64,000 bases of DNA from a virus. How positions within the stretch are numbered: position 1 is the first letter of the stretch; the number at the start of each line of letters is the position of its first letter. Shown here in pieces: positions 1 to 64,000 of this stretch. The position numbers and the translations under genes were made by a program. The DNA lies in IMG/VR virus record IMGVR_UViG_3300027861_000012, positions 113,657-177,656 of that record. One strand, given 5' to 3'. The notes beneath the pieces are model-generated. The model saw nothing but the letters and a program-made list of their open reading frames with translations, did no database searches and was not told the DNA's origin.

Positions 1-2272
1 GCATGTTGTAGGCTGTCATTGAATAGATGTCAGCAAGTTCGGCTTCGAGTTCAACACTGGCTGTCAAACCATTTCGATGATCCCGCACGATGGGGTCCTG
101 TGGTGAGACAATGACACCGCGCCACTCGCGGTTTTCCCAATCTAGTAATCCAACCTCTTTACCCAGGGTTTGACGACAGAAATCTAGGAAGTTCTGTGCC
201 TCATCTTCTGCCAGTCCGTTGAATTGGAACGTCAAATGCTGAATCTTGGGCCAAATCTGGTCGGCAAAAACAATCAGTGTCCCGCCACGGCTCTCTCGTT
301 TGATGCGGTGGAACGCCAGGCTGTCCTTATTGTCAAACTCTGGCCCACGTAAATGAATTGATAGTGTGGGATCGACAGCAGGGTAGAAAAAGGTGACACC
401 ACTGGAATCACCAATCACCGGTTGGCCTGTTTTTGGTGGTGATGGGGCATCAGGGTCAGTTGTTGATCCAACAAACGGTGAGTAATTATGCAGTGTTGAA
501 TCTTGAAGATTGACAAACGCCATCGTTTGAGTCAACAAAAGATTAGTCGTAACCTCAAACGGAGCCCGCAGAATAATTCGATCAACTTCATGTAAAAGAC
601 TCAGTGTGTCACTGGCTCGCTCTGTGGTGAGTCCTCTCGCCTCATGACTGAGAGTCAAATACGAGGTTGCCGATTCTGCAATGCTTAGCTGAGCGTAATC
701 TCCAAGATCGATGGTATTGGTAGCCGAAGCTGACGTACCCGTAGACAATGCCAGGGCCGCAGAAGCCTCACTGGTGAACCAAATGTTTTGGGTACGAATT
801 GGAAGTGTGCCCAAAGATATGGTGTATTCGGCCGCGTGAGTTAGCTCGTAAAGACGTTCCAGATTATACTGGGTGGTCAATGGGTCATAGACTTGTACCA
901 GCGGCCCAAGAAACTCTGATTCAGCCGAGACATGACGTGGATATCGAACATCCTCGGCATGACTCAATGAGAGGATATTACTGGCAGACACTTGCCGGAT
1001 ACTGGGATCAACCTGTTCGCTAAACGACAGTGTGGACTCACAGTTGCCAATAAACGGGCGACCAACATATGCAGTCTGAACCAGGGTCAGAAAACCGGTT
1101 TCGGTTCCTGGGTACTTCGGGTAGACCAGATAGACAATGTAGTCCCAGTTGTCCAACACCGATTCGGCGTACAAACTGATCCAGGATATTCGAGCCGTCT
1201 GGCTAAGATTAAGCGAGTCGCTGGCATCGCCATGCCATGGAACTGGCGTATAGGGACCATCGACAAATTGAATCTCACTCAAGGCGTCCACAACGTGCCA
1301 AGTATGTTTTGCACGCCCAACCAGATACATCAGGTCATGAGTCATGCTCTCATTGAACGGCTGGGTGACATCATGGTCATGACTAAGATTCAATTGGCTG
1401 ATGACTGGCGCAATATACCAGTCTCCCACAGCGTCGGTATTCAGAACTATATCATCCTGTGCCGAGAGACTCCAGGGTCTGACAACACTGACCACATCAT
1501 TAAGGGTCAGGGTGTCCGCCACTGGAAGCACATCAGTCGCTAGGATTGAGGAAAAGGTGATGGTGTGTTCTTCAGAACGGTACCAAGGTCGAATGACATT
1601 GAGATCATCATTGAGATCAAGATCATCTGATGCGTCACCGAAACGCAAGTGATGCCTGGAGGCGTCCGTCATGGACGAGAGATCATCGGTAGCATTGATA
1701 TACCACGGCCGAGTAGTAGTGGCTACTGATGTGAGGTCCAGGTTGTTGATAGCATACTCAAAGAGCCAGTTATGTTCCGGCAAGCTGCCAAGAACAAGAC
1801 TGTTACTGGCCGAGAGTTGGAAGATAGTCTGACGCGATGCATCATTCAGAATCAGTTCGTTGGAAGCATCGCGTGTGATGCGACCAAAGGCCACATTTAT
1901 GTCTTGAGTGAGCGTTTCAGACAGGTGGGAATGTGGAACCGTATTGAGAAGATCCCAAGAAGCATGGAGCACTTCCATGCTCAAACCTGTCATGCGGATG
2001 CGACCGCTACCGGGTTTACCTAAAACCTCGATACGCTGCTGGGACAGCCTAAGATACCCTGGATCGGGTAGGCCAAGAACATCCAGATGTTGTGTGGGTA
2101 CAATCAAATCACCAGGATCGGATTGGCCCAGTACCTCGATGTGTTGCTGCGCAGTACGAATATCACCTGGGTCTGATTGACCCATGGCAAGAATCGACTG
2201 CATAGTGACTTGTAACTCGGATGGTATTTCAGCAAATACCAAGACCGATTGTTTCGTTACACGAATCGACAT
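1..2272 (-). CDS. Repeat-rich tail/appendage protein, partial (C-terminus off window)
   Basis: An uninterrupted minus-strand frame starts at 2272 (its ATG shares a base with the TAA of the upstream gene) and leaves the window at base 1, giving at least 757 residues. Residues about 30-90 hold three imperfect copies of a roughly 22-residue unit containing IEVLGQSDPGD. The middle is built of loosely repeated blocks with LxLS followed by A or E, and aromatic RPWY/RPWS turns. The last 120 residues visible look like a compact domain ending in a ...QTLGKEVGLLDWENREWRG... type segment. It lies downstream of the tape measure and the triplicated appendage genes, so it is probably a tail-tip or fibre protein. 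Exact function is not recognised. Confidence 0.7.
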   Translation of the reverse strand, partial: MSIRVTKQSVLVFAEIPSELQVTMQSILAMGQSDPGDIRTAQQHIEVLGQSDPGDLIVPTQHLDVLGLPDPGYLRLSQQRIEVLGKPGSGRIRMTGLSMEVLHASWDLLNTVPHSHLSETLTQDINVAFGRITRDASNELILNDASRQTIFQLSASNSLVLGSLPEHNWLFEYAINNLDLTSVATTTRPWYINATDDLSSMTDASRHHLRFGDASDDLDLNDDLNVIRPWYRSEEHTITFSSILATDVLPVADTLTLNDVVSVVRPWSLSAQDDIVLNTDAVGDWYIAPVISQLNLSHDHDVTQPFNESMTHDLMYLVGRAKHTWHVVDALSEIQFVDGPYTPVPWHGDASDSLNLSQTARISWISLYAESVLDNWDYIVYLVYPKYPGTETGFLTLVQTAYVGRPFIGNCESTLSFSEQVDPSIRQVSASNILSLSHAEDVRYPRHVSAESEFLGPLVQVYDPLTTQYNLERLYELTHAAEYTISLGTLPIRTQNIWFTSEASAALALSTGTSASATNTIDLGDYAQLSIAESATSYLTLSHEARGLTTERASDTLSLLHEVDRIILRAPFEVTTNLLLTQTMAFVNLQDSTLHNYSPFVGSTTDPDAPSPPKTGQPVIGDSSGVTFFYPAVDPTLSIHLRGPEFDNKDSLAFHRIKRESRGGTLIVFADQIWPKIQHLTFQFNGLAEDEAQNFLDFCRQTLGKEVGLLDWENREWRGVIVSPQDPIVRDHRNGLTASVELEAELADIYSMTAYNM
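2000..2190 (-). repeat. Threefold tandem repeat inside the tail protein gene
   Basis: Three diverged copies of a unit of about 66 bases encode the motif xQxxIEVLGxxDPGx near the N-terminus of the left-edge tail protein. Copies differ at many third positions, so the duplication is old rather than a recent slippage product. Boundaries are approximate. Confidence 0.6.
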
Positions 2273-3318
2273 TAAACCGCCTTAACACCGAAAGTTGCGT
2301 TATTGATGCCCTCTGGTGTCCAAACCACACCAGTATCAGGATCTATGGTGGAAATTCCATAGTTCATCTGATAGTATTCATGGGCAGAGTATTCGTCTCC
2401 GGAATCAAAGTCTTCAATGGTGCCATTGGAATCAATTCTGAAGTACAATTCCCAACCGTGCGCCGCTAGTGTTCGGGTACATGCATTTAACTGGAGACCC
2501 AGTACCTCTAAGCTCGGGTACAATGATCCCCAGGAGAACATGTCCACACTGCCAGATACATCGGTTTCGACGTAGCTGGCATCATCATCTAAAATCACCT
2601 CATTCAAATAAGACACATGCGAGGAGGGGCCGCTTGCATCCCATTGATTTGATGGCTCGTCACCGTACAGCGAAATCCCTTCAATCCTACATGGACCGAG
2701 GAAATCGTTGTGCGGTGCCGGACCATCGCCATCACAGACATAAATGTCATCATACATACATGTCCGGTCTATAGTGAATTGAACACCCTGAACAGTATCA
2801 TGGTTCCAGGGATCGGTATCAATTCCAGATAAGGAGAGTACAGTGTTGCCATCCACACGAACCTCAACAGTTCCAGCGGAATCATGGATGTATGCCTTGA
2901 CTTCAATGTAGTTCCACTGAAGCACTGCTAAGTTAGCCCCAACACTTTCACCACGAAACGTGTCACCCGTGTAAATTCTAAGTTCCCCGTTCATCATCCG
3001 ACGTAATCGTACTTGTTGCCACCCTACAGGCGACAGTAGCATCATAAGATCACTGTTATCAATGAACCAGTCGCTGCCACGCCACCCAAACCCGACAATC
3101 CACGTTGTATGTTCTGCCTCTAAGCGTTGACGAAAGAGACAACTATTGCTATTGGGGTATTTGAAACCAAGTCCGACCCCGTCACGCCCGACCTGGATAC
3201 TGGCGCTATTATGATGCTCCAGGTAACTCCACTTTTTGTGCATAGCATCATACAGGTCGAGACCAGTAGTACCGGCCGGACCCATATTTTCAAAGCCTTC
3301 AATCCAGCGTAATGCCAT
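2272..3318 (-). CDS. Tail appendage protein, LamG-like, copy 3 of a tandem triplet
   Basis: This is a 348-residue protein starting MALRWIEGFENMG, at the same position as its two upstream paralogs. An earlier start at 3369 would add 17 residues that are not conserved in the paralogs, so 3318 (overlapping the upstream TAA as TAATG) is preferred. Shared marks are the N-terminal EGFxxxG, a central EVRVDGNTVLSLSGIDT strand pair, a DDIYVCD acidic loop and a C-terminal FGVKA. The fold looks like a jelly-roll (concanavalin/LamG type) sugar-binding module. It is probably a side-fibre or tail-tip decoration, but the family is not firmly identified. Confidence 0.75.
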   Translation of the reverse strand: MALRWIEGFENMGPAGTTGLDLYDAMHKKWSYLEHHNSASIQVGRDGVGLGFKYPNSNSCLFRQRLEAEHTTWIVGFGWRGSDWFIDNSDLMMLLSPVGWQQVRLRRMMNGELRIYTGDTFRGESVGANLAVLQWNYIEVKAYIHDSAGTVEVRVDGNTVLSLSGIDTDPWNHDTVQGVQFTIDRTCMYDDIYVCDGDGPAPHNDFLGPCRIEGISLYGDEPSNQWDASGPSSHVSYLNEVILDDDASYVETDVSGSVDMFSWGSLYPSLEVLGLQLNACTRTLAAHGWELYFRIDSNGTIEDFDSGDEYSAHEYYQMNYGISTIDPDTGVVWTPEGINNATFGVKAV

Positions 3319-4355
3319 TAGCCTACCTTCACACCAGCCTGTATTGCATTGATGCCACCTGTGGTCCAATCAACAGCAGTGTCGGGGTCTTGTTCATAGA
3401 TGTCGTGGTACGCGAGGGCATCTACACCAGAGACACGATGCGTGGCCCCATCTTGTTCCGTGGTACCAGATTTCACTACAGGGATGAGGTCTTGTGACGT
3501 GGCGGCTGATACCATGGCAAGCGTCGAAACCTGTACTGCTTTGATACCTGATTGAATATCACTCAGGCTACCAAAATCATACAGGTCTTTGTCACCTGGC
3601 GTAACTGACGACACATAGTCTGTGTCATCAGGGTAGTCATCGTCCACAAGGGCATAGTTATCAATACCTGTGCTTGGGGTCCAGTCTGCTTGTGCCGTAT
3701 CAGCAGAGGGCCTGATAGTCTCCACAATGTGTTCACCCATGAAGTCTTGACCACCCGCACCGTCTGCGATATAGAAGTCTGCCACTTTGCTGCCACCGTA
3801 CCCGGCACGGAGTATGATCTGGTTGATGATACCGTCCGATTCGGCGGCTGTATCAATACCAGATTGGTTGATCACCACATTCTCGTTGACCCGGACCTCA
3901 ATGCTACCGGCAGAATTATCACAGACAAGCTTCAGTTCGATGTGGTTCCATGAATTGCCACGCAGCACATTCACGGCTGAGTTGCCAACAAGAACACTAT
4001 TACGGTACACATGTATGGAGCCATCATTCCAAGTGGCTAATCGAAATTGCAGGTCTGACCAGCGATAGAAGTCAAGAATGTAGTCCCCATGGCTGATATA
4101 GCCAGGGACGTAGTAATTGAATCCAACGAACCAGGTTGCGGAATTCGGCAGGAACTTCTTCATGTAGTGATCTCGTCCAGCACCCCAATAAATGCTCTGA
4201 CCGATCCCACCACGTCCGGCTGCAATTTTCGTTTCGTATCCACCAAAGGTAACCGCAGCACGGTCCCAATGTTGCCGCATCCGGGCTTCCAACGTAGTGC
4301 CATTGGTGTCATTGGCCCCATAGTTGGCGAATCCTTCGAGAAACTTGATAGACAT
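3318..4355 (-). CDS. Tail appendage protein, LamG-like, copy 2 of a tandem triplet
   Basis: This is a 345-residue protein starting MSIKFLEGFANYG after the ribosome binding site AAGGAG. The longer reading frame to 4583 is an overlap with the next gene and is rejected because the paralogs begin at EGF. It shares with its neighbours the EVRVNENVVINQSGIDT core, a DFYIADGAGG loop and the QAGVKVG end. The TAA overlaps the start of the following gene, which suggests translational coupling. It probably forms part of the tail appendage together with copies 1 and 3. Confidence 0.75.
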   Translation of the reverse strand: MSIKFLEGFANYGANDTNGTTLEARMRQHWDRAAVTFGGYETKIAAGRGGIGQSIYWGAGRDHYMKKFLPNSATWFVGFNYYVPGYISHGDYILDFYRWSDLQFRLATWNDGSIHVYRNSVLVGNSAVNVLRGNSWNHIELKLVCDNSAGSIEVRVNENVVINQSGIDTAAESDGIINQIILRAGYGGSKVADFYIADGAGGQDFMGEHIVETIRPSADTAQADWTPSTGIDNYALVDDDYPDDTDYVSSVTPGDKDLYDFGSLSDIQSGIKAVQVSTLAMVSAATSQDLIPVVKSGTTEQDGATHRVSGVDALAYHDIYEQDPDTAVDWTTGGINAIQAGVKVG

Positions 4356-4365
4356 GGTGTGCTCC

Positions 4366-5442
4366 TTATCCGACTTTAACGCCAAACTGGGCTGCATTAA
4401 ACCCAGCCTCTGTCCAGGCAGCCGCCGTGTTGGGGTCCTGTAACATCCGGCGGTGAAATGTTGTGTATGCAGTATCCGTGACGGCTTCAGTTGATCCATC
4501 ACTGTGGGTCGCGCCCGACTGGCAAGTAAGGACCAAAGATTCTGATCCGGCAACAGACAGGGCTGCTTGGGTCCAAATGTCAACCAGCATCACGTCTCCA
4601 ATGGTGGCCGGTAAGTCACTGTAATCATACAGGTCTTCGTTACCCGCGAGGCTGTCATAGACATAGTCGGTCCCATCATTGCCACCATCTTCGTCGATGT
4701 TCGCATAATGTGAACCGGCCGGTTGAGCCGACCAATCAAGCTGTGCCGTATCTGCACTTGGTGTTAGTCCGAGTACCGTGTGTTGGTGTCCCAGGAAATC
4801 ATCGAACGACCCACCGAGATCATCGCAGATATAGACATCATCGATTTTCATGTTGTATTTGGCATTGAGAAAAATGTGCTTGGCAACATCACCGTCACCA
4901 GAGAAGTCAGTATCAAGTCCGCTACCGCTCATTATAGTGAGGCCATTGACACGAACCTCATAGCTCCCCACAGTGGCATCAATGGTATACTTGAACTCAA
5001 CAAAATTCCAAACACCAGTCCTGAATGTCCCTGGGAGTGATTCCTGATGCAGATAGGCTCCACCATCCCAAAAGCCTATCCACACCCCTATGCTGTCGGT
5101 ATGCCCCAATCGCAATGTGATTTGAGAAGCCTCAACGTCCGACTGCGCGGAATACATGTACCGCCAATTGTCATCATAGGTACTGTCCGTTGGTAGTAAA
5201 ACGGCAAACCCGATGATCCATGTCTGTTTTGGGTCCCCGACAAAATGCTTGCCCACAAAGCTGTAGCCGTTGGGTGATAAATTCAAACATGCACCGAATC
5301 CATTACGGCCCGGTACAGTGATGTACGAATAGGTGTCGCCGTCAGCATCTGTCCAGATTTGCTCTAAGTCGGTCTCAAGGTTGACACCAGTGATGCCACC
5401 CGAGCCGTATGTTTCAAAACCATCAAGGAGTAAAAGAGCCAT
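4366..5442 (-). CDS. Tail appendage protein, LamG-like, copy 1 of a tandem triplet
   Basis: This is a 358-residue protein starting MALLLLDGFETYG. It carries SYEVRVNGLTIMSGSGLDT, a DDVYICDDLGG loop and the same FGVKVG C-terminus as the other two copies. A proposed terminator at 5455-5494 separates it from the upstream gene, so it probably heads its own short transcript or relies on read-through. Triplication with strong divergence suggests three related receptor- or surface-binding subunits rather than one repeated subunit. Confidence 0.75.
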   Translation of the reverse strand: MALLLLDGFETYGSGGITGVNLETDLEQIWTDADGDTYSYITVPGRNGFGACLNLSPNGYSFVGKHFVGDPKQTWIIGFAVLLPTDSTYDDNWRYMYSAQSDVEASQITLRLGHTDSIGVWIGFWDGGAYLHQESLPGTFRTGVWNFVEFKYTIDATVGSYEVRVNGLTIMSGSGLDTDFSGDGDVAKHIFLNAKYNMKIDDVYICDDLGGSFDDFLGHQHTVLGLTPSADTAQLDWSAQPAGSHYANIDEDGGNDGTDYVYDSLAGNEDLYDYSDLPATIGDVMLVDIWTQAALSVAGSESLVLTCQSGATHSDGSTEAVTDTAYTTFHRRMLQDPNTAAAWTEAGFNAAQFGVKVG

Positions 5443-5454
5443 AGTCTACCTTGA

Positions 5455-5494
5455 AAGAAAAAGAACCGAATGGCAGCATCATGCTGCCATTCGG
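5455..5494 (-). terminator. Rho-independent terminator after the 5508-6128 gene
   Basis: On the minus strand, a 12-bp stem CCGAATGGCAGC/GCTGCCATTCGG with a five-base loop is followed by TTCTTTTTC. It lies just after the stop of the 5508-6128 gene and before the appendage triplet. Confidence 0.85.
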
Positions 5495-5507
5495 GTTGGC
5501 GAGGAAA

Positions 5508-6128
5508 TCACGCAGAGACAGTGTACGTGACCTTCAGTTGGTCACCACTTTGCACTGCAACGTCACCGCTACCAAAGTTGGCAGTGGCCCAAAGAATACC
5601 ATCGGCCCCGTGGTCGTCCTTCGTCATGGCAGCCGCACCGAGGCCAACCACGAAGATACCCTTGACAGTACCTGAGCCGGTGATGTTGAAGATGGCAACT
5701 GACGAGTTCGTAATCGAAGCCGCTGAAGCTGCATCTTCCGGCCATTCCGGTCGAGTCGTGGTATTGTCAGAATTGTTACCGTCCGTGTAGGAAGTGAACT
5801 CCATCCAGTTGTTTGGATTGTCGATCGTGGTGTACTGACCGATCCAATCATACTCGTCCACAGTCGTAACGTAAGCACCGAAGCTCGCGTTATCGACCAA
5901 GCCGATGTACCAAGTACTCGCAGCCGATGTACCATGGAACATCACGTCCAGCAAGAAGGTCTTACCTTCTGTGACAATGTCATTGGGGAAATCGTATTCG
6001 CCAATGACCTGGCCGTCACGCAGATGCTCGACTACCAAACGCCCACCAAGAGGCAACTGTGCCTTCGGATGTTGGGGGGCCTTGTCGAGTGTCAAAGCGG
6101 CAGCCTGGTTCAGTTTCATCGTGTTCAT
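5508..6128 (-). CDS. Putative virion structural protein
   Basis: This is a 206-residue protein. The start at 6128 (MNTMKLNQ) is chosen because AAGGAG lies just upstream; an earlier start at 6158 would overlap the tape measure end. The segment VVEHLRDGQVIGEYDFPN followed by a VTEG..FLLDVMFH stretch resembles small phage structural proteins that occur near tail-fibre genes. The strong terminator directly behind it, as behind the coat and tube genes, suggests a protein made in quantity. Function is not established. Confidence 0.7.
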   Translation of the reverse strand: MNTMKLNQAAALTLDKAPQHPKAQLPLGGRLVVEHLRDGQVIGEYDFPNDIVTEGKTFLLDVMFHGTSAASTWYIGLVDNASFGAYVTTVDEYDWIGQYTTIDNPNNWMEFTSYTDGNNSDNTTTRPEWPEDAASAASITNSSVAIFNITGSGTVKGIFVVGLGAAAMTKDDHGADGILWATANFGSGDVAVQSGDQLKVTYTVSA

Positions 6129-6157
6129 AGTAGAACTCCTTAAAAAAGTTGTGGGCA

Positions 6158-9100
6158 TTAGCCCAGGGTAGATGATCGTCTTCGCAACTCACGGCGAACA
6201 CGGGTAACAATGTTTCTCGCAGACTCACGGTCGGTGGTACCACCTGTAACAGAGATATTGATATCACCTACGTTGGTGACAGGCCCGCCCTCTGATCGAT
6301 AAATCGGCTGACGGCCGGAATTCATCGCCACAAGCTGCGAGTAGAACTTCCTTGTGGAACGGGCATTGACTACATATTCACCCGGCGACAACATCGCCGG
6401 TACGGTATCTGTACCTTTTCGTGCAAAACCACCATTGGCAAAATAGCTGATCATACCGCCCTTGGATTGATTAACGGTGGCAGCGCCAGGGGTTGGGATG
6501 TCAGGTTGCTGTAGTCTGGAGGCTTTCTCCATCCAGTTATGAAAACCCTCGGCCGCAGTTTCACCACGCTCCATACCACCTGCCAGCGTGACAGACTGAG
6601 TAGCAACGGTGGTCATAGGTTTTGTTGAGTCTACCATAGCTGTCTTAAAGACACCCCCGCTATCAGCGGCTAGCTTCCATTTTGCCTTGGCTGTGGTAGA
6701 GTATGTCTGGATTTTCTCCATGTTGGTTTCGACGGTAGCCCATTTTTCTACATCGTTGTTCTCATTGAGCTTTGTGAGATTTTGGAAAATGGCATTGAAA
6801 CCATCATATGCTGATGTCAGATCGGTGATTATCTTATCTAACGGGACCGTCTCAAAATCGAACATACTAGGGCCAGTCGGAACATACAGACTGGGAGTAT
6901 CCGAACCTGTTGCGTCCTTTACAGCAGTCCGCCATTCAGATACCATATCCAAAAGCTCTTTCAGATTCTCCTTGTATACCCGTATCTGGTCTTTGCCTTC
7001 CTTGGACCAAAACTCAATCGGTTTTTCCTCAGCCTGTTTTTGTATCGAGGTATACTGCGATTTTGATTGAGACAACTTTTCAATGATTGCATTGATCGCG
7101 GGGCTAGTGTTCCCAGTATTCTTTTCGAGCTTGCCCATTTCCTTGTCAAGAGAATCATAGAACTTACCCATTTCCCCAATGGCGACTTTTGTCTTCCCCG
7201 TGATGCCAGCTTGTATGCCTATGAATTTCTTCCCGGAGCCTTCATACTCGGCTTCAATTTGAGTCAAAGCATCTTTGTATTGGTTGAGAAAATTAGCCGG
7301 GTCCCACTTGATTGGCTCTTTCCCAAGTGCGGCAAATATCTCATCAACCATTGTCCGCATCTCTGCGGGAACCTCTCGGAATGCAGCTTCTATGTTGGTT
7401 TTGAATTGGGCCTCATCTGCATTCAATTCTGCATTGATACTTACCGCATATTTGTCGGCGAACTGATCCAAAGATGACTGGAAACCCTCAATAGTATCGA
7501 AACCGATATCCACGGACTTAGACAACGTTATCAGTCCTTTGAGGGCTGTACGCGCAGCTTCTAAATCGGTAGCTTTTTGTGCCGAAGTTTTGGCCACCCC
7601 GTCCTCAGTGGCTGCGAAACCCTTCCTGACTACATCAGCCAACTTTATGGCCTTCTGCAACTTTTGGTAGGTCTCATCGTAATTCATCTTGACCGGCTCT
7701 TTGAAAACCTCACGCAGAGATTTAACGGCCTTGACAAACGCTGCGGTTTGCTTTTCCATAGCTGCATTGTTGGCATCAATCAGTTTCTGGGATTCTGCTG
7801 CGGCTTTCTCTTCAAATTTGGCCCGCTTCTCAGCCTCGGCAGCCATGTCCAAATCTTTTTGCTGCTCCATGATGTTCAGAAGCGTTTTACCAGCCTTGTT
7901 GGCAGTCCACATGGACCCCGCTGATTGGGCCATAGACATGGCGCGTCGTGCCTCTGCCGCCGCCAAATCCAGGGATGCTTTTTTAGACTCGGCCGTACCG
8001 CCTCTTGGATCGGCTAGCTGTTGAGCGTTTTTAAGGATCTTGTTTGCCTTGTAGACACCATCCTTCAATCTGGATATACTTTGATTGAATCTTTCCTGAC
8101 CAATTGCTATGTCCCAGTTAGCTGATGTAGTGGCTGCTTGTCGTGCTAGCTCATGACGTTTCTCGCTGTGCTTTTCGCGTAGATCCTCGACTTTTTTGTC
8201 CAGTTTTATTCGTAAATCTGTCGCTTTCTTGGCTTGATCCATAACTTTGGAGCCAGAGACTGTGAGCGCTTTTTGTCGCTTGGCCTGGCTTTGCCGTTCC
8301 ATTTGATCAATATGATCCACTGCCTTCTTCCAGGCATTTACGTACCGGTCCAGCATATGGTCTGCGGAATCGGCACGTAGCTTGTTATCAATCTTGTAGT
8401 CTTCGGCAGTATTGTTTTGTACCTTTTGCAATGTAGAGAATGCTTTAATTCCAGCCGCAGTCATCGCCTTTAGCCCTTTGGCCCATTCTTCGGCTATTTC
8501 AGCGGCCTTTTTCCGAACGGCCTCCATTTCTTTCTCAATAAGATCATTCACTTCTTTACGTAGGCGTCTAGCTGCTTGCGCTGATGACTCAAATGAGTCA
8601 GCAATTTGAAGACCAAGGAAAACCCCTATCCCTAAGCCTATTGCGATGGGTCCCAATACCGCTAGGATTGCTGCCCCTGCTGTTGCCGTGGTAGTTGCTG
8701 CTACGGCTGTCGTCGCCGATGACGCAGCTACTGCCGCTGCTGGCCCCACTGTTGCAGCCGTTGACGCTGCCGTGGCACCTGCTGCCGTGGCAGTAACAGC
8801 GGATGCACCCGCAATTGTGGTTGATGCTGTGGCCCACCCGGCTACCATTATACCAAGTTTGGCAGCAACAAGTATATTGGCAACGAGAACGACTCCCTTT
8901 AATGCGTTCTTTATCGCATCAGCGTTGTCCGCAATGGTAGCCAATCCCTGTGTAAGGGTAGTGAACAGCGGCAATAACTCTTGGCCAAGCTCCATCATGG
9001 CCGTTCTCAAGTTGTTCATTGCCGTTTCAGCTTTTTTGGCATCCGTAGCCATCACACTCATAAACGGATCTTCGATAGCCTGCTCGGCAAGGATCTTTTC

Positions 9101-10474
9101 CATATTGATTGCAAAGCGTTTGGCATTATCCCCAGCCAAACCTAAAACACCCGCCACGGCCCGTACACGATTGAAGAACTCAGACATCTGTTGTGTGCTG
9201 CCATTAGCCTCTTTGCTTAATTCTGCAAGCAACCCCCTGAGCCCACCAAACATTCTCAATGCTTCTTGTGCATTCTCGACGCCCCAACGTTCTTGGAATA
9301 TCTTTGTCAATTCCGTTGAGGGTTTCAACAGCTTGATCATGATAGCACGTAACTGGGTGACGGCAGTATCAGCTTTCACACCCGTAACGGTCATGGTTGC
9401 TAGAGCAGCCGACATCTCCTCAATACTTCCCCCCATCTGTGAGTACAGCGGGGCAATACGACCAAGAATGTTAGCGAGTTCACTAGCACGCAAACGACCT
9501 TGTTTGATCGTTGTGAACAAAATGCCAGAAACACGTTCGGCATGATCGGCCGACAACCCAAACCCATTGAGAGCGGCTGTCAGAAGGGCAACTGCATCGG
9601 CTGTAGAGGTATTGGTTGCTACGGCTAACTTGTTGGCTTGGATAAATGCATGGAGTGACTCTTCGGCATTACCAACCTGGTTTGAGATTGTTTGGTATAA
9701 ACCTTCAGCCACATCGGCTGCCGGGCGACCAAATTCTTTGGCAATCTTGATTACCTCAGCACTGATGTTTTGCAACCCGCCCAGTTGGCCTTCAGCAATG
9801 GTGCCGATTTCAGCAATACGCAAGCCAAACTCAATAGCATCGCTGATGGCCTGCCGCAATGCGGCTCTAATCAGAGAGAGTGCGCGCACAATGGCTTGAG
9901 TTGCAACTACACGAACCATTGTTTGCCATGAAACTGTGAAGGTCCCAATGCCCTTGGTCATGCTTTTACTGGCAGCATTCACGGTGTTGGCAGCCGTTTG
10001 CATCTTGTTGGCCATCATTCGATTCTGGCCACTCAGATTCGTTGCAGATTTAGTCCAGGCAGCATCCACTGACTTCAATGACATCTTTGTTTTTTGGGCA
10101 TACTCAGACGCTGCCATCACGGCGTTTTGATAAGCACGCTTTTGTTTGCGAGTGGCCGACTCTGTCGCTTCGCCTACATGCTTTCGCACGGCCATTTCGT
10201 ATTCACGGAGGGTGGGCAACGCCTTTTTCAATTCATCAGCAGCCGCCTTGGCTCCAGTACCACCGCCTGCACCTTTTGCGCCTCCGAAAGTGATCCCACC
10301 GGCCACAGACTTCAAGGCATTCATCTTGCGAGTGACATCATTGACATACCGCGATATGTTGGCTTTGTTTGTTGCCAAAGCTTTGTCAAATGAGTCAAAG
10401 GCTGTATTGACGGAACTGATAGCCGCGAGGGCATCGCTCACATCAAAGCCAAGTTTTTGGTTGATTTCAGACAT
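6158..10474 (-). CDS. Tail tape measure protein
   Basis: This 1438-residue protein is the longest gene in the window and fixes tail length. The N-terminal third has the TP901-like arrangement: a conserved segment around AIEFGLRIAEIGTIAEG, then NQVGNAEESLHAF and several ALxxM motifs. Next come Ala/Val-rich hydrophobic segments at about residues 535-625 that are likely membrane-inserting. The following 500 residues are charged, heptad-like coiled coil rich in Lys and Glu. The C-terminus has Gly-rich turns around SKGGMISYFANGG, as in other tape measures. Its start overlaps the upstream stop as TAATG. Two plus-strand open frames lying antisense to the Ala-rich part are artefacts of codon bias. 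Confidence 0.93.
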   Translation of the reverse strand: MSEINQKLGFDVSDALAAISSVNTAFDSFDKALATNKANISRYVNDVTRKMNALKSVAGGITFGGAKGAGGGTGAKAAADELKKALPTLREYEMAVRKHVGEATESATRKQKRAYQNAVMAASEYAQKTKMSLKSVDAAWTKSATNLSGQNRMMANKMQTAANTVNAASKSMTKGIGTFTVSWQTMVRVVATQAIVRALSLIRAALRQAISDAIEFGLRIAEIGTIAEGQLGGLQNISAEVIKIAKEFGRPAADVAEGLYQTISNQVGNAEESLHAFIQANKLAVATNTSTADAVALLTAALNGFGLSADHAERVSGILFTTIKQGRLRASELANILGRIAPLYSQMGGSIEEMSAALATMTVTGVKADTAVTQLRAIMIKLLKPSTELTKIFQERWGVENAQEALRMFGGLRGLLAELSKEANGSTQQMSEFFNRVRAVAGVLGLAGDNAKRFAINMEKILAEQAIEDPFMSVMATDAKKAETAMNNLRTAMMELGQELLPLFTTLTQGLATIADNADAIKNALKGVVLVANILVAAKLGIMVAGWATASTTIAGASAVTATAAGATAASTAATVGPAAAVAASSATTAVAATTTATAGAAILAVLGPIAIGLGIGVFLGLQIADSFESSAQAARRLRKEVNDLIEKEMEAVRKKAAEIAEEWAKGLKAMTAAGIKAFSTLQKVQNNTAEDYKIDNKLRADSADHMLDRYVNAWKKAVDHIDQMERQSQAKRQKALTVSGSKVMDQAKKATDLRIKLDKKVEDLREKHSEKRHELARQAATTSANWDIAIGQERFNQSISRLKDGVYKANKILKNAQQLADPRGGTAESKKASLDLAAAEARRAMSMAQSAGSMWTANKAGKTLLNIMEQQKDLDMAAEAEKRAKFEEKAAAESQKLIDANNAAMEKQTAAFVKAVKSLREVFKEPVKMNYDETYQKLQKAIKLADVVRKGFAATEDGVAKTSAQKATDLEAARTALKGLITLSKSVDIGFDTIEGFQSSLDQFADKYAVSINAELNADEAQFKTNIEAAFREVPAEMRTMVDEIFAALGKEPIKWDPANFLNQYKDALTQIEAEYEGSGKKFIGIQAGITGKTKVAIGEMGKFYDSLDKEMGKLEKNTGNTSPAINAIIEKLSQSKSQYTSIQKQAEEKPIEFWSKEGKDQIRVYKENLKELLDMVSEWRTAVKDATGSDTPSLYVPTGPSMFDFETVPLDKIITDLTSAYDGFNAIFQNLTKLNENNDVEKWATVETNMEKIQTYSTTAKAKWKLAADSGGVFKTAMVDSTKPMTTVATQSVTLAGGMERGETAAEGFHNWMEKASRLQQPDIPTPGAATVNQSKGGMISYFANGGFARKGTDTVPAMLSPGEYVVNARSTRKFYSQLVAMNSGRQPIYRSEGGPVTNVGDINISVTGGTTDRESARNIVTRVRRELRRRSSTLG

Positions 10475-10977
10475 TAGATTCGTTTCGTTACAAGTTGCTT
10501 CATCGGATTAGGGAGGTGAACGCTCTCAGAAAAGAATCGAAAAAGAGTTTGGCCCGCGTTCTGAAAATGATACGGACCTGGCTTGCGAAGTCTGGAGAAA
10601 ACTGTGGGGTCACCTTCAGCGTTGGCATCATGTAACTCGTTGTATACCAAGTGGGCCAAATTAGTTGAATACTTGAAGTAGTATTTCCCGCTAGCAGCAT
10701 CAGCAACAAGAATCCCGGTACTTGATCCTGTGGCCTCAGTTCGTCCACTCCTGTTAAAAGAGGACGCAGTTGCGATGGGCCAGGCCATACCAACCTCGCG
10801 TGCTAGTTCAGAAAATGTCCTACGGGAAGCTCCACTCCATACTGGTATGATCGCGGCTGCGGAGTGCAGCCATAGTTTTGCCGCATCCTTGATAGCCCCT
10901 GAAAAATACTGATGCAATACAGATCGGTACTTGGCCATGTCGATTCTTATCGATTTGTATTGAACATCAGCTTTCAT
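10474..10977 (-). CDS. HK97 gp10-like tail completion/neck protein
   Basis: This is a 167-residue protein. The pattern AAIIPVWSGASRRTFSE near residue 42 matches the Val-Pro-x-x-Ser/Thr-Gly-x-x-Arg signature of gp10-type head-tail or tail completion proteins. A Tyr-containing segment LAHLVYNELHD follows. Its ATG overlaps the TGA of the frameshift product of the tail chaperone gene. Placing such a gene between chaperone and tape measure is unusual; in lambda- and HK97-like phages these two are adjacent. Confidence 0.6.
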   Translation of the reverse strand: MKADVQYKSIRIDMAKYRSVLHQYFSGAIKDAAKLWLHSAAAIIPVWSGASRRTFSELAREVGMAWPIATASSFNRSGRTEATGSSTGILVADAASGKYYFKYSTNLAHLVYNELHDANAEGDPTVFSRLRKPGPYHFQNAGQTLFRFFSESVHLPNPMKQLVTKRI

Positions 10978-11180
10978 TTTACACCGATTCCGGCCGTGGC
11001 TTTCACGATTTCCATTTCTTCGTGCTCCATCACTTGATCAAATGCTAGCATCCGTGCTTGTGTCCAGACATCAATGTCGTCCCAGTCGGCCTTTATGCCA
11101 GAAGGTTTTACTCCGAAGCGGGCACAGGCTCTCCAGATGGCGTACTCTCCGGTTCTTCCTGGTGGCCAGAGGTGGCTTTT
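10974..11180 (-). CDS. Tail assembly chaperone frameshift extension (gpGT-type)
   Basis: The frame -1 relative to the 11108-11638 gene is open from 11282 to a TGA at 10974. After the end of the upstream gene it encodes EYAIWRACARFGVKPSGIKA and then DWDDIDVWTQARMLAFDQ, which reads like a real T-domain and has no start codon of its own. The pattern is that of the gpG/gpGT programmed -1 frameshift conserved in long-tailed phages. The best slip point I can find is the GCA AAA GCC stretch at 11174-11182, where a Lys codon is preceded by an A. No classical heptamer is evident, so the exact site is uncertain. Confidence 0.6.
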   Translation of the reverse strand, partial: KSHLWPPGRTGEYAIWRACARFGVKPSGIKADWDDIDVWTQARMLAFDQVMEHEEMEIVKATAGIGVK

Positions 11181-11638
11181 GCTTGTTCCTCCAGCCCACG
11201 TACAAAAGTTGCCCGCGCCTCTTTCAGCATGTCTTCGTCCAACGCATTGGCTCGCATCACTGTCTGGATGATCCGGTTGACCTCAATTTGTGTCAAACCA
11301 GCTTCCTTGAGTTCAGCTTGCCAGTGTCGCCAGGTTTTGGGGTTGTCGATATCAACTTTTGCCCACTCAACTTCGCTGGGCTCCAGTGATATGATCACCA
11401 TGTAAGCCAACCGTTGTTCACTGTGGTGCTCCATCATCTTCTTGAAGTTGTCATCGTCCTTGTTCGGAACAAACCCGTCCTTTGTCAGCCTACCGGGTGG
11501 CTTTGGTTCAGGGCAGATTTTCTCGAATGGGTCCATGTCCGCCACGGCTCGTGCGCGGAATACAACTTGATCTTCGCCTCGTGGCAGGACCAGCAATTCC
11601 TCATGTGGCCCACTGATTTCTTTTCCACCGATTTTCAT
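11108..11638 (-). CDS. Tail assembly chaperone (gpG-type)
   Basis: This 176-residue acidic protein has a conserved-looking core (residues about 10-140) and a Glu/Pro/Ser-rich tail that ends in PVPASE. It sits between the tail tube gene and the tape measure, where phages encode the chaperone that coats the tape measure during tail assembly. A ribosome binding site GAGG precedes the ATG. Part of translation is expected to shift by -1 near its end to add the 10974-11180 domain. Confidence 0.75.
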   Translation of the reverse strand: MKIGGKEISGPHEELLVLPRGEDQVVFRARAVADMDPFEKICPEPKPPGRLTKDGFVPNKDDDNFKKMMEHHSEQRLAYMVIISLEPSEVEWAKVDIDNPKTWRHWQAELKEAGLTQIEVNRIIQTVMRANALDEDMLKEARATFVRGLEEQAKATSGHQEEPESTPSGEPVPASE

Positions 11639-11654
11639 GATTTTACCTCGCTAA

Positions 11655-11699
11655 AGGAAAGAGAAAGTAAGTGAGGTAGGTCGGTCCTACCCCACTTAC
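11655..11699 (-). terminator. Rho-independent terminator after the tail tube gene
   Basis: The minus-strand stem GTAAGTGgGGTAGG/CCTACCtCACTTAC has a short loop and is followed by TTTCTCTTTCC. It should cut transcription after the tube gene, leaving lower read-through into the chaperone gene. Confidence 0.85.
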
Positions 11700-11707
11700 A
11701 GGATTGA

Positions 11708-12445
11708 TTACTGGTCTTGTCGGCTGTGATCAGCTTCCGTGATGTTACAGCGTCCACCAGTTGAAATTGTCGCGTCACCCAGATTGAATTCCAGCGACTC
11801 ATATCGGAAGTCCGACAAAGTGGTAACTTCCGTCTGGGCCCCACCGCACGGCGGGATATGCTCAACTTCCATGTCCAACGCAAACGGTTCGCAGGGGTCA
11901 GCCGCAGCCGAGACCCATTCCGCAGCACCGTTCTTACGCTTGAGGGCATCCACAGGCGTAATAGCTTCGTTTGTGCCGGATGTGACAAACTCATACACAA
12001 AGTCCAGGCTCACGTCTACCGGTTGCTCGTCGCCTTCTCGTACAGTGTCAAGCGACCCGCGATCCAGCAGGTATTCGTATTCCTTGGCTTCAGTGTAGGT
12101 CAAGTTGCCATCACCGATCTTGATCTCAATTTGCTGTGGCATGAAGGTCAACACAGCATCATCGACGGGGGCGGTACCCCAGGCCGGGGTGAAATCAACA
12201 CTGGTTGTCGGGCTCGCACTGGCAGGGGTCCGTGCTGTGACCGTATAGACTTGGTCAGCGGCAGCACCGACACAAGTGAAACGGGCACCAACAGGAATCA
12301 TTTCGGTGTCAGCAGAGTTCAACACCAATGAGTCAACACCAACTGTGGTGTCCAAAATATCCGGGGTGGGCTCATTCAGCGCACCCGAACCGCTGAGTCC
12401 ATCCTTCAGCCGGATGGTGGCATCGCGTAGTTCGATTCGTGCCAT
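11708..12445 (-). CDS. Major tail tube protein
   Basis: This is a 245-residue protein starting MARIELRDATIRLKDG, the usual opening of siphovirus tube proteins. It carries beta-rich repeats and an IEIKIGDGNLTYTEAKEYEY strand. Its place upstream of the chaperone and tape measure, a strong terminator immediately behind it and a good start context all fit an abundant virion protein that polymerises into the tail tube. Residues 40-100 (VLNSADTEMIPVGARFTCVG...) may be an inserted Ig-like or extra beta domain. Confidence 0.85.
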   Translation of the reverse strand: MARIELRDATIRLKDGLSGSGALNEPTPDILDTTVGVDSLVLNSADTEMIPVGARFTCVGAAADQVYTVTARTPASASPTTSVDFTPAWGTAPVDDAVLTFMPQQIEIKIGDGNLTYTEAKEYEYLLDRGSLDTVREGDEQPVDVSLDFVYEFVTSGTNEAITPVDALKRKNGAAEWVSAAADPCEPFALDMEVEHIPPCGGAQTEVTTLSDFRYESLEFNLGDATISTGGRCNITEADHSRQDQ

Positions 12446-12527
12446 TGTGGTTATCTCCTAATCAAAAGGAACCGGTTCTAATTCAGGTGTGTACATCACC
12501 TATAGGCTTCTCGGAACACTCCGAGTA

Positions 12528-13019
12528 TCAAGCCTCAACTTGGAGGTCCATGTAAAACATGGCATCGACAGCAATCTGTCGAAGTTCTTCAGTACGTCCA
12601 ATCTGGCCAAATTGCCAGACTTTAACACTGTCTCCTTTATTGCTGCGGGGCACCAAGCACCCCAGCAATGTTTTGTCATCTTCAGGGCCGTTTCCGGAAC
12701 GAAACACTTCAATCTCTTCACCAAGAGCAACTTGAAATTCTCCGGCCCAACGATCTGGGTCAAACATATTTTTGTTGCCCGTCATATTGAACGTAAGCAG
12801 GATATTGACCCCGACTGTCAGTTCGTACATACGCGGGCTTTGTTCTTTCGCCCATGGCCCATTCAAACGGAATTCTGCTCGATCATTCTCCATAATCTCC
12901 GGAGTACGCATATCGATTCCTTCAATCAGAATCGGAAGCGATAAACCTTGAGCCACTTGTCTGCAATACTTTGCAGCAGAACTCAGAATCCATCGTGGCC
13001 AATTAGGGTTGGATGCCAT
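12528..13019 (-). CDS. Putative tail terminator protein
   Basis: This is a 163-residue protein in the slot between the head-closure candidate and the tube gene, where siphoviruses encode the tail terminator. The sequence has mixed alpha/beta character with RAEFRLNGPWAKEQS and LTVGVNILLTFNMTG strands. Its ATG overlaps the stop of 13019-13531. The role is assigned mainly from position. Confidence 0.55.
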   Translation of the reverse strand: MASNPNWPRWILSSAAKYCRQVAQGLSLPILIEGIDMRTPEIMENDRAEFRLNGPWAKEQSPRMYELTVGVNILLTFNMTGNKNMFDPDRWAGEFQVALGEEIEVFRSGNGPEDDKTLLGCLVPRSNKGDSVKVWQFGQIGRTEELRQIAVDAMFYMDLQVEA

Positions 13020-13531
13020 CAGCTTTGCTCACTTACACCATTGAGATCAAGGTAACTGTCCGTTACCAGTGGGAAGATTTGTTCGTGTGTGCTGCCGTAT
13101 GTCCGCTTGCCTGTAATCATCCATGCTCCACCCAGATCAAATTCCTCAATCTGCTTGATCTCGTACCGGTGGCCCTTGTAAACGATCCAGTCATCTTCCC
13201 GTATGTCAGTGTCACCAACTTCAGGGATGTCGCGTTGATCAATGATGAACACTCGTGCTGCGCTGTCAAAGCTACCACCATAGACCATGGATTTGTTGGC
13301 CGAGATTTGAGAGATGCTCTGAAGCACTTCTCGCATGATTTTAGCTGGTAACACAATGGCACGACGAATCGGATGAACCTCTTTGGGTACAACTTTGAGT
13401 CCAGTATCCAGATCCGTCACGGCTTCCCCTGTGAGTCTGTATAGATCAATGGGCGCACCCCACTGACGCTTCAGTGAGTACATCACTTGGCGTCCGAATC
13501 GATCAATCTGTGCGTTGGGTCGTTGTGTCAT
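13019..13531 (-). CDS. Putative head-closure (stopper) protein
   Basis: This is a 170-residue protein with RFGRQVMYSLKRQWGAPIDL and a C-terminal small beta domain, DDWIVYKGHRYEIKQIEEF. That domain pattern is common in head-closure proteins, which plug the portal after DNA packaging. Flanked by a membrane coiled-coil gene and the tail terminator candidate; the starts and stops of all three overlap by a few bases. Confidence 0.55.
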   Translation of the reverse strand: MTQRPNAQIDRFGRQVMYSLKRQWGAPIDLYRLTGEAVTDLDTGLKVVPKEVHPIRRAIVLPAKIMREVLQSISQISANKSMVYGGSFDSAARVFIIDQRDIPEVGDTDIREDDWIVYKGHRYEIKQIEEFDLGGAWMITGKRTYGSTHEQIFPLVTDSYLDLNGVSEQS

Positions 13532-13953
13532 TTTCTTACAGTGTCGAGCTTTCGGCGGATGTCACGCAATTCGGAGTCGATGTTTACCTCAAGCTTGCTT
13601 GCAAACTTGGCCATGATGTCACAGAATCCCAGCCCGGCCTCGTGCAGAGCGATTGTGGCAAAAGGGGCATTGAGGTCACTATGCTTCTCTGCCAATTCGT
13701 GGACTTCGTCGTAGATCTTGGTGGTGAGTTCAGTCTGGGTCATTTGAACCTGCATAAGCTGGCCCTGTGTCTCGGCATTCTTTGCCATGATCCCGGCCGA
13801 CTCGTCTACGAAGCGGATGTGACGCTTACCGACTTCAGTGAGGATACCACCCTCTTTCGCAAGGAACCGCCTGAGTATCCAGGTTGCTGATAGCAAGACA
13901 AAACCAACGACTAGCCCGATGAGCCCATATTCGGTAAACAGTCCTAAGTCCAT
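13528..13953 (-). CDS. Single-span membrane coiled-coil protein
   Basis: This is a 141-residue protein with one N-terminal transmembrane helix (LIGLVVGFVLLSATWIL, residues about 11-27). A predominantly helical charged region follows. It lies inside the neck gene block, where a membrane protein is unexpected. It could be an internal virion protein ejected with the DNA, or a lysis accessory protein. No family recognised. Confidence 0.6.
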   Translation of the reverse strand: MDLGLFTEYGLIGLVVGFVLLSATWILRRFLAKEGGILTEVGKRHIRFVDESAGIMAKNAETQGQLMQVQMTQTELTTKIYDEVHELAEKHSDLNAPFATIALHEAGLGFCDIMAKFASKLEVNIDSELRDIRRKLDTVRK

Positions 13954-13964
13954 TGTGTATCTCC

Positions 13965-14630
13965 TTATTCCACACGCCTGATTCTTAGTCTACAACCACT
14001 GGCGGGATACCGCCATGCTAATGATCCTGATGTACGCTGGGCGACCACAGAAATTTCGTCTTCGTTTACAACGTCCAATGAAGATCGGCCCATCACCACG
14101 GATTGCACTTCACCCGCGTGTAATACCGTGCCACGTAAGGTTCCGGGGACGAATACCCCATTCTTTTCTAGCCACATCTCGATTCCTGATATCCCTGATC
14201 CACTGTCTGCCGCGACACTGACTTCAGCATGGATATCAATTGCCCCATCAAAATTTATGTCCACATGTGTACTGGATGGGGACAACGCCATACAACAACT
14301 CTCAATCGATGTGACATTCAGCGGACGGACTGCCATCACGCCTGTAGTATATGCGTCACTATCAGCAGTGTTATAGGCTTCAAATCGAGGTCGGGTATTG
14401 AGTCGGTCTTGAATCCAAAGTTCCAAACCTTCAACCGGAACTAGGGTCGGGGTTGTGTCATAGACTTCAAGGTCGCCATCTACCAGGGCGGTTTCGATAT
14501 CGAGTGACAAGCGAATCCGATGCAGATCATCGGGCTCATCAAGATCGAGGGCCTCAGCAATGGCAAGCACGACCCCGAAATCAGGGACATCAAGAGCCGC
14601 ACCGCTTGCATTTTTCAGGGTTCCGTACAT
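13965..14630 (-). CDS. Putative virion fibre/decoration protein
   Basis: This is a 221-residue beta-rich protein at the end of the fibre-paralog array. A GISGIEMWLEKNGVFVPG strand and a C-terminal GCRLRIRRVE resemble the C-terminal halves of the upstream paralogs in size and strand pattern. The N-terminal GWxxP-type motif of those paralogs is absent. Start overlaps the upstream TGA (TGATG). Likely a member of the same decoration or fibre assembly, but more diverged. Confidence 0.6.
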   Translation of the reverse strand: MYGTLKNASGAALDVPDFGVVLAIAEALDLDEPDDLHRIRLSLDIETALVDGDLEVYDTTPTLVPVEGLELWIQDRLNTRPRFEAYNTADSDAYTTGVMAVRPLNVTSIESCCMALSPSSTHVDINFDGAIDIHAEVSVAADSGSGISGIEMWLEKNGVFVPGTLRGTVLHAGEVQSVVMGRSSLDVVNEDEISVVAQRTSGSLAWRYPASGCRLRIRRVE

Positions 14631-15295
14631 CAGTCTTCCTCGAATTGAAACTCAACTCGTACCTTCTTGAACTTCGATTTGTCTTGTGTCCCAGTTTTGC
14701 GGTAGATCACGAGCCCATATTCATCAGCCGTTAGAGCCAGGTTCAGTGTGACATCAATTACCCGCCTGGCGTTGGTTGGCAGGGTTACCACATCATCATG
14801 GACCAAAGTCTGTGTGCCAGCCGGATCTCTGTAAATCTGGATCACATAGGTCTGGTCCGGGTCCTTCTTGTTGACGGTAAGCGACAGTGCCTTTAAGTGG
14901 CTGGACTTCATGATCTGGAAACCAGATTCCAGGTGGCTATCGGCATCCGAGCATTTGAACCAGTGCTTGAAGTGCTTCTTCACTACTCCTTTGAAAATCG
15001 CCGTGGTCTTGTAGGTTGGTTTTCCGACTCCAGTTGCTTGTCCAGGTGGTCCGACTTCCCATTCAGTTGCGATCCAAGTTCCGACCCCACCGGCTGCGAT
15101 AGATTGGCTCCCGGCATCCCGCAGTATAATGGTGCTACTGGTAAGGATAGCTATGAGTTCGCCTTCCGCTGCTTTGACCTTGTTGTAATGCACTTTGTTG
15201 GGGATTGTGACAGTATCAAAAGCAGGGATCAACCATCCAAGAGATCGGATGTTGATTTGTGCTGCTGTCAAATTTTCGATACTGCCGCGAGACAT
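14630..15295 (-). CDS. Fibre-array paralog A (221 aa)
   Basis: It starts MSRGSIENLTAAQINIRSLG and continues GWLIPAFDTVTIPN, the N-terminal module shared with the genes at 15295, 15945 and 16610. A GTWIATEWEVG linker follows, then a C-terminal beta sandwich with the YVIQIYRDPAGTQTLVHD and LTADEYGLVIYRKTG motifs. The N-terminal module probably anchors the subunit and the C-terminal sandwich is the exposed domain. Position between coat and neck genes suggests head fibres or capsid decoration. Confidence 0.7.
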   Translation of the reverse strand: MSRGSIENLTAAQINIRSLGWLIPAFDTVTIPNKVHYNKVKAAEGELIAILTSSTIILRDAGSQSIAAGGVGTWIATEWEVGPPGQATGVGKPTYKTTAIFKGVVKKHFKHWFKCSDADSHLESGFQIMKSSHLKALSLTVNKKDPDQTYVIQIYRDPAGTQTLVHDDVVTLPTNARRVIDVTLNLALTADEYGLVIYRKTGTQDKSKFKKVRVEFQFEED

Positions 15296-15945
15296 TATTG
15301 TTCCTCAACCACAAGCAAGGCAGAACCACTGGTGAAGGTGGATTCGCCGGAACCTGTCAACCGCTCGATTGCAATTCCGTACTCACCGGCATCTAGGTCA
15401 ACACCAACCAGACTATTCACCTGGAAGACACGGGTTGATCCGGCCGTGATCGTGACCTTGCCGCTCACCACGAGAGTTGGTGAGGCATCTGTTGGGTTCT
15501 CGTAGACACGGATGTCATATGTATTCGTCGGCTCGGCGGCATCCAATGCAACATAGATTCGACGAAGTGTGGAATCCATATCAATGCCAAAACCAACCGT
15601 GGTATGTGGCACACCAGATGCGTGCGAAAGGAAGAGTGACCCCATTGATGGAACCGGCGTATCAAAGAGGGCTTCAATACGATGCCCCTTGGCAATGTTC
15701 CGGTCAACGATCCATGCCTGTTTCATCCAAACACGGAATTTGTTGACAGACATGGCTGTAGCAGTCGCGTCCTGGATTTCAATGTCACTCGCCGTGATCA
15801 GTGCTTCAAGTTCGGCTTGAGCCCGATTGAATGTCTCGAAGTCTGCATCGTCTTCGATAGTAATAGTGATGTTGCCAGTAAGCCACCACCCCATTTTCTT
15901 GATGATGACATCATAGGCTCTCAGATTTTTGACATAACCTTTCAT
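15295..15945 (-). CDS. Fibre-array paralog B (216 aa)
   Basis: It starts MKGYVKNLRAYDVIIKKMGW and has the same two-module layout as its neighbours: a small N-terminal helix/strand module ending ITASDIEIQDA, then a beta sandwich with a NTYDIRVYENPTDASPTLVV segment and GEYGIAIERLTGSGESTF. It is closest by eye to the 16610-17263 copy; A and C form the other pair. The alternating B-type/A-type order suggests duplication of a two-gene unit. Confidence 0.7.
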   Translation of the reverse strand: MKGYVKNLRAYDVIIKKMGWWLTGNITITIEDDADFETFNRAQAELEALITASDIEIQDATATAMSVNKFRVWMKQAWIVDRNIAKGHRIEALFDTPVPSMGSLFLSHASGVPHTTVGFGIDMDSTLRRIYVALDAAEPTNTYDIRVYENPTDASPTLVVSGKVTITAGSTRVFQVNSLVGVDLDAGEYGIAIERLTGSGESTFTSGSALLVVEEQ

Positions 15946-16610
15946 TATGCACTTGCCTCCTCAATGACCAGGACTACACGTCCCTTGCGGAATTTCGATG
16001 AGCCGGTACCGCCCGCTGTCTTATACAAGAACAACCCGTATTCCCCGGCTGGGAGCGAGTCACTCAGCCCGGTCACAGTGAATTGCCTACCGGCACTTGG
16101 GGTGATGGAAAGTTTCCCGCTGATGAACACCGTAGGAGACCCTGTAGGATCTGAGTAGATGCGGAGGTCATAGGTCTCACTGTCTTCTTCCACATTGATG
16201 ACGATTGACATCGACTTCAAAATGGAGTTCTTGGAGACAATGAAGCCAACCTCTGTATGTGGTACTTCACCACCAAGGGCCACAATGCCCGATCCGCCAG
16301 TGACCCTACCCTTCAAGACGACATCAATCGTCAGTTGGTTTACGCCCTGGCCGCTGGTGCCTGGTCCGACTTCCCATTCGTCGGCGATCCAAGTATCAAT
16401 ATCATCGGATGCAACAACTGCTGCTCCGGCATTTTTGAGTTCGACCGTCTCCGCAGTAATAAGGGCCTTGAGTTCCTTTTCTGCGTTCTTTACGGCCGCA
16501 TATTTAATCTCGTCGGGAATGTCTACTGTAGCTAGACCTGGGATCAACCATCCCAACTTCCTGATATTGATTTGTCCAGCACCTTTGTTTTCAATCGTTC
16601 CGCGTGCCAT
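15945..16610 (-). CDS. Fibre-array paralog C (221 aa)
   Basis: It starts MARGTIENKGAGQINIRKLG with GWLIPGLATVDIPD and is nearly collinear with the 14630-15295 copy. The C-terminal sandwich carries ETYDLRIYSDPTGSPTVFIS and PAGEYGLFLYKTAGGTGSSK. Start overlaps the preceding stop. Probably forms mixed oligomers with the other array members. Confidence 0.7.
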   Translation of the reverse strand: MARGTIENKGAGQINIRKLGWLIPGLATVDIPDEIKYAAVKNAEKELKALITAETVELKNAGAAVVASDDIDTWIADEWEVGPGTSGQGVNQLTIDVVLKGRVTGGSGIVALGGEVPHTEVGFIVSKNSILKSMSIVINVEEDSETYDLRIYSDPTGSPTVFISGKLSITPSAGRQFTVTGLSDSLPAGEYGLFLYKTAGGTGSSKFRKGRVVLVIEEASA

Positions 16611-17263
16611 TATTGCTCCTCAAGTACAAGTATTACGGTGCCGTGTATGAATGCTGACTGTCCGGTTCCGGCTGTTCTCTCGATAATGATGCCATATTCT
16701 CCTGTCCCCACCTCAACGTCCGCCAAGTCTAATACCTGAAACAGTCGTGTTGATCCGGGGGTAATTGACAACTTTCCGCCTACTGTCAGTGCTGGTGAGT
16801 TTGTTGTTGGGTTCGAGTAGATCCGGATGTCATAGGTGTTTGTTGGTTCCGCTGTGTTTAGGCTAACAAAAATCTCTTTCAACCGCGAGGCAACCGGAAC
16901 TACGAATCCAGTATCCGAGTGTGGCAGCCCCAATGGGTGTGACAGGAAAAGTGTCCCCGTACCCGGAACCGGTGCTTCAAAGGTCGCATGTATCCTGTAG
17001 GTTGGAAGTGGTAGTGCTCGCTCGTCAGCCCAGTTGACTCGTATCCATTCATGCAGTTCGCTCGCCGCTAGAACTGTGTCACTGGCATCTAAAACTTGAA
17101 TGTCTCCGGCAACGATTTTGTCATACAACTCTTGTTCAGCAGATTCGATGGCTCGGAAATCGAAAGCATCATCAATCGTTGTTTCACTCAGGGCAGGCAT
17201 TCTCCAGCCCAACCAACGAATTACGATCCAATAGTTTCTGAGACTTTTGATCTTTCCCTTCAT
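16610..17263 (-). CDS. Fibre-array paralog D (217 aa)
   Basis: It starts MKGKIKSLRNYWIVIRWLGW, the same module as paralog B. The sandwich part has NTYDIRIYSNPTTNSPALTV and GEYGIIIERTAGTGQSAFIH. It is separated from the next gene by only four bases. Confidence 0.7.
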   Translation of the reverse strand: MKGKIKSLRNYWIVIRWLGWRMPALSETTIDDAFDFRAIESAEQELYDKIVAGDIQVLDASDTVLAASELHEWIRVNWADERALPLPTYRIHATFEAPVPGTGTLFLSHPLGLPHSDTGFVVPVASRLKEIFVSLNTAEPTNTYDIRIYSNPTTNSPALTVGGKLSITPGSTRLFQVLDLADVEVGTGEYGIIIERTAGTGQSAFIHGTVILVLEEQ

Positions 17264-17267
17264 TGGA

Positions 17268-17837
17268 TCACCCGAATGCTATCATGCCATACCCGGACTT
17301 GAATTTCGATTTACCGCTGCCACTGGTACGCTCAATGAATAGTCCGTATTCCCCGGCCGGTAATGCAAGATCAAGCGAAGCTATCCCGATAATCCTGGTG
17401 TTGGTTGGTAACGTGACTAAGGTGTGGACTAAGACCGGGGTTCCCGTTGGATCGGAGTAAATTCTTAACGCATATGCATTATCAGGGTCAACTTTGGAAA
17501 CTACCAGGCCAGCTTGATGAATCTCTGTATCCGCAGCGATAATAAACCCGCAAACGGTGAATGGTAACAAGTTATCAGTCCCCAGTGATAATGACCCAGT
17601 ACCTGGTACCGCTGTGGAAAAGGTTGCATCAATTCGTTGACGATCTTGTTCCGCTGAGGTTGTGAGACCTACTGTGACTTCACCTGTTCCAGACTCGCCG
17701 CCAGTTTCTGATAATACAACTCCTGAACCGGCGAGGAGGCGAGTGATCATCGCCTCCCCTGCGGTCAGGATATTCATATCATCTCGTGTCAGTCCTCCAT
17801 CACGAACTTGATGCCCTGGAACTTGCGTTCTAGCCAT
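17268..17837 (-). CDS. Fibre-array paralog E, variant N-terminus (189 aa)
   Basis: The C-terminal sandwich (NAYALRIYSDPTGTPVLVHT, PAGEYGLFIERTSGSGKSKF) is clearly paralogous to A-D. The N-terminal 65 residues (MARTQVPGHQVRDGGLTRDD...) are unrelated to theirs and look like a different attachment stalk. This module swap marks the C-terminal sandwich as the mobile functional unit of the array. Confidence 0.7.
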   Translation of the reverse strand: MARTQVPGHQVRDGGLTRDDMNILTAGEAMITRLLAGSGVVLSETGGESGTGEVTVGLTTSAEQDRQRIDATFSTAVPGTGSLSLGTDNLLPFTVCGFIIAADTEIHQAGLVVSKVDPDNAYALRIYSDPTGTPVLVHTLVTLPTNTRIIGIASLDLALPAGEYGLFIERTSGSGKSKFKSGYGMIAFG

Positions 17838-17852
17838 ACGGTCACCTTATGA

Positions 17853-18644
17853 TCAATACTCGTAGTCCACAACAACAACGTCGTTTGCCGCAGCGGGACC
17901 GGGTGAATGCAAGTTGAACGTGAATGTGACCACGCCAGTTGAATACACAACGGTATAATCGTTGCTTGCTCCCTCACGCTGCCGTACACCATTCAGATAC
18001 ACCCGTTCTGTACCCGAGGCTACCGGAAGGTTGGACAAAGCAGCAATGGCCGCTGCACCATTGGTGACAGCAGGTTCTTCATTGTAGACATGTGTGTTAC
18101 CAGAAGACACGTTGGAGAATTTGGCCCACAGCAACGTGTGTGTTGCGATTGTGGCCGCACCGGCATCGTTGGTAACCACCCAAGCGGTATCAGCATACGC
18201 TGTGCCTTCTTCAACAAGAGTTGCATAGCTGGAGGCATCGGCTCCGGTTGGCCAGTCGGCGGCTCGTGTCCATGCTCCAGAGTGGGCAATCCATACACCA
18301 TTCTCTGTGGCTGTGGACTGCTGAGTGAGAAGAACTCGATCCCCATCAGCATCAACATCGATTCCGTCAATGGTGAGGGCCAAACCAGAGAGGCTGGCTT
18401 CATTTGCCACTGCGATAACCTTGACAGATTCCTTCCAAGAATTTCCGTTGACCAAGTTGTCAACGTAAGATTTGATCGTGTAGTCATTGGCATTGACAGG
18501 TACATCACCACCGGTGATCACAGCATCGTTGCTACCATTGGAGTGATTCCAATCACTACCGGCTGTGAAGTCGGCTTCCAAACGACCGACATCAATGGTG
18601 TTAGCCTTAATCTGAGACTTCCCGCGAATCATCGTAACAGCCAT
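17853..18644 (-). CDS. Fibre protein with phage adaptor domain
   Basis: This is a 263-residue protein. Residues about 85-160 (DGDRVLLTQQSTATENGVWI, then a GAWTRAADW turn) match the common fibre domain found in many phage tail and head fibres. The last 60 residues (GTERVYLNGVRQREG, then DYTVVYSTGVVTFTF) form a module that recurs in the 18657-19199 protein. Probably a host-binding or connecting fibre subunit. Confidence 0.7.
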   Translation of the reverse strand: MAVTMIRGKSQIKANTIDVGRLEADFTAGSDWNHSNGSNDAVITGGDVPVNANDYTIKSYVDNLVNGNSWKESVKVIAVANEASLSGLALTIDGIDVDADGDRVLLTQQSTATENGVWIAHSGAWTRAADWPTGADASSYATLVEEGTAYADTAWVVTNDAGAATIATHTLLWAKFSNVSSGNTHVYNEEPAVTNGAAAIAALSNLPVASGTERVYLNGVRQREGASNDYTVVYSTGVVTFTFNLHSPGPAAANDVVVVDYEY

Positions 18645-18656
18645 GTTGCATCTCCT

Positions 18657-19199
18657 TTACACTACTCTGAGGTATTTGACAGTAATCTTGTCGTCCAATT
18701 CAAAGATCCAACTCGCGTGGAACACTATTGTGGACCCAACAATAATGTAGTCTTCCGTGCTTCCTCTTGTGTGTTGGTTACCATTCACCAACACGATTTC
18801 CGATCCTTCAATCGGTGGCCCGTGTTCCAGGGTTACCGACTTTGATGAGATTATCCCGGCATCCGCGTAGAAAATCTCCTCGACTCGTGCAAATAGTTGC
18901 TGCCCGCCTGCTGCGGTGGAGTCTGTGGTAAAGTTCAAGGTTGATGTTGATTCGTGGCTGAGAATTTTCTGACTGAGGGCTGCGTCGGATAATCCCAGTG
19001 TGTTTTGTGCATCAAGCGATATGATGTCTGAGAGTCTGTGATCCAATGCGAGGGTGCTGTTGGCCGAGCGCATAAGAAAAGCCACCCTGGACACATTGTG
19101 TTCTAAATCCAGGTAGCTCAGCGGATCTATGTCTGGTCCGGCCGTTGCGGGCTGTATACCACGAAACCGAACGGTAGCCATCATTGAGGTTGTTTGCAT
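18657..19199 (-). CDS. Fibre-type protein with LxLS repeats and shared C-terminal module
   Basis: This is a 180-residue protein (start at 19199, or at 19184/19181 if the inner Met codons are used). The middle holds short repeats such as NTLGLSDAALSQ that resemble the repeats of the left-edge tail protein. The C-terminal 70 residues (GSEIVLVNGNQHTRGSTEDY...) parallel the end of the 17853-18644 protein. Its composition from parts of two other virion proteins supports a fibre role. Confidence 0.6.
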   Translation of the reverse strand: MQTTSMMATVRFRGIQPATAGPDIDPLSYLDLEHNVSRVAFLMRSANSTLALDHRLSDIISLDAQNTLGLSDAALSQKILSHESTSTLNFTTDSTAAGGQQLFARVEEIFYADAGIISSKSVTLEHGPPIEGSEIVLVNGNQHTRGSTEDYIIVGSTIVFHASWIFELDDKITVKYLRVV

Positions 19200-19205
19200 A
19201 TACCA

Positions 19206-19484
19206 TCATCGGTAAAAAGAGACGTTGATTTCTGCGCCATTTCCTACCTCGATAAACTTGATTTTGGTCACATCACCTGTGTACCAAAAATCTCGGCCTG
19301 CTTCGAGTAGCATCCCGATTGTGTCTGTAGGATCAACTCCATCATCTCGCCACCGCACCGCTTTTTGAGCCGCTTGAATCAAAGCAATACGACCACCCTG
19401 CGAATTCAGACCCTGAACGGTGTCTAAACCAGTGAGTTGCTGATAACCAGTGGGTTGGATATTGCCATCGGTAACTAGAGTCAT
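19206..19484 (-). CDS. Small putative virion protein (92 aa)
   Basis: A 92-residue protein just after the coat gene terminator, with VQGLNSQGGRIALIQAAQKA and an Asp/Gly-rich loop. It has no recognised family. Position suggests a head decoration or neck factor. Confidence 0.5.
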   Translation of the reverse strand: MTLVTDGNIQPTGYQQLTGLDTVQGLNSQGGRIALIQAAQKAVRWRDDGVDPTDTIGMLLEAGRDFWYTGDVTKIKFIEVGNGAEINVSFYR

Positions 19485-19500
19485 GATATGATCTCGCTAA

Positions 19501-19541
19501 GAAAAGAAACGCCTCTCGGCGGCACAGTGCCGCCGAGAGAC
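19501..19541 (-). terminator. Rho-independent terminator after the coat protein gene
   Basis: The minus strand has a near-perfect 12-13 bp stem CTCTCGGCGGCAC/GTGCCGCCGAGAG followed by GCGTTTCTTTTCTT. It ends the coat transcript 17 bases past the stop codon. Confidence 0.9.
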
Positions 19542-19557
19542 GAGATTGACAATGGGA

Positions 19558-20931
19558 TCAGCCCAAGACCACGCAAGCGAGGTCCTCATCCAGCATAGCG
19601 ACACCACACAGCATGTCCAGGGTCACGATTGTGCCCTGAGCATTGATGTCGTACTGCATCGAGACACGCATGGCAACGTCATTGTAGACGCCAACCTGCG
19701 AACGAACACCCGTGTCGGCCGGTGGCAACGCCAGCGGACGAGAAACGAGAGCCAGCGAATCCCGATGGAACGCCAGGTTCATAGAACCAGCCGGGCCAGG
19801 ATAGGCTTCAGCATCGTTGACGAGAGCGACTTCGAGGGGACGATCAAGCAGGAGGTCACCACCATCGGCTTCGATGATCGTGTACACTCGGCGGCTTGCG
19901 CCTGAACCGAACGCGATCAACTGGCCAACCTGTGGGGCATTCGTGTAGCCATCCACGTTGACTTCCTTGGCCCAATCAACGGCAAAACCGCCATTGACTG
20001 CACACTTCTTGTACGCCCGAACCACACTGGCTGCGGCAACCGCATTGGCCAGGGGTGCGCTGAGTGTCACGGCAGTCGTGTCACCTGTGGCGACTGTTGC
20101 GGCAGTAGCGTAGGTCGGTTGACCATCGTCTTCCATCACAACATACTCACCAGCACTGACACCATGACCGACGATGCTCACAGCTTGAGAAGCAGCCACA
20201 CCAGCCGCAGCGGCGTTGGTGACTGTACCTTCGGCAACGTCAGAGTTGACGTTCAGAATGCCGGGGGTGTTCTGGTCCATGTAGGTATCGAAACCAAGGA
20301 CCCGACCCAGGCTCGCGTCACGCAGGGCAGTACCCTGGTCACCACGCTTCTCGGCCGAAATGAAGAGGTCGTTCTTCAACATCTGGGTTTCCGCTTGCGG
20401 GCTCAACACGAGGTTACGGCCGTTCGGATACGCCTTGTTGATGTTCATCTTTTCGCGGGCTTCCAAGAGCACGTCCTTGGCGTTGGACGAATGGAGACCG
20501 TTGAGCTTGCCAACAGCATTCGGCAGGAACTGGTGAACGCGACCCAGGAGGCAGCGATCCACAGATCGGGCAATCCCCTGCATACCGGGCAGGAGGTAGA
20601 TCTCGATCAGATCCTGGAAGGACTTGCTGGCTTCGCCGTCCTTGATGGTGAACGAAATGTAGAAGTGCTGGTCCAGCGGAACCCGCACGTTCGTGGCGCT
20701 CGCGTCCTGGAGCGTGATGTTATCCTGGTCAGTCTTTCTCTTCGACCGGAATGTACCGGGCCGACGAGTATTGACCACATCACCGTATTCGGCCACAATG
20801 GGCTCGAAGTCACGGTGGACGAGACGGGACATGACCATGTTCTCTTCGAGAATGGCCAGACCTTCCATTGCCCACATCTCGGGGATGAGGGCATTGTTGT
20901 CGTTAGCGTAGCAAACTTTGAAAGGATTCAT
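19558..20931 (-). CDS. Major capsid protein (P22-like coat)
   Basis: This 457-residue protein starts MNPFKVCYANDNNALIPEMW. The N-terminal ALIPEMWAMEGLAILEENMV, VHRDFEPIVAEYGDVVNTRR layout matches P22-type HK97-fold coat proteins. A Gly/Ala/Thr-rich segment at about residues 240-310 looks like an inserted beta (I-domain-like) module. It follows the scaffold gene, is preceded by GGAG and is followed by a strong terminator, as expected for the most abundant virion protein. The region has a higher GC content and stricter codon bias than its neighbours, and that produces a long antisense frame that is not a gene. Confidence 0.88.
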   Translation of the reverse strand: MNPFKVCYANDNNALIPEMWAMEGLAILEENMVMSRLVHRDFEPIVAEYGDVVNTRRPGTFRSKRKTDQDNITLQDASATNVRVPLDQHFYISFTIKDGEASKSFQDLIEIYLLPGMQGIARSVDRCLLGRVHQFLPNAVGKLNGLHSSNAKDVLLEAREKMNINKAYPNGRNLVLSPQAETQMLKNDLFISAEKRGDQGTALRDASLGRVLGFDTYMDQNTPGILNVNSDVAEGTVTNAAAAGVAASQAVSIVGHGVSAGEYVVMEDDGQPTYATAATVATGDTTAVTLSAPLANAVAAASVVRAYKKCAVNGGFAVDWAKEVNVDGYTNAPQVGQLIAFGSGASRRVYTIIEADGGDLLLDRPLEVALVNDAEAYPGPAGSMNLAFHRDSLALVSRPLALPPADTGVRSQVGVYNDVAMRVSMQYDINAQGTIVTLDMLCGVAMLDEDLACVVLG

Positions 20932-21010
20932 TTGGTTTTCTCCGTATGGGAGTTAAGGTTACAAAAACGTGTGTTTGTTTCGACACGTACTTAGGAACCC
21001 CCGACTAGAA

Positions 21011-22012
21011 TTATCGGCCTTTCAATCCAAGAGCTTCGGGGTTTTCTCTTCGGATCTTATTGTACTGATCCTGCGTCAAATTGGATGGATCAATCCGGCC
21101 ACCTTCGCCTGGTGTGACGCCACCAGTAGCGGAGTTCCCTCCGATGCCTGAAACAACATTGGCTTTGAAGAGGTTACCAAATTGGTCAGGCAGCGCTTTC
21201 ATCCGCTTGACCGCCTCCTCGGGGGTTCTCTGAGTCATGATGTGCTTTCCAGTTGTCTCATCGACATCCGGGAAGTCAATCACTGGTACAAGCTTGCCAG
21301 TAGAATGGCCAGCGTCATCAACCTCGTCTGCGATCTTCGTCATTGGAGTCAGAAGAGTCACAACTTGTGCGGGGTTGAAGGCATCTGCCATCACGGCAGC
21401 ATCTTGCAATGCTCGATCTCGGAGGGTCGTCTTGAAACGATCCTCCCACTCTGTGGCCCTGGACGTGAGCTTTTCCATATCGCTCTGGTACAGGGTTTCC
21501 AATTGCTTCTTTTCGTAAGCAAGCTGTTGTTCCTTGGAACGAAACTGCTTTTGCAAGTCTTCCAATTGGGTTTGGAGTTTGTCACGCTGTTCTTGGCCCA
21601 GATTCTGGTCCTGCAAGGCTTCCTTGTATGCCTCTTCCAGCCCTTCGTACTTCTGCTGATGCTTACGGCGATCATCCGCAAGGAACCGATTCAATTGGTC
21701 CTGTGTGAACTTGCCATCGACAGTCGGTTCGTCCAGTTTGGCTTGCTCTGCCGCAATCTTTGCTCTGGTGGCAGCCTCAGCCAGCCTTCGATCCACTTCT
21801 TTGTCCTTGGCTGCCAATTTGTCGGCAACAATCTTCTCCGCAGCTTCAGAAATCTCTTTCTGCCGCCTTGCTTCAAGCAATGCGATAGCTGATGAGTCAT
21901 CATCGCCAACTTCTGGGTTCAGCATAGTTGGGACGGTGGGCAACTGTGGTTCAGTTTCACCATCGTAACAAACAGACACGGGCATGGAACGAATTGTCAG
22001 GTTAGTGTACAT
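21011..22012 (-). CDS. Capsid scaffolding protein
   Basis: This 333-residue, highly charged protein carries a long coiled coil from about residue 40 to 215 (AIALLEARRQKEISEAAEKI and LQTQLEDLQKQFRSKEQQLA). A C-terminal Gly/Asn tail ends NPEALGLKGR. Placement between the neck/portal genes and the coat gene fits a scaffold. The start at 22012 follows GGAGG. Confidence 0.8.
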   Translation of the reverse strand: MYTNLTIRSMPVSVCYDGETEPQLPTVPTMLNPEVGDDDSSAIALLEARRQKEISEAAEKIVADKLAAKDKEVDRRLAEAATRAKIAAEQAKLDEPTVDGKFTQDQLNRFLADDRRKHQQKYEGLEEAYKEALQDQNLGQEQRDKLQTQLEDLQKQFRSKEQQLAYEKKQLETLYQSDMEKLTSRATEWEDRFKTTLRDRALQDAAVMADAFNPAQVVTLLTPMTKIADEVDDAGHSTGKLVPVIDFPDVDETTGKHIMTQRTPEEAVKRMKALPDQFGNLFKANVVSGIGGNSATGGVTPGEGGRIDPSNLTQDQYNKIRRENPEALGLKGR

Positions 22013-22025
22013 GTGACACCTCCGG

Positions 22026-22538
22026 TTACGAAACCCTACTCATCTTAATTGCGTCACTATCCCGTAAGAGCGGCTTGAGAAGTCGCCATGCAGTCGCGCT
22101 CGGCACACCGTTCATCAAGTGTTCAATCGAGATATTGGCACGGTTGTAGGTCGTCCGTACCGACGCATACCCTTGGCTTACAATTCCAAGGTTTTCCAAT
22201 TCTGCATCAGGGTCCACGCCGTCAAGAAGTGCGTGCGCGATCTCGTAACAAGCTTGCTTGATTTCAACAAGCACTTCAGTATCAGTGTCACGAGGGAACT
22301 CTAATGCTTGTGCGGCCTCTGCTGCCCGGATTTGCGTTGGTGTTGCATCCGGGTTGTTTTCCAGCAGTTCATAGACCGAACGTTTACACCCATCAAAATT
22401 CAGGGTGTCAATGATTCGTGTAGCTTGCAGCAACGCCTTCGGTCTGTCCGAAGCCCTAGCAGTAGACCAGGCCCGCTCATGAAGACGTTCTTCAAAATAG
22501 GCTTGTGCTTCAATAACTGTGGCGTATGCTGTGCTCAT
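22026..22538 (-). CDS. Head-tail adaptor (DnaT-like phage connector family)
   Basis: This is a 170-residue helical protein with the layout of the DnaT-like phage connector family: YATVIEAQAYFEER, RPKALLQATRIIDTLNFDG and ALEFPRDTD. Proteins of this type form the ring below the portal. It lies between portal and scaffold, which is consistent. Start at 22538 after AAGGAG. Confidence 0.7.
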   Translation of the reverse strand: MSTAYATVIEAQAYFEERLHERAWSTARASDRPKALLQATRIIDTLNFDGCKRSVYELLENNPDATPTQIRAAEAAQALEFPRDTDTEVLVEIKQACYEIAHALLDGVDPDAELENLGIVSQGYASVRTTYNRANISIEHLMNGVPSATAWRLLKPLLRDSDAIKMSRVS

Positions 22539-22548
22539 GGCTTACTCC

Positions 22549-22830
22549 TTATTGAGCGATCCAGGAGTATTTCTGGGACGCGGCGCTGGCAATCACATAG
22601 ATTGCCCCCGGTCTGTCAAATTCCAGTTCCAGTTCTTGTGTTGCAGACAACTCAAAACCAGTACCGGCAGTGACTCCGATCCTACCGATATAGATTTGGC
22701 CAGCATTACCCGCAGCGGCTCTAATCTTGATACAACGCTGCACTGCCATGCCGAGTTCGGGGAGAGCAACTTGGGCCGCCACCCCTACTGTCCCCTGCCC
22801 TGTGCGAAATGAGTTTACTGGTTTCTTCAT
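22549..22830 (-). CDS. Small beta-rich virion protein (93 aa)
   Basis: A 93-residue protein between portal and adaptor. It contains AGQIYIGRIGVTAGTGFELS, which is typical of small head-fibre or decoration proteins with a beta sandwich. A few bases separate it from both neighbours. Function not known. Confidence 0.55.
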   Translation of the reverse strand: MKKPVNSFRTGQGTVGVAAQVALPELGMAVQRCIKIRAAAGNAGQIYIGRIGVTAGTGFELSATQELELEFDRPGAIYVIASAASQKYSWIAQ

Positions 22831-22833
22831 GGG

Positions 22834-24699
22834 TTACTCCTCGTTGGTCTTACGGCCCTTGCCGCGAGTTTTTGATTTGGTCTCATCTTCTAGGGTGGTA
22901 TCTCTGCTTGTTTCTTTCTCGCCCTTCGCCTCGGCTGCTGGGTCACCAGACAGGTCTTTTAACCCTCGTGACCCAGCGTTCTCGTCTTTGGGATCGGGCT
23001 GGCCGTTTTCCCCGTCCTTGGCTGGCGCACCTGCGCCCGATCCCTTTGACTGTGCTTCAGCAATACGCAGGATGCGATCCAGATGGTCCTTCTTGGCCTG
23101 CTTGTATTCGTCATCGTCGAAACCGAGTGCTACAGAGGCTACCTGTTCGCCACATAGACCAGCATCCCGTGCTGGGATAATGATTTCAGGATCACTGGTG
23201 GTGTAATGTGCCTCTTCAATCTCTTTCATGATTTTGGTCATCAGATCAACAGAAGCACTACCTCCGAGAAGCTTACCAGCAATGAGCTTGGCCATCTCTT
23301 TCTTGACTGTGCGGCCCGGTACTGTGGCCATCAGTGCCACAAGTTTCTCAGATTCTTCGATCCGATCCTTGTCCGACTTCAAGCTATACCGATCTGGGTA
23401 CTTGACCGTCGCAATTGTTCGCTTGGATTCTATTTTGTCTTCGTAAGCGGCCCAGTGTTCAGCAATTTGACGCTCCGCAGCTTCAAGAACCAGCCCGATA
23501 AATGAGAGTCCGGCTTCTAAACCTTGGTTGTCCATCTTCTTGGACTCAGCCGACACTCGTTTACCAACCCTGTTTGATACTGCCAGATTCACGAGCTTCC
23601 GGATATCATCTTCGAGTTTCTCTTGCAACTCGACTGAGGCTTTGAGGGGCTCTGACGATGGATGAATGAAACCTGGAGGTTCGGCTTTGAGGTCATAAGC
23701 TCGACCCTGTGTAACACCTACCTTGATGGCTTCGTCTGATCCCGGTTGGCCGCCCTTGGTAGCTGTACCATCGGCTGACTTTGGTGATTTCAGATGATCA
23801 CCTGCGCCCCGTAAGTCACGTTGTTCGATATAGAACGGGAAGTTGGCTAATAGAGCATAGTTGACATCACTGGATTGCAGGTTTAGGAGCGCTACTTGGT
23901 GCTTAGACACATCCTTGAGCAGACTATCACCAATATCGAGTAACACGAATGGAATCTTTGTGAGTTCTGTATGTATGGGCTCTTCTGTGGGTTGCTCGAC
24001 CCCAACTGCATTGATCGGTTTTGCCTGTTGGTTGTAGAATTGAATGTTGACCGTCTTGGTTTCCTCATCAATCCAAATCAGCCGATATCGCTCGAAGGAA
24101 CCGCCGGGAAGATTGATACCAAAGCGACTGGTATTATAGCTGACACCATGGTCACGCAGCAGGATGGCTTGAAATTGATTCGGTTCTTCTGGGAGCGTAC
24201 ATGACCAGGACAGGATATCTTCAACACGGTACATATACAGGTACGGGCGTGCGTCTCCGACTGTAGCCAAGGTGTCCCCGTGCAATGCTGGCATGTCTGT
24301 GTAGACGCCAACTTTCCCCATCGTCAACAACTCTGTTAGCAAATGCACACCAATAAACGAACTCATGCTGGCCCCACGACGATCCACACCACCGTTTTGA
24401 CCCTCGATTGCTCTGTGATAATTCTCTGAACCACCACGACGCACGATGTCACGCATACGCTGAAAAATCGCATTCCGAATATCGTTGATTGCAGCTTTTG
24501 CAAACAACGGTGTAGGTGTAATGGACTTCCGCATGTTAAAGTCATTGGCATCTTCACGACGGGTAAATTGCTGTAGATACCGATCAACGTACCGTTGGCC
24601 GCCATCATATGTCATCCGCCAGAGGTCCCACTGGTCCTGATCTTTCAGGTAGAGGGGGTGTCTAGTGTTGACAATCTTTGTGAGTGGTGTCTCTGGCAT
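22834..24699 (-). CDS. Portal protein (DUF4055-like)
   Basis: This is a 621-residue protein that forms the dodecameric DNA gate of the head. The segment LLTELLTMGKVGVYTDMP followed by ARPYLYMYRVEDILSW is the characteristic core of DUF4055-type portals. A long helical stretch near residues 390-440 (ASVELQEKLEDDIRKLVNLA) would be the crown or stem helix. The last 80 residues are low-complexity charged sequence. It lies next to the terminase, with only the small gene at 24702 between. Confidence 0.85.
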   Translation of the reverse strand: MPETPLTKIVNTRHPLYLKDQDQWDLWRMTYDGGQRYVDRYLQQFTRREDANDFNMRKSITPTPLFAKAAINDIRNAIFQRMRDIVRRGGSENYHRAIEGQNGGVDRRGASMSSFIGVHLLTELLTMGKVGVYTDMPALHGDTLATVGDARPYLYMYRVEDILSWSCTLPEEPNQFQAILLRDHGVSYNTSRFGINLPGGSFERYRLIWIDEETKTVNIQFYNQQAKPINAVGVEQPTEEPIHTELTKIPFVLLDIGDSLLKDVSKHQVALLNLQSSDVNYALLANFPFYIEQRDLRGAGDHLKSPKSADGTATKGGQPGSDEAIKVGVTQGRAYDLKAEPPGFIHPSSEPLKASVELQEKLEDDIRKLVNLAVSNRVGKRVSAESKKMDNQGLEAGLSFIGLVLEAAERQIAEHWAAYEDKIESKRTIATVKYPDRYSLKSDKDRIEESEKLVALMATVPGRTVKKEMAKLIAGKLLGGSASVDLMTKIMKEIEEAHYTTSDPEIIIPARDAGLCGEQVASVALGFDDDEYKQAKKDHLDRILRIAEAQSKGSGAGAPAKDGENGQPDPKDENAGSRGLKDLSGDPAAEAKGEKETSRDTTLEDETKSKTRGKGRKTNEE

Positions 24700-24701
24700 A
24701 A

Positions 24702-24884
24702 TCAGTCATCCTGCTTGGGCGATTTGCGGTACCAGCGAAGAATCAATTGACGAAACTGTTGTCGTCGCCGTTCTCGTATCCTTCGTCGTGGTCGTTCCAT
24801 TATGGGTTCCAATCTGGAAATATCGTCGCGTCGTTGCAAGTATTTCTGCCACCCTGTTTTAGAGAAACTTGCTAATGTCTTCAT
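24702..24884 (-). CDS. Small basic protein between terminase and portal (60 aa)
   Basis: This frame starts MKTLASFSKTGW, overlaps the terminase end by 26 bases and stops two bases before the portal start. It is strongly basic (RPRRRIRERRRQQFRQ), suggesting nucleic-acid contact. There is no good ribosome binding site, so expression would rely on coupling to the terminase. A real gene is likely from the exact fit to the gap, but proof is lacking. Confidence 0.45.
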   Translation of the reverse strand: MKTLASFSKTGWQKYLQRRDDISRLEPIMERPRRRIRERRRQQFRQLILRWYRKSPKQDD

Positions 24885-26532
24885 GAGTTGTACGGGATGC
24901 CGCAAATGGTAGAGCAATTTCACAATATGTCCGAGCGTGGGCAAAGTGGTCCGGGCCTGTTTCCGTGTAGATTGCCTTCGCGTTTCCAAGCTCGTCTTTT
25001 TCATACGTTCGCGCTGGGGACATGATTTGGTCTTTGTATTGTTCGGATGTATCGCGTGGCAAGAGAATACGTCCAGGGACATGAAAACGACCTAATGCGG
25101 CGTCTATCCAATTTGTACGATCCACAGTAGCAATTGGGGCATCAGTTTCATCATCTTGGATTGAAATTTCCTTCCCTGTGATTCCGCGTCGATAACGGCA
25201 AAGTGTAACAAATCCTGGGAAGCGTCGTGCAAAGCGTCGTACTTCATTGATTTGTGGGTCGGCGTCTACGACACAATGTAGAATTTGCCATTCTCGCATC
25301 AGTTGATCTGCAATGTGCCATTCGTCTTCGGTGAATGTTCCTTCCCATAGAACTTTTGCCACCGCAGCAACATTCAGGTCTCTTCCCCATTCCTCAAAAA
25401 ACCATTCCGTGATCTCAACGTAGTTCCATTTTCCTTGATCCAACCCCATGGTAATCAGTCGTGCCGAATTAGTTGGTCTTGGGTCGCTTTTGGTGTGGCC
25501 ACAAATACAATTGGCGATCATCTCATCATCGACTTGTCCGCCGGATGGGACATACGGCAGCCCCAATTTCGAGTTGTTAAATTCGACTCCAGCCGATTCG
25601 TCCCCCAAACCTCGAAAATGAGCGATAACCATGTCGCTCGGTTTCACCGTAAACGAGTACAACTGGTTGATGTGGAATCCACGGTTGTCTGGGTTGTGCG
25701 GAACTGTTGGAACCCATTTTGCACCTGCTAACCATTCAGGTTTTTCTGCTTGTACCAAATGACCCTTGCATTCTTTGCAAATTAGCCGTGAATTCAAACA
25801 CTCGGGGTCCCTTACAGACTCACCATGGATTTCCATACAATCTGGCCAGATCAGTTCCGTCCATCTACCGCACCGAGGACATTGGAATTTGTATTCCTCT
25901 TGTGTGCTATCGAGGAACAGTTTGTGAACTCCCTTTTTGGGTACGGTGGGAGTTGAAACTGCACAGATATGTTTCTCCAGTTTTCCGCTTAAACGTTCCA
26001 GTGCCAACCAAATCTGCTTCTGATCCATCCTGTCTACTTCGTCCAAGATTAGCTCAGACACGGGGATGGATACTAGGTTGCTGTCTCCACGCGATCCTCT
26101 GATGTAGAGGCATGTGCCTCCGGCTTGTTTCAACCCTACTGTGTTGGTATCAGTAAAGATGTCTTTGAGATAGGGGCTGAGAACCAATGCGCCACCAAAA
26201 CGTGCTTTTGAAAAGTCAGACGCAGTGACGGCGGTCGGAAGAACATACAGTACGTCTCGTTTCAGGACATCAATGGTGTAAAATGCGCGGTTGATGGCAA
26301 CTTCCGTGACCCCCATCTGGGCAGCCTTCATCGCAGTATTCCAGGTAGCCTGCGAGTCATGAATCTCTCGGCACCAAGGGTGCAACCTGAACGAAAATGG
26401 CAGCGAAATCGTAGGGTCTTCTATGGTGGGGATGATCCTTCGATACTCAGCCCACCTGGAGCACGATGTAAGTGTTTTACTACGTAGTCCGGAGGAGATC
26501 GATTCTGCAAATTCGTCTGCGAGCTTGTTCAT
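24859..26532 (-). CDS. Terminase large subunit (gpA family)
   Basis: This is the DNA-packaging motor, 557 residues from the ATG at 26532; an upstream TTG at 26574 is a weaker choice. A lambda gpA-type plan is visible. The adenine-binding/N-terminal part ends in the degenerate Walker A region KAAQMGVTE, and Walker B is LILDEVDRMD. A zinc-finger insert CPRC...CKEC lies near residues 220-255, as in gpA. The C-terminal nuclease has acidic motifs around MGLDQGKW, VVDADPQ and TNWIDAALGRF. No adjacent small-subunit gene is obvious; 30810-31346 is one candidate. Confidence 0.88.
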   Translation of the reverse strand: MNKLADEFAESISSGLRSKTLTSCSRWAEYRRIIPTIEDPTISLPFSFRLHPWCREIHDSQATWNTAMKAAQMGVTEVAINRAFYTIDVLKRDVLYVLPTAVTASDFSKARFGGALVLSPYLKDIFTDTNTVGLKQAGGTCLYIRGSRGDSNLVSIPVSELILDEVDRMDQKQIWLALERLSGKLEKHICAVSTPTVPKKGVHKLFLDSTQEEYKFQCPRCGRWTELIWPDCMEIHGESVRDPECLNSRLICKECKGHLVQAEKPEWLAGAKWVPTVPHNPDNRGFHINQLYSFTVKPSDMVIAHFRGLGDESAGVEFNNSKLGLPYVPSGGQVDDEMIANCICGHTKSDPRPTNSARLITMGLDQGKWNYVEITEWFFEEWGRDLNVAAVAKVLWEGTFTEDEWHIADQLMREWQILHCVVDADPQINEVRRFARRFPGFVTLCRYRRGITGKEISIQDDETDAPIATVDRTNWIDAALGRFHVPGRILLPRDTSEQYKDQIMSPARTYEKDELGNAKAIYTETGPDHFAHARTYCEIALPFAASRTTHEDISKFL

Positions 26533-26643
26533 GCATTGTATGGGAGACTGGCCAAGACTCGCTCTGCCGCACAACGGTCACGTTTAATAGTTGGACGGTT
26601 GTTTGGATACTGGCGTTCATTCTTGCCAATCTCTTGTTCGGGG

Positions 26644-27105
26644 TTATTTCTTCTTGCCCTTTTTGGCTTCTTCCTTGATCTCCTCAGCCAGCTTCTTAGG
26701 CGAAACGGGTTTTGGGGCCACTGAGAACAGTGGTTTGGGCTTCACGACTTCAGCGGAAAGTGGTTCCATCCGATCCATTGACTCCAGTGGTTCCAATGAC
26801 TCCAATGGCTTCGGTTCCGGCTTCGGTTCCGGCTTCGGTTCCGGCTTCGGTTCCGGCTTCGGTTCCGGCTCCACTGTGCCAGCACTGATCCATTGGTCAT
26901 CACGACGGACCCAACCGGTGTCGGTTGGTTTCCCCTGGTCAGACATAGGGATACATCGAATGACATTCGCCACGGCCCCGGCTGGGATCGCAACTTCAAC
27001 CTCTCGAATTTCGGCAGCGAATGCACTGCATTCGAGGGTATGTTTGTCATCCAATTCGACTTCAATTCGTACCAGACTTTGTGTTCTTGGAAGATCGAGT
27101 TTCAT
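26644..27105 (-). CDS. Protein with small beta domain and PEPK repeat linker
   Basis: This is a 153-residue protein. Residues 1-75 are a small beta domain (RIEVELDDKHTLECSAFAAE and VAIPAGAVANVIRCIP), also encoded by the next gene. Five PEPK repeats and a Lys-rich tail follow. It starts after a strong GAGGAGG site. The extended Pro/Glu/Lys linker suggests a spacer that projects the domain or binds an acidic or basic surface. Function unknown. Confidence 0.65.
   Translation of the reverse strand: MKLDLPRTQSLVRIEVELDDKHTLECSAFAAEIREVEVAIPAGAVANVIRCIPMSDQGKPTDTGWVRRDDQWISAGTVEPEPKPEPKPEPKPEPKPEPKPLESLEPLESMDRMEPLSAEVVKPKPLFSVAPKPVSPKKLAEEIKEEAKKGKKK
26809..26868 (-). repeat. Five exact 12-bp repeats encoding PEPK
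   Basis: CTTCGGTTCCGG occurs five times head to tail without mismatch, coding PEPK on the minus strand. The identity at third positions shows recent expansion or homogenisation, so copy number may vary between relatives. Confidence 0.9.
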
Positions 27106-27148
27106 GTTTGTTTACCTCCTCGGGTAATGCTAGTTGGTAGTTTGATGT

Positions 27149-27412
27149 TTATGGTGTCGTAACGTCAACATCGACTGAATGTGTCATCAGATTGGGGCGT
27201 TCCCAAACACTGTTTTTCAGGACCCAGCCTTCACCGGCACGTTGATCATCAACGGACGGGTAGCATTCGATTAGTTCCACGGTACCGGCTGGCAGAACTA
27301 CATCGATTTGCCGAATCTCGTTGGCAAACGCCTCTACCACTACCGGAGCCTCACCGGCAACTTTGATCTCGACACGTACAGTACCATCATATTCTGGGAG
27401 TGCAATAATCAT
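27149..27412 (-). CDS. Paralog of the 26644-27105 beta domain (87 aa)
   Basis: TVRVEIKVAGEAPVVVEAFA followed by NEIRQIDVVLPAGTVELIEC and GEGWVLKNSVW aligns throughout with the N-terminal domain of the downstream gene. It lacks the PEPK linker. The two adjacent copies thus differ in having or lacking the extension. Function unknown. Confidence 0.65.
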   Translation of the reverse strand: MIIALPEYDGTVRVEIKVAGEAPVVVEAFANEIRQIDVVLPAGTVELIECYPSVDDQRAGEGWVLKNSVWERPNLMTHSVDVDVTTP

Positions 27413-27415
27413 GAT

Positions 27416-27718
27416 TTACCCTTCAGTGGGGTCATCGAGAAAGGCCAACAACATGAGAATGAAGCGAATAATCTCAGGGAGATTCTCCACAATCCAATCA
27501 ACCCATGCTCGCCAATCAATGTCAATTTCTGTTAATTCGAGTTCTAACCGAACCCACTTCTCTACTTTGAGAAGTACGTTGATCATCCGACCCGAACCTG
27601 GGTCAACTCGCATGGGCTGATCAATGACCCGTTGAAGCAACCGAAGACGCGCCCGTGGGAACATCTTGTTACGACTCGCCTGTAGGCGAGCTTCTTGCAA
27701 AGCTACTTTGAATGTCAT
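27416..27718 (-). CDS. Small protein with C-terminal hydrophobic helix (100 aa)
   Basis: It starts MTFKVALQEARLQASRNKMF. It has a basic N-terminal half, a Trp-rich segment DIDWRAWVDWIVENLP and a C-terminal hydrophobic stretch IIRFILMLLAFLDD. Possibly membrane-associated. It lies between the beta-domain genes and the exported thioredoxin-like gene, with a four-base gap on the left. Confidence 0.55.
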   Translation of the reverse strand: MTFKVALQEARLQASRNKMFPRARLRLLQRVIDQPMRVDPGSGRMINVLLKVEKWVRLELELTEIDIDWRAWVDWIVENLPEIIRFILMLLAFLDDPTEG

Positions 27719-27719
27719 G

Positions 27720-28316
27720 TTACCAGATGTCATAGTCAGGTTCCTCGGGATCGGGTGGAGTCGGTGGAGTCGGTGGTACATCAGTGGGCTTCTTGAGATA
27801 TTTCTTCAGAGTTTTGCTGTCCATAGTTCCAACAAACTGTTTCACGACTCGTGGTGTTGTTTCTGTTTCTTCAAAGATGATGGTCTGTGGAATTTGGGCC
27901 ACGTTATACTTCTTCACCATCTCTGAGTGTTCATCCGTATTGATTAAGGTAACCTTGTATCCAGCTTTCTTCAGGCTCGCCGCGATGGTTTTCATCGTAG
28001 TACACTTGGTACACCAGGGAGCCCAGAAAAGGAACATTTCGTTGGTTACTGGTTTGACCTCTTCCCTGACAAAAAAGGGTCGGTGGGTTTCTCCAACTTC
28101 GGATACCCCTCGATGTCCATGTACTTGTTGGCCAGTCCCGTCATCTCGGCCATCCGGCGTACCCATTTGATTTTCTTGCCCTTGCTGATATCGAGTAACA
28201 AGGTGCGTAGCCATTTCACCAGGTCTCGCCAGAGGCCCAGTAATTTGAGTTTCTTGCCCATAGTAGACTCCTATGATCAAGCCAAGGGTCAACAGTAGCA
28301 GTGTTCGTTTGAACAT
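27720..28316 (-). CDS. Exported thioredoxin-like protein
   Basis: This frame of 198 codons starts MFKRTLLLLTLGLIIGVYYG, a signal peptide or membrane anchor. From about residue 90 it has a thioredoxin core: FLFWAPWCTKCTTMKTIAAS with a CxxC redox pair, then KVTLINTDEH, and QIPQTIIF with the cis-Pro position. A PPTPPTPPDPEEPDYDIW tail ends it. The linker at residues 27-85 is unusually rich in Gly, Gln and His, and overlaps another credible gene (28046-28261) in a second frame. The thioredoxin domain is clear; whether the signal sequence belongs to the same protein is less certain. A periplasmic disulfide role beside an exported protease is likely. Confidence 0.65.
   Translation of the reverse strand: MFKRTLLLLTLGLIIGVYYGQETQITGPLARPGEMATHLVTRYQQGQENQMGTPDGRDDGTGQQVHGHRGVSEVGETHRPFFVREEVKPVTNEMFLFWAPWCTKCTTMKTIAASLKKAGYKVTLINTDEHSEMVKKYNVAQIPQTIIFEETETTPRVVKQFVGTMDSKTLKKYLKKPTDVPPTPPTPPDPEEPDYDIW
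28046..28261 (-). CDS. Small basic protein overlapping the thioredoxin-like gene (71 aa)
   Basis: MGKKLKLLGLWRDLVKWLRT and on to MDIEGYPKLEKPTDPF looks like a normal amphipathic protein. It follows a strong site, AGGAG, seven bases before the ATG. It is read in a different frame from the 27720-28316 gene and is entirely inside it. The over-printed stretch of the other frame has abnormal composition, which favours this frame as the older one. Function unknown; membrane-interacting helices are possible. Confidence 0.55.
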   Translation of the reverse strand: MGKKLKLLGLWRDLVKWLRTLLLDISKGKKIKWVRRMAEMTGLANKYMDIEGYPKLEKPTDPFLSGKRSNQ

Positions 28317-28318
28317 TG

Positions 28319-29320
28319 TCACCAAATCCTGTAATCGTCGATGTCCTGTCTAGGATAACCAACGTAACCACTCAAAGCAAAGCTATCACCTTGCTTGAGT
28401 GCCATTTCGATGTTTTTCGCATCGGCCCAAAATGAACCTTCAGGTTGTTCGTGTCGCGTTGGCCCGCTTACCCAGTTGTGTCCCCATGAATTTTGGATAC
28501 AACCACCTTTACGTTCCGATTGATTATCGATTGCAATCAGAAGCATGGCGTGCATCCATGGTCGTCCGCGCCTCAAGAAACCAGCTTTGTCTCGTTTGTT
28601 GGTATAACCAATTGAACTACAGAGTGTAACTGGGTAGCCGTTTGCAACACAGTCACAAGCTTCGTCCCAATTGGTGACCAACTTTGCTGTCCGTACCGGA
28701 TGCAACTTGGTCAGTGGTTCTAAATCATTGGGGACACCCTTTGCCCCCAATTCGCGTGCCTTGAAACCATTGTAGAATGTGAAGTCATACTTCCCATTCA
28801 AGTAAGGTTGTCTCAGCAGTGAGCCGTATTGCTCACAGTAGTCTTTGGCCCACGTACCCATTGAGCCATCACCACGCAGGCCGCCTCCGATTTCAACACG
28901 CGAACCAGCGTAAATAATCTCAGTAGCGGCTTTTGCAATCCACTGCTCTTGGCTATTGAAGAGAGTCATCTGGATTGCTGTTAGCATATCCACGCCGAGT
29001 GCCCATGCATGTGAGACACAGTCACCAATCTCTTGGATATGCGGTACTAGCGGCCCACCAGTGATGTGCTCAAACAGCTTCCAGAGTAAGACTTTCTTGT
29101 TACGGCCAGAGCCCTTGATTGCTTGGTTGTGCTGTGAGAACAGCGGACGATGTGTGTTGTTGAATGCATGTTGCCGAGCAGCCTTGTTGTCCAACCAGCC
29201 TGCAAAGATCGGGCTCTTCTGACTTTCGGCGGCATAGACTTGCTGCAAGATAGGGTTATTGAAAATGGCACCAAGCGATGCAACCCCAGATGTCTTCAAA
29301 AAGTCTCGGCGTGTGAACAT
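28319..29320 (-). CDS. Tat-exported papain-like (C1-type) cysteine protease
   Basis: This is a 333-residue protein. The N-terminus MFTRRDFLKTSGVASLGAIF is a canonical twin-arginine signal with a following hydrophobic stretch and an AxA-type end near residue 30. A C1 peptidase triad is visible: Cys in IGDCVSHAWALG (about residue 101), His in RPWMHAMLLIAID (about 262) and Asn in CIQNSWGHNWVSG (about 282). The protein would fold in the cytoplasm and be exported by host Tat. Neighbours are an exported thioredoxin-like gene and an exported PKD-like gene, so this block probably acts on the envelope, in lysis or superinfection control. Catalysis is predicted, not shown. Confidence 0.75.
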   Translation of the reverse strand: MFTRRDFLKTSGVASLGAIFNNPILQQVYAAESQKSPIFAGWLDNKAARQHAFNNTHRPLFSQHNQAIKGSGRNKKVLLWKLFEHITGGPLVPHIQEIGDCVSHAWALGVDMLTAIQMTLFNSQEQWIAKAATEIIYAGSRVEIGGGLRGDGSMGTWAKDYCEQYGSLLRQPYLNGKYDFTFYNGFKARELGAKGVPNDLEPLTKLHPVRTAKLVTNWDEACDCVANGYPVTLCSSIGYTNKRDKAGFLRRGRPWMHAMLLIAIDNQSERKGGCIQNSWGHNWVSGPTRHEQPEGSFWADAKNIEMALKQGDSFALSGYVGYPRQDIDDYRIW

Positions 29321-29331
29321 TCTCTACTCCT

Positions 29332-30255
29332 TTATCGACTGACAGCTTCCTCTTCCGGTGACGCCCCGGCTTTGATGATATCCTTCTTGTTGGAAGGACC
29401 AGCATACTTGTTCAATGCCATCCCGATCTTCTTCCACAGCTTCTCGTGGTCATCCGCAGTTTTCAGAGTACCTGCTTGGGAACGTGCAACAATTTCAGTC
29501 TGGAGGTTTTCCATAAATGGTGTCCAAACCTCAGACCTGTGCCCCAAGGCCGTTCGACTTGATTCCTTAGTAGCAGCCGCAACCTTGTTGACTGGAATCA
29601 CTCCGGCTTTGATTTGAGCCGCAATACTGTTGAAGCTTTGACCCAAACGAGCACAGTCACCTTTATTGGCGCTCATTGAATCCAGCCAGTACGCAACCTT
29701 GGTTTCAATCGGGGCGTTTGGATTAACCGGTTCTGGATTCGGTGGATTGGGCCCTGGCGCGGGTGGATCAGGATACTGATTCAATACGCGGATCACAATG
29801 ATCTTGTGGTCCAGTTCCTCCGCTGAGGCACAACATGACACAAAGAAGGTATAGTCGCCGGGAACACCGCTGGAGAATACGGCAATTTGGCCATCATTGA
29901 ATACACGGAAATTCTTTGTCTTCGGCATCACGCTCCATTTGTATTTTGTTCCAGAACTCTGCGTCACATCAATGAATACCAGTTGTCCGATTTTGACTTC
30001 AAGTTCAGTTTCGACAACCAGCATCGAATCCTCATCTTGCATGACCAATGACAAATCAGCATCGGTATCAACAATCTGTGCGCGAACTGTCATAGATGAC
30101 GAAGTAAGGATTTTCGGTTGCTGTGTCAACAGTATTTGGGCATCCGACACCGCTGTCTTTGGCGGTACTTCAGTTGGGTAATAGTTTGAAACTGTAAAGA
30201 TGCTGGCAACCACCAACATCACACTGAAAATCGTAGTTGTGATTGCTCTTTTCAT
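29332..30255 (-). CDS. Exported PKD-like protein
   Basis: This is a 307-residue protein with a signal anchor (MKRAITTTIFSVMLVVASIF). A PKD-like beta domain occupies residues about 85-165: ELEVKIGQLVFIDVTQSSGT, WSVMP, FVSCCASAEE. A Pro/Asn hinge (PDPPAPGPNPPNPEP) follows, then a helical C-terminal domain with YWLDSMSANKGDCARLGQSF. I associate this PKD type, with a Cys pair and Pro hinge, with exported planctomycete proteins. Probably periplasmic and partner of the adjacent protease. Confidence 0.6.
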   Translation of the reverse strand: MKRAITTTIFSVMLVVASIFTVSNYYPTEVPPKTAVSDAQILLTQQPKILTSSSMTVRAQIVDTDADLSLVMQDEDSMLVVETELEVKIGQLVFIDVTQSSGTKYKWSVMPKTKNFRVFNDGQIAVFSSGVPGDYTFFVSCCASAEELDHKIIVIRVLNQYPDPPAPGPNPPNPEPVNPNAPIETKVAYWLDSMSANKGDCARLGQSFNSIAAQIKAGVIPVNKVAAATKESSRTALGHRSEVWTPFMENLQTEIVARSQAGTLKTADDHEKLWKKIGMALNKYAGPSNKKDIIKAGASPEEEAVSR

Positions 30256-30488
30256 TGTGGGTCCTCTACTTCTACTGATCTGTGCAGAGCTACTGCTTGA
30301 CTATAGCCTGAGTGCCGCATTTGATCCGTGGCCCAGCAATTTTCGCAACGATCCTCGTTTGAAAGTGTCACTGGGTTCTCACATCCCGGTTTAGTGCAAT
30401 ATAGTGTCAGGCCGACTCGCCTAATGGGTTCACTGGTTGGTTCTGATTTGGGTGACGCTTGGATACCTTTTCTGAAATACCGTGTCAT
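30252..30488 (-). CDS. Small zinc-ribbon protein (78 aa)
   Basis: The start MTRYFRKGIQASPKSE at 30488 is preferred since GGAG lies upstream. CTKPGC...CENC forms a four-Cys zinc knuckle around residues 34-57. Its last bases overlap the start of the PKD-like gene. Function unknown. Confidence 0.6.
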   Translation of the reverse strand: MTRYFRKGIQASPKSEPTSEPIRRVGLTLYCTKPGCENPVTLSNEDRCENCWATDQMRHSGYSQAVALHRSVEVEDPQ

Positions 30489-30517
30489 ACTAGCTCCAAC
30501 TTTAACTCCACCCCCAA

Positions 30518-30553
30518 GGGTCGGGAGCGGCACCCAAGAACCGCTCCCGACCC
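30518..30553 (-). terminator. Strong hairpin after the holin gene
   Basis: A perfect 13-bp stem GGGTCGGGAGCGG/CCGCTCCCGACCC with a ten-base loop lies between the holin and the zinc-ribbon gene. It has no U tract, so it may be a Rho-dependent or leaky terminator or an RNA-processing site. Confidence 0.5.
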
Positions 30554-30627
30554 ACCGACATGCGACGTGTCTACAGCCAAAACACGCCTTCCGACCTCAC
30601 CCTGGGGCAGGGCAGTCGGTTAATCGA

Positions 30628-30813
30628 TCAGACAATGGGCTTGCTGGTGACGAATCGCAACGCGATATTCAAAGCACCAACGACGGCACCAAAGATGGCC
30701 ACAACCTGTGGGTATTCCTGGATGACGGCATGACCCTGCATATAGCCAAGGACACCGGCACCGAGTACCAACATGTTGACCCACAACGTTTTCGATTTGA
30801 GAGGATTTTTCAT
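30628..30813 (-). CDS. Holin-like protein (61 aa)
   Basis: MKNPLKSKTLWVNMLVLGAG with two hydrophobic helices, a short turn containing YP, and a C-terminal NIALRFVTSKPIV is the pattern of small two-span phage holins. The ATG overlaps the upstream stop. No endolysin is recognised next to it; the exported protease block to the left is the nearest wall-active candidate. Confidence 0.75.
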   Translation of the reverse strand: MKNPLKSKTLWVNMLVLGAGVLGYMQGHAVIQEYPQVVAIFGAVVGALNIALRFVTSKPIV

Positions 30814-31346
30814 GAATCTTCGCTCCTTTGTTCAGTGATATTTTGCACAATCCGTTTGGAAATACGGTCTACGATTTCTTCGTAGCCCGGAACATCTTGT
30901 AGTTCTTCAACGATGATTTCGACGATTTGCCGACCCATGACGAGCACGGATGACTTGGCGAGGAGGGAGCCAAGATTCTGTTCAATAGCGTGGGCGCTTC
31001 TTACGAGTCTCTCAACAGTGAGGAGGAGTGTGTTGAGACCGCCGATGGCGGCTAGCAGATCGCTCTCGCATTTGATAGCATTGAAACGCTCTTCGATCAG
31101 CATCCGAGTGATAGAGATTTCTTCCCGCAGGGATTTGATCTCCTCATGCTCGACAAAACGGGTCAGCTTTTCTCGATGTTTCATCTGATCCAGATGATAC
31201 ATATGGGTATTGGCACGCTTAGCTGATGCGGTACTCCCTGAGTGAATCTCACAGAAGTCATACCCATCAACCACATCTCGGTGGCATTGTTTCTGGTCGC
31301 CGGTGTATTTACAGCGATTGGGGCGTGCTGGATCAGCTTTTGCCAT
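30810..31346 (-). CDS. Zinc-knuckle coiled-coil protein, first gene of the late operon
   Basis: This 178-residue protein has an N-terminal CKYTGDQKQCHRDVVDGYDF with C...C...C...H zinc ligands. A long helical region (LREEISITRMLIEERF and onward) and a charged C-terminus follow. It opens the leftward unit after GGAGGAG. Proteins with this N-terminal knuckle occur near phage packaging genes, so a small-terminase or DNA-bridging role is conceivable, but I cannot assign it. Confidence 0.55.
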   Translation of the reverse strand: MAKADPARPNRCKYTGDQKQCHRDVVDGYDFCEIHSGSTASAKRANTHMYHLDQMKHREKLTRFVEHEEIKSLREEISITRMLIEERFNAIKCESDLLAAIGGLNTLLLTVERLVRSAHAIEQNLGSLLAKSSVLVMGRQIVEIIVEELQDVPGYEEIVDRISKRIVQNITEQRSEDS

Positions 31347-31508
31347 TAGAACTCCTCCTACCCTACTATACGGTAGTATTGGCCCGGATATTTGATAAAA
31401 CCCTGAAAATCGGAATAACCCTCATAATCCTCGTATTCTACGCCCGTTTCCTGATAGTTCTGCCTGACAGAACATTTAGCCCACAAGAGGGGCTTTCCCC
31501 TATTAGAG

Positions 31509-31541
31509 GGGTAATTGACGGGTAATTGACGGGTAATTGAC
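31509..31541 (+). repeat. Three exact tandem copies of GGGTAATTGAC
   Basis: Three 11-bp direct repeats occur without spacer; the last one supplies the TTGAC of a -35 box. One per helical turn places all copies on the same DNA face, as for a regulator or initiator binding array. Confidence 0.85.
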
Positions 31542-31565
31542 TTCCCGCCCATAGTGTGGTAAGCT
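31537..31565 (+). promoter_or_regulatory. Sigma70-like promoter for the rightward unit
   Basis: TTGACT, 17 bases, TAAGCT. The -35 box lies in the last 11-bp repeat, so protein bound there would control it. The leader to the first gene is about 220 bases. Confidence 0.5.
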
Positions 31566-31582
31566 TGAAGTACTTGACTAAA

Positions 31583-31767
31583 GGAAACCTGTGTTTCCCT
31601 AGCGTACAGGCCCGTTCGATGGTCGAAAGGTGACTGCTCCTGCCACGGCTCCCGGTGCCGCGCGGTGGCCCTTTCCGCACGTTCAAGGCTATCGAAATGA
31701 AACCGGGGTAAGTATGTGAGGGATCAAACCCTTACGTGGATGCGTGCGGGGGTCAAACCCCGCACGC
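31583..31767 (+). promoter_or_regulatory. Hairpin-rich leader
   Basis: It includes GGAAACctgtGTTTCC (31583-31598), a 7-bp stem with loop ATCAAA at 31716-31735, and a perfect 10-bp stem GCGTGCGGGG/CCCCGCACGC with loop GTCAAA at 31742-31767. The last two share the RTCAAACCC sequence. Possible attenuator or stabilising 5' structure; not a tRNA, as no acceptor or anticodon arm fits. Confidence 0.5.
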
Positions 31768-31792
31768 TTACTTTGACATTGAGGCGGTGCCG

Positions 31793-32122
31793 ATGGAGAT
31801 GTTACGTGGCCACGAAATACACATGGGCCCCGATGAGGAATTCGTTTTCTCGGATACCGGTGCTTCCGTGCCTGATACTTGGGAATCTCGCCCTTGCGGG
31901 TACTGTGGGCGATCAAATACGCCAGAAGGATATGACGGGTGTGTCGGGCACTTACCCGGCGTGCGGAACGCCTGTTGCGGTCATGGACAGCTAAAAGCAG
32001 CCTACATCCAGTATGTCGGCGGACGTATTATCCGGGGCATCCGTGCAAGAACAGTGATTTTGATACATTCCAGCATCGGGAGATTGACATGTTGCTTGAG
32101 GAACTTGCTGAGAAGGCCCTGA
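31793..32122 (+). CDS. Conserved phage Cys-rich protein (109 aa)
   Basis: It starts MEMLRGHEIHMGPDEEFVF. The core ESRPCGYCGRSNTPEGYDGC followed by LPGVRNACCGHGQLKAAYIQ resembles a short protein seen in diverse phages, with a likely zinc site from the CxxC and CC pairs. It is the first gene of the rightward unit and overlaps the nucleotidyltransferase start by 34 bases. Function unknown. Confidence 0.65.
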   Translation: MEMLRGHEIHMGPDEEFVFSDTGASVPDTWESRPCGYCGRSNTPEGYDGCVGHLPGVRNACCGHGQLKAAYIQYVGGRIIRGIRARTVILIHSSIGRLTCCLRNLLRRP

Positions 32123-33009
32123 TAAGCCCTCCAGGCTTCGTAAGGTCCAATACCCAATATCTTACAGTCATGGGCTCTATCGCCTATGGCGTGTCCACAG
32201 ACACGTCTGATTATGACTGCTACGGATTCTGTATCCCACCCCGTAGTATGGTCTTTCCCCATTTGAGGGGTGAGATTCAAGGTTTTGGAACCCAGATTCA
32301 ACGCTTCGAGAACTGGCAGAAACACCATGTCAAGGACCCCAACGCCCTGGGTGGCCGTGGCCGTGAGTATGACTTTGCAGTCTATTCTATCGTGCAGTTT
32401 TTTCATCTGTGCTTGCAGAACAACCCAAACATCATCGACAGCCTGTTTGTGCCACAGGAATGTGTCCTCTTCGCCACCAGGGTTGGTCAGATGGTGCGAG
32501 AGAAGCGACACCGCTTTCTCCACAAAGGTTGCTGGCACCGGTTCAAGGGCTACGCCTACTCGCAGATGAAGAAAGCCAAGAGTCAGACACGCGAAGGTAA
32601 ACGGGCACAGATGGTTCAAGAACATGGCTATGATCTCAAGTTTGCCTATCACATTGTGCGGCTGCTCAACGAAGTCGAGCAGCTTCTCACCGAAGGTGAT
32701 CTTGATCTACGTCGCAACCGTGAACAACTCAAATCGATTCGTCGTGGGGACTGGACCTTGGAGCAGATCGAGAAGTATTTCGCGTCCAAGGAAGCCCAAT
32801 TGGAGAAGGTCTATGCCGAGTGCAAGATTCTCCCATACAGCCCACAAAAGGACGGGGTGGAAGAAGAGATTCACACGCTGTTGTTGCAATGTTTGGAAGA
32901 ACATTATGGTTCCATTGACGGGGCCGTGGTCTCTGAAGCTGCCGCTATACAATCCCTACGACGCATACAACAGGAAGCCGAGAACACTTTGAGGAGTTTT
33001 GGCGGATAG
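32089..33009 (+). CDS. RlaP-like predicted nucleotidyltransferase
   Basis: This is a 306-residue protein; the start at 32089 has GGGAG upstream. It carries the polymerase-beta-type signature GSIAYGVSTDTSDYDCYG near residue 28 (GS followed by DxD). Downstream are conserved-looking NNPNIIDSLFVP and HRFKGYAYSQMKK blocks, as in the RNA-ligase-associated nucleotidyltransferase family often carried by phages. It presumably transfers a nucleotide to RNA or protein. No RNA ligase is seen in this window. Confidence 0.75.
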   Translation: MLLEELAEKALISPPGFVRSNTQYLTVMGSIAYGVSTDTSDYDCYGFCIPPRSMVFPHLRGEIQGFGTQIQRFENWQKHHVKDPNALGGRGREYDFAVYSIVQFFHLCLQNNPNIIDSLFVPQECVLFATRVGQMVREKRHRFLHKGCWHRFKGYAYSQMKKAKSQTREGKRAQMVQEHGYDLKFAYHIVRLLNEVEQLLTEGDLDLRRNREQLKSIRRGDWTLEQIEKYFASKEAQLEKVYAECKILPYSPQKDGVEEEIHTLLLQCLEEHYGSIDGAVVSEAAAIQSLRRIQQEAENTLRSFGG

Positions 33010-33012
33010 GGC

Positions 33013-33041
33013 TTGACACCGCCCCCAGGGCTTGATAAGGT
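33013..33041 (+). promoter_or_regulatory. Sigma70-like promoter
   Basis: TTGACA, 17 bases, TAAGGT, about 20 bases before the start of the 33063 gene. It would drive the block including cysteine desulfurase. Confidence 0.6.
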
Positions 33042-33062
33042 AGAGATACAAGGAGCATTCGC

Positions 33063-33371
33063 ATGAATTACAATGACCGATGGGACGCATTCAAAGCCTT
33101 CCATAACTCCCACCCCAATATCTACCCGCAATTGGTAGGTATGGCCTTTCAAATGTTGGAGGTCGGCCGCCCACACTGGCTGATGAGCAACCTGTGGGAA
33201 GTGATGAAGTTCCGTTTGGCTCACAACCGTCTTTTGGACGTGTCTGACATGCTCGATGAGTACATTCCCTTTTATGCAGAACTCATTATGAAACGCAATC
33301 CAGAACTCCGTTGTTGGTTGTGGGCTAACGACCTCCCACTGGATCAACTGATTATGGAGCAACTGGCATGA
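33063..33371 (+). CDS. Conserved small phage protein (102 aa)
   Basis: WDAFKAFHNSHPNIYPQLVG and EVMKFRLAHNRLLDVSDMLD resemble a helical family found near DNA-metabolism genes of other phages (FxxFHxxNPxxY type opening). It follows AAGGAG and overlaps the next gene as ATGA. Function unknown. Confidence 0.65.
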   Translation: MNYNDRWDAFKAFHNSHPNIYPQLVGMAFQMLEVGRPHWLMSNLWEVMKFRLAHNRLLDVSDMLDEYIPFYAELIMKRNPELRCWLWANDLPLDQLIMEQLA

Positions 33372-33538
33372 AGCTTGAGGTACACGAAGCGTGCTGTGTC
33401 TTAGAAATGGCCACCGAGCTTGAATTTGATACACCAACCGGTATCTCGGGTACTCACATGGATTTGATTCGATCCATTTTCTGTTACTTTCCAGACTTGA
33501 TTGAAGAGTACGAGCCGCTGTTTAGGGAGAGTCGTTGA
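33368..33538 (+). CDS. Small acidic protein (56 aa)
   Basis: MKLEVHEACCVLEMATELEF, start overlapping the previous TGA and stop overlapping the next ATG. The two-sided ATGA overlap and protein-like composition support a real gene. Function unknown. Confidence 0.55.
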   Translation: MKLEVHEACCVLEMATELEFDTPTGISGTHMDLIRSIFCYFPDLIEEYEPLFRESR

Positions 33539-33948
33539 TGTCCGCTACTGACCGTATTAAGGCACTAGCCGCTGTGATCCCAGACCCATTGAGGGTGCTC
33601 ACAGACCCGGAACTCAGTGATAGTGAGGTCGCACGCGACATGACGTTGCTGAATTTTTGGCGACTCAATTTGATCATCGAAGACGGTGGGTTTCGTTATT
33701 ACCTTGACCATGGTCACTATATGGAGATCGTGCAGCTTGATCACCTACTCGCGGGTACAAACCTACCGATATTACGTGAGTTCTGGAGGTTGCTGCACGA
33801 ACTGACAATCATGGATGAAGACTTTGAGGGTGATGACTGGTTGCACGATGACTTGACCTTGAAGTACCTGGACCAGACAGAAGACCGCTTCCTACAATTC
33901 AATACAGAGGAGCTTTGCCAAGCACTGGTGGAGCACTTGAAGCTATGA
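33538..33948 (+). CDS. Hypothetical acidic protein (136 aa)
   Basis: It starts MSATDRIKALAAVIPDPLRV at the ATG of a TGATG overlap. It is mostly helical and rich in Asp and Leu (LHELTIMDEDFEGDDWLHDD). No family recognised. It is coupled to the cysteine desulfurase gene through ATGA. Confidence 0.65.
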   Translation: MSATDRIKALAAVIPDPLRVLTDPELSDSEVARDMTLLNFWRLNLIIEDGGFRYYLDHGHYMEIVQLDHLLAGTNLPILREFWRLLHELTIMDEDFEGDDWLHDDLTLKYLDQTEDRFLQFNTEELCQALVEHLKL

Positions 33949-35117
33949 ACGAAATCTACCTTGATCACAATGCGACGACGTTTATGTGCCTTGAAGCTAT
34001 GGGTGCCATGCGCAACTGCGCGCATCTTGGTAATGCATCCAGTAAGCACCACAAAGGGGTCGAAGCTGACCGGAAATTGGTTGCCGAGACTAAAATCATC
34101 CGCGACATTCTCAATATCCCCAACGATGCGAGGATTCTGTTCACCAGTGGGGCGACTGAAGCCAACAATCTCGCCATGCTTGGTTTTGGTGGCTGGAATG
34201 ACCGCGACTCATACCCAGGTGCGGTTATGACTTCAGGGATTGAGCATCCCAGCATTTTGGCCCCCGTTGATGAGATGGGGGATGCCGGGTGGGAGACATT
34301 CGTCGCTGGTACCGAGAAAGGTGGCAGCGTGGATCTTGATTCAATCGAGCGTATTCTACGCGATGAGGCCACTGGAAATCAGGTTAGTGTGATGGCCCTG
34401 ATACGAGCCAACCATGAGACTGGGACCATACAGCCTACACGCGCTGCCTCAATGATTTGCAAAGAGTATGACTGCCGACTGCATGTTGATGCCACCCAAG
34501 CCGTTGGCAAAATGAGCGTGGATTTCATGCACTTGGGAGCCACATCAATGAGTTTCAGTGCTCACAAGTTCGGCGGGCCCGTTGGAATTGGGTGCCTTGT
34601 CGTGAAAGAGCCCGATATAGGCTGGATTAAGCCACTTTTGTTTGGTGGGCACCAGCAAAGGGGTTTCCGGCCGGGGACCTTACCTGTGGCACTTGTGGCA
34701 GGTATGGCGGCAGCCCTGAAACACCGTGACGACTATGCTGGGAGCCTACGCAGCCAAGCTGCAAAGCATGTGACACTACTGGAAGAACTTCTGACCGGTG
34801 CGGGTATTGTAGCTGCAATACACGGTGGCCCGCCACATACCCGTGTCGGCAACACAACCAATATCTCGTTGAAGGGTATACGTGCAACCAACTTTGTGTC
34901 AGCCTTGAATGATCGTAAAGTGTACTGTTCGACCGGCGCAGCTTGTTCGGGTGAAGATGAACCATCACCGACTCTGCGAGCAATGAGTGTTGGTAAAGAC
35001 CTGGAACGTAGTGCGATACGGTTCTCGGTAGGCATCTCGAATACCGAAGGCGACATTAGGGAGGCCGCACGACGAATCATTGAACTGTATCAGGAGAATC
35101 ATGATGTTAGAGGCTAA
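33945..35117 (+). CDS. Cysteine desulfurase (NifS/IscS-like)
   Basis: This is a 390-residue PLP enzyme that takes sulfur from cysteine as a persulfide. All key features are seen. YLDHNATT is at residues 5-12 and TSGATEANN at 68-76. GIEH has His101, and HVDATQAVGK has Asp182. The PLP lysine lies in SFSAHKFGG (Lys208). A catalytic-loop Cys is in CSTGAACSGEDEPSP (about 334), followed by RFSVG. Full length, so probably active. In this context the sulfur could serve tRNA thiolation or DNA/RNA modification, but no thiolase partner is visible here. ATG overlaps the previous TGA. Confidence 0.9.
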   Translation: MNEIYLDHNATTFMCLEAMGAMRNCAHLGNASSKHHKGVEADRKLVAETKIIRDILNIPNDARILFTSGATEANNLAMLGFGGWNDRDSYPGAVMTSGIEHPSILAPVDEMGDAGWETFVAGTEKGGSVDLDSIERILRDEATGNQVSVMALIRANHETGTIQPTRAASMICKEYDCRLHVDATQAVGKMSVDFMHLGATSMSFSAHKFGGPVGIGCLVVKEPDIGWIKPLLFGGHQQRGFRPGTLPVALVAGMAAALKHRDDYAGSLRSQAAKHVTLLEELLTGAGIVAAIHGGPPHTRVGNTTNISLKGIRATNFVSALNDRKVYCSTGAACSGEDEPSPTLRAMSVGKDLERSAIRFSVGISNTEGDIREAARRIIELYQENHDVRG

Positions 35118-35124
35118 GTTTAGA

Positions 35125-35141
35125 CACTGTGTGATACAGTG
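35125..35141 (+). promoter_or_regulatory. Inverted repeat, possible operator
   Basis: CACTGTgtgatACAGTG is a perfect 6+6 inverted repeat just after the cysteine desulfurase stop. It could be an operator or a weak hairpin; no good -10/-35 pair overlaps it. Confidence 0.35.
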
Positions 35142-35236
35142 AGCCTTGCTGTTTGGTTTTGTACGTTTCCCAGACAGTCTCTAAGCTGCTCATTGGAGGG
35201 AAACCCTGAGTGTCGTGAGGAGGAATGTCACAGCCA

Positions 35237-35269
35237 CGGGAGGCGGTGAGTTTTACTCACCACCTCCCG
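35237..35269 (+). promoter_or_regulatory. Hairpin adjoining a ribosome binding site
   Basis: The stem CGGGAGGcGGTGAG/CTCACCaCCTCCCG with loop TTTTA ends at the first G of the GGAG that serves the 35280 gene. It could act as a terminator of the upstream unit or mask ribosome access; no U tract follows. Confidence 0.6.
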
Positions 35270-35279
35270 GAGACAGATT

Positions 35280-35621
35280 ATGCAAAATGAAATGTGGACA
35301 CACCGTGTTGAGATTCTCTTGAACGGGGAATGGAAACACTATGGATTCGGCGATATTGCCAGTGAATCAGGTGATCGAATACCAGAAGAAACCATGGACG
35401 AGATGGCAGCAAAGCTGTCTGTGAAAATTGGACTACCGATTCGGTTGATCCCGATCCACAAGGTTCGATACATTGTGGAACGAAAGGACCCAGATAAGGG
35501 CTGGCATTCAACCGGGGAAGATTTCATGGCCGATAAGAAGGAGTTAGAGTTGTTCATGGACATGGCCAAGGACATGGAAGACATACATCAAGTACCGTAC
35601 CGTATCAAACGCGCTCAGTAA
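35280..35621 (+). CDS. Hypothetical protein (113 aa)
   Basis: MQNEMWTHRVEILLNGEWKH and a KKELELFMDMAKDMEDIHQV C-terminal helix. Alpha/beta with an acidic end. Its ribosome binding site touches a strong hairpin. No family recognised. Confidence 0.6.
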   Translation: MQNEMWTHRVEILLNGEWKHYGFGDIASESGDRIPEETMDEMAAKLSVKIGLPIRLIPIHKVRYIVERKDPDKGWHSTGEDFMADKKELELFMDMAKDMEDIHQVPYRIKRAQ

Positions 35622-35634
35622 CAGGAGAATTGAC

Positions 35635-35961
35635 ATGTTGCTTTTTGGTTTTGTAGGCGGGCTGGTAGTTATGGGTCTGATTTGGGTAATCAGTGGTGTA
35701 TTTCACACTGAGGGTAAGTCTAACCAGACACCCGAGGAACAATTGGTCAATGCCATCGGTGCATTGGGGATACGCGAGATCAGTGTAGGTCGCTTACGTC
35801 GCGGGGAGTTCGTTGTTGGCCCGTACTCGACTGCAAAGAACTACACACTGCTGAAGGTTGCACCTTCACTGCTATGGAACAACAAGAGTGCTATGGCATT
35901 CCTGTTTAATCATGAAGGGGAGCTTGACTCCTGTGGCTGTGAACCGGATCAGGTAGGATGA
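35635..35961 (+). CDS. Single-span membrane protein (108 aa)
   Basis: An N-terminal hydrophobic helix (MLLFGFVGGLVVMGLIWVIS) is followed by a soluble beta-type domain ending CGCEPD. Start follows AGGAG. Probably anchored in the inner membrane with its C-terminal part in cytoplasm or periplasm. Function unknown. Confidence 0.6.
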   Translation: MLLFGFVGGLVVMGLIWVISGVFHTEGKSNQTPEEQLVNAIGALGIREISVGRLRRGEFVVGPYSTAKNYTLLKVAPSLLWNNKSAMAFLFNHEGELDSCGCEPDQVG

Positions 35962-36692
35962 CTGCTAAGAGTGACAGAGAGCGTGACAGAGAGCGTGTTC
36001 TGATGAACATTGCCGTTGATACGGCGGGCTCGGTACACAACACAATGCAGCCTCTTAACGGAGGCTGGTATTTGCGATTCACTTTTGATCGTCCAGCCAC
36101 CCAGTTCATTCCAGCAGAATTGGCAGAGAAAATCGGTATGCCATTGAAGCCGGGTGACATTGTGCGATGCCGCACCAATCCGAATCACCGATGGGGCATT
36201 GCGGAACTGGTCGAATGTAGGGAACATGCTTGTTTTTTACTCCGTGAAATCGGCGGTAACAAGCTTTGCAGAATACAGAACGAAAGTGTTGATGTCTTGC
36301 GATTTATGTGCCCGGATCGTCTTTACACCGGTATACAGCATCGAGTCTATCAATGGGCCTATAAGGCATTCTCAGGGCGATACAACCCAGTCGCGGACAG
36401 GGGTAAACGATGTGGGGGCGTAGAGTTTGAGGGCGACAAGCTCACAATCTGGTGTCGAGCCCACATCTTTGTGCAGGAAACACACCCCAAAGACGGGCCA
36501 AAAATGTATGCCCAACCCAAAAAGTTTACGATGACATGGGGCAACAAAACGCGATTAAAAGACATCGTGGCCGCTATGCATGAACAGGGGTTTGCTGACG
36601 ATTTCATCTATGGTCCGAATGAGCCAACCGAGGGACAAGGTGGGTTTGCGAAGTTTACACGCGACGACATTTTGCGAGGTTTGCAGCTATGA
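35958..36692 (+). CDS. Hypothetical protein (244 aa)
   Basis: The opening MTAKSDRERDRERV is encoded by a short DNA repeat (GACAGAGAGCGT twice). A GWYLRFTFDRPATQFIPAEL beta domain and a Cys-containing C-terminal half (GGVEFEGDKLTIWCRAHIFV) follow. No family recognised. Both ends overlap neighbours by four bases. Confidence 0.6.
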   Translation: MTAKSDRERDRERVLMNIAVDTAGSVHNTMQPLNGGWYLRFTFDRPATQFIPAELAEKIGMPLKPGDIVRCRTNPNHRWGIAELVECREHACFLLREIGGNKLCRIQNESVDVLRFMCPDRLYTGIQHRVYQWAYKAFSGRYNPVADRGKRCGGVEFEGDKLTIWCRAHIFVQETHPKDGPKMYAQPKKFTMTWGNKTRLKDIVAAMHEQGFADDFIYGPNEPTEGQGGFAKFTRDDILRGLQL

Positions 36693-37009
36693 ACATACAA
36701 GAAATTGCATCAATCATGCAGGCTACGATGAGCCAATACTCGTTTCCAGAACATTGGGAGCAATGGGAAGCTCTATCTTGGCCATCTAAGGCAATACGCT
36801 GGACGTATTGGGCCGTGGTTATCGTACTGGCTTCCCTTCTAAAGCCATTGTTACTGGAGGAAGGACGCGGTACATTTTGTGCTATCTTCCCTGGGATACT
36901 GATTTTCATTGACTTCCATTGTGGGCGACGTACTACTATGACGCAGCTTGCTGTGGCGTTGGGAAAAACCAGTTTTGTGGAGCCGAGTGATGACTCAGCC
37001 ATACAATGA
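36689..37009 (+). CDS. Membrane protein (106 aa)
   Basis: Hydrophobic segments lie at about residues 38-56 (AIRWTYWAVVIVLASLLKP) and 64-76 (CAIFPGILIFIDF), separated by a charged turn. The end overlaps the start of the release factor gene by 20 bases. Function unknown. Confidence 0.55.
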   Translation: MNIQEIASIMQATMSQYSFPEHWEQWEALSWPSKAIRWTYWAVVIVLASLLKPLLLEEGRGTFCAIFPGILIFIDFHCGRRTTMTQLAVALGKTSFVEPSDDSAIQ

Positions 37010-38051
37010 TCTACGTGCGCGGGCTACCCAGCTTCTGAAAGCCTACGGGTTTGAGGCAAAGCTCAAAGAACTGCACCAACTGGAATCTCAGATGGTGAAT
37101 CCCGCTCTTTGTATGACGTTACCAACGACTGTTTTACAAAAACATGGCGAGCTTGCAGCCGAGTTGGTTCCATGGGTGTATATTCTGAATCAACGCGAGG
37201 CATTAGACTCCATGCGGGACCATCTTGATGGCTTCTCTGAGGATGTTTTGGACTTCGAGAAGATAATCGACAGCCTCGAATTCAAAGCCATGATGTCGGA
37301 CAAAAATGCCCGTAAGTCAGCCATCCTCACGATACACGCGCGTGACGGTGGTATGGAAGCATGTGACTGGTGCGACATGTTGGCCAGTATGTACACCAAA
37401 TGGGCGGTTGCTCAAGACTTCGGGATCGAGCTTGTATCACGACATTCTGGTAAAGGAAATGCCGGCATCTCATCCATGTGCATTGAGATCACTGGGTCAT
37501 ATGCCTATGGGTATCTGTCCGGCGAGAATGGCCTTCACCGTCTGGTGCGAAGAAGCCCATTCAATGCCCAAGGGAAACGACAAACCAGTTTTGCCTCCGT
37601 TCAGGTTGATCCCGTGCTACCAGTGAAGACCAAAATCATATTGGAGTCAGATTTAGAGTGGGATTTCTTCATAGCACCTGGACCGGGTGGGCAACACAAA
37701 AACAAAACCGAGTCTGGGGTACGTCTCACGCACAAACCTACAGCAGTGACAGTAACTTGTGTCACAGATCGTAGTCAAAACACGAACAAGGCTAACGCCC
37801 GTGTGATGCTCGCCGGTCGGCTTGCCCGCCTACAAGAAGAGCATGATGCTACCACGCGAGCTACACAACGGAACGAGAAACCTACAGTTGGTTTCGGGTC
37901 ACAAATCCGAAGCTACTTCCTACACCCTAAACAACGTGTCATTGACGCCCGTACTGGGCACAAGTGTGGCAATTTTGATGCTGTGCTTGATGGTAAACTT
38001 CAACCATTCCTAGATGCTTATCTGTTATGGAAAGCCCAACAAGGAGATTGA
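36990..38051 (+). CDS. Peptide chain release factor, RF2-type
   Basis: This is a 353-residue class I release factor, near the normal RF2 length. The conserved HARDGGMEACDWCDML and YAYGYLSGENGLHRLVRRSP blocks are present. SPF at residues 189-191 is the RF2 stop-codon-reading tripeptide (RF1 has PxT). GPGGQHKNKTES holds the GGQ that triggers peptide release. Start at 36990 is chosen over 36948 because it follows GGAG and gives a normal N-terminus. It should read UGA and UAA. The phage genes around it end very often in TGA within ATGA overlaps, so it may support their termination. Confidence 0.9.
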   Translation: MTQPYNDLRARATQLLKAYGFEAKLKELHQLESQMVNPALCMTLPTTVLQKHGELAAELVPWVYILNQREALDSMRDHLDGFSEDVLDFEKIIDSLEFKAMMSDKNARKSAILTIHARDGGMEACDWCDMLASMYTKWAVAQDFGIELVSRHSGKGNAGISSMCIEITGSYAYGYLSGENGLHRLVRRSPFNAQGKRQTSFASVQVDPVLPVKTKIILESDLEWDFFIAPGPGGQHKNKTESGVRLTHKPTAVTVTCVTDRSQNTNKANARVMLAGRLARLQEEHDATTRATQRNEKPTVGFGSQIRSYFLHPKQRVIDARTGHKCGNFDAVLDGKLQPFLDAYLLWKAQQGD

Positions 38052-38053
38052 TC

Positions 38054-38905
38054 ATGCGAGCTTTTCTGATTCTGCTACTATGTTTGGTACCTGGTACTCT
38101 TGATGCGCAAGAAATCAAGTGCAAGCACTTTTTTCAGGGGATGCCTAGTGTTGATACTACCCCCTCTGAAATCATCATTCGTGATTGCTATGCACTGCAA
38201 ACTAATCGGGAAACGAAGTTCCCAGCTTGGGTAGCATACCGCCTCACACTACGCGAGGTATGTGGTACCCTTGATCTTGGTCGTAAATGGCGTACTGATC
38301 CGTGGCTAGCCGCCGATGCCACCTTGGAAACCAATCGTGATGATTACCGTGGCGCTGCAACCCTGCTGTATGATCGTGGCCACCTGGTTCCGTTGGCGTC
38401 CTTCAAAGGCTCACTGAATGCCTCGCAAGTCAATTACTATTCTGTGATTGCCCCGCAACGCCGAGCTTTGAATCGTGGCCCGTGGCTTGACCTGGAGAAT
38501 GCTGTTCGTGACCTCGTGTGGTCTGAAGGATCAGTTTATGTGATCGTAGGCCCACTGTACGAGAAGAAAATGGCACCATTGCCTAATGCAGACGAGCCGC
38601 ATCGCGTACCGTCTGGATTTTGGATGATTGTTGCCGCACCAACCGGCGTAAACATTGAGTATGACTCCGGAACTGGCAACTACTCGAATGGAACACAAGC
38701 AGTTGGTTTCATTGTGTCACAGGTGCCAGGCTTGTACAATTCCATCAGGGACTTCATTGTACCCATCCAAGAGATTGAGGCCCGCGCAGCCATTCAAGTC
38801 TTTCCGAATATGGACGAGGTTGAGGCTGCGCGTGTCAAGGGTTCAGTTTCATGGTACTGGATCGACGATACCTTCCTTGAGGGGGACTATTATGTCGAAG
38901 AATGA
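38054..38905 (+). CDS. Secreted DNA/RNA non-specific endonuclease
   Basis: This is a 283-residue protein. The start at 38054 has AAGGAG upstream and opens a signal peptide, MRAFLILLLCLVPGTLDAQ. YDRGHLVPLASFKGSLNA is the DRGH catalytic motif of the betabetaalpha-metal (Serratia-type) nuclease family. The Asn of VNYYSVIAPQRRALNRGPWL and the YVIVGPLYE block complete the domain. It would act outside the cytoplasm, perhaps digesting host or rival phage DNA, or DNA released on lysis. Confidence 0.85.
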   Translation: MRAFLILLLCLVPGTLDAQEIKCKHFFQGMPSVDTTPSEIIIRDCYALQTNRETKFPAWVAYRLTLREVCGTLDLGRKWRTDPWLAADATLETNRDDYRGAATLLYDRGHLVPLASFKGSLNASQVNYYSVIAPQRRALNRGPWLDLENAVRDLVWSEGSVYVIVGPLYEKKMAPLPNADEPHRVPSGFWMIVAAPTGVNIEYDSGTGNYSNGTQAVGFIVSQVPGLYNSIRDFIVPIQEIEARAAIQVFPNMDEVEAARVKGSVSWYWIDDTFLEGDYYVEE

Positions 38906-39038
38906 TGGCCCTACACCTGAAGCGGCCGACGAGTTTTTTACCACCTATGCCCATATCGAGTCGATGGTCTTGATTGCCAAACTCGATGCGTCTTTTGATG
39001 AATTGGAGGGGTATCTTGACCGAGAAACCAATGTCTGA
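38892..39038 (+). CDS. Small acidic protein (48 aa)
   Basis: MSKNDGPTPEAADEFFTTYA; overlaps the nuclease end and the next start. No family recognised. Confidence 0.5.
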   Translation: MSKNDGPTPEAADEFFTTYAHIESMVLIAKLDASFDELEGYLDRETNV

Positions 39039-39348
39039 GTCTCAATTGAAACTCGAAGCTGAAATACGTGCTCTTTACAGCCGATATCAGGCTTTGAAGA
39101 GTGAAGTCGCGGCTGTGAATGCTACGACACACTTGTTCATCACTGAACTTGATCTGTTCATCGTGGCCACCGGCATTGCAGAGAAGGTTGGATTGTCTCT
39201 GCGCAGTTGGTCCAAGTGGAACAAGACATGGAACGATCTGTTGAAAAAGGCAGAGGTCTTTGTCGAGGGTAAGAAGCTCGAATATGGTATCACGGAAGAG
39301 ACACAACCTGAACCCCAACCTGAACCCGAGGAGAGTGCCAATGTGTGA
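39031..39348 (+). CDS. Coiled-coil protein with PEPQP tail (105 aa)
   Basis: It starts MSESQLKLEAEIRALYSRYQ. A helical body is followed by a Glu/Pro/Gln repeat tail (TQPEPQPEPEESANV). It overlaps the preceding gene by eight bases. Function unknown. Confidence 0.6.
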   Translation: MSESQLKLEAEIRALYSRYQALKSEVAAVNATTHLFITELDLFIVATGIAEKVGLSLRSWSKWNKTWNDLLKKAEVFVEGKKLEYGITEETQPEPQPEPEESANV

Positions 39349-39513
39349 CGCATGTGTAAGAAATGGTGGCCGTAGCCCGATGGCCCAGTGTTTCCCGGTG
39401 ATTCTACGATTTCGGTCGTAATCACCCAAGATGGCGATGAGACCGAGCCGGTAAAAGACTGGACCGGGGCTGGTCGGATGCGTATTCGTGTCGAGCAACC
39501 GGAGGCCGAATAG
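39341..39513 (+). other. Short coding segment with possible frameshift
   Basis: An ATG at 39341 opens MCDACVRNGGRSPM... and stops at 39421. One base out of frame, DGPVFPGDSTISVVITQDGD continues to a TAG at 39513 and looks like a better protein, but without an ATG of its own. Either a -1 shift near 39370 joins them (about 58 residues), or they are two tiny genes, or there is a sequence error. Confidence 0.35.
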
Positions 39514-39514
39514 C

Positions 39515-40021
39515 ATGTATCGCTTTGCCTTGTGTCAAACTCATCCTAAGTGTCCCGATGTCCAGGGTTGGTACCTGATTCTGGAGCCCGATGATCTTGA
39601 TACCTTGATGAAGTTGCATAAAGGCGTAATCAGCCTGTACTACCACACGTTCGGCATGGACCCCCACATCGACAAGTCTGATCTGGCATGGTACTACAAC
39701 CCCATCAGACTTGGCGCGTCGTGGCTGGGGTCCATGGAGAAGTTCTTGGCTGCCGGGACTACCCTTGCCGTCAATTACAGGGGTGGTATGGTTTCGTTTG
39801 ACGGCCTGAAGGTACTGAACGTCATCGAATCGAAGCTACTGCACTGGCCTGACATCCAGAATGATGAGGTGATCACGATTTCGCGGTGGCCACACGGACA
39901 TCACTACTATTTGGCCAGTGACGTAGGCCGGGTCTTTGTACCGGACAAGTACGTTCGTTACGAAGACGCTCGGCGGGCGGCCGAGAAGTACACAGACAAC
40001 ATCAACGACAAGGGCTGCTAG
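39515..40021 (+). CDS. Hypothetical protein (168 aa)
   Basis: MYRFALCQTHPKCPDVQGWY and a C-terminal HGHHYYLASDVGRVFVPDKY. Mixed alpha/beta. No family recognised. The gene ends the block before a gap containing two small inverted repeats. Confidence 0.6.
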   Translation: MYRFALCQTHPKCPDVQGWYLILEPDDLDTLMKLHKGVISLYYHTFGMDPHIDKSDLAWYYNPIRLGASWLGSMEKFLAAGTTLAVNYRGGMVSFDGLKVLNVIESKLLHWPDIQNDEVITISRWPHGHHYYLASDVGRVFVPDKYVRYEDARRAAEKYTDNINDKGC

Positions 40022-40097
40022 CACCCCTCTAATGGGTGGTGATTAAAATAAATGGCCCGAAATTTTAACGTGGACGCTTCCGTTAAAGGAATCTTGC

Positions 40098-40439
40098 ATG
40101 AATTTTAAGCGGATACCCGCCGTGATCAACGCAATTGACCATCTGATGATGGTTCGAGAGGAAGTGGCCCGCAAAAAGGCTGCTGGGGACCACGAGAAGC
40201 TCCCGGAGAGTCGCTTTCGATTCCTGGTCCGGGCGATCTCGGAAGAGGGCGGGGCGTTCTCCTACGAGAATGCCTATGCCTTCTGGATTGACGACTGGTT
40301 CTGTGTGGTGGCCGAGCATTGCCCAGCAGAAGCCTACCATCGTGACGAGCTTCTGTGGTGGGGCATCTATGCACGGCAAGAAGAACCCAACTTCACGGAC
40401 ACCTACGATGACCTACTGAACATGGAGGCAACCCTTTGA
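40098..40439 (+). CDS. Hypothetical protein (113 aa)
   Basis: MNFKRIPAVINAIDHLMMVR, mostly helical, with Trp-rich end (YAFWIDDWFCVVAEHCPAEA). Start follows AAGGAA. Overlaps the next gene by four bases. No family recognised. Confidence 0.6.
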   Translation: MNFKRIPAVINAIDHLMMVREEVARKKAAGDHEKLPESRFRFLVRAISEEGGAFSYENAYAFWIDDWFCVVAEHCPAEAYHRDELLWWGIYARQEEPNFTDTYDDLLNMEATL

Positions 40440-40942
40440 TCGGATATCACTACACCACCAAGTTGGCATGGGAGAACAGCATCTCGGAACACGGGTTGTT
40501 CCCACACCGTATCCGCAAGCATGAGTTGGAGAAATTTCGCCAGTCTCTCCCACGGTTGCCCGAGGCTGCCATTTGGGTGTGGCAATGCCCACTAACAAAC
40601 GAGCAAGCATGGATTGTTGCCACCACATTGGCGGCTATGCACGATGAATACGAGTTGGTGCTACTGAAAGTGGAATATAGCTGGGACAATGCCGCTTCAT
40701 TACTCTACAATGACGAGCCTATTGATGACTTTGCCAGCGTCAACCTCAATTGCAGCTTTGGTATGGGCGGTCTTGACACAGGGTCGCTTCCCATTGAGTT
40801 GTTGGTCAACCACATCCCGCCAGAACAGATTGAGTGTATCTGGGAAACCGATATGATGTGTTCGGTGTACGGGCGGCATCCCACAGAAGAACTGGTGAGA
40901 CCGTACATAGTAGAATCCGAAGAATCGGCACAACCGGCTTAA
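40436..40942 (+). CDS. Possible ADP-ribosyltransferase-fold protein (168 aa)
   Basis: TTG start, overlapping the previous TGA, with GGAGG at a proper distance. The opening MIGYHYTTKLAWENSISEHG, GLFP is reminiscent of DarT- and KptA-like folds that begin (Y/F)H(Y/F)T...I...GL.P. A catalytic Glu near the C-terminus (ECIWETDMMC) is possible. The resemblance is limited, so the assignment is tentative. Confidence 0.45.
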   Translation: MIGYHYTTKLAWENSISEHGLFPHRIRKHELEKFRQSLPRLPEAAIWVWQCPLTNEQAWIVATTLAAMHDEYELVLLKVEYSWDNAASLLYNDEPIDDFASVNLNCSFGMGGLDTGSLPIELLVNHIPPEQIECIWETDMMCSVYGRHPTEELVRPYIVESEESAQPA

Positions 40943-40964
40943 TCAGAGTTGGTGAATTTGCGTC

Positions 40965-40993
40965 TTGACATCGGACTGTGGCATTGGTAAGAT
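40965..40993 (+). promoter_or_regulatory. Sigma70-like promoter before the NDP kinase gene
   Basis: TTGACA, 17 bases, TAAGAT; the start codon is 32 bases further on, with AAGGAGA just upstream. Confidence 0.75.
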
Positions 40994-41025
40994 AGAACTA
41001 TCAACACTACACGAAGGAGAATGAC

Positions 41026-41463
41026 ATGAGAACATTTGCGATCCTCAAACCCGATGCTATCCAGCGTGGGCTCGTTGGCGAGATCATCAACCGCATTGAG
41101 CGGAAGGGATTCGAGATTATGCGTATGGAGCTTCGGGCCAAAACGGCTGAGTGGTGTCGGCGACACTACTCGCAGTTTGACCCAGCAGTGACCAAGGACC
41201 GTGAGATTTATGAGCGGTTGCAACGCGCTATGATCTACAAGCCACTCATAGGCATCCTGCTTGAGGGTGACATAGACCACGGGATTCGCACACTGCGGAA
41301 CCTGGTGGGCGCTACTAACAGCATGGAAGCCGCCCCTGGCACTATTCGTGGTGATTTTGGTACCCTACCGATTCATCTGAACCTGATTCACGCATCCGCC
41401 AGTGTTGAGGCTGTTCAAAGAGAGGTAGCGTTGTTCTTCAATGATGACACTGACTGGAATTGA
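41026..41463 (+). CDS. ndk: Nucleoside diphosphate kinase
   Basis: This is a 145-residue, full-length enzyme that moves phosphate from NTP to NDP for DNA and RNA synthesis. MRTFAILKPDAIQRGLVGEI is the standard opening. The phospho-acceptor His123 lies in LNLIHASASVEAVQ, and GTIRGDFG is intact. It probably boosts nucleotide supply during replication. It is the first gene after a consensus-like promoter. Confidence 0.93.
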   Translation: MRTFAILKPDAIQRGLVGEIINRIERKGFEIMRMELRAKTAEWCRRHYSQFDPAVTKDREIYERLQRAMIYKPLIGILLEGDIDHGIRTLRNLVGATNSMEAAPGTIRGDFGTLPIHLNLIHASASVEAVQREVALFFNDDTDWN

Positions 41464-41731
41464 CACCCGGCACGTCGATCTTCTGACGTATGTGTTGGAC
41501 AAAGTGGCTGGGGTTGAGTGGTACTTTGTGCGGGGTGACTCGCCTGAATGTCGTTCATCGCTAACCCCCGCTGACATGGAGTTTCACTTCAAGGATGACC
41601 ATGTACTAGGCTTCCGCTTCCTACGTAATGGAGCGTACAGAATCTTTGATGATGGCATGGACTGCGGGACTTGGCCACCCGAATACTTACACCGTTTCTT
41701 TGACACCTTGTACTTTGGAGAGTTTTTATGA
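41441..41731 (+). CDS. Hypothetical protein (95-96 aa)
   Basis: MMTLTGIDTRHVDLLTYVLD; overlaps the NDP kinase end by 23 bases and the Thg1-like start by four. The start could be either of two adjacent ATGs. Basic centre and aromatic end (YLHRFFDTLYFGEFL). No family recognised. Confidence 0.6.
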   Translation: MMTLTGIDTRHVDLLTYVLDKVAGVEWYFVRGDSPECRSSLTPADMEFHFKDDHVLGFRFLRNGAYRIFDDGMDCGTWPPEYLHRFFDTLYFGEFL

Positions 41732-42501
41732 AGACGCGACAATTAGCGAAGATTCTTGAGCCTGCCTTCCGTGCCTATCAGGTTCAGATGCTTCCGCACA
41801 CGTTTTTAGGGGTTCGTTTGAGCCTCCAAATCTCGCAAGAGGTTATGAAGGCCCGTGAAGAGTCACATGTGAGTCTTACATGGCGAGACTCTTTCAATGT
41901 GGTGGCTTCCAGATTGATGGAGACCTCCGGTTTCGATGTTGAATTCGCCTATGTATTCGACAGCGAAATCCATCTGCTGATCAGCGAAAGTGGTAATGTC
42001 TTCCAACGTGACCTGCAACGATCCGTTTCGTCGCTGGCTGTACAAGCATCCCTGATCTTCTCTCACAAGCAACATGCTCCCGGCATGTTTGATTGCCGCA
42101 TCTCCGGATTGCCGTCTTGGGAATACGCCTTTGACTACTTCAGCCATCAGCGTACCAACTGCCGCAGCCATGCCGTCAATGCCATGTGCCAGTATGCCAT
42201 GGAGCTTACCTTCCCGGACTTGAACACACATACAGTCAATCAGCGTATGAGCAAGATGGATCACGATGCTCGATTGAAGTATGCCCAAGCTTTCGGCACA
42301 CTGCATCGCGGTGGCGGGCATATGTGTGACTGGTTCCAGTTCGGTCACTTACTGAAATGGACCGAATGCACCCGGCCATGTACTGGCAAAGACGGCACGC
42401 CTTCGTCTTACGAGACACGTCGTATCGACATGCGACCCGCGCCTGGCGACACGGGTGTCTTCTGTGACGAACTTTCCTGTATCGTTTATGGTGACGAATG
42501 A
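41728..42501 (+). CDS. Thg1-like protein with altered metal-binding residues
   Basis: This is a 257-residue protein that follows the tRNA-His guanylyltransferase fold over its first 160 residues. VRLS at 29-32 corresponds to the VRLDGR strand, EFAYVFDSEIHLLIS at 72-86 to the AYGQSDEYSFVF strand, and FDCRISGLPSWEYAFDYFSH at 121-140 to the FDGR...DYLSWRQ block. In Thg1 the two catalytic metals are held by Asp in RLDG and Asp in SDE. Here they are Ser32 and Ser79, with an Asp shifted one place before Ser79. Normal 3'-5' nucleotide addition is therefore unlikely or needs other ligands. tRNA binding may remain. The C-terminal 100 residues are unusual, with Cys/His pairs. Confidence 0.75.
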   Translation: MKTRQLAKILEPAFRAYQVQMLPHTFLGVRLSLQISQEVMKAREESHVSLTWRDSFNVVASRLMETSGFDVEFAYVFDSEIHLLISESGNVFQRDLQRSVSSLAVQASLIFSHKQHAPGMFDCRISGLPSWEYAFDYFSHQRTNCRSHAVNAMCQYAMELTFPDLNTHTVNQRMSKMDHDARLKYAQAFGTLHRGGGHMCDWFQFGHLLKWTECTRPCTGKDGTPSSYETRRIDMRPAPGDTGVFCDELSCIVYGDE

Positions 42502-42614
42502 TTCGTCTGGAATATGACCCACAGTCTGCTGGTGTCATCATACTCGATGCGGAGTATTATGGTGAACCATTAACGCTTGACGCCAGGTACGTAAAAGCAC
42601 TTCATGAGCTTTGA
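42498..42614 (+). CDS. Short protein (38 aa)
   Basis: MIRLEYDPQSAGVIILDAEY, with ATGA overlap to the Thg1-like gene and an 11-base overlap with the next start. Small but in a tight overlap chain. Function unknown. Confidence 0.45.
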   Translation: MIRLEYDPQSAGVIILDAEYYGEPLTLDARYVKALHEL

Positions 42615-42873
42615 TAACAAAGACTACCCGAACCGCAAGGATCACCGAAAGCCCTACCCGCACAAAGGGCCACGACGCTTCGCAGCGTCCTGTCGCCCCG
42701 GCGGTAGCTGTAAGTTCTGCACCCACGGGCGATGTCATTCACAGATACGTGATGAACGGGACGCTGACGACCAGATAGAAGAGTTTCACAATTTCGATGC
42801 CACTGAAGAACAAGCCTGGCTTGATGATGAGGCCATGTGGCGAGACATGGAAGATGACCCCAACTGGCCCTAA
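42604..42873 (+). CDS. Small Cys-rich protein (89 aa)
   Basis: The N-terminal half is basic (RKPYPHKGPRRFAASCRPGG) and carries the Cys set C...CKFC...C, a probable zinc site. The C-terminal half is acidic (DADDQIEEFHNFDATEEQAW). Could be a nucleic-acid-binding accessory factor. Confidence 0.6.
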   Translation: MSFDNKDYPNRKDHRKPYPHKGPRRFAASCRPGGSCKFCTHGRCHSQIRDERDADDQIEEFHNFDATEEQAWLDDEAMWRDMEDDPNWP

Positions 42874-42890
42874 CTTGACGGACTCCCACA

Positions 42891-43784
42891 ATGAATCTCC
42901 CCGATTTCTGTGCGCTTGAGCCCTGGCCCAAGTACAAAGCATACTTACAGCTAAAGGCTGCACTTCGCCAGTATGGTCGGTGTCTCTTTTGGGAAGATCA
43001 AGATATTGATCTCCTCCCTGGCATAGGTCGCTCACTTGCCCGCCAAATACTCTACTATTTTGCCAGTGGGGATGCTGATACCACCGTGCATTCAGTGTGT
43101 TCCAGTGTCGAGTGTATCGAACCACGACACAATTATCCGATTGGTCAAGTGGTAGCCAGGAAGAATTGTTGGGAACACATCCGCCAGCAGTCATCCCGCC
43201 GTGGAGACTGTCTTATCTGGTGCGGCGGGGATGTCAATAGTCTACCCACCTACTACACAGATGGTGTCAAGCGGTCAGTGGCTCAACACATCTACGAGCT
43301 TCACTACGGCGTGAAGTTCTTCGCTAAAGCCCGCTTTCGCCCAACCTGTGGTGTCCCAAATTGTATTGCGCCAAAGCATCTTCAACCGCTAAACCCGGCG
43401 TTTGTACAACACTGGGAGGGCCCAACACCCGAGGCGTTTGCGCACAACCTTCTGGATTATATTGCGCTGATACCGACCGATAAAACAACCGGGTGTACGT
43501 ATTGGCCGGGGTCTATGAACAATGGTCGCACGCCAATGATCAAGGTTGGACAGTCACAGAGGTATAGTGTCACAAGCCTGTTGTTTAACTATGCATACGG
43601 GCCACCATCAGAGTTGGAACGTAGTACCTCTATGTCATGCGGATGCAAAAACTGCGTCGAACCCCATCACATTGTCATGCGTCACACCAGTTGGTCTGAT
43701 CCTAAGTTGGAACACCCGGTGGAGATGTCACAATGTGAGAATCAACCTGAAGATACAGCCGTCCCGGTTCCAGCTATCCATTAA
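42891..43784 (+). CDS. Tandem HNH-derived zinc module protein, three modules
   Basis: This is a 297-residue protein. Three successive modules end in the HNH-type zinc site: SVCSSVECIEPRHNYP, RPTCGVPNCIAPKHLQPL and MSCGCKNCVEPHHIVMR. Modules 2 and 3 begin with a CxxW motif (CLIWCGG and CTYWPGS). The order is that of the small HNH fold (CxWxG ... CxNxxCxxPxHL). The catalytic His expected before the first Cys (HxC in active enzymes) is replaced in each. It is therefore probably a nucleic-acid-binding string, not a nuclease. Related to 46690-47718. Confidence 0.7.
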   Translation: MNLPDFCALEPWPKYKAYLQLKAALRQYGRCLFWEDQDIDLLPGIGRSLARQILYYFASGDADTTVHSVCSSVECIEPRHNYPIGQVVARKNCWEHIRQQSSRRGDCLIWCGGDVNSLPTYYTDGVKRSVAQHIYELHYGVKFFAKARFRPTCGVPNCIAPKHLQPLNPAFVQHWEGPTPEAFAHNLLDYIALIPTDKTTGCTYWPGSMNNGRTPMIKVGQSQRYSVTSLLFNYAYGPPSELERSTSMSCGCKNCVEPHHIVMRHTSWSDPKLEHPVEMSQCENQPEDTAVPVPAIH

Positions 43785-43789
43785 ACCTA

Positions 43790-43818
43790 TTGACACTGAG
43801 ACCTCAGCATGATACAAT
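43790..43818 (+). promoter_or_regulatory. Sigma70-like promoter with palindromic spacer
   Basis: TTGACA, 17 bases, TACAAT. The spacer starts with CTGAGacCTCAG (43796-43807), a perfect inverted repeat lying between the two boxes and a natural place for a repressor. Confidence 0.75.
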
Positions 43819-43853
43819 GAAATAATACTCACGAATTTCAATAAGGACTCCCC

Positions 43854-44246
43854 ATGATCTATCTTGGTTCTACGTACACCCACGATGACCCTGCCGTTCA
43901 AGAGTGGCGTTTCCAAGCCGTTTGCAAAGCTGCTGCCCACTTTTTGAAGCAAGGGTTTCACATTCTTTCCCCTATTGCCCATGCGCACCCCATCGCACAG
44001 TATGGGCTCCCAACTGACTGGGGTTTCTGGGCAGAGTATGATGAAGCATGTATCAAGACCTGTGAAGTCATGTGGATACTCATGCTTGACGGTTGGGAAA
44101 TCAGCCGAGGCGTGAATGCAGAGATCCAGATCGCTAAATCTCTGTCTATACCGATCAAGTACGTACAGATCATCAACCCCGACTCAGACCAGCCAGAATA
44201 TCATGTACGTAATACGCCATATGATTACGGGAGGCTCAGTCAGTGA
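43854..44246 (+). CDS. DUF1937-like protein (130 aa)
   Basis: IYLGSTYTHDDPAVQEWRFQ, then HILSPIAHAHPIAQYGLPTD and GWEISRGVNAEIQIAKSLSI, match the DUF1937 domain. That family is related to nucleoside deoxyribosyltransferases: the GxxxSxGxxxE segment with an acidic nucleophile is visible (SRGVNAEI). Probable role in nucleotide metabolism or base modification. First gene after the 43790 promoter. Confidence 0.75.
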   Translation: MIYLGSTYTHDDPAVQEWRFQAVCKAAAHFLKQGFHILSPIAHAHPIAQYGLPTDWGFWAEYDEACIKTCEVMWILMLDGWEISRGVNAEIQIAKSLSIPIKYVQIINPDSDQPEYHVRNTPYDYGRLSQ

Positions 44247-44584
44247 AACATCGTGTCACAGTGAACTTCGATGGCCAGATCAATTTTCGTGATCGTTCAG
44301 AAATGGCGGACACGCTCCAGAAATGGTTTGAGACACGGGACTATTTCCGTATCGTCCTCCATTTTGAACTGGTCTCGACCAGCATTGTTGAAATTCATTA
44401 TGAGGAACGCCACTTTGCCTTCGTCACCGGTGAAGTGGTATGGGATATTGAAGGGCTGCATCAAGAGAATTTGATGGACACCATCTTCATGACTCTGTGC
44501 AGTCAAGTTTGTGGTCCGACCATTGATGTCAGCGTTAAGGCTTGGCATGACCCCGAGATGGAGGTACTGGAATGTACGCCTTAG
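44243..44584 (+). CDS. Hypothetical protein (113 aa)
   Basis: MKHRVTVNFDGQINFRDRSE; beta strands then a helix ending with Trp. ATGA overlap upstream and a 13-base overlap downstream. No family recognised. Confidence 0.55.
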   Translation: MKHRVTVNFDGQINFRDRSEMADTLQKWFETRDYFRIVLHFELVSTSIVEIHYEERHFAFVTGEVVWDIEGLHQENLMDTIFMTLCSQVCGPTIDVSVKAWHDPEMEVLECTP

Positions 44585-45009
44585 ATCATGCCTCAATGAG
44601 GCAAGAAAAAGAGATCGTGTGGCTCGGGATAGCTCCGATTGGAATCGCATGGGTATTTCAAGCACAGGTTCTTGTACCAGAAAAGTCTGGACGTTTGTCA
44701 CAACATACCCACTTTGGCTGCGAAATTGTTGGGTACACAGATTTAGCAGACTGGGCCATGCCAATCTCGTATATCCATGACGGCCAGCGGGTGCTTTTCA
44801 TACGGCGAGTCTTTTACTTGTCGCCAGACTGGGACCATGGTGAAATCCCGGAAGACCTTCCCGACGACTTGGTGGTTACGCCAGATTCTATTTCCCCTGG
44901 GCGTCTTGGGGACATGCCTTGGGACGAAGTGCTCTGGGGTATGGCGGACGATGACGAAGATGAAGAAGATTACGGAGGCTTTGATGAAGAAGATTCTGAC
45001 TTCTGTTAG
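44572..45009 (+). CDS. Hypothetical protein with acidic tail (145 aa)
   Basis: MYALDHASMRQEKEIVWLGI; beta-rich N-terminal two-thirds, then a run of Asp/Glu (MADDDEDEEDYGGFDEEDSD), the kind of tail seen in DNA mimics or chaperones. No family recognised. Confidence 0.6.
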   Translation: MYALDHASMRQEKEIVWLGIAPIGIAWVFQAQVLVPEKSGRLSQHTHFGCEIVGYTDLADWAMPISYIHDGQRVLFIRRVFYLSPDWDHGEIPEDLPDDLVVTPDSISPGRLGDMPWDEVLWGMADDDEDEEDYGGFDEEDSDFC

Positions 45010-45754
45010 GTGTGTAATCAATGCCAAACCGACAGTTACCGTACCCATCCTGCTGTGCATACTGCTAGTGCAGGCTTGGCACTGGTGGTATCCCGCCGGA
45101 CATGTGTCTGTGACAACAGTGATTCCCGTGACCATAGTTCAGTTGCGTGGCCACGAATACTATCGGTGTCTCTCCATTAAGCATGGGATACGAACGGTCC
45201 AAAAGGCAAGTGAGTATTGGGAGCAATACGGTATCAAGTTCAAAGTTGTGAACTTTGGTATCATCAAAGATTGTGAATGGGCGACGATCTCAAGTGACAA
45301 ACATGGCGACGGCGAGCTATCGCTTATCATAGATGAGATTGAACAGGCTACTAGGACCTTTGTGGTGGTGCTTCCAGAGAAGTTTACCAATCTTGATGGC
45401 TCGTGGGCACCAGAAATTGCTGGTCTAGCATCTACCAATCGCAATGGATTCGCCCTTGTCGATTCTGATTGGCGCGTCACAGCGCATGAATTCGGCCATG
45501 CTCTATGTGGTTGTTACCACACATACGTACAACCAGGGAACTTATTGGAATCGGGAATTTTAGATCGGAGGCCAGCCAAGGAAGACATTGTACTGACAGT
45601 TTGGCAAGCGTTTTGGGCACGGAAATTTGCACGGGACCTGGAGACAAGGTACACCAATGGCACATTCACTGAAGAAAAACGACCTCCGTACAATTTTGGC
45701 ACTTATCGACGCAAGAATTTCATCACTGGACCTATGGTCCATGGGGGTACATAG
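44984..45754 (+). CDS. Membrane-anchored zincin-like metalloprotease
   Basis: This is a 256-residue protein; the start at 44984 follows GGAGG. A signal anchor (VPILLCILLVQAWHWWYPAG) lies near residue 18. The motif TAHEFGHALCGCYHTY near residue 165 is an HExxH zincin site with a third His placed as in metzincin-type enzymes (HExGHxxxxxxH), and the enzyme would act outside the cytoplasm. It lies in the rightward region, apart from the other exported protease at 28319-29320. Substrate unknown. Confidence 0.65.
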   Translation: MKKILTSVRCVINAKPTVTVPILLCILLVQAWHWWYPAGHVSVTTVIPVTIVQLRGHEYYRCLSIKHGIRTVQKASEYWEQYGIKFKVVNFGIIKDCEWATISSDKHGDGELSLIIDEIEQATRTFVVVLPEKFTNLDGSWAPEIAGLASTNRNGFALVDSDWRVTAHEFGHALCGCYHTYVQPGNLLESGILDRRPAKEDIVLTVWQAFWARKFARDLETRYTNGTFTEEKRPPYNFGTYRRKNFITGPMVHGGT

Positions 45755-46061
45755 GAAAGAGGCCCGGAAACTGATGTTGTTGGGCAATAGACTGGCTCAG
45801 CGGCGCGTTTATGACGACAAGTTCCTGACTGAAGGCGGTTTTACCTTCATGAAGATGGTATGGTCGGTTTCCGGGAACCGGATGGACGGGAAGACTATGC
45901 GATTCAGTAGACTGCAAGACACCAAGCGTCGGTATGCCCAGCAGTTTTTGAAGCTTGGCTTCTTGCAACTTGTTACACACCCTGATTGTGGCGACAACCT
46001 GGACCGACTTGTTGTCACCAAACTTGGCGAAGACCAACTTTACATGAGGCACAAACGATGA
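45657..46061 (+). CDS. Hypothetical basic protein (134 aa)
   Basis: It starts MAHSLKKNDLRTILALIDAR, overlapping the metalloprotease end by 98 bases. A TKRRYAQQFLKLGFLQLVTH region followed by LDRLVVTKLGEDQLY resembles a winged-helix wing. Could be DNA-binding. The long overlap leaves the start uncertain. Confidence 0.5.
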   Translation: MAHSLKKNDLRTILALIDARISSLDLWSMGVHRKEARKLMLLGNRLAQRRVYDDKFLTEGGFTFMKMVWSVSGNRMDGKTMRFSRLQDTKRRYAQQFLKLGFLQLVTHPDCGDNLDRLVVTKLGEDQLYMRHKR

Positions 46062-46693
46062 GCGTGAAGATACGACCCGATAACAGGTTGATTATCACAG
46101 TGGGTTACCCTCGCAGCGGTAAATCAACCTGGGCAATGGGAACATGTATCCCTACTGTGTCCTCTGATGCCCTCCGTATGGCCCTATTTGGCAGCCTATG
46201 GAGCGAAGCACAGGAACACCTTGTCTTGCCGTTGGCTCGAACCATGGTTCAGACACTGTTCTTCGCTGGTCACCCGCGAGTGGTTTTTGATTCCATCAGC
46301 ACTACTCGTGCCCTACGTGATTTCTGGCGGCCATCACCTGAATGCCCCTGGACACGAACCTACCATATTTTAGAAACCAGTGCTGAAGTCTGCAAAGAGC
46401 GAGCCGTCGAGTCCGGGGATGACTATCTGGTACCGGTGATTGACCGCCTGCAAAGCAAATACGAGCCTGTGGAGCCATGCGAAGAGGGTCCCAGATTCGT
46501 TATGCGCCGTGGCGAAGAGGATTTCGTTCAAGAAACAGCAGAAATGCGGGCCGACCACAAGGAATTGTTTCATGCCATCTTGGAACAGCACGAAGCTGGG
46601 ATGCGTGAGCTACGGGAGACTGGCACCTACACCGGTGAACTCTCTGTAGGCATGATCCTGGCGATACGGGATGCACTGGAGTTGCCAGTATGA
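46058..46693 (+). CDS. P-loop kinase (polynucleotide-kinase-like)
   Basis: This is a 211-residue protein with Walker A GYPRSGKST at residues 16-24 and a VVFDSISTT strand. Later comes CKERAVESGDDYLVPVIDRL followed by YEPVE..EEG, a layout seen in the T4 polynucleotide-kinase family of 5'-OH kinases. RNA end repair is plausible beside the nucleotidyltransferase-like gene further left. ATGA overlap on both sides. Confidence 0.65.
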   Translation: MSVKIRPDNRLIITVGYPRSGKSTWAMGTCIPTVSSDALRMALFGSLWSEAQEHLVLPLARTMVQTLFFAGHPRVVFDSISTTRALRDFWRPSPECPWTRTYHILETSAEVCKERAVESGDDYLVPVIDRLQSKYEPVEPCEEGPRFVMRRGEEDFVQETAEMRADHKELFHAILEQHEAGMRELRETGTYTGELSVGMILAIRDALELPV

Positions 46694-47718
46694 CTGACCG
46701 AGAAACCTTTGCTAGCTGTGTCACAGTCTTAGGGATCAATGAGTGTTGGCCTTGGAAGGGTAAACCGAAGTTCTTTCTTGATGGTAAATTCCGTGAGATA
46801 GCACGCGCTTGCCTGTTGCTCCATGGTGTTAAGCTTCGCCCCAACCAAAAGGTCACCAGGATATGTAACAACCCGTTATGTACGAATCCAAGGCACTTCC
46901 TTGTTGACGGACGGTACATTCGCATCGTGCCTCGGCTCGGTTACTTGACACTACGGGAGCGATTCGAGTTTGAGATCATCAAAACAGACGGTTGTCATAA
47001 CTGGATGGGCCCGCAAACTATCGAACGCAATGGGGCCACAGTGAACCCCAAGGTTCACCAGGCTAAGTTCTATGGTCTGAACTACAGTGCTAAAGAGATC
47101 ACACAGACATGTGGAAACAAGAAGTGTTTGAACATCGATCACCTACGATTTGGTGGACTCACTGTCCGCGAAGCCCGCAAGGCAGTAGGTTTGCTCCCCG
47201 ATTTCACTATCGAGGAACGGTTTTGGCAAAACATCAGGAAGATTCCGCATGGGTGTTGGATTTGGATCGGAAGCATCTACACTAACGGTGAGCCCAGACT
47301 GTGGGTTGATGGTAAGTACAAACATGCTAATGTCGTTTGTGCCGAGCTTCTGCAATTGAAGCCCCTACCACCAGCGGGTGTATATGGGCGAACCTGCGGG
47401 AATCAACGATGCATACGACCAGAGCACTTTCGTGACATCAGATCTGGCTATGAAAAGTTCATGGACCACATCACTAAGAGAGATTATGGGACTGGCTATG
47501 GCCCCTGCTGGATATGGTTCGGACCTAGTATAGGTAGCTGGGGGAAGTACGCCCCCGACTGGAATCATGGGCCACATCGCCGCACGCCTGCGGCACTGTC
47601 GCTGCATTTTGTCGGCCAAGAGGTTCCACTACAGTCGCATATTCAAAGGTGCTGTGGGATCAAAGACTGTATATGCCCCCACCATTTGTATGTCAAACAC
47701 AGAAAGGAACTTGAATGA
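46690..47718 (+). CDS. Tandem HNH-derived zinc module protein, four modules
   Basis: This is a 342-residue protein made of four successive modules. Each starts with a CWPW/CHNW/CWIW/CWIW motif and ends with a zinc site: RICNNPLCTNPRHF, TQTCGNKKCLNIDHL, GRTCGNQRCIRPEHF and QRCCGIKDCICPHHL. These fit the compact HNH endonuclease fold. The His that precedes the first Cys in active members is Arg, Gln or Thr here, and the AHR helix His is missing, so cleavage is unlikely. Four beads could give tight, sequence- or structure-specific nucleic-acid binding. Confidence 0.7.
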   Translation: MTDRETFASCVTVLGINECWPWKGKPKFFLDGKFREIARACLLLHGVKLRPNQKVTRICNNPLCTNPRHFLVDGRYIRIVPRLGYLTLRERFEFEIIKTDGCHNWMGPQTIERNGATVNPKVHQAKFYGLNYSAKEITQTCGNKKCLNIDHLRFGGLTVREARKAVGLLPDFTIEERFWQNIRKIPHGCWIWIGSIYTNGEPRLWVDGKYKHANVVCAELLQLKPLPPAGVYGRTCGNQRCIRPEHFRDIRSGYEKFMDHITKRDYGTGYGPCWIWFGPSIGSWGKYAPDWNHGPHRRTPAALSLHFVGQEVPLQSHIQRCCGIKDCICPHHLYVKHRKELE

Positions 47719-47951
47719 AAATTCTTGACACACGACCGTTCAGCAACCCTATCATTTGTTGTCCGGGCGATACCTTGCGGGTTACCTGGAGCGACAATAA
47801 CAAAACTGTGGCACGGATGGAGGCCACCATCACGGAAGATCAGACTTTGGACACGGCGGTTCTCGTGAAATACACCCCAGAAGAGGCTGAGAAGCTTGGT
47901 TTTGAGTCTGCACTTGGTGTGTTCGCCGGGAAAGCGGAGGACTTGACATGA
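47715..47951 (+). CDS. Small protein, paralog pair member 1 (78 aa)
   Basis: MKILDTRPFSNPIICCPGDT; the second half, TAVLVKYTPEEAEKLGFESA followed by LGVFAGKAE, repeats in the next gene. Function unknown. Confidence 0.6.
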   Translation: MKILDTRPFSNPIICCPGDTLRVTWSDNNKTVARMEATITEDQTLDTAVLVKYTPEEAEKLGFESALGVFAGKAEDLT

Positions 47952-48211
47952 AAGTGCTAGCCACACGAGAAATGGGCACCCCTTTGGTGTTCAAAGAGAA
48001 GTTCGGCATCGCTTGGTCGCGTGGTGATGTCACGATCACCAAATCTGGCCGGATCAATTTCGACGGGGAAATATGTTGTGAGCAAGAGGTTATGCTGGAA
48101 GAAGATCGCGTTGTAGACTATGCAATGATTGTGCAGCTTAGCCGGGAAGAAGCGGCCGAGTTTGGTCTAGTGAGTGCGCTCGGTGTAATCGAAGGCAAGA
48201 AACTTTCTTGA
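47948..48211 (+). CDS. Small protein, paralog pair member 2 (87 aa)
   Basis: MKVLATREMGTPLVFKEKFG; YAMIVQLSREEAAEFGLVSA followed by LGVIEGKKLS aligns with member 1. ATGA overlap between the two fits tandem duplication. Function unknown. Confidence 0.6.
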   Translation: MKVLATREMGTPLVFKEKFGIAWSRGDVTITKSGRINFDGEICCEQEVMLEEDRVVDYAMIVQLSREEAAEFGLVSALGVIEGKKLS

Positions 48212-48235
48212 CAACCGGTCGAAGTGTGGTATACT
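48208..48235 (+). promoter_or_regulatory. Sigma70-like promoter
   Basis: TTGACA, 16 bases, TATACT: the closest to consensus in the window. The start codon of the 48253 gene is 18 bases away, so the leader is very short. Confidence 0.8.
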
Positions 48236-48252
48236 TGGATTAGGAGAACGTT

Positions 48253-48435
48253 ATGTCACGGCCTGTAATCACAATCAATGAAAGCTCGGAGGTCGAATTC
48301 GAGCGTCATTGCGAAAAGCTTGTGGCATCCGGCTACAAGCTGGTGACAGCGAGTTGTGGTTTTGCGGATTCCGAAAAGTACGACTACTGTGGTGTTTGGA
48401 TGGCCGTCTTTGCTTTACCCGAAGTGATTGCATGA
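48253..48435 (+). CDS. Small protein (60 aa)
   Basis: MSRPVITINESSEVEFERHC, then a KLVASGYKLVTASCGFADSE strand pair. Similar in form to short phage proteins of about 60 residues (DUF1737-like) but not firmly matched. First gene after the 48208 promoter. Confidence 0.6.
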   Translation: MSRPVITINESSEVEFERHCEKLVASGYKLVTASCGFADSEKYDYCGVWMAVFALPEVIA

Positions 48436-48617
48436 TCGAATGGCTGACAAGACTCGTGGGTCGCTTGTTGCTCATCACCTTATTGGTGATGGCCAGGATC
48501 ATTGTGTGTGATCACATTGAGCCCAAGACACTGGCTGAGTATCGGGATGCCGTGTTGATTGTGTTTCCCATACTCACTGTCGTGTTCATCTTCATGAATT
48601 GGGACCAAATCGTATGA
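48432..48617 (+). CDS. Two-span membrane protein (61 aa)
   Basis: Hydrophobic helices LLLITLLVMARIIV and AVLIVFPILTVVFIFM are separated by an acidic loop. ATGA overlaps on both sides. Size and topology would suit a small antiholin or membrane factor, but no family is recognised. Confidence 0.6.
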   Translation: MIEWLTRLVGRLLLITLLVMARIIVCDHIEPKTLAEYRDAVLIVFPILTVVFIFMNWDQIV

Positions 48618-49060
48618 GCAACCGTAATAGACTCCTCTCCAGATCGGTTTGTGTTTGTGTTGGTGCGATTTCCCTCATTGCTGCCCACCAATGTGCCATC
48701 TATGGTTGGATCAACCTACTCTGGCTACCACCGTTGACCTTCCTACTGGGGTTCGTTGGATTCATTTTCAGCTTTCCGCCACATGCCCAGTATTCTTGTG
48801 ATCTTGATCTATCACCCCTAGAAGTGTTGGCGCTCAAAGACAAGTACCATGACATCCTGCTGGCTATCGACAAGCAGGATCATGAAGCCTTCCTGCGGTT
48901 TGTGATCCATGGCCAAATCAAGTCCGGCAGTGTATTTGAGTACCGGGTTGATACCGACCTGGCGTACCAAGCGGCCATCGACACTGTTGTTAATCAACAG
49001 TGCAAGAATCTACGTCTACTCGTTCAACGTCTCTCACCGGAGTCTCCCAATGCGCAATGA
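48614..49060 (+). CDS. Membrane protein with soluble C-terminal domain (148 aa)
   Basis: It starts MSNRNRLLSRSVCVCVGAIS. Two hydrophobic helices up to about residue 57 (LLWLPPLTFLLGFVGFIFSF) are followed by a helical domain beginning LDLSPLEVLALKDKYHDILL. Function unknown. Confidence 0.6.
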   Translation: MSNRNRLLSRSVCVCVGAISLIAAHQCAIYGWINLLWLPPLTFLLGFVGFIFSFPPHAQYSCDLDLSPLEVLALKDKYHDILLAIDKQDHEAFLRFVIHGQIKSGSVFEYRVDTDLAYQAAIDTVVNQQCKNLRLLVQRLSPESPNAQ

Positions 49061-49424
49061 TACCGAATGGAATGTCACCAGCTTTACCAACTACAAGTCT
49101 ATCGTCGGCTACTTTGCTATGTGGTCCGTGCGGCAGCTTGAAGTGTCACATCTACCGCCAGAGTATGCCACTGTTGTGGAGTATTTGTCAGCATCGTTGC
49201 GTATCAATACGGCCTTTGATGACAGTGGATGGGCACATCTCACACTCAACGACATCGAAAAGATGCTGCGGGACATCTTGATGGACTATCCGCCGTTCCA
49301 GCGTTGGAACAACTTTGAAGTCCTCGCAGACTGGCTCGATCTTGATGCCCTCATCCGGAACGTCGCCGTCTCGCTACGGGATGAAAACCGTCGTTATGAA
49401 GAAGAGGAACGCCGCCGTGTCTAG
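49050..49424 (+). CDS. Hypothetical helical protein (124 aa)
   Basis: MRNDTEWNVTSFTNYKSIVG; helical with repeated Trp, ends in an Arg/Glu-rich helix (DENRRYEEEERRRV). The first bases overlap the membrane protein gene. No family recognised. Confidence 0.6.
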   Translation: MRNDTEWNVTSFTNYKSIVGYFAMWSVRQLEVSHLPPEYATVVEYLSASLRINTAFDDSGWAHLTLNDIEKMLRDILMDYPPFQRWNNFEVLADWLDLDALIRNVAVSLRDENRRYEEEERRRV

Positions 49425-49734
49425 TATTGTCATTGTCGGTAGCCCGATCAACAGATTCGAGTTCTACGGCCCCTTTGACTATCGTGAAGAGGCCGTAGCG
49501 TGGGCGCACAAGTGCGCCGAGGGGAGTTGGTGGGTCAAAACACTGCGAGAACCCACCGAATACATGATCAATGCCGTACTGCGTCAGTGGATATTGGTTG
49601 TTGGAAACATGATTGATGGACTTGACTACTACGGGCCGTTCCCGACAATGCGGGCTGTCAATGAATGGGCGAGTGAGCATATTGAAAACTCGGATCGATT
49701 TCCACACCGGCTCATCGGGGTAAAACGATCATGA
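49417..49734 (+). CDS. Hypothetical protein with duplicated half (105 aa)
   Basis: GTG start assumed at 49417 because it overlaps the previous stop and has GAGGAA upstream. Two similar halves are visible: FEFYGPFDYREEAVAWAHKC and LDYYGPFPTMRAVNEWASEH. It is thus an internal duplication of an YGPFxxxxxAxxWA unit. Function unknown. Confidence 0.55.
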   Translation: MSSIVIVGSPINRFEFYGPFDYREEAVAWAHKCAEGSWWVKTLREPTEYMINAVLRQWILVVGNMIDGLDYYGPFPTMRAVNEWASEHIENSDRFPHRLIGVKRS

Positions 49735-49823
49735 GCAACCTTGTTGCCGTCAGCTTGATACTTGGGGTCCAGGCAGTATTGATGCTGCTTATTTGGTGGA
49801 TGGTTCGGAGGATTGAGCTATGA
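49731..49823 (+). CDS. Very small membrane peptide (30 aa)
   Basis: MSNLVAVSLILGVQAVLMLL with a basic end (MVRRIEL), a single membrane span. Both ends are in ATGA-type overlaps. Confidence 0.5.
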   Translation: MSNLVAVSLILGVQAVLMLLIWWMVRRIEL

Positions 49824-50176
49824 TCATGCAACCCGTCTCAGGTACTAAGTATTGGTGGTTCTATGACAGCGGTGTCGTTGAGGTTACGATGTTGCAACAG
49901 GGTTTCGACCCTTCCAGTGGTCCATTTGCTGTTTGTCAGGTCAAACAAGAAGATGTACCCGCCCTGGACTACCGCATCAGTATGGGTATGGCGGACGGTC
50001 AAGTGCGAGTAGCCTTCAGTGGGTTATTTACTACCAAGAACGAAGCGGTGACCGCAATCTTGACTCAGACACGCAATGACATCCATCGATATTCGCTGGA
50101 CTTGAGTATCTTGCAAAACCGGCTTCAAGACTTGGAGCAAATCGAGACCGAGCTAAAGGAGATTCCCGATGCCTAG
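49820..50176 (+). CDS. Hypothetical protein (118 aa)
   Basis: MIMQPVSGTKYWWFYDSGVV; beta N-terminal part, then coiled coil (LDLSILQNRLQDLEQIETEL). No family recognised. Confidence 0.6.
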   Translation: MIMQPVSGTKYWWFYDSGVVEVTMLQQGFDPSSGPFAVCQVKQEDVPALDYRISMGMADGQVRVAFSGLFTTKNEAVTAILTQTRNDIHRYSLDLSILQNRLQDLEQIETELKEIPDA

Positions 50177-50372
50177 AGCCCATTCTATTTTCATCTGCCG
50201 CCTGATTCACACCCCGATAAAGATCCTGGGGTCATGGACAGTGAAACACGAGATGGTTCACTGGTTGAATACCTGCGGGTTGCGGTTACGCGACATCGAA
50301 GTAGTGCGTATGCATGATAGTCAACCTAATCGTGGTATGACCACGGTGCCTATCGGAGAGCTACTCAAATGA
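50169..50372 (+). CDS. Small basic protein (67 aa)
   Basis: MPRAHSIFICRLIHTPIKIL; His/Arg-rich. ATGA overlap with the next gene. Function unknown. Confidence 0.55.
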   Translation: MPRAHSIFICRLIHTPIKILGSWTVKHEMVHWLNTCGLRLRDIEVVRMHDSQPNRGMTTVPIGELLK

Positions 50373-50551
50373 ACCAAGACGACCTAGCAATGCACCTGGC
50401 TGTAATGCAAGACGATCTTGCCTGTTTGGAAACTGATCTTGATCTTGCAGAGTCGGAACTCGAAGCCGACGACACTATGGCCAACATCGACGATCTGAAA
50501 TGTCGTATTCATGACTGTGAAATGGACCTCAAGGAGCTTGATGATGAGTGA
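50369..50551 (+). CDS. Small acidic coiled coil (60 aa)
   Basis: MNQDDLAMHLAVMQDDLACL; nearly all acidic heptads. One of a run of small acidic coiled-coil genes between 50369 and 51371 that may associate with one another. Confidence 0.6.
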   Translation: MNQDDLAMHLAVMQDDLACLETDLDLAESELEADDTMANIDDLKCRIHDCEMDLKELDDE

Positions 50552-50837
50552 AAAACGAACCGAAGACCTCGAAAAGTACGTCTCGGACCTCAGAGACCTC
50601 TGTGATGCTCAAGAGACGGACATCCAAGACCTCAAGAAGGCCGTCCGTGACCTCAAAGGGCTGATCAGTGATCAAGCCAGTGAGATCGAAGAAATGGACG
50701 AGAAGGTCGAGAATGCACAGGGGACTATTGATCATCATACCTCGTGGGACGACCATGGCGAAGACAACGAAGTCACTGCCTCTGAACTTTCAAACCTGGA
50801 AATGCGTATCGATGACATCGAAAACCAGATGGAGTAG
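50544..50837 (+). CDS. Acidic coiled-coil protein (97 aa)
   Basis: MSEKRTEDLEKYVSDLRDLC; uninterrupted heptads to the end (LSNLEMRIDDIENQME) with a short His/Asp break. Function unknown. Confidence 0.6.
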   Translation: MSEKRTEDLEKYVSDLRDLCDAQETDIQDLKKAVRDLKGLISDQASEIEEMDEKVENAQGTIDHHTSWDDHGEDNEVTASELSNLEMRIDDIENQME

Positions 50838-50839
50838 CC

Positions 50840-51130
50840 ATGAGCAGACTATTTGTCAAATTCGCCTACCCGATTGAAGATCCGGCGGCCTATGAGATCG
50901 TTGATACTGACATGAAAGAGTCAGGCATCATCGAAGTCTTGGAAGCCTTCATCCATGGTTCTATTGGTGCTGGTCCAGATCCCCGGAAACCGAATGAGCT
51001 TGAAGTCTACAAGCTGCGCGTGGACATCGACCTCACTTGTGATCGCATCGTGGTGAAGAGCGACTGTGGGCAAAAGGGGCTCGAACTCGGTATTCTCATG
51101 GATATTCTCACTAGGATGACACAGGATTAG
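50840..51130 (+). CDS. Hypothetical protein (96 aa)
   Basis: MSRLFVKFAYPIEDPAAYEI; alternating strands and a central helix (GIIEVLEAFIHGSIGAG). No family recognised. Confidence 0.55.
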   Translation: MSRLFVKFAYPIEDPAAYEIVDTDMKESGIIEVLEAFIHGSIGAGPDPRKPNELEVYKLRVDIDLTCDRIVVKSDCGQKGLELGILMDILTRMTQD

Positions 51131-51131
51131 C

Positions 51132-51371
51132 ATGAGCGAAGTCACACGCGAAGAATTCGAGGCGTTCCAGGTTGATACCCAGGCCAAACTGGCAAAGTTG
51201 AGTGCTAATCTCGCCGGGATGGCTGAAGCGATCAATTTTCTGGACGCGCGGCTCTCGAATATCATGGAATTCGAGATGGGGGAGGCCGAGCGGCGAGCCG
51301 AGAAGTTTGAGAAACAGATCGAAGAACACCAGGATACAGGAGATGAGTATGGACTCGGCAATTTTCAATGA
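51132..51371 (+). CDS. Coiled-coil protein (79 aa)
   Basis: MSEVTREEFEAFQVDTQAKL; helical throughout. Its end overlaps the next gene by 23 bases. Confidence 0.6.
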   Translation: MSEVTREEFEAFQVDTQAKLAKLSANLAGMAEAINFLDARLSNIMEFEMGEAERRAEKFEKQIEEHQDTGDEYGLGNFQ

Positions 51372-52023
51372 TCTCGTGATGCAGGTCTGTCGGGTCCTTT
51401 TCAAGGAGACCGAGGGCAAAGAAGATTACACAGAGTGGCTCGATATTCGAGACACCTTGGTCGAGATAGGGGAAGCACACCTGGTGGGTCGAACGGCTCG
51501 AAACAAGATACGAAATTGCGTGGATGACTTTGACTGCCGGGCAGAGATGCGAGCCACCGGGCCGAGTCCAACACGCATGTATGCAGCCCAGGAGTCGCTT
51601 GAAGCAGAGATGGACATTGTGGCCCACAGGAAGCCCGTAGAGAGCGATGATGGCCGTCCGGTGGTTCAGACATGTGAAGACCAACTGAACGCACAGATGG
51701 CGTCCCTGGGGGATCGTTTGGATGCTTTGGAAGAGAGTCGTGCTGCTTTGGCGGCCAGCCGCCGGGTAATTCAGGAACAACTTCGGCAAGAAGAGGGGTC
51801 CAGAACCCTCACATGTGCCTACTGTGGCCAAGAATACCCACCCGGAACCCCGGCCACCCAACACGAGCTACTTACTGAACATGGTTGCAAGTGCCAAGAA
51901 CATCCAATTCGAGCCGATCTTGACGACTTGATACGTACTTGGCGGTACGGGTCTACCCCCGAAATGGGTAGCAGGGTCATGGAGTTGATGAGCAAATACC
52001 ACATTGATATCGAGGAACCCTAG
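51349..52023 (+). CDS. Zinc-finger coiled-coil protein (224 aa)
   Basis: The start MDSAIFNDLVMQVCRVLFKE at 51349 is chosen for its AGGAG; another ATG lies two codons upstream. A long coiled coil (LNAQMASLGDRLDALEESRA) precedes a finger, CAYCGQEYPPGT...H...HGCKCQEH, with a C2H2-like order. Probably nucleic-acid- or partner-binding. Function unknown. Confidence 0.55.
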   Translation: MDSAIFNDLVMQVCRVLFKETEGKEDYTEWLDIRDTLVEIGEAHLVGRTARNKIRNCVDDFDCRAEMRATGPSPTRMYAAQESLEAEMDIVAHRKPVESDDGRPVVQTCEDQLNAQMASLGDRLDALEESRAALAASRRVIQEQLRQEEGSRTLTCAYCGQEYPPGTPATQHELLTEHGCKCQEHPIRADLDDLIRTWRYGSTPEMGSRVMELMSKYHIDIEEP

Positions 52024-52298
52024 TGCCACCAACACAGAACGCTCTCCAAAAATGGCAGAAGGAAAATCCGGAACTCGCGGCAGATTGTTTGCGTGCAGAC
52101 GGTATTCTTGAGGCGGCTCAATCAGGTTTAGTCAAGCGGATGACGGAAGACATCACACCCGACATTGGCGACAGTGATTTCATGCTGGACGAGTTTCTGG
52201 AGACTTGGGGGCGGCGTATGACTCATTTCAACATGTTGCGACACGTTTTACTTGTGCTAGGAACACCAAATGGACAAGCTGGAACTCCGGGTCGTTAA
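52023..52298 (+). CDS. Hypothetical protein (91 aa)
   Basis: GTG start overlapping the preceding TAG. Helical: MPPTQNALQKWQKENPELAA. No family recognised. Confidence 0.5.
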   Translation: MPPTQNALQKWQKENPELAADCLRADGILEAAQSGLVKRMTEDITPDIGDSDFMLDEFLETWGRRMTHFNMLRHVLLVLGTPNGQAGTPGR

Positions 52299-52536
52299 AG
52301 TCTGCAACGATCCTCAAGAATGTGAAGGTTGCCGGGGCAAGTGCATCTTGGCTAACGATGAATTTCCGCAGCTTGTTGGGTACGTAGAAGACACTTGTGA
52401 ATCATTCGTCCTCAACGTAGCGGACGGGCGATTCTGGCAGGTGTCTGAGTTTCTCCTCGAAAACGGTAGCATCAGTTCGCTGTGGATTGATGCAGAGGAA
52501 CTAGAACCACGAGCATGTCACGGGTGTATCCAATGA
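52270..52536 (+). CDS. Small Cys-rich protein (88 aa)
   Basis: Cysteines lie in CNDPQECEGCRGKCIL near the start and CHGC at the end, probably a zinc site. Acidic. ATGA overlap with the next gene. Function unknown. Confidence 0.55.
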   Translation: MDKLELRVVKVCNDPQECEGCRGKCILANDEFPQLVGYVEDTCESFVLNVADGRFWQVSEFLLENGSISSLWIDAEELEPRACHGCIQ

Positions 52537-52766
52537 TCAAGAAGTTTGAAGCACGACTCGCTAAGGACAGTGAATCCTTCGTATGGGATTTCATGGTCGA
52601 TATTTTGTTCGGTCTGTGGATTCTCGTGAAGATGTGTTTGTTCGCCACGCCCTGGTTGGTTATGGAATGGTTGTGGCCCGGCTCTTTCACCATACTGGGT
52701 TGTGTAGCATGTGTAGTGATAATGCTGTACTTCGTGGGGTCAGCTTACCGGGCCACCAAGAAATGA
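52533..52766 (+). CDS. Membrane protein (77 aa)
   Basis: MIKKFEARLAKDSESFVWDF then hydrophobic spans (ILFGLWILVKMCLFATPWLV and ILGCVACVVIMLYFVGSAY). Possibly a second small membrane lysis or signalling factor. Confidence 0.55.
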   Translation: MIKKFEARLAKDSESFVWDFMVDILFGLWILVKMCLFATPWLVMEWLWPGSFTILGCVACVVIMLYFVGSAYRATKK

Positions 52767-52773
52767 GAAAGCT

Positions 52774-52908
52774 ATGAAACACATCAAACGAATACTGATT
52801 GGACTCGGGATATTGAGCATTTCTACGGTTGTAGTCGGTTGTCTTATTATGCTGGGGAGCTATTACGGTCCATACCATATCCAGGTTGGGCCAGTATTGG
52901 TGTGGTAA
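52774..52908 (+). CDS. Small membrane protein or lipoprotein (44 aa)
   Basis: MKHIKRILIGLGILSISTVV then VGCLIMLG. The basic start, hydrophobic core and a Cys after VVVG resemble a lipoprotein signal, though the lipobox is imperfect. Confidence 0.5.
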   Translation: MKHIKRILIGLGILSISTVVVGCLIMLGSYYGPYHIQVGPVLVW

Positions 52909-52951
52909 CAATCTTGGTGGCCGCTTGGGCCATGGGAAGAGCAACCGAAGC

Positions 52952-53143
52952 ATGAAGAAAGTCTGGTGTGTACGATTCAGAGACGGTTGGTGCGCCTGTA
53001 AGAAGGACGAGCAGTTCGATGAAGCAGCAGACAACATACCAACAATGTGTAACCATTACGTGATTCTCCCCTGGGGTGCAAAGCGACGTTTACCAACCTG
53101 TAAACCTTGTTTGGAGAGACTTGATGCGCAAGAAAAAGAATAA
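52952..53143 (+). CDS. Small Cys-rich basic protein (63 aa)
   Basis: MKKVWCVRFRDGWCACKKDE with further CNHY and CKPC; a probable zinc-ribbon. The end overlaps the next gene by 20 bases. Confidence 0.6.
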   Translation: MKKVWCVRFRDGWCACKKDEQFDEAADNIPTMCNHYVILPWGAKRRLPTCKPCLERLDAQEKE

Positions 53144-53456
53144 ACGGCCCGACAAGCGAACGTGTCAGACGATTCATTTCAAGAAACGGTTTCTTGAGCG
53201 ATACGGTATAGACCCTAATCGGCACATGCGCCGCGAGATGTTGGAGATGATTCAGCGGCGAGAATGTGTTATCCTCGATACCCAGTCTTGCCGTATATCG
53301 GTCCTTGACATCATGTTCGGTGGTCGCCATTACCCCGTTGTGTACGACAAGAAGCGAAAGTCTTTGGTGACGGTTCTCCCGCATGAATGTCTTGACCCAA
53401 AAGTCCTTTGTCAACAACGGGCCGACAGGGCACACGCAAGAGCAGAGGATTGGTAA
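53124..53456 (+). CDS. Possible RelE/ParE-like fold protein (110 aa)
   Basis: It starts MRKKKNKRPDKRTCQTIHFK. The order HF...R..ERYGI, then C.ILD strands, then YPVVYDKKRKSLVTVLP resembles small RelE-superfamily and DUF4258-like phage proteins. No antitoxin is obvious. Assignment tentative. Confidence 0.5.
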   Translation: MRKKKNKRPDKRTCQTIHFKKRFLERYGIDPNRHMRREMLEMIQRRECVILDTQSCRISVLDIMFGGRHYPVVYDKKRKSLVTVLPHECLDPKVLCQQRADRAHARAEDW

Positions 53457-53457
53457 C

Positions 53458-53556
53458 ATGAGAATCAAAGAGTTCACCAAGAAGATGTTCTATGAGGCAA
53501 TGTCTCCGTATGGCGACGACCTGTATGCAGTAGGCGGCTTCGGTAGCTGTGAATAA
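53458..53556 (+). CDS. Short peptide (32 aa)
   Basis: MRIKEFTKKMFYEAMSPYGD; plausible only by position in the overlap chain. Confidence 0.35.
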   Translation: MRIKEFTKKMFYEAMSPYGDDLYAVGGFGSCE

Positions 53557-53680
53557 GAGACGGGGAGTTGCTATCATACTGGGTTGGTATCGTGGTGAGA
53601 TCAAACGACAAAGCCCGGATGCTGCGTTGCAAATCAGTACGGATTTGTGGGACCCGTTTGTGGGCAAACTAAGTTCTTGA
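53549..53680 (+). CDS. Short basic protein (43 aa)
   Basis: GTG start, frame MNKRRGVAIILGWYRGEIKR; overlaps the previous frame by eight bases and ends ten bases before the next start. No ribosome binding site stands out. Confidence 0.35.
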   Translation: MNKRRGVAIILGWYRGEIKRQSPDAALQISTDLWDPFVGKLSS

Positions 53681-53690
53681 GGAGAATACC

Positions 53691-53921
53691 ATGGAAGCTC
53701 GTTGCAGGTGTGGCGCGGAACTCGATATTTCCAGTGTCGATCTGGATTGTGTGCATGATCTGATCATCTATGTTGATGAATGCGAAGACTGTGCAGCCGA
53801 TGCACAAGCGAAGGTCGAGACTGAAGAGGAACGGGTCGATGATCTTGAGAGTGAGGTCTTTGCGCTCCAGGAGCGGATTGAAGAACTGGAAAACCAACTC
53901 GCTGATGGGGCGGACGCATGA
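53691..53921 (+). CDS. Zinc-ribbon coiled-coil protein, pair member 1 (76 aa)
   Basis: CRCGAELDISSVDLDC...CEDC forms a zinc ribbon, then a coiled coil (DDLESEVFALQERIEELENQ). Starts after GAGGAG. Paralogous to the next gene. Confidence 0.65.
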   Translation: MEARCRCGAELDISSVDLDCVHDLIIYVDECEDCAADAQAKVETEEERVDDLESEVFALQERIEELENQLADGADA

Positions 53922-54184
53922 TAATCACATGCCATGAATGCGGCAACGACCTTGAGATCATTGAGGCAGAACTTGACGGTTGCAATGATCTGGAAATCTC
54001 TGTCGAGTTGTGTCGGGAATGCTGTGGCCCTATTGAAGACGAATCAGCCGGGTGGGAGCAGCGAGCCATGGATGCCGAAAATGAAGTGGAAGACCTTCAT
54101 GATAAGCTTAAAGCTGCCCACGAGTATATCGAAGAATTGGACTTAGCCATCACCGAGACCGAGATGCAAATGGGCGAGCGGTAG
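53918..54184 (+). CDS. Zinc-ribbon coiled-coil protein, pair member 2 (88 aa)
   Basis: CHECGNDLEIIEAELDGC...CRECC aligns with member 1, then a coiled coil (AENEVEDLHDKLKAAHEYIE). ATGA overlap with its copy. Perhaps a heterodimer. Confidence 0.65.
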   Translation: MIITCHECGNDLEIIEAELDGCNDLEISVELCRECCGPIEDESAGWEQRAMDAENEVEDLHDKLKAAHEYIEELDLAITETEMQMGER

Positions 54185-54256
54185 GGCCCCGCTAGTGACC
54201 CACAAAACAGCGTTTCAGTACACACTAAGCAGTTAGCGTCTCATAGGATACACACA

Positions 54257-55417
54257 ATGACTGCAAAAGCACCAACACCTGCTCCGAATCGTCGTGCCGA
54301 TGGCACAATTGACCCCAACTACCCCGTCCCCAAGGACATGCCACCGGCTCCACCGGCTAAGAAGACATCTGCGAAAGGCATTGGTGCCAGTATTCGCCGT
54401 GCAATACAAAGACCGGCCCCCAATTTCCAACCATGCTCCCCTGGAGTGCTAAAGGGCCTACGCGAGGCCATGAAGAATCAGTATCGTCAAGAGATATTTG
54501 CCACACCGGGGCTTATGGCCATGAACCCAGACATGCTCGAAAAGATGTTGGAAGCTAAGGTCGATGAGGAGCTTGCGAAACAAGCCCAGGCCAAGAAGAA
54601 GCCCGTCATCAAGTTTGTCATCAAGGATGCCATTGAGGGGGAGCCGAGGGATCGGGTCATGGACGTTACGTTCAAGCGACCTCGGGATGATACCTGGTAC
54701 TTTGGTCTAATGGACAAAGAGGAAAGCCTTGAGATACCTGACAACTGGCGCGGATCTGTATCCTTAAACAACCTGATGGACTGGATGCACACCGTCAGGA
54801 AGCAACCCAAGGTCGATGAAAGCTCACGACTGAAGTCACTGACGCAGATCAGCAAATGGATCGCGGCAGCCGCATCTCGTGCGGTGCCTAAGCCGGATGG
54901 TTTCTTCCCGAAGACTGGCTATTGCATTGAGTGGAAGACCACTGGGGGTAGACAGGCTGAAGACCGGATACACCGTGTTGGTTCTGCCGTCACAGTGCGA
55001 CACCCCAGTCCAGAGGAAGCCTTGGCCAGTATCAAGAAGAAGAAACAGATCCTTGATGACACGTTTGAAGATGCAGGTACGGTCACCGGTAAAAGTACGG
55101 CGTCTCCGTGCTTGGGCGTTCTTATGGCCCCCGACAAGAACCTGGGTAAGACTGTGTCTCCCGACGCAACCCCACTACCAGCACGTATCCTCAAATCCCT
55201 AGATAGGGCATCAAAGAGGCGAGACACTGTACCCGTGGTCCTGAGTCCTGGTCGCGTACCATGTTTGATGCCCGCTGGGTGTGAATCGGTACTTTATCCA
55301 TACCAGCGTCGGATGCTCAGCCAATTGATGGCGATAAATGAACGGTCATCGGGTCCACCGTCCATGAATCGTGTCATCGAGAACCAACTCTGGAGGCGTT
55401 ATACCAATGAGACTTGA
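54257..55417 (+). CDS. Hypothetical protein (386 aa)
   Basis: It has a Pro-rich N-terminus, a basic helix (KGIGASIRRAIQRPAPNFQP), a helical MLEKMLEAKVDEELAKQAQA block, a beta centre (GYCIEWKTTGGRQAEDRIHR) and a Lys-rich helix. It opens a new block after a 72-base gap. It is the largest unassigned right-arm gene and lies shortly upstream of the tRNA-binding cluster. Confidence 0.65.
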   Translation: MTAKAPTPAPNRRADGTIDPNYPVPKDMPPAPPAKKTSAKGIGASIRRAIQRPAPNFQPCSPGVLKGLREAMKNQYRQEIFATPGLMAMNPDMLEKMLEAKVDEELAKQAQAKKKPVIKFVIKDAIEGEPRDRVMDVTFKRPRDDTWYFGLMDKEESLEIPDNWRGSVSLNNLMDWMHTVRKQPKVDESSRLKSLTQISKWIAAAASRAVPKPDGFFPKTGYCIEWKTTGGRQAEDRIHRVGSAVTVRHPSPEEALASIKKKKQILDDTFEDAGTVTGKSTASPCLGVLMAPDKNLGKTVSPDATPLPARILKSLDRASKRRDTVPVVLSPGRVPCLMPAGCESVLYPYQRRMLSQLMAINERSSGPPSMNRVIENQLWRRYTNET

Positions 55418-55745
55418 TCGAGACATCGTTGGCTATGTGTTGGCCGAAAAACTGGACAACGTGAAATCTGTCTGTCAAGATGGCCTACATGTTACGACCT
55501 TTGTCGAGTTGACGGAACATCTTACCAGGCGACTCAATGATTTACTGGATTTGCACCTCGAACTGGCCCAGATTCGGGCTGAAGACAAGGTTCTGTCTGA
55601 TGAGCGGGCTCAGGTTGTTCAACAAAGCAGATCCGCCATAGGTCATCTGCAAGACAGTTGTCCCCATATCTCGACCACCCAGTATCCGTGTAACGAAGAC
55701 CATGATGCATATCAGGTCTGTAACATCTGTGGGAAGATCCTATGA
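55407..55745 (+). CDS. Helical protein with C-terminal zinc knuckle (112 aa)
   Basis: MRLDRDIVGYVLAEKLDNVK; the coiled coil ends in CPHISTTQYPC...CNICG. The last 30 residues parallel the end of the 55885-56094 protein. Function unknown. Confidence 0.6.
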   Translation: MRLDRDIVGYVLAEKLDNVKSVCQDGLHVTTFVELTEHLTRRLNDLLDLHLELAQIRAEDKVLSDERAQVVQQSRSAIGHLQDSCPHISTTQYPCNEDHDAYQVCNICGKIL

Positions 55746-55888
55746 AAACCATCTTGATTCTGGGCAGTTTTGCTGCCGGTATTGCCATGTATCGCATGGT
55801 TCAGTCCGTCCTTAGAACCAGACGCACACAACGTGTGCTTCGACAGCAGTGGGAGACCATGGCATCGAAAATACAGACACGGCTATGA
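55742..55888 (+). CDS. Small membrane protein (48 aa)
   Basis: MKTILILGSFAAGIAMYRMV then a basic helix. One membrane span. Both ends overlap neighbours as ATGA. Confidence 0.5.
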   Translation: MKTILILGSFAAGIAMYRMVQSVLRTRRTQRVLRQQWETMASKIQTRL

Positions 55889-56094
55889 CCCCCTACCAGA
55901 TTTCCAAGGTGATGGAGCGACTCACCGAGGAAGATAAACAGATTGAGCGCGAGTATCATCGTGCCCTTACTGTGTTGCAGATGCGTCGTGCTGTGTTGCA
56001 ACAAGGCTGTCCACATCCGAATGCTATCTTCACACCAGGTTGGGCCGATATGGATGGGTTTCACAAATGCCCCCACTGTGGGTTGATCTACTAA
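55885..56094 (+). CDS. Coiled-coil zinc-knuckle protein (69 aa)
   Basis: MTPYQISKVMERLTEEDKQI; coiled coil then CPHPNAIFTPGWADMDGFHK and CPHCG. Related by eye to the end of 55407-55745. Confidence 0.6.
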   Translation: MTPYQISKVMERLTEEDKQIEREYHRALTVLQMRRAVLQQGCPHPNAIFTPGWADMDGFHKCPHCGLIY

Positions 56095-56579
56095 TGCAAA
56101 CACAGACACAAATCATCGTTGAGTTGGATACCTACGGGTGCTCCAAGTGTGGAACACATAAGAAAAGGTGGCTGTGTACCGTGAAAATCGGTAACGGACG
56201 TGACCAACTTGTCATTAGTCAAGAGGATCGAGCCTCAAAGGGTTTCCTAACACAGGCATTGGCACAAGAAGCCGGTGTACAATGGCTCCGGAGCTTCAAA
56301 AAGAAGCAAGATGTCGTATTCCGGCTTACCGATATGGTGACATGTGATGATCCCCAGAAGTTTTGGGGTTGGTTCTGGGAATTCTGGATCAAAGAGACAG
56401 GCATCCCTGCCGTGATTGTCGGGAAGAAGACATCAAAGTTGCTGAAGAAAAACGCAAACACTGTCCCTGGGAGAAGGGTAAGAGGATTCTCACTCCAGCG
56501 GAAGTATCGGAACTGGACCTTTGGGGCAATCTGGACAAAAAGCTTGGGGGCGAAGAAGAACCAAAAAATGACCAACTAG
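56094..56579 (+). CDS. Hypothetical protein, 3' frame questionable (161 aa)
   Basis: MQTQTQIIVELDTYGCSKCG has a Cys pair. The first 100 residues look normal and end with a Trp-rich FWGWFWEFWIKE. The remaining 60 are abnormally basic and read like an out-of-frame translation, while another frame (56363-56587) becomes protein-like there. The true product may end early, or shift by -1 into that frame. Confidence 0.5.
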   Translation: MQTQTQIIVELDTYGCSKCGTHKKRWLCTVKIGNGRDQLVISQEDRASKGFLTQALAQEAGVQWLRSFKKKQDVVFRLTDMVTCDDPQKFWGWFWEFWIKETGIPAVIVGKKTSKLLKKNANTVPGRRVRGFSLQRKYRNWTFGAIWTKSLGAKKNQKMTN

Positions 56580-56587
56580 GGGAATGA
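56363..56587 (+). CDS. Overlapping frame with CxxC acidic domain
   Basis: From about 56400 this frame encodes CRDCREEDIKVAEEKRKHCP and EVSELDLWGNLDKKLG, a plausible zinc/acidic domain. Its TGA forms an ATGA overlap with the SerRS-arm gene, the spacing used throughout this unit. No ATG is available; a TTG at 56363 or a -1 frameshift from 56094-56579 could supply it. Confidence 0.45.
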   Translation: MGLVLGILDQRDRHPCRDCREEDIKVAEEKRKHCPWEKGKRILTPAEVSELDLWGNLDKKLGGEEEPKNDQLGE

Positions 56588-56976
56588 CTGTGCTTGATAG
56601 ACAATTCATCATTGACAACGAAGAACTGGTTCAACGCAACTGTGCGGCCCGTGGTGTTAGTATCAGTATCCGTTACTTCGTGATGACCTGTCTGCTTGTC
56701 AAGGAGACACGGCAGCAACTTGAAGGAATCCAAGCTGAACGCAAGGTACTGACGAAAATGATTCCCCGGTGTCCGACACAACAAGAACGGGTGGAATGTA
56801 TTGCATTGTCTACGGACATGAAGCAACGCATACGTAGTCTCCAAGAAGCCATGGCCCCAATGGAACAAATGGCCCTCAATATGCAAATGCAAATTCCAAA
56901 CATGACACATCCGGAGGCCCCTGGGGCCGATGCTATCTACAAACCAAAAATCTGCCCAACGGAGAACCAAAAATGA
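56584..56976 (+). CDS. Stand-alone seryl-tRNA synthetase N-terminal arm
   Basis: This 130-residue protein aligns over its whole length with the N-terminal domain of bacterial SerRS, the long antiparallel coiled coil that grips the variable arm of tRNA-Ser. The opening LDRQFIIDNEELVQRNCAAR is followed by GVSISI, as in SerRS (LxxxxxPExxxxxxxxRGV). Then come QQLEGIQAERKVLTKMIPR, a helical turn, and the return helix ending ALNMQMQIPNMTHPEAPGA, the SerRS exit motif (IPNxPHPxxPxG). Class II motifs 1-3 are absent and the gene ends 10-15 residues after the arm. It could bind tRNA-Ser but not charge it. ATGA overlaps on both sides. Confidence 0.82.
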   Translation: MTVLDRQFIIDNEELVQRNCAARGVSISIRYFVMTCLLVKETRQQLEGIQAERKVLTKMIPRCPTQQERVECIALSTDMKQRIRSLQEAMAPMEQMALNMQMQIPNMTHPEAPGADAIYKPKICPTENQK

Positions 56977-57356
56977 CCCTTGCTGCCACAGGAGTACGGT
57001 ATAAGGTACTCCAAATACTGAAAACACGATTCCGGGCTGCTATTTTGACCATCACTGGGCCCCAGTTGAGTGCAACCCTTCTGGATGCTACGTTGAATCG
57101 TATCCGGTACAGGGGGCAGCCCGGTATGGATTTCTGGGCGGATTTCTCCAGAGAGCTACCTACGGTCTTGCAACGCGAGCCGGTGGGACTGGCCACAGAA
57201 ATCGTTGATGCTGTGGATGTAGCAGACTGTTGTCACCCGCTGGTAATCACTGACCGTGGTCTAGTCAACATTCGCATCCGTGAAGATTGGTTGACCGTGG
57301 CCGCACCACAGTTTTTCACTGGAGACCCTTTCACTGATGACTATCAAATTGAGTAA
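56973..57356 (+). CDS. Stand-alone arginyl-tRNA synthetase N-terminal domain
   Basis: This 127-residue protein aligns with the N-terminal additional domain of bacterial ArgRS, which contacts the D-loop side of tRNA-Arg. Key blocks are DFWADFSRELPTVLQREPVG, LATEIVDAVDVADCCHPLVI and GLVNIRIREDWL, the last like the ArgRS GPGFINxxLxxxWL end. The catalytic HIGH/KMSK parts and anticodon domain are missing. It directly overlaps the SerRS-arm gene (ATGA), so the two are probably translated together. Expected to bind tRNA without aminoacylation. Confidence 0.78.
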   Translation: MTLAATGVRYKVLQILKTRFRAAILTITGPQLSATLLDATLNRIRYRGQPGMDFWADFSRELPTVLQREPVGLATEIVDAVDVADCCHPLVITDRGLVNIRIREDWLTVAAPQFFTGDPFTDDYQIE

Positions 57357-57423
57357 GGTCGGGGCCCCGGTGGTAGTTCGCAAACCTGGAGTCCCAAATC
57401 GGGAAGAAGCTAAGAATGTCTGA
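57337..57423 (+). CDS. Short basic peptide (28 aa)
   Basis: MTIKLSKVGAPVVVRKPGVP; overlaps the end of the ArgRS-domain gene and the next small gene. Weak support. Confidence 0.35.
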   Translation: MTIKLSKVGAPVVVRKPGVPNREEAKNV

Positions 57424-57502
57424 TTACCAAATTGTTGTCGCATTGCTGTTTGGATTCGTGTGTGTACTGGTATTCTCAAAACCTTGGAGCAATAAACGAT
57501 GA
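57416..57502 (+). CDS. Small membrane peptide (28 aa)
   Basis: MSDYQIVVALLFGFVCVLVF with a basic end; single span. ATGA overlap with the prepilin-like gene. Confidence 0.45.
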   Translation: MSDYQIVVALLFGFVCVLVFSKPWSNKR

Positions 57503-57819
57503 ATCGTAGAGCCTTTACGTTGATCGAAGTGTTGGTTGTAGTGGCGATCATCGGCATCCTTGTAGCCCTGATCTATCCTGCCTTCATAGCAGCCCTGGAT
57601 GCTGTTGAGGCTGAGCAGCAAAAGCAGCGAGAGCAGCAGGAGCAGATTGTCGAGCCCGAGCCCGTGCCCGAGCCCGAGCAGCCGCCCTCTGTGGAACTCT
57701 ATGAACACGAGGATACTGATTCCATACCGCCCGTGATCATGTTGTTGACCACCATATTTGGCGCGGGTGTACTTTTCACCATCTGCTTTACCTTCTATCA
57801 CTTTACCTCAAGGAGTTGA
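57499..57819 (+). CDS. Prepilin-signal protein (type IV pilin/pseudopilin-like)
   Basis: This is a 106-residue protein. RRAFTLIEVLVVVAIIGILV at residues 3-22 is a prepilin signal: a basic start, cleavage before Phe (here Ala-Phe rather than Gly-Phe), Glu at +5 of the mature protein, then the pilin core helix. It closely resembles the signal of planctomycete DUF1559 pseudopilins. A Glu/Pro/Gln linker and a second membrane helix (VIMLLTTIFGAGVLFTICFT) follow instead of a globular pilin domain. It could enter the host pilus or type II secretion machinery. Confidence 0.75.
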   Translation: MNRRAFTLIEVLVVVAIIGILVALIYPAFIAALDAVEAEQQKQREQQEQIVEPEPVPEPEQPPSVELYEHEDTDSIPPVIMLLTTIFGAGVLFTICFTFYHFTSRS

Positions 57820-57820
57820 C

Positions 57821-58282
57821 ATGTCGAGATTAGTTGAAGCGGCAGAGGCCATGGTGGCTAAAAACAAGGCCATGAAGAAACAACTAGCTGACTGTATATC
57901 CATTGACTCGGTGAGTTTAATGTTTATGGACTTGGATGACCGCTATAGTGTCCGAATCCTTGTGTCGGTGATCGAGGCCGGTGTTCCAGGCAAACAGCTA
58001 AAGGGCTTCGTTAAAGCTTTGTGTCAAGACGGGCCGTATATCGTCATATTCTTAGTCTCCTGGCAGCCCGATGGTTCGGTCGAGGTTGCGGCCGGTTGCA
58101 GTTACGCACAGGCTGAGCTTGGATTCAACTGTGTCAAGTGGGTCTGCGAAGCTACGAAACCCATGGGTGGTTGCGGTGGCGGTAAGGCAGTGTTGGCTGC
58201 CGGTGGCAGCCGTGATGGTACCAACCTGGAAGAAGCGATGAAAGCCGCCAGCAAGTTTGCACGCGAGAACATTAGGTCTTGA
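57821..58282 (+). CDS. Stand-alone AlaRS C-terminal (C-Ala/DHHA1) domain, copy 1
   Basis: This 153-residue protein has a short basic helix (MVAKNKAMKKQLADCIS) followed by a C-Ala domain: VRILVSVIEAGVPGKQLKGF, a IVIFLVSWQPDGSVEVAAGC strand pair, and PMGGCGGGKAVLAAGGSRDG at 115-134. The last is the closest of the four copies to the AlaRS GGxGGGRPDxAQAGG loop. Aminoacylation and editing (HxxxH) parts are absent. C-Ala contacts the elbow of tRNA-Ala. Ribosome binding site AAGGAG. Confidence 0.8.
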   Translation: MSRLVEAAEAMVAKNKAMKKQLADCISIDSVSLMFMDLDDRYSVRILVSVIEAGVPGKQLKGFVKALCQDGPYIVIFLVSWQPDGSVEVAAGCSYAQAELGFNCVKWVCEATKPMGGCGGGKAVLAAGGSRDGTNLEEAMKAASKFARENIRS

Positions 58283-58283
58283 T

Positions 58284-58793
58284 ATGGAACAGTGGCGAGA
58301 CATTCCAGGATTTGAAGGGTACTACCAAGCATCCGATTTGGGCCAGATACGTTCGGTTGATCGGGTTGTACCAGATCGAGATGCGCCAAGGAAACTGAAA
58401 GGGCGTATTCTAGCAACTCAGGTGGTTGGTTGCTGTGGACATCTTAGAGTGACGCTTAGTAAACACGGGACTCATTACGATAGGCTGGTTCATCGACTTG
58501 TAGCACTCGTATGGATTGGCCCCTGTCCTGCTGGTCAAGAGTGTCGTCATGGTCCAAACGGTGGGTCGGATAATTCCGTGGCTAACCTTTGTTACGGGAC
58601 CCATTCTGAAAACTGTCTTGATATGCGTAGGGACAATACGCATGGTGGCAGGGCTGTGCGTCGTGACGATGGTAAGGAGTTTATCAGTTTACACGTCGCT
58701 GCGGAAGAGTCTGGGAGTACGTACAAAAATATCTGGTCAGTTTGCAACAATCGCCGCCACACGGCTGGCGGCTATGGTTGGGAGTACGTGTAA
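58284..58793 (+). CDS. NUMOD4-HNH homing endonuclease
   Basis: This is a 169-residue protein. WRDIPGFEGYYQASDLGQIR is the NUMOD4 opening. LVHRLVALVWIGPCPAGQEC, RHGPNGGSDNSVANLCYGTH has an intact HNH core with both His groups. The C-terminal ISLHVAAEESGSTYKNIWSV and WEYV form the usual NUMOD1-like DNA-binding helix. It lies between C-Ala copies 1 and 2. Probably a free-standing homing endonuclease gene that invaded the cluster. Confidence 0.85.
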   Translation: MEQWRDIPGFEGYYQASDLGQIRSVDRVVPDRDAPRKLKGRILATQVVGCCGHLRVTLSKHGTHYDRLVHRLVALVWIGPCPAGQECRHGPNGGSDNSVANLCYGTHSENCLDMRRDNTHGGRAVRRDDGKEFISLHVAAEESGSTYKNIWSVCNNRRHTAGGYGWEYV

Positions 58794-58795
58794 CC

Positions 58796-59077
58796 ATGCC
58801 ATTCGACATCCCTGAACTTGATACCATCCGGGCTGCGGAGTTGCGGGAGCTTGAGGCTTGGACACTCTATGAGCGTGCGCATCACATTTACGTTGAGACC
58901 AAGCTGCCAGATAGTGCGGCTCTCTGCTTCCTTGAAGTGGATCGCGCCCACATGTTTACTGATCTAATGCTTGGCGGAATCGCCACACAATTTGATGGTG
59001 ACGAGGACGCTTACAGTGTGTTAGGAGATTTGATACACCTCTTTTTGACCCTCCCCCTCCCCCGACCTGGAGACTGA
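58796..59077 (+). CDS. Hypothetical helical protein (93 aa)
   Basis: MPFDIPELDTIRAAELRELE; two helices rich in Leu, Ala and Glu. No family recognised. Confidence 0.55.
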   Translation: MPFDIPELDTIRAAELRELEAWTLYERAHHIYVETKLPDSAALCFLEVDRAHMFTDLMLGGIATQFDGDEDAYSVLGDLIHLFLTLPLPRPGD

Positions 59078-59078
59078 G

Positions 59079-59240
59079 ATGAAGATGGATAATAAAAACC
59101 TCATCATGTGGATGAAAGCTGCTGGCATCAAAGATGTCAGGCCCAGCCATGCAGAAGTCCAGGACCTGTGCAACGGCCAACTGGATCGCATTGACTGGTA
59201 TCTGAAGCAACTGTTGGAGGATGATCATGGAAGAACTTGA
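59079..59240 (+). CDS. Small helical protein, triplet member 1 (53 aa)
   Basis: MKMDNKNLIMWMKAAGIKDV ... LCNGQLDRIDWYLKQLLEDD. The last 20 residues recur in the next two genes. Confidence 0.5.
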   Translation: MKMDNKNLIMWMKAAGIKDVRPSHAEVQDLCNGQLDRIDWYLKQLLEDDHGRT

Positions 59241-59388
59241 TGGCAACCTTGCTGAGTGGTTGATGGCTGAGTACCACAAACACCTGTGGCGGGAGGAATG
59301 TCTCCCTGGCATTCTGGACCGGTGCGACGAACAACTGTATATCACGGAACATTACCTGAAGCAATTACTTGGAGAAGATCATGGCTAA
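59227..59388 (+). CDS. Small helical protein, triplet member 2 (53 aa)
   Basis: MEELDGNLAEWLMAEYHKHL ... ILDRCDEQLYITEHYLKQLL, then GEDHG. Overlaps member 1 by 14 bases; same C-terminal helix. Confidence 0.55.
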   Translation: MEELDGNLAEWLMAEYHKHLWREECLPGILDRCDEQLYITEHYLKQLLGEDHG

Positions 59389-59560
59389 AGATGACCTCAC
59401 CAAGAAAATGACTGAGTTGTTCGTCGAACACCTGGTGCTGATACCCCATCGTGCTGCCATCATAGCTCGCTGTGATAGCCTGCTGTTCGACATCGATCTG
59501 TATATCAGATTGATCCTGGACCCGAATCTCACATTCTATCAGCGGGGTGACCATGGATAA
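59381..59560 (+). CDS. Small helical protein, triplet member 3 (59 aa)
   Basis: MAKDDLTKKMTELFVEHLVL ... RCDSLLFDIDLYIRLIL and a final GDHG. The start overlaps the TAA of member 2. Triplication points to a small oligomeric helix bundle of unknown role. Confidence 0.55.
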   Translation: MAKDDLTKKMTELFVEHLVLIPHRAAIIARCDSLLFDIDLYIRLILDPNLTFYQRGDHG

Positions 59561-60092
59561 CTGTAGCCGTGGAACTACGCCTTGTTATCGGATGGGCCAG
59601 GGTGTCTGTCCTCAGTGTAACCATTATCAGCCGCCAGAGGACCACATGGAACTCCGACTTTACCCTGACCTGAGTCTCCGGCAGTCCCGGCGCAAGATGC
59701 CCTGGGATGACATCCCGGCGCACCGCGAGAACATGGAGGCAATGGCCCAGCTTATGGAAGCCTCTGGTGGCGTAGGTCTGGCGGCCAATCAGGTAGGCTA
59801 CCCGTACCGGGTCATTGTGGTTGACTTAGACGGGGCCCTGGTAACCATGATCAACCCCAAAATCACAAAAATCTGCGAGACCAAGATTGTGCAATACGAA
59901 GGGTGCCTGAGTTTCCCTGGCGTCCTGGCAAAAGTGTATCGATCAAAGTGGATCAAGGTACAATGGTGGGACATGACAGGAATTCAGCACACGGCAAGTT
60001 TCGATAATCAGCCCGCTCGGATCATACAACACGAATGCGATCACCTTGATGGAAAACTATTTTTGGATTACGCGATCCCGTCCTTACCTTGA
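59553..60092 (+). CDS. def: Peptide deformylase
   Basis: This is a 179-residue enzyme that removes the formyl group from nascent proteins. All three active-site motifs are intact: GVGLAANQ (73-80), EGCLS with metal-ligand Cys118, and HECDH (160-164) with two metal His and the catalytic Glu. The N-terminus has an extra Cys-rich segment (CSRGTTPCYRMGQGVCPQC), so an alternative start at 59646 (MELRLYP) would give a compact enzyme. It sits amid the tRNA-domain genes and acts at the ribosome exit. Confidence 0.92.
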   Translation: MDNCSRGTTPCYRMGQGVCPQCNHYQPPEDHMELRLYPDLSLRQSRRKMPWDDIPAHRENMEAMAQLMEASGGVGLAANQVGYPYRVIVVDLDGALVTMINPKITKICETKIVQYEGCLSFPGVLAKVYRSKWIKVQWWDMTGIQHTASFDNQPARIIQHECDHLDGKLFLDYAIPSLP

Positions 60093-60107
60093 ACATGGAG
60101 AAGAACT

Positions 60108-60590
60108 ATGAATGAGTTTGAAGGCAGCGGACTGTCCCTGGACGACGTTTTGGAAGAGGAACACGGAATGATTTCCGGAACCTTGATGCAGAAAGCTCTC
60201 CGTGCATTGGAAGTACGAGATGCGACCCGTGTCCTGGTCATGGAAGTTGCTCCCTTCACACCAGTGGACAAACTCCGGGAGTACGTTGACACAATGTGCG
60301 AAGTAAATCAGATGGCCGTACTTTTGGCCAGCCGTCAAACATACGGAAACGTTTTCATGGTGGCAGGTGTCGATGTGGTTTGGGCTGTCACCGAGTTTTC
60401 TGTCACGGACTGGGTTGAGTACGCCATAAAGATTGTCGGTGGACATGTCCTGGCTTGGTCTATGGCTGCTGAAAAGATTGTCCTACCTGATCGTGCCTTT
60501 GGATCAGGTACACAAAGTGTCAATCTCGATGTTGCCCTGTCGTCCGCCCGTAAATATGCCTTCGATATCCTGGAGAAGATCAATGGGTAA
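60108..60590 (+). CDS. Stand-alone AlaRS C-Ala/DHHA1-like domain, copy 2
   Basis: This 160-residue protein has an acidic N-terminus and then the C-Ala order: TRVLVMEVAPFTPVDKLREY, MAVLLASRQTYGNVFMVAGV, YAIKIVGGHVLAWSMA and a C-terminal helix (NLDVALSSARKYAFDILEKI). The Gly-rich loop is reduced to IVGG. More diverged than copies 1 and 3. No catalytic parts of AlaRS or AlaX. Confidence 0.7.
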   Translation: MNEFEGSGLSLDDVLEEEHGMISGTLMQKALRALEVRDATRVLVMEVAPFTPVDKLREYVDTMCEVNQMAVLLASRQTYGNVFMVAGVDVVWAVTEFSVTDWVEYAIKIVGGHVLAWSMAAEKIVLPDRAFGSGTQSVNLDVALSSARKYAFDILEKING

Positions 60591-61065
60591 ACTAGATAGA
60601 GCAGTCAAGAAGATGGGGCAAGAGCACAAGGCCATGCGGAGACAACTGAAGCGTAGTGTCTCGGCAACCTCCGCAGTGGCGATGCTTCGCAACGTCATCA
60701 CAGTCAAGGGCGTCTTGGTGATCGTGACCGATATCGACTCAGGCGTCAAACCAGACGATATCCGTGCCTTCATTGATGAACTTTGCAACAACAACCCCGC
60801 CGTGGTCTTTTTGGTGAGCGATCAGCAGAGGGAGACATGGGAAGATTGCCGACTGAGCATGTCGGCCGGGGTCAGTCCTGATGTGGAAGACGAGGGCTTC
60901 GATGCGGGTGTCTGGGTCCAAATGGCCTCCGCTCTGGTGGGTGGGGCCTACGAGGGCACGGCGGATCGGGCCGAAGGAGTCGGTGCGGCTGAGGATCAGG
61001 AGCACTTGGGTCGGTGGATCGAAGTCGTCCGCGAGTACGCAATCAACAAGATCAAGGAGCTATGA
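60583..61065 (+). CDS. Stand-alone AlaRS C-Ala/DHHA1-like domain, copy 3
   Basis: This is a 160-residue protein and the best match of the four along its length. The helix LDRAVKKMGQEHKAMRRQLK leads into VKGVLVIVTDIDSGVKPDDI, RAFIDELCNNNPAVVFLVSD, a LSMSAGVSPDV strand and MASALVGGAYEGTADRAEGV, corresponding to the AlaRS GVEPxxLRxxVDxLK ... VGG order. The Gly-rich loop is altered. Overlaps copy 2 by eight bases. Confidence 0.78.
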   Translation: MGKLDRAVKKMGQEHKAMRRQLKRSVSATSAVAMLRNVITVKGVLVIVTDIDSGVKPDDIRAFIDELCNNNPAVVFLVSDQQRETWEDCRLSMSAGVSPDVEDEGFDAGVWVQMASALVGGAYEGTADRAEGVGAAEDQEHLGRWIEVVREYAINKIKEL

Positions 61066-61367
61066 TGAACAAGCTGACCAGAGCAGTGAAGCACAGCATC
61101 TCTGTGTCCTCCGCAGTGGCTATGTTCCGCGCCACCGAGATCATCCAGGGAATAACGGTGATTGTGGCCGAGATTGACCGTGGCATTGAACCACGGGACA
61201 TAGATAGCTTCATCAATGAACTTTGTGCCCGAGGGGAGTATTTCCAGGGTGGACGGGCGGGCTGGGTCTGCGGTAATGGTTACCTTGATCAGCAGAATCG
61301 TAATCAATTACTGGAATGGCTCGATGTCGTCCGTGATTCTGCAATCAAAAGGATCAAAGCACTATGA
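61065..61367 (+). CDS. AlaRS C-Ala-like domain, shortened copy 4
   Basis: This 100-residue protein closely resembles copy 3 in its first half (SSAVAMFRATEIIQGITVIV, IDRGIEPRDIDSFINELC). About 50 residues of the centre are missing, so it joins straight to a GWVCGNG turn and the final helix (LLEWLDVVRDSAIKRIKAL). It is a recent partial duplicate of copy 3. The start at 61065 is set by AAGGAG. Confidence 0.68.
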   Translation: MNKLTRAVKHSISVSSAVAMFRATEIIQGITVIVAEIDRGIEPRDIDSFINELCARGEYFQGGRAGWVCGNGYLDQQNRNQLLEWLDVVRDSAIKRIKAL

Positions 61368-62254
61368 GCGAACCCAAAACGGTGTCCCTGACCAATGGCC
61401 TCACGGCCCTGGTTGACAACCTCTTCTACGAGGAATTGTCGTTCTACACCTGGTGGATGTCAGACAATCGGGTTTTTCGAGCCAATCCCTTTGCCGGGCG
61501 GCCCGGTGAAACCCAGAAAGTCGGGATGGCGATCCAGGTTATGAAGCTGGCTGGCCGGTATGAAGAGGGGCGGCACGTCTATCACTACAATGGGTGCCCG
61601 ACCGACAATCGCAAAGACAACCTCACTCACTGGCCACAGGATATGGCGGCCAATGAGCTTTGCCCACGGTGGAAGACCCGCGAGTGCCCGCACTGTGAGG
61701 CACTGGCCATCGAACGTGGTTGGATGTCTCCCCGCATCCCTGGCGTGGCCCAGATCTTGGCCGGTCAGAAGGATCGACTGTTCCTGATAGATGATCACCT
61801 TTTTGATAAGGCATCTGCTTATACATGGCGGTACCGGCATGGTATCCCTGCCAGTAGGGTCACATTGGCTAACGGTGGAGGTCAGCAGAGTGTCTATCTT
61901 CGAGACTGGGTCATGAAGGAAGCGGGGCTCTGGGTGCCTGGGCAGAAGGCATTCAACATCAATTGGTGTGCGGCCGACTGTCGTCTGGAAAACCTCACCA
62001 TGTTGACCAAAGAGGAGATCAAGAAGCGGCGGGTGGAACTCCGGAAAAGCGTGGCGATCCCCGAGATGCTCTGCCCGCTCTGGAAGACCCGTGACTGTCC
62101 ATGGTGTGCCCATCGTGCCGTCGAAGCTGGCCTCTTACCGCGAGGGCGCGGGGTCGCCTCGGATTCAGATGAGAGCATTCGCATAGCCATGGCCACCTTG
62201 AAGATGGAATACTACCGCAAGGATGCCTACTACGGTGATGCAGGGGCCCCATAG
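61364..62254 (+). CDS. Duplicated AP2/HNH-endonuclease-derived protein
   Basis: This is a 296-residue protein with two copies of a homing-endonuclease module. Copy 1 runs from SLTNGLTALVDNLFYEELSF and YTWW to VYHYNGCPTDNRKDNL. Copy 2 runs from RLFLIDDHLFDKASAYTWRY to FNINWCAADCRLENL. Each is followed by CPRWKTRECPHC or CPLWKTRDCPWC, a zinc pair. Active relatives have HINGN..DNR..NL; copy 1 keeps one His and copy 2 has Asn instead. It is probably a binding protein with at most one active site. It ends the rightward coding unit. Confidence 0.68.
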   Translation: MSEPKTVSLTNGLTALVDNLFYEELSFYTWWMSDNRVFRANPFAGRPGETQKVGMAIQVMKLAGRYEEGRHVYHYNGCPTDNRKDNLTHWPQDMAANELCPRWKTRECPHCEALAIERGWMSPRIPGVAQILAGQKDRLFLIDDHLFDKASAYTWRYRHGIPASRVTLANGGGQQSVYLRDWVMKEAGLWVPGQKAFNINWCAADCRLENLTMLTKEEIKKRRVELRKSVAIPEMLCPLWKTRDCPWCAHRAVEAGLLPRGRGVASDSDESIRIAMATLKMEYYRKDAYYGDAGAP

Positions 62255-62574
62255 GAAAAACGGGTGCGTCAAATCTGACTTACGTCGATTTTGGCGTGAT
62301 TTTCCATAGTAGCTCGGAGGGGGTGCCAAGCCACCCGCATTCCGTGAAAAGTCACCTGACCTCGGCAGTGTCTTTTGATCTTTGAAAGTCACCACGGTAA
62401 GATTACCCCCTAGATCGGGTGGTACTCACAACGCGGTGTCCGTACCTACCCCCTCTAAGGTGGTAAAATTAAGTGTTTTTGGCTCCAAATTAGCATCATA
62501 GCTAAGTCGTGTCAGCGTCACAGGTTACGTTGCTACCCCACGATTTGACCCTCCACGCTTCACCACGGTTAAGG

Positions 62575-62599
62575 TGTTGCTACGTAAGGACTTACAGCA
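62575..62599 (+). repeat. Hairpin repeat type b, copy 1
   Basis: TGTTGCTACGTAAGGACTTACAGCA is itself a hairpin (TTGCT..GTAAG/CTTAC..AGCAA). It has 21 of 25 positions in common with 63692-63716. Confidence 0.6.
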
Positions 62600-62620
62600 A
62601 GGGTACTTTACCTAATCGAC

Positions 62621-62644
62621 GCAACCTCAGTGGTAGTAACGGTT
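62621..62644 (+). repeat. Direct repeat type a, copy 1
   Basis: The 24-base word GCAACCTCAGTGGTAGTAAC plus GGTT recurs at 63558-63581 with one mismatch. Confidence 0.75.
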
Positions 62645-62883
62645 TACGGCCTTGGGTAAAACAGTCGGGTGTCATGACTGCTGAAAACTGAGTCGTAAGG
62701 AGAAAAGTTGAAAACGTAATTTACTGTATGGGCGCTGAGGTAGAGGGCAAACGTGACACCCTTATGTTTTCAATCCTACTGTAAGTCGTGAGCAGCCCCG
62801 GAGTTATGGGATGCTGCAAAAAAACCCCATCTGTAAACCCTTGTGAGACCCCAACTTAGTCGTGGTGAAACGCGGACGGAGTT

Positions 62884-62908
62884 CGGGGCCCCACCCTCGG
62901 GGCCCCGA
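62884..62908. terminator. GC-rich hairpin
   Basis: TCGGGGCCCC, a five-base loop, CGGGGCCCCG: a very stable symmetric stem, about 630 bases after the last gene. No U tract on either side. Confidence 0.45.
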
Positions 62909-63557
62909 TTCCAGCCAATTCTGACGTAAGTAGTGTCTAAAGGGCATGTCAATCCCCTACAACCCCTCCAGGTGTCACGACCGGAATTTAACCCACCACC
63001 GTTACCACCCCACTACCTACCCCCCACTGCGGGGGTACGGTGACACCGGTCGCACTGATTCACACCAGCACATCAGCTTGCATCGCACCACCCACCCACC
63101 CTAGCATGATCATCCCATCCGGTACGATCCGGATCTCCGGCACCGGACAACCGTCACCACCGCACCCCCGCAGTGGGTGGTGCAGTCACCACCCGTTGCG
63201 TACCTGCATCATCGTGGTGTTTCCGCATCACTGCGTGGTGGGGTTGTAGGGGCTAGAGCGACAGCGCGGCCAGGCTCGACCGATGCGACCGGCACGACCC
63301 CACCGCCACCCGACCCCTGGGGTCCGGCTCCCCTGCTGAGCTACGGTGACATAATGCCCCTATGCCGTCCCCGTGTTCCGATTGTAGGGATCATCCGGGG
63401 GGTGGGTTTCGTTCCTCCCCTCCACCACACCACAGAGGTAGAGGGGGTGGGGTTAGGGTAGGCACTGCGGGGTTGCAGAGGACCCCCAACCTGCCTACTT
63501 CAGGTCCGGTTGTTCCGGTTATCCGTGGTGGATTGGCACCATGGGCGTTGGCATTGA

Positions 63558-63581
63558 GCAACCTTAGTGGTAGTAACGGTT
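63558..63581 (+). repeat. Direct repeat type a, copy 2
   Basis: Same 24-base word as 62621-62644 with one C/T change. The order relative to repeat b is reversed from copy 1. Confidence 0.75.
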
Positions 63582-63691
63582 GTACAGGTTACACCGCTTC
63601 CCGGAGTTTTTTCGGCCTTTCCGACCTAACCGATTGTGCGGGTCGCGGCACATACCGCGGGGATGCGTTGTCTCAACGTATCGACGTAACA

Positions 63692-63716
63692 TGTTACTAT
63701 GTAAGGGTTTACAGCA
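63692..63716 (+). repeat. Hairpin repeat type b, copy 2
   Basis: TGTTACTATGTAAGGGTTTACAGCA, four differences from copy 1. The stem is partly kept (TGTAAgggTTTACA). Confidence 0.6.
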
Positions 63717-63943
63717 CCAGGCCCACAGGGTATATTGGCATCAAGCCCCCTAATGGAGGGGGCCCAGTAAGGGCGCATCCCCCACCGATGGGGCGCTCGG
63801 TATCGTTCATTGTGTCCGCTATTGTTACACTTCAGCGCCGATCACGGCGCGGTTGTGACGATCACGGCGCTTAGGGCAACTGGCACCCCACTGCGGGGTA
63901 TCCATGGTACAGCCATAAGGGGTACATTGCATCCCTGTAGTGG

Positions 63944-63982
63944 CCAGCCAGGGCAGCCAGCCAGGGCAGCCAGCCAGGGCAG
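63944..63982 (+). repeat. Three exact tandem copies of CCAGCCAGGGCAG
   Basis: A 13-bp unit repeats three times without change near the right edge. It may extend a larger structure outside the window. Confidence 0.85.
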
Positions 63983-64000
63983 ATCCGAGCGACCGCAGGG

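Follow-up and report, generated by a model that had tools for sequence, protein, structure and literature searches.

In the intact enzymes, the SerRS arm holds its tRNA at the long variable arm and the ArgRS Add-1 domain lies on the D-loop side of the tRNA elbow, in both cases away from the anticodon. Known phage cargo includes tRNAs, whole synthetases, and tRNA-repair enzymes. The C-terminal domain of AlaRS (C-Ala) contacts the tRNA elbow/D-loop, not the anticodon, in the intact enzyme (PMC10485164). Among free-standing tRNA-binding proteins, Trbp111 has been proposed to be a tRNA chaperone (PMC11286949). A survey of jumbo phages described a free KTSC (LysRS-type) RNA-binding protein and interpreted RNA ligases, RlaP, and Thg1 as RNA repair that counters host RNases (PMC7824862). 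We found no report in the literature of a cassette that joins the tRNA-binding parts of several synthetases without their catalytic cores.

Here, we describe a cassette of this type in a 64,000-nucleotide stretch of a viral record (the window). The source is a tailed phage whose host probably belongs to the phylum Planctomycetota. Three types of synthetase tRNA-binding module, from AlaRS, SerRS, and ArgRS, lie within 4.8 kb, and the genes described below from 56584 to 62254 are on the plus strand.

Free-standing C-Ala domains

Four genes make up the C-Ala family: copy 1 (153 amino acids [aa]; 57821-58282), with AGGAG 5' of its ATG; copy 2 (160 aa; 60108-60590); copy 3 (160 aa; 60583-61065), whose ATG start lies inside the end of copy 2; and copy 4 (100 aa; 61065-61367, or from 61062, where an in-frame ATG would make it overlap the end of copy 3). 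The Pfam DHHA1 model (PF02272) matched copies 1 (E 5e-11) and 3 (E 1.9e-8) and gave no match for copies 2 and 4. With a profile made from AlaRS C-Ala stretches of Planctomycetota alone (29 loci), copies 1 (64 bits, E 1.9e-18), 3 (56 bits, E 7e-16), and 2 (28.7 bits, E 1.6e-7) were the sole matches among all 2,348 ORFs from six-frame translation of the virus, and none of 14,088 shuffled or reversed decoys matched at E ≤ 1. The hhalign probability was 94.3% for copy 2 and 97.4% for copy 3; five of about 90 such tests were positive, the remainder all falling below 7%. Copy 2, the most diverged full-length copy, was also linked to copy 1 by blastp (E 3e-10). Copy 4 alone did not match the AlaRS profile and is counted as a member because of its similarity to copy 3 (blastp E about 1e-15, with 49% of residues identical across 51 aa; 78% identity at the DNA level in the final 51 nucleotides), relative to which the middle of the C-Ala domain is deleted; a tree grouped the two at 99/95. 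The four-copy family proposed in the preliminary description, with copy 4 as a shortened sister of copy 3, is borne out by these results.

The alternative named at the outset, an origin from DHH phosphoesterases (RecJ, NrnA, or GdpP type), is ruled out by profiles and fold search. RecJ and PDE DHHA1 profiles had no match among the same 2,348 ORFs, and no DHH partner gene was seen among the scanned neighbors. An AF2 model of copy 1 (pLDDT 75) had AlaRS C-Ala domains as its top PDB fold matches (e.g., 3g98, TM 0.77 by target), with DHH phosphoesterases matching more weakly. The copies do not have the architecture of a whole AlaRS: they are proteins of 100 to 160 aa, and C-Ala/DHHA1 profile matches in the record are limited to these genes. 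Judged from sequence and, for copy 1, predicted fold, the four genes encode free-standing C-Ala domains without a catalytic part.

The copies differ most visibly in the Gly-rich loop, for which the AlaRS pattern is GG[G/K]GGG[R/K]PDxAxAGG. As first noticed, copy 1 keeps this pattern (GGCGGGKAVLAAGG) and copies 2 (GGHVLA...) and 3 (GGAYEGTADRAEG) have altered loops; the loop of copy 4 (GNGYLDQQ) is altered as well, so GGxGGG is missing from copies 2 to 4. A short helix had been described in front of every copy. We recover it in copies 1 (model residues 2-25) and 3; copy 2 has a weaker version, and copy 4 lacks most of it.

Over the last 115 residues, the net charge is −15 in copy 3 and −5 in copy 2, compared with −2 to +5 in AlaRS C-Ala. 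With charges outside the AlaRS range, copies 2 and 3 may lack RNA binding. The strong acidity of copy 3 in particular speaks against simple RNA binding through this face in every copy, so RNA binding need not be common to all four. Loss of the elbow-contacting lysine of Caenorhabditis elegans (K934) was dropped as evidence against tRNA binding, the AlaRS of Planctomycetota mostly having Gly there too. Neofunctionalization into mimics, in which the C-Ala fold binds a host defense protein or DNA, or mimics nucleic acid, instead of binding tRNA, is in our judgment rather unlikely. It would fit the absence of the loop from copies 2 to 4, the strong acidity of copy 3, and the DNA binding of C-Ala in some organisms (PMC10485164), but the loop is kept in copy 1, and the adjoining tRNA-binding parts of SerRS and ArgRS would be left unexplained.

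In one tree, the four copies formed a single group (support 94/83); when long rows were left out, one AlaRS grouped with copy 1, and a clade of the four was neither rejected nor demonstrated (p 0.35). The phylogeny called for in the preliminary description thus places copies 3 and 4 together and allows, without proving it, a single origin of all four. The dN/dS ratio for copies 3 and 4 is about 0.57. The copies are intact ORFs with good ribosome-binding sites (RBS), overlapping starts, and positive coding scores, and they have diverged deeply without stops; the marks of pseudogenes, namely stops, missing start signals, and relaxed selection, were not found in them. It is therefore very improbable that the locus holds decaying, functionless fragments of captured alaS, serS, and argS, a course of events that the duplication followed by divergence with dN < dS also speaks against. 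Fragments do arise, as indicated by a single Planctomycetota genome in which the 3' end of alaS was recently duplicated in part, and in copy 4 the central part of the domain is gone.

SerRS and ArgRS domains and the search for relatives

Upstream of copy 1, a 130-aa gene (56584..56976) encodes the N-terminal tRNA-binding arm of SerRS without the catalytic domain. It matches PF02403 (E 5.7e-12; 46 bits against a curated cutoff of 28.2) and SerRS 1ser (phmmer E 3e-5), and it is the sole match of a Planctomycetota SerRS-N profile in the 2,348 six-frame ORFs (59 bits, E 5.7e-17; hhalign 97.4%). The following gene (127 aa; 56973..57356), which overlaps it by 4 bp, encodes an ArgRS N-terminal (Add-1) domain. 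Its only Pfam match is to PF03485, under the cutoff (E 0.27; 12.3 bits against 21.5), and it is the sole match of a Planctomycetota ArgRS-N profile in the same ORF set (26.9 bits, E 7.2e-7; hhalign 95.1%). The best 12 PDB fold matches of its single-sequence model were all ArgRS; since confidence in this model is low (pLDDT 48), they serve solely as backing for the profile result. One sequence is known of each of the two genes. A second SerRS-like candidate (55407-55745), convincing by eye, was rejected, having no Pfam match and an hhalign probability of 0.4%.

On the strength of these profile matches, three synthetases have had their non-catalytic tRNA-binding parts captured by a tailed phage. 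The C-Ala expansion may plausibly reflect selection for different tRNA targets, an idea that gains weight because tRNA-binding domains of SerRS and ArgRS adjoin the C-Ala copies. The same composition, tRNA-binding parts and, for C-Ala, dimerization parts minus the catalytic part, could suit dominant-negative inhibitors: free domains would compete with host AlaRS, SerRS, and ArgRS for tRNAs, or pair with the dimer surface of host AlaRS C-Ala, so that charging with Ala, Ser, and Arg falls and host translation is shut down. C-Ala structures from A. fulgidus, titled as a dimerization domain, are among the fold matches of copy 1, and the targeting of three synthetases together is consistent with host shut-off. 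We nevertheless consider inhibition unlikely, as isolated tRNA-binding domains usually bind more weakly than the full enzyme, and a phage with tRNAs, tmRNA, a release factor, and a peptide deformylase seems dependent on ongoing translation.

Several other genes lie within or beside the cassette. Copy 1 is separated from the ArgRS-like gene by a gene for a prepilin-like small membrane protein with an N_methyl motif (57499..57819; PF07963, E 1.1e-8). A NUMOD4/HNH homing-endonuclease-like gene (58284..58793; PF07463, E 7e-14; PF13392, E 1e-5) separates copy 1 from copies 2 to 4, a peptide deformylase gene (59646..60092; PF01327, E 6.8e-40; phrog_2890) is directly 5' of copy 2, and an HNH-like gene (61364..62254; PF13392, E 1.1e-4, below the cutoff) overlaps the end of copy 4. 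The duplicated C-Ala copies are thus bordered by HNH-like genes.

Searches of 50,697 phage records, of 50 records from related viruses (many of them fragments), and of 392 Planctomycetota genomes revealed no counterpart of the cassette, the partial alaS duplication mentioned above being the one exception in the last set. In tblastn searches of the phage records with copies 1 to 3 and the SerRS-like and ArgRS-like genes, nothing was hit apart from a bacterial AlaRS and an ArgRS ORF of full length, the latter containing the sole match of the ArgRS-like gene. Scans for related loci, each started from one protein (copy 1, copy 3, the SerRS-like or ArgRS-like protein, the release factor, or RlaP), yielded no second cassette; they rely on exact 8-residue peptides and would miss diverged relatives. 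The related viral contigs mostly stop short of the cassette-bearing arm, which makes their negative result weak, and two relatives with longer stretches past the shared block had no SerRS, ArgRS, or AlaRS domains there. With no second cassette seen among related viruses, conserved co-occurrence with repair genes is not demonstrable.

Possible roles in holding and guarding tRNAs

Profiles identified RNA-repair genes for RtcB (PF01139, E 4e-108), Thg1 (E 1.9e-29), an RNA ligase (E 4e-17), and RlaP (E 5.5e-17) in the phage genome, along with a release factor (E 1e-35). A second Thg1-like protein and a homologue of the Thoeris inhibitor Tad5 are encoded on the same genome arm as the cassette; most tRNA-repair genes lie elsewhere and share no operon with it. 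The phage tRNAs include Asn, Thr, Glu, and Met, and no tRNA-Ala was found among the tRNAs of the genome. A phage tmRNA (Rfam, 124 bits) has the acceptor stem GGGGGUG/CACCUCC with the G3-U70 alanine identity pair.

The reading that we lean toward, at somewhat less than even probability, is that the AlaRS, SerRS, and ArgRS domains are free-standing grips that shield or splint tRNAs during infection. The phage would have taken these non-catalytic grips from cellular synthetases, and they would bind selected tRNAs: those of the Ala type together with the alanine-accepting phage tmRNA, and those for Ser and Arg. Bound tRNAs might be shielded from tRNA-cleaving immune nucleases of the host, or nicked halves might be held together during repair by the phage RtcB, RNA ligase, RlaP, and Thg1-like enzymes. 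C-Ala copies 2 to 4 would be duplicates retuned to bind different RNAs or proteins. The data demonstrate which domains are present, that they come without catalytic parts, that gene starts overlap, that repair and anti-defense genes occur in the same genome, and that the tmRNA has its identity pair; from these we infer tRNA binding, shielding or splinting, and copy specialization alike. The missing loops of copies 2 to 4, the acidity of copies 2 and 3, the distance of most repair genes, the negative searches for the cassette in related viruses, and the single known sequence of each of the SerRS-like and ArgRS-like genes all count against the grip model.

A role as trans-acting cofactors, assisting charging of the tRNAs and the phage tmRNA or acting as tRNA chaperones in the manner of Arc1p or Trbp111, appears quite improbable. 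By its identity element, the tmRNA is an AlaRS substrate, and chaperoning has been proposed for Trbp111 (PMC11286949), but host synthetases already possess these domains, no cassette member binds an enzyme as Arc1p does, and charging alone hardly explains four diverged C-Ala copies.

More specifically, the grips could serve counter-defense as protein guards of tRNA, a proposal that we make tentatively and regard as doubtful. Released as separate proteins, the domains with which three synthetases bind the elbow or the variable arm would protect particular tRNA families from tRNA-cleaving host immunity by shielding or splinting them, one of these domains having been duplicated and retuned beside homing-endonuclease-like genes. 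The presence of such tRNA-gripping domains, free of any catalytic part, alongside RNA-repair and anti-defense genes suggests a new phage way of handling or guarding tRNAs. If the domains do bind tRNA, they would offer handles for asking which tRNAs host immunity attacks and a non-enzymatic route to protecting or holding tRNAs.

Comparison with known systems

The phage C-Ala copies share with the AlaRS C-Ala (part of PF02272 DHHA1) the sequence family, the predicted fold, the arrangement of a helix and a globular part, and, in copy 1, the loop. Unlike it, they stand alone without aminoacylation or editing domains, and they form a set of four diverged proteins, three of them loopless and one strongly acidic. 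The match to the SerRS arm (PF02403) and the ArgRS N-terminal domain (PF03485) covers nearly the full domain and, for SerRS, takes in the IPN-HP-P linker that leads to the catalytic part, whereas the phage versions are encoded alone and side by side.

Trbp111 and Arc1p resemble the cassette proteins in being non-catalytic tRNA-binding modules, but they are cellular and have an OB fold, and Trbp111 grips the 3' CA end of the tRNA, not the elbow (PMC11286949). The KTSC (LysRS-type) proteins of jumbo phages are likewise synthetase-linked RNA-binding domains encoded alone by phages (PMC7824862). KTSC, which is absent from this genome, is a different domain and not a multi-synthetase cassette. Finally, the tRNA-repair toolkit of phages (RtcB, RNA ligase, RlaP, and Thg1), proposed to act against host RNases, is present in this genome; the toolkit consists of enzymes that work on broken tRNA, whereas the cassette would supply non-catalytic grips.

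C-Ala genes on the phage genome

The preliminary description had proposed a four-copy family of C-Ala, the C-terminal domain of AlaRS and part of Pfam DHHA1. All four plus-strand genes proved to be real: copies 1 to 4 lie at 57821-58282, 60108-60590, 60583-61065, and 61065-61367 of the window, and most of their starts have a good ribosome-binding site. Copies 2 and 3 overlap (ATGGGTAA), the end of copy 3 overlaps an in-frame ATG of copy 4 (ATGA), and copy 4 overlaps the gene that follows.

Separate profiles were built from the AlaRS, RecJ-type, and PDE-type DHHA1 stretches of Planctomycetota genomes. The AlaRS profile alone matched the virus, in copies 1, 3, and 2, and 14,088 decoys gave no profile matches. 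A DHH phosphoesterase origin was rejected, as the RecJ- and PDE-type profiles match nothing in the virus; the earlier interpretation is thus supported in part, for its AlaRS origin. Pfam DHHA1 matches copies 1 and 3, and in PDB sequence searches with copy 1 and with the family profile, every significant match is an AlaRS. In a fold search with the copy 1 model (pLDDT 75), AlaRS C-Ala ranked first (3g98; TM 0.77 by target length), ahead of DHH phosphoesterases. Copy 4 is linked to the family through copy 3. In a first tree, the four copies clustered (94/83) and copies 3 and 4 were sister to each other (99/95); in a second, one long-branched AlaRS grouped with copy 1, and the four may have a single origin (p-AU 0.35). 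We consider the domain identity of copies 1 to 3 nearly certain and that of copy 4 highly probable.

SerRS and ArgRS parts upstream

The unit is larger than first described, the SerRS and ArgRS parts having been overlooked. A SerRS N-terminal arm gene (56584-56976; Pfam E = 5.7e-12; SerRS 1ser, E = 3e-5; profile E = 5.7e-17) overlaps by 4 bp an ArgRS N-terminal domain gene (56973-57356), the sole match of a Planctomycetota ArgRS-N profile (E = 7e-7; hhalign, 95%). The latter is weak in Pfam (E = 0.27); its 12 best fold matches are all ArgRS, though the model is poor, and full-length ArgRS was its sole tblastn match among phage records. We hold the SerRS assignment as firmly as those of copies 1 to 3, and the ArgRS assignment as highly probable. 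Both genes lack a catalytic domain, and with the C-Ala copies the phage thus encodes tRNA-binding parts of three synthetases inside 4.8 kb. Just 5′ of this cassette (55407-56094), two genes encode coiled-coil proteins whose tails resemble each other and look like zinc ribbons (CPH...CxxCG).

Phage, relatives, and probable host

PHROG matches to terminase (24859-26532), portal (22834-24699), major capsid (19558-20931), and tape measure (6158-10474) identify the virus as a tailed phage; the record is 177,656 bp, of which the window covers bases 113,657-177,656. Giant structural-type ORFs follow one another at record 80271-115859 (2408, 775, 3604, and 5067 aa). Five apparently paralogous genes (196-221 aa) stand in tandem at 13965-17263, the one tested lacking a PHROG match. 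Three phrog_2448 paralogues are likewise in tandem at 2272-5442.

G002 (terminase, 83%) is the closest virus contig. It runs collinear to the phage over the left 144 kb and stops at the start of the right arm; the cassette lies in that arm, beyond the end of G002. Another terminase relative (62%) comes from a Planctomycetota MAG, where it lies on a contig of 290 kb within a provirus-like block of syntenic phage genes (about 196-254 kb; loci L245-L251) collinear with the present phage; the same contig carries a full-length ArgRS gene. The contig may be a chimeric assembly, but the natural reading is a related provirus in Planctomycetota, so the phage host is probably a member of this phylum.

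Possible function and known systems

The genome carries genes for RNA repair, namely RtcB (record 3919-5079), Thg1 (record 25797-26519), RNA ligase (record 35822-36916), and RlaP (31939-33009), as well as a peptide chain release factor (36990-38051; PCRF and RF-1 domains). The release factor has an altered GPGGQHKNKTES motif and matches phrog_19918 (unknown function). A second, weak Thg1-like protein (41728-42501) and a homologue of the type I Thoeris inhibitor Tad5 (49050-49424; Pfam E = 1.7e-10) share the cassette arm. Peptide deformylase is encoded between copies 1 and 2; copy 1 is separated from copies 2 to 4 by an HNH-like gene, and another stands immediately 3′ of copy 4. Between an HNH gene and the deformylase gene, three small genes (59079-59560; 53-59 aa) resemble tandem paralogues (...CD..L..I..YLK..L, DHG end). 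The phage tRNAs are Asn, Thr, Glu, and Met. A tmRNA left of the window (record 30156-30505, L004:11156-11505, minus strand; Rfam, 124 bits; tag AKPLFATAA) lacks an encoded 3′ CCA; in its acceptor stem, read from the tmRNA ends (GGGGGUG/CACCUCC), G3 faces a U, giving the G3-U70 pair of alanine identity.

The SerRS arm contacts the long variable arm of tRNA, and ArgRS Add-1 contacts the D-loop, neither touching the anticodon. AlaRS C-Ala grips tRNA at the D-loop/elbow, away from the anticodon (PMC10485164), and host defenses that cleave tRNA are known, one being a variable-loop cutter (PMC13096335). Free C-Ala, SerRS-arm, and ArgRS Add-1 proteins could cover or clamp the elbow, leaving the anticodon loop and acceptor end accessible. 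Given the phage repair toolkit and the known tRNA-cleaving defenses, we tentatively prefer shielding or splinting of tRNA, at somewhat less than even confidence. The Gly-rich GGxGGG loop is lost in copies 2 to 4, and the last 115 residues of copy 3 carry a net charge of -15 (versus -2 to +5 in AlaRS domains), which counts against a uniform RNA-binding role. Alternatively, the proteins may be neofunctionalized binders, or may serve to shut off host synthetases or as charging cofactors.

Among 392 Planctomycetota genomes, a profile of the four copies matched 130, nearly always within a long AlaRS reading frame or one truncated at the edge of a contig (checked for two). In genome G302, the single clear exception, the 3′ end of alaS was recently duplicated in part (L253 5184-5768, G302:C15), possibly yielding a bacterial free-standing C-Ala. 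No free-standing relative turned up in phage records, nor any DHHA1 in 50 related viral records, many of them fragments, and none of the papers found describes a cassette of this kind. Among viral precedents, the KTSC (LysRS-type) protein of jumbo phages comes closest; like the cassette proteins, it is synthetase-linked, free, and viral (PMC7824862).
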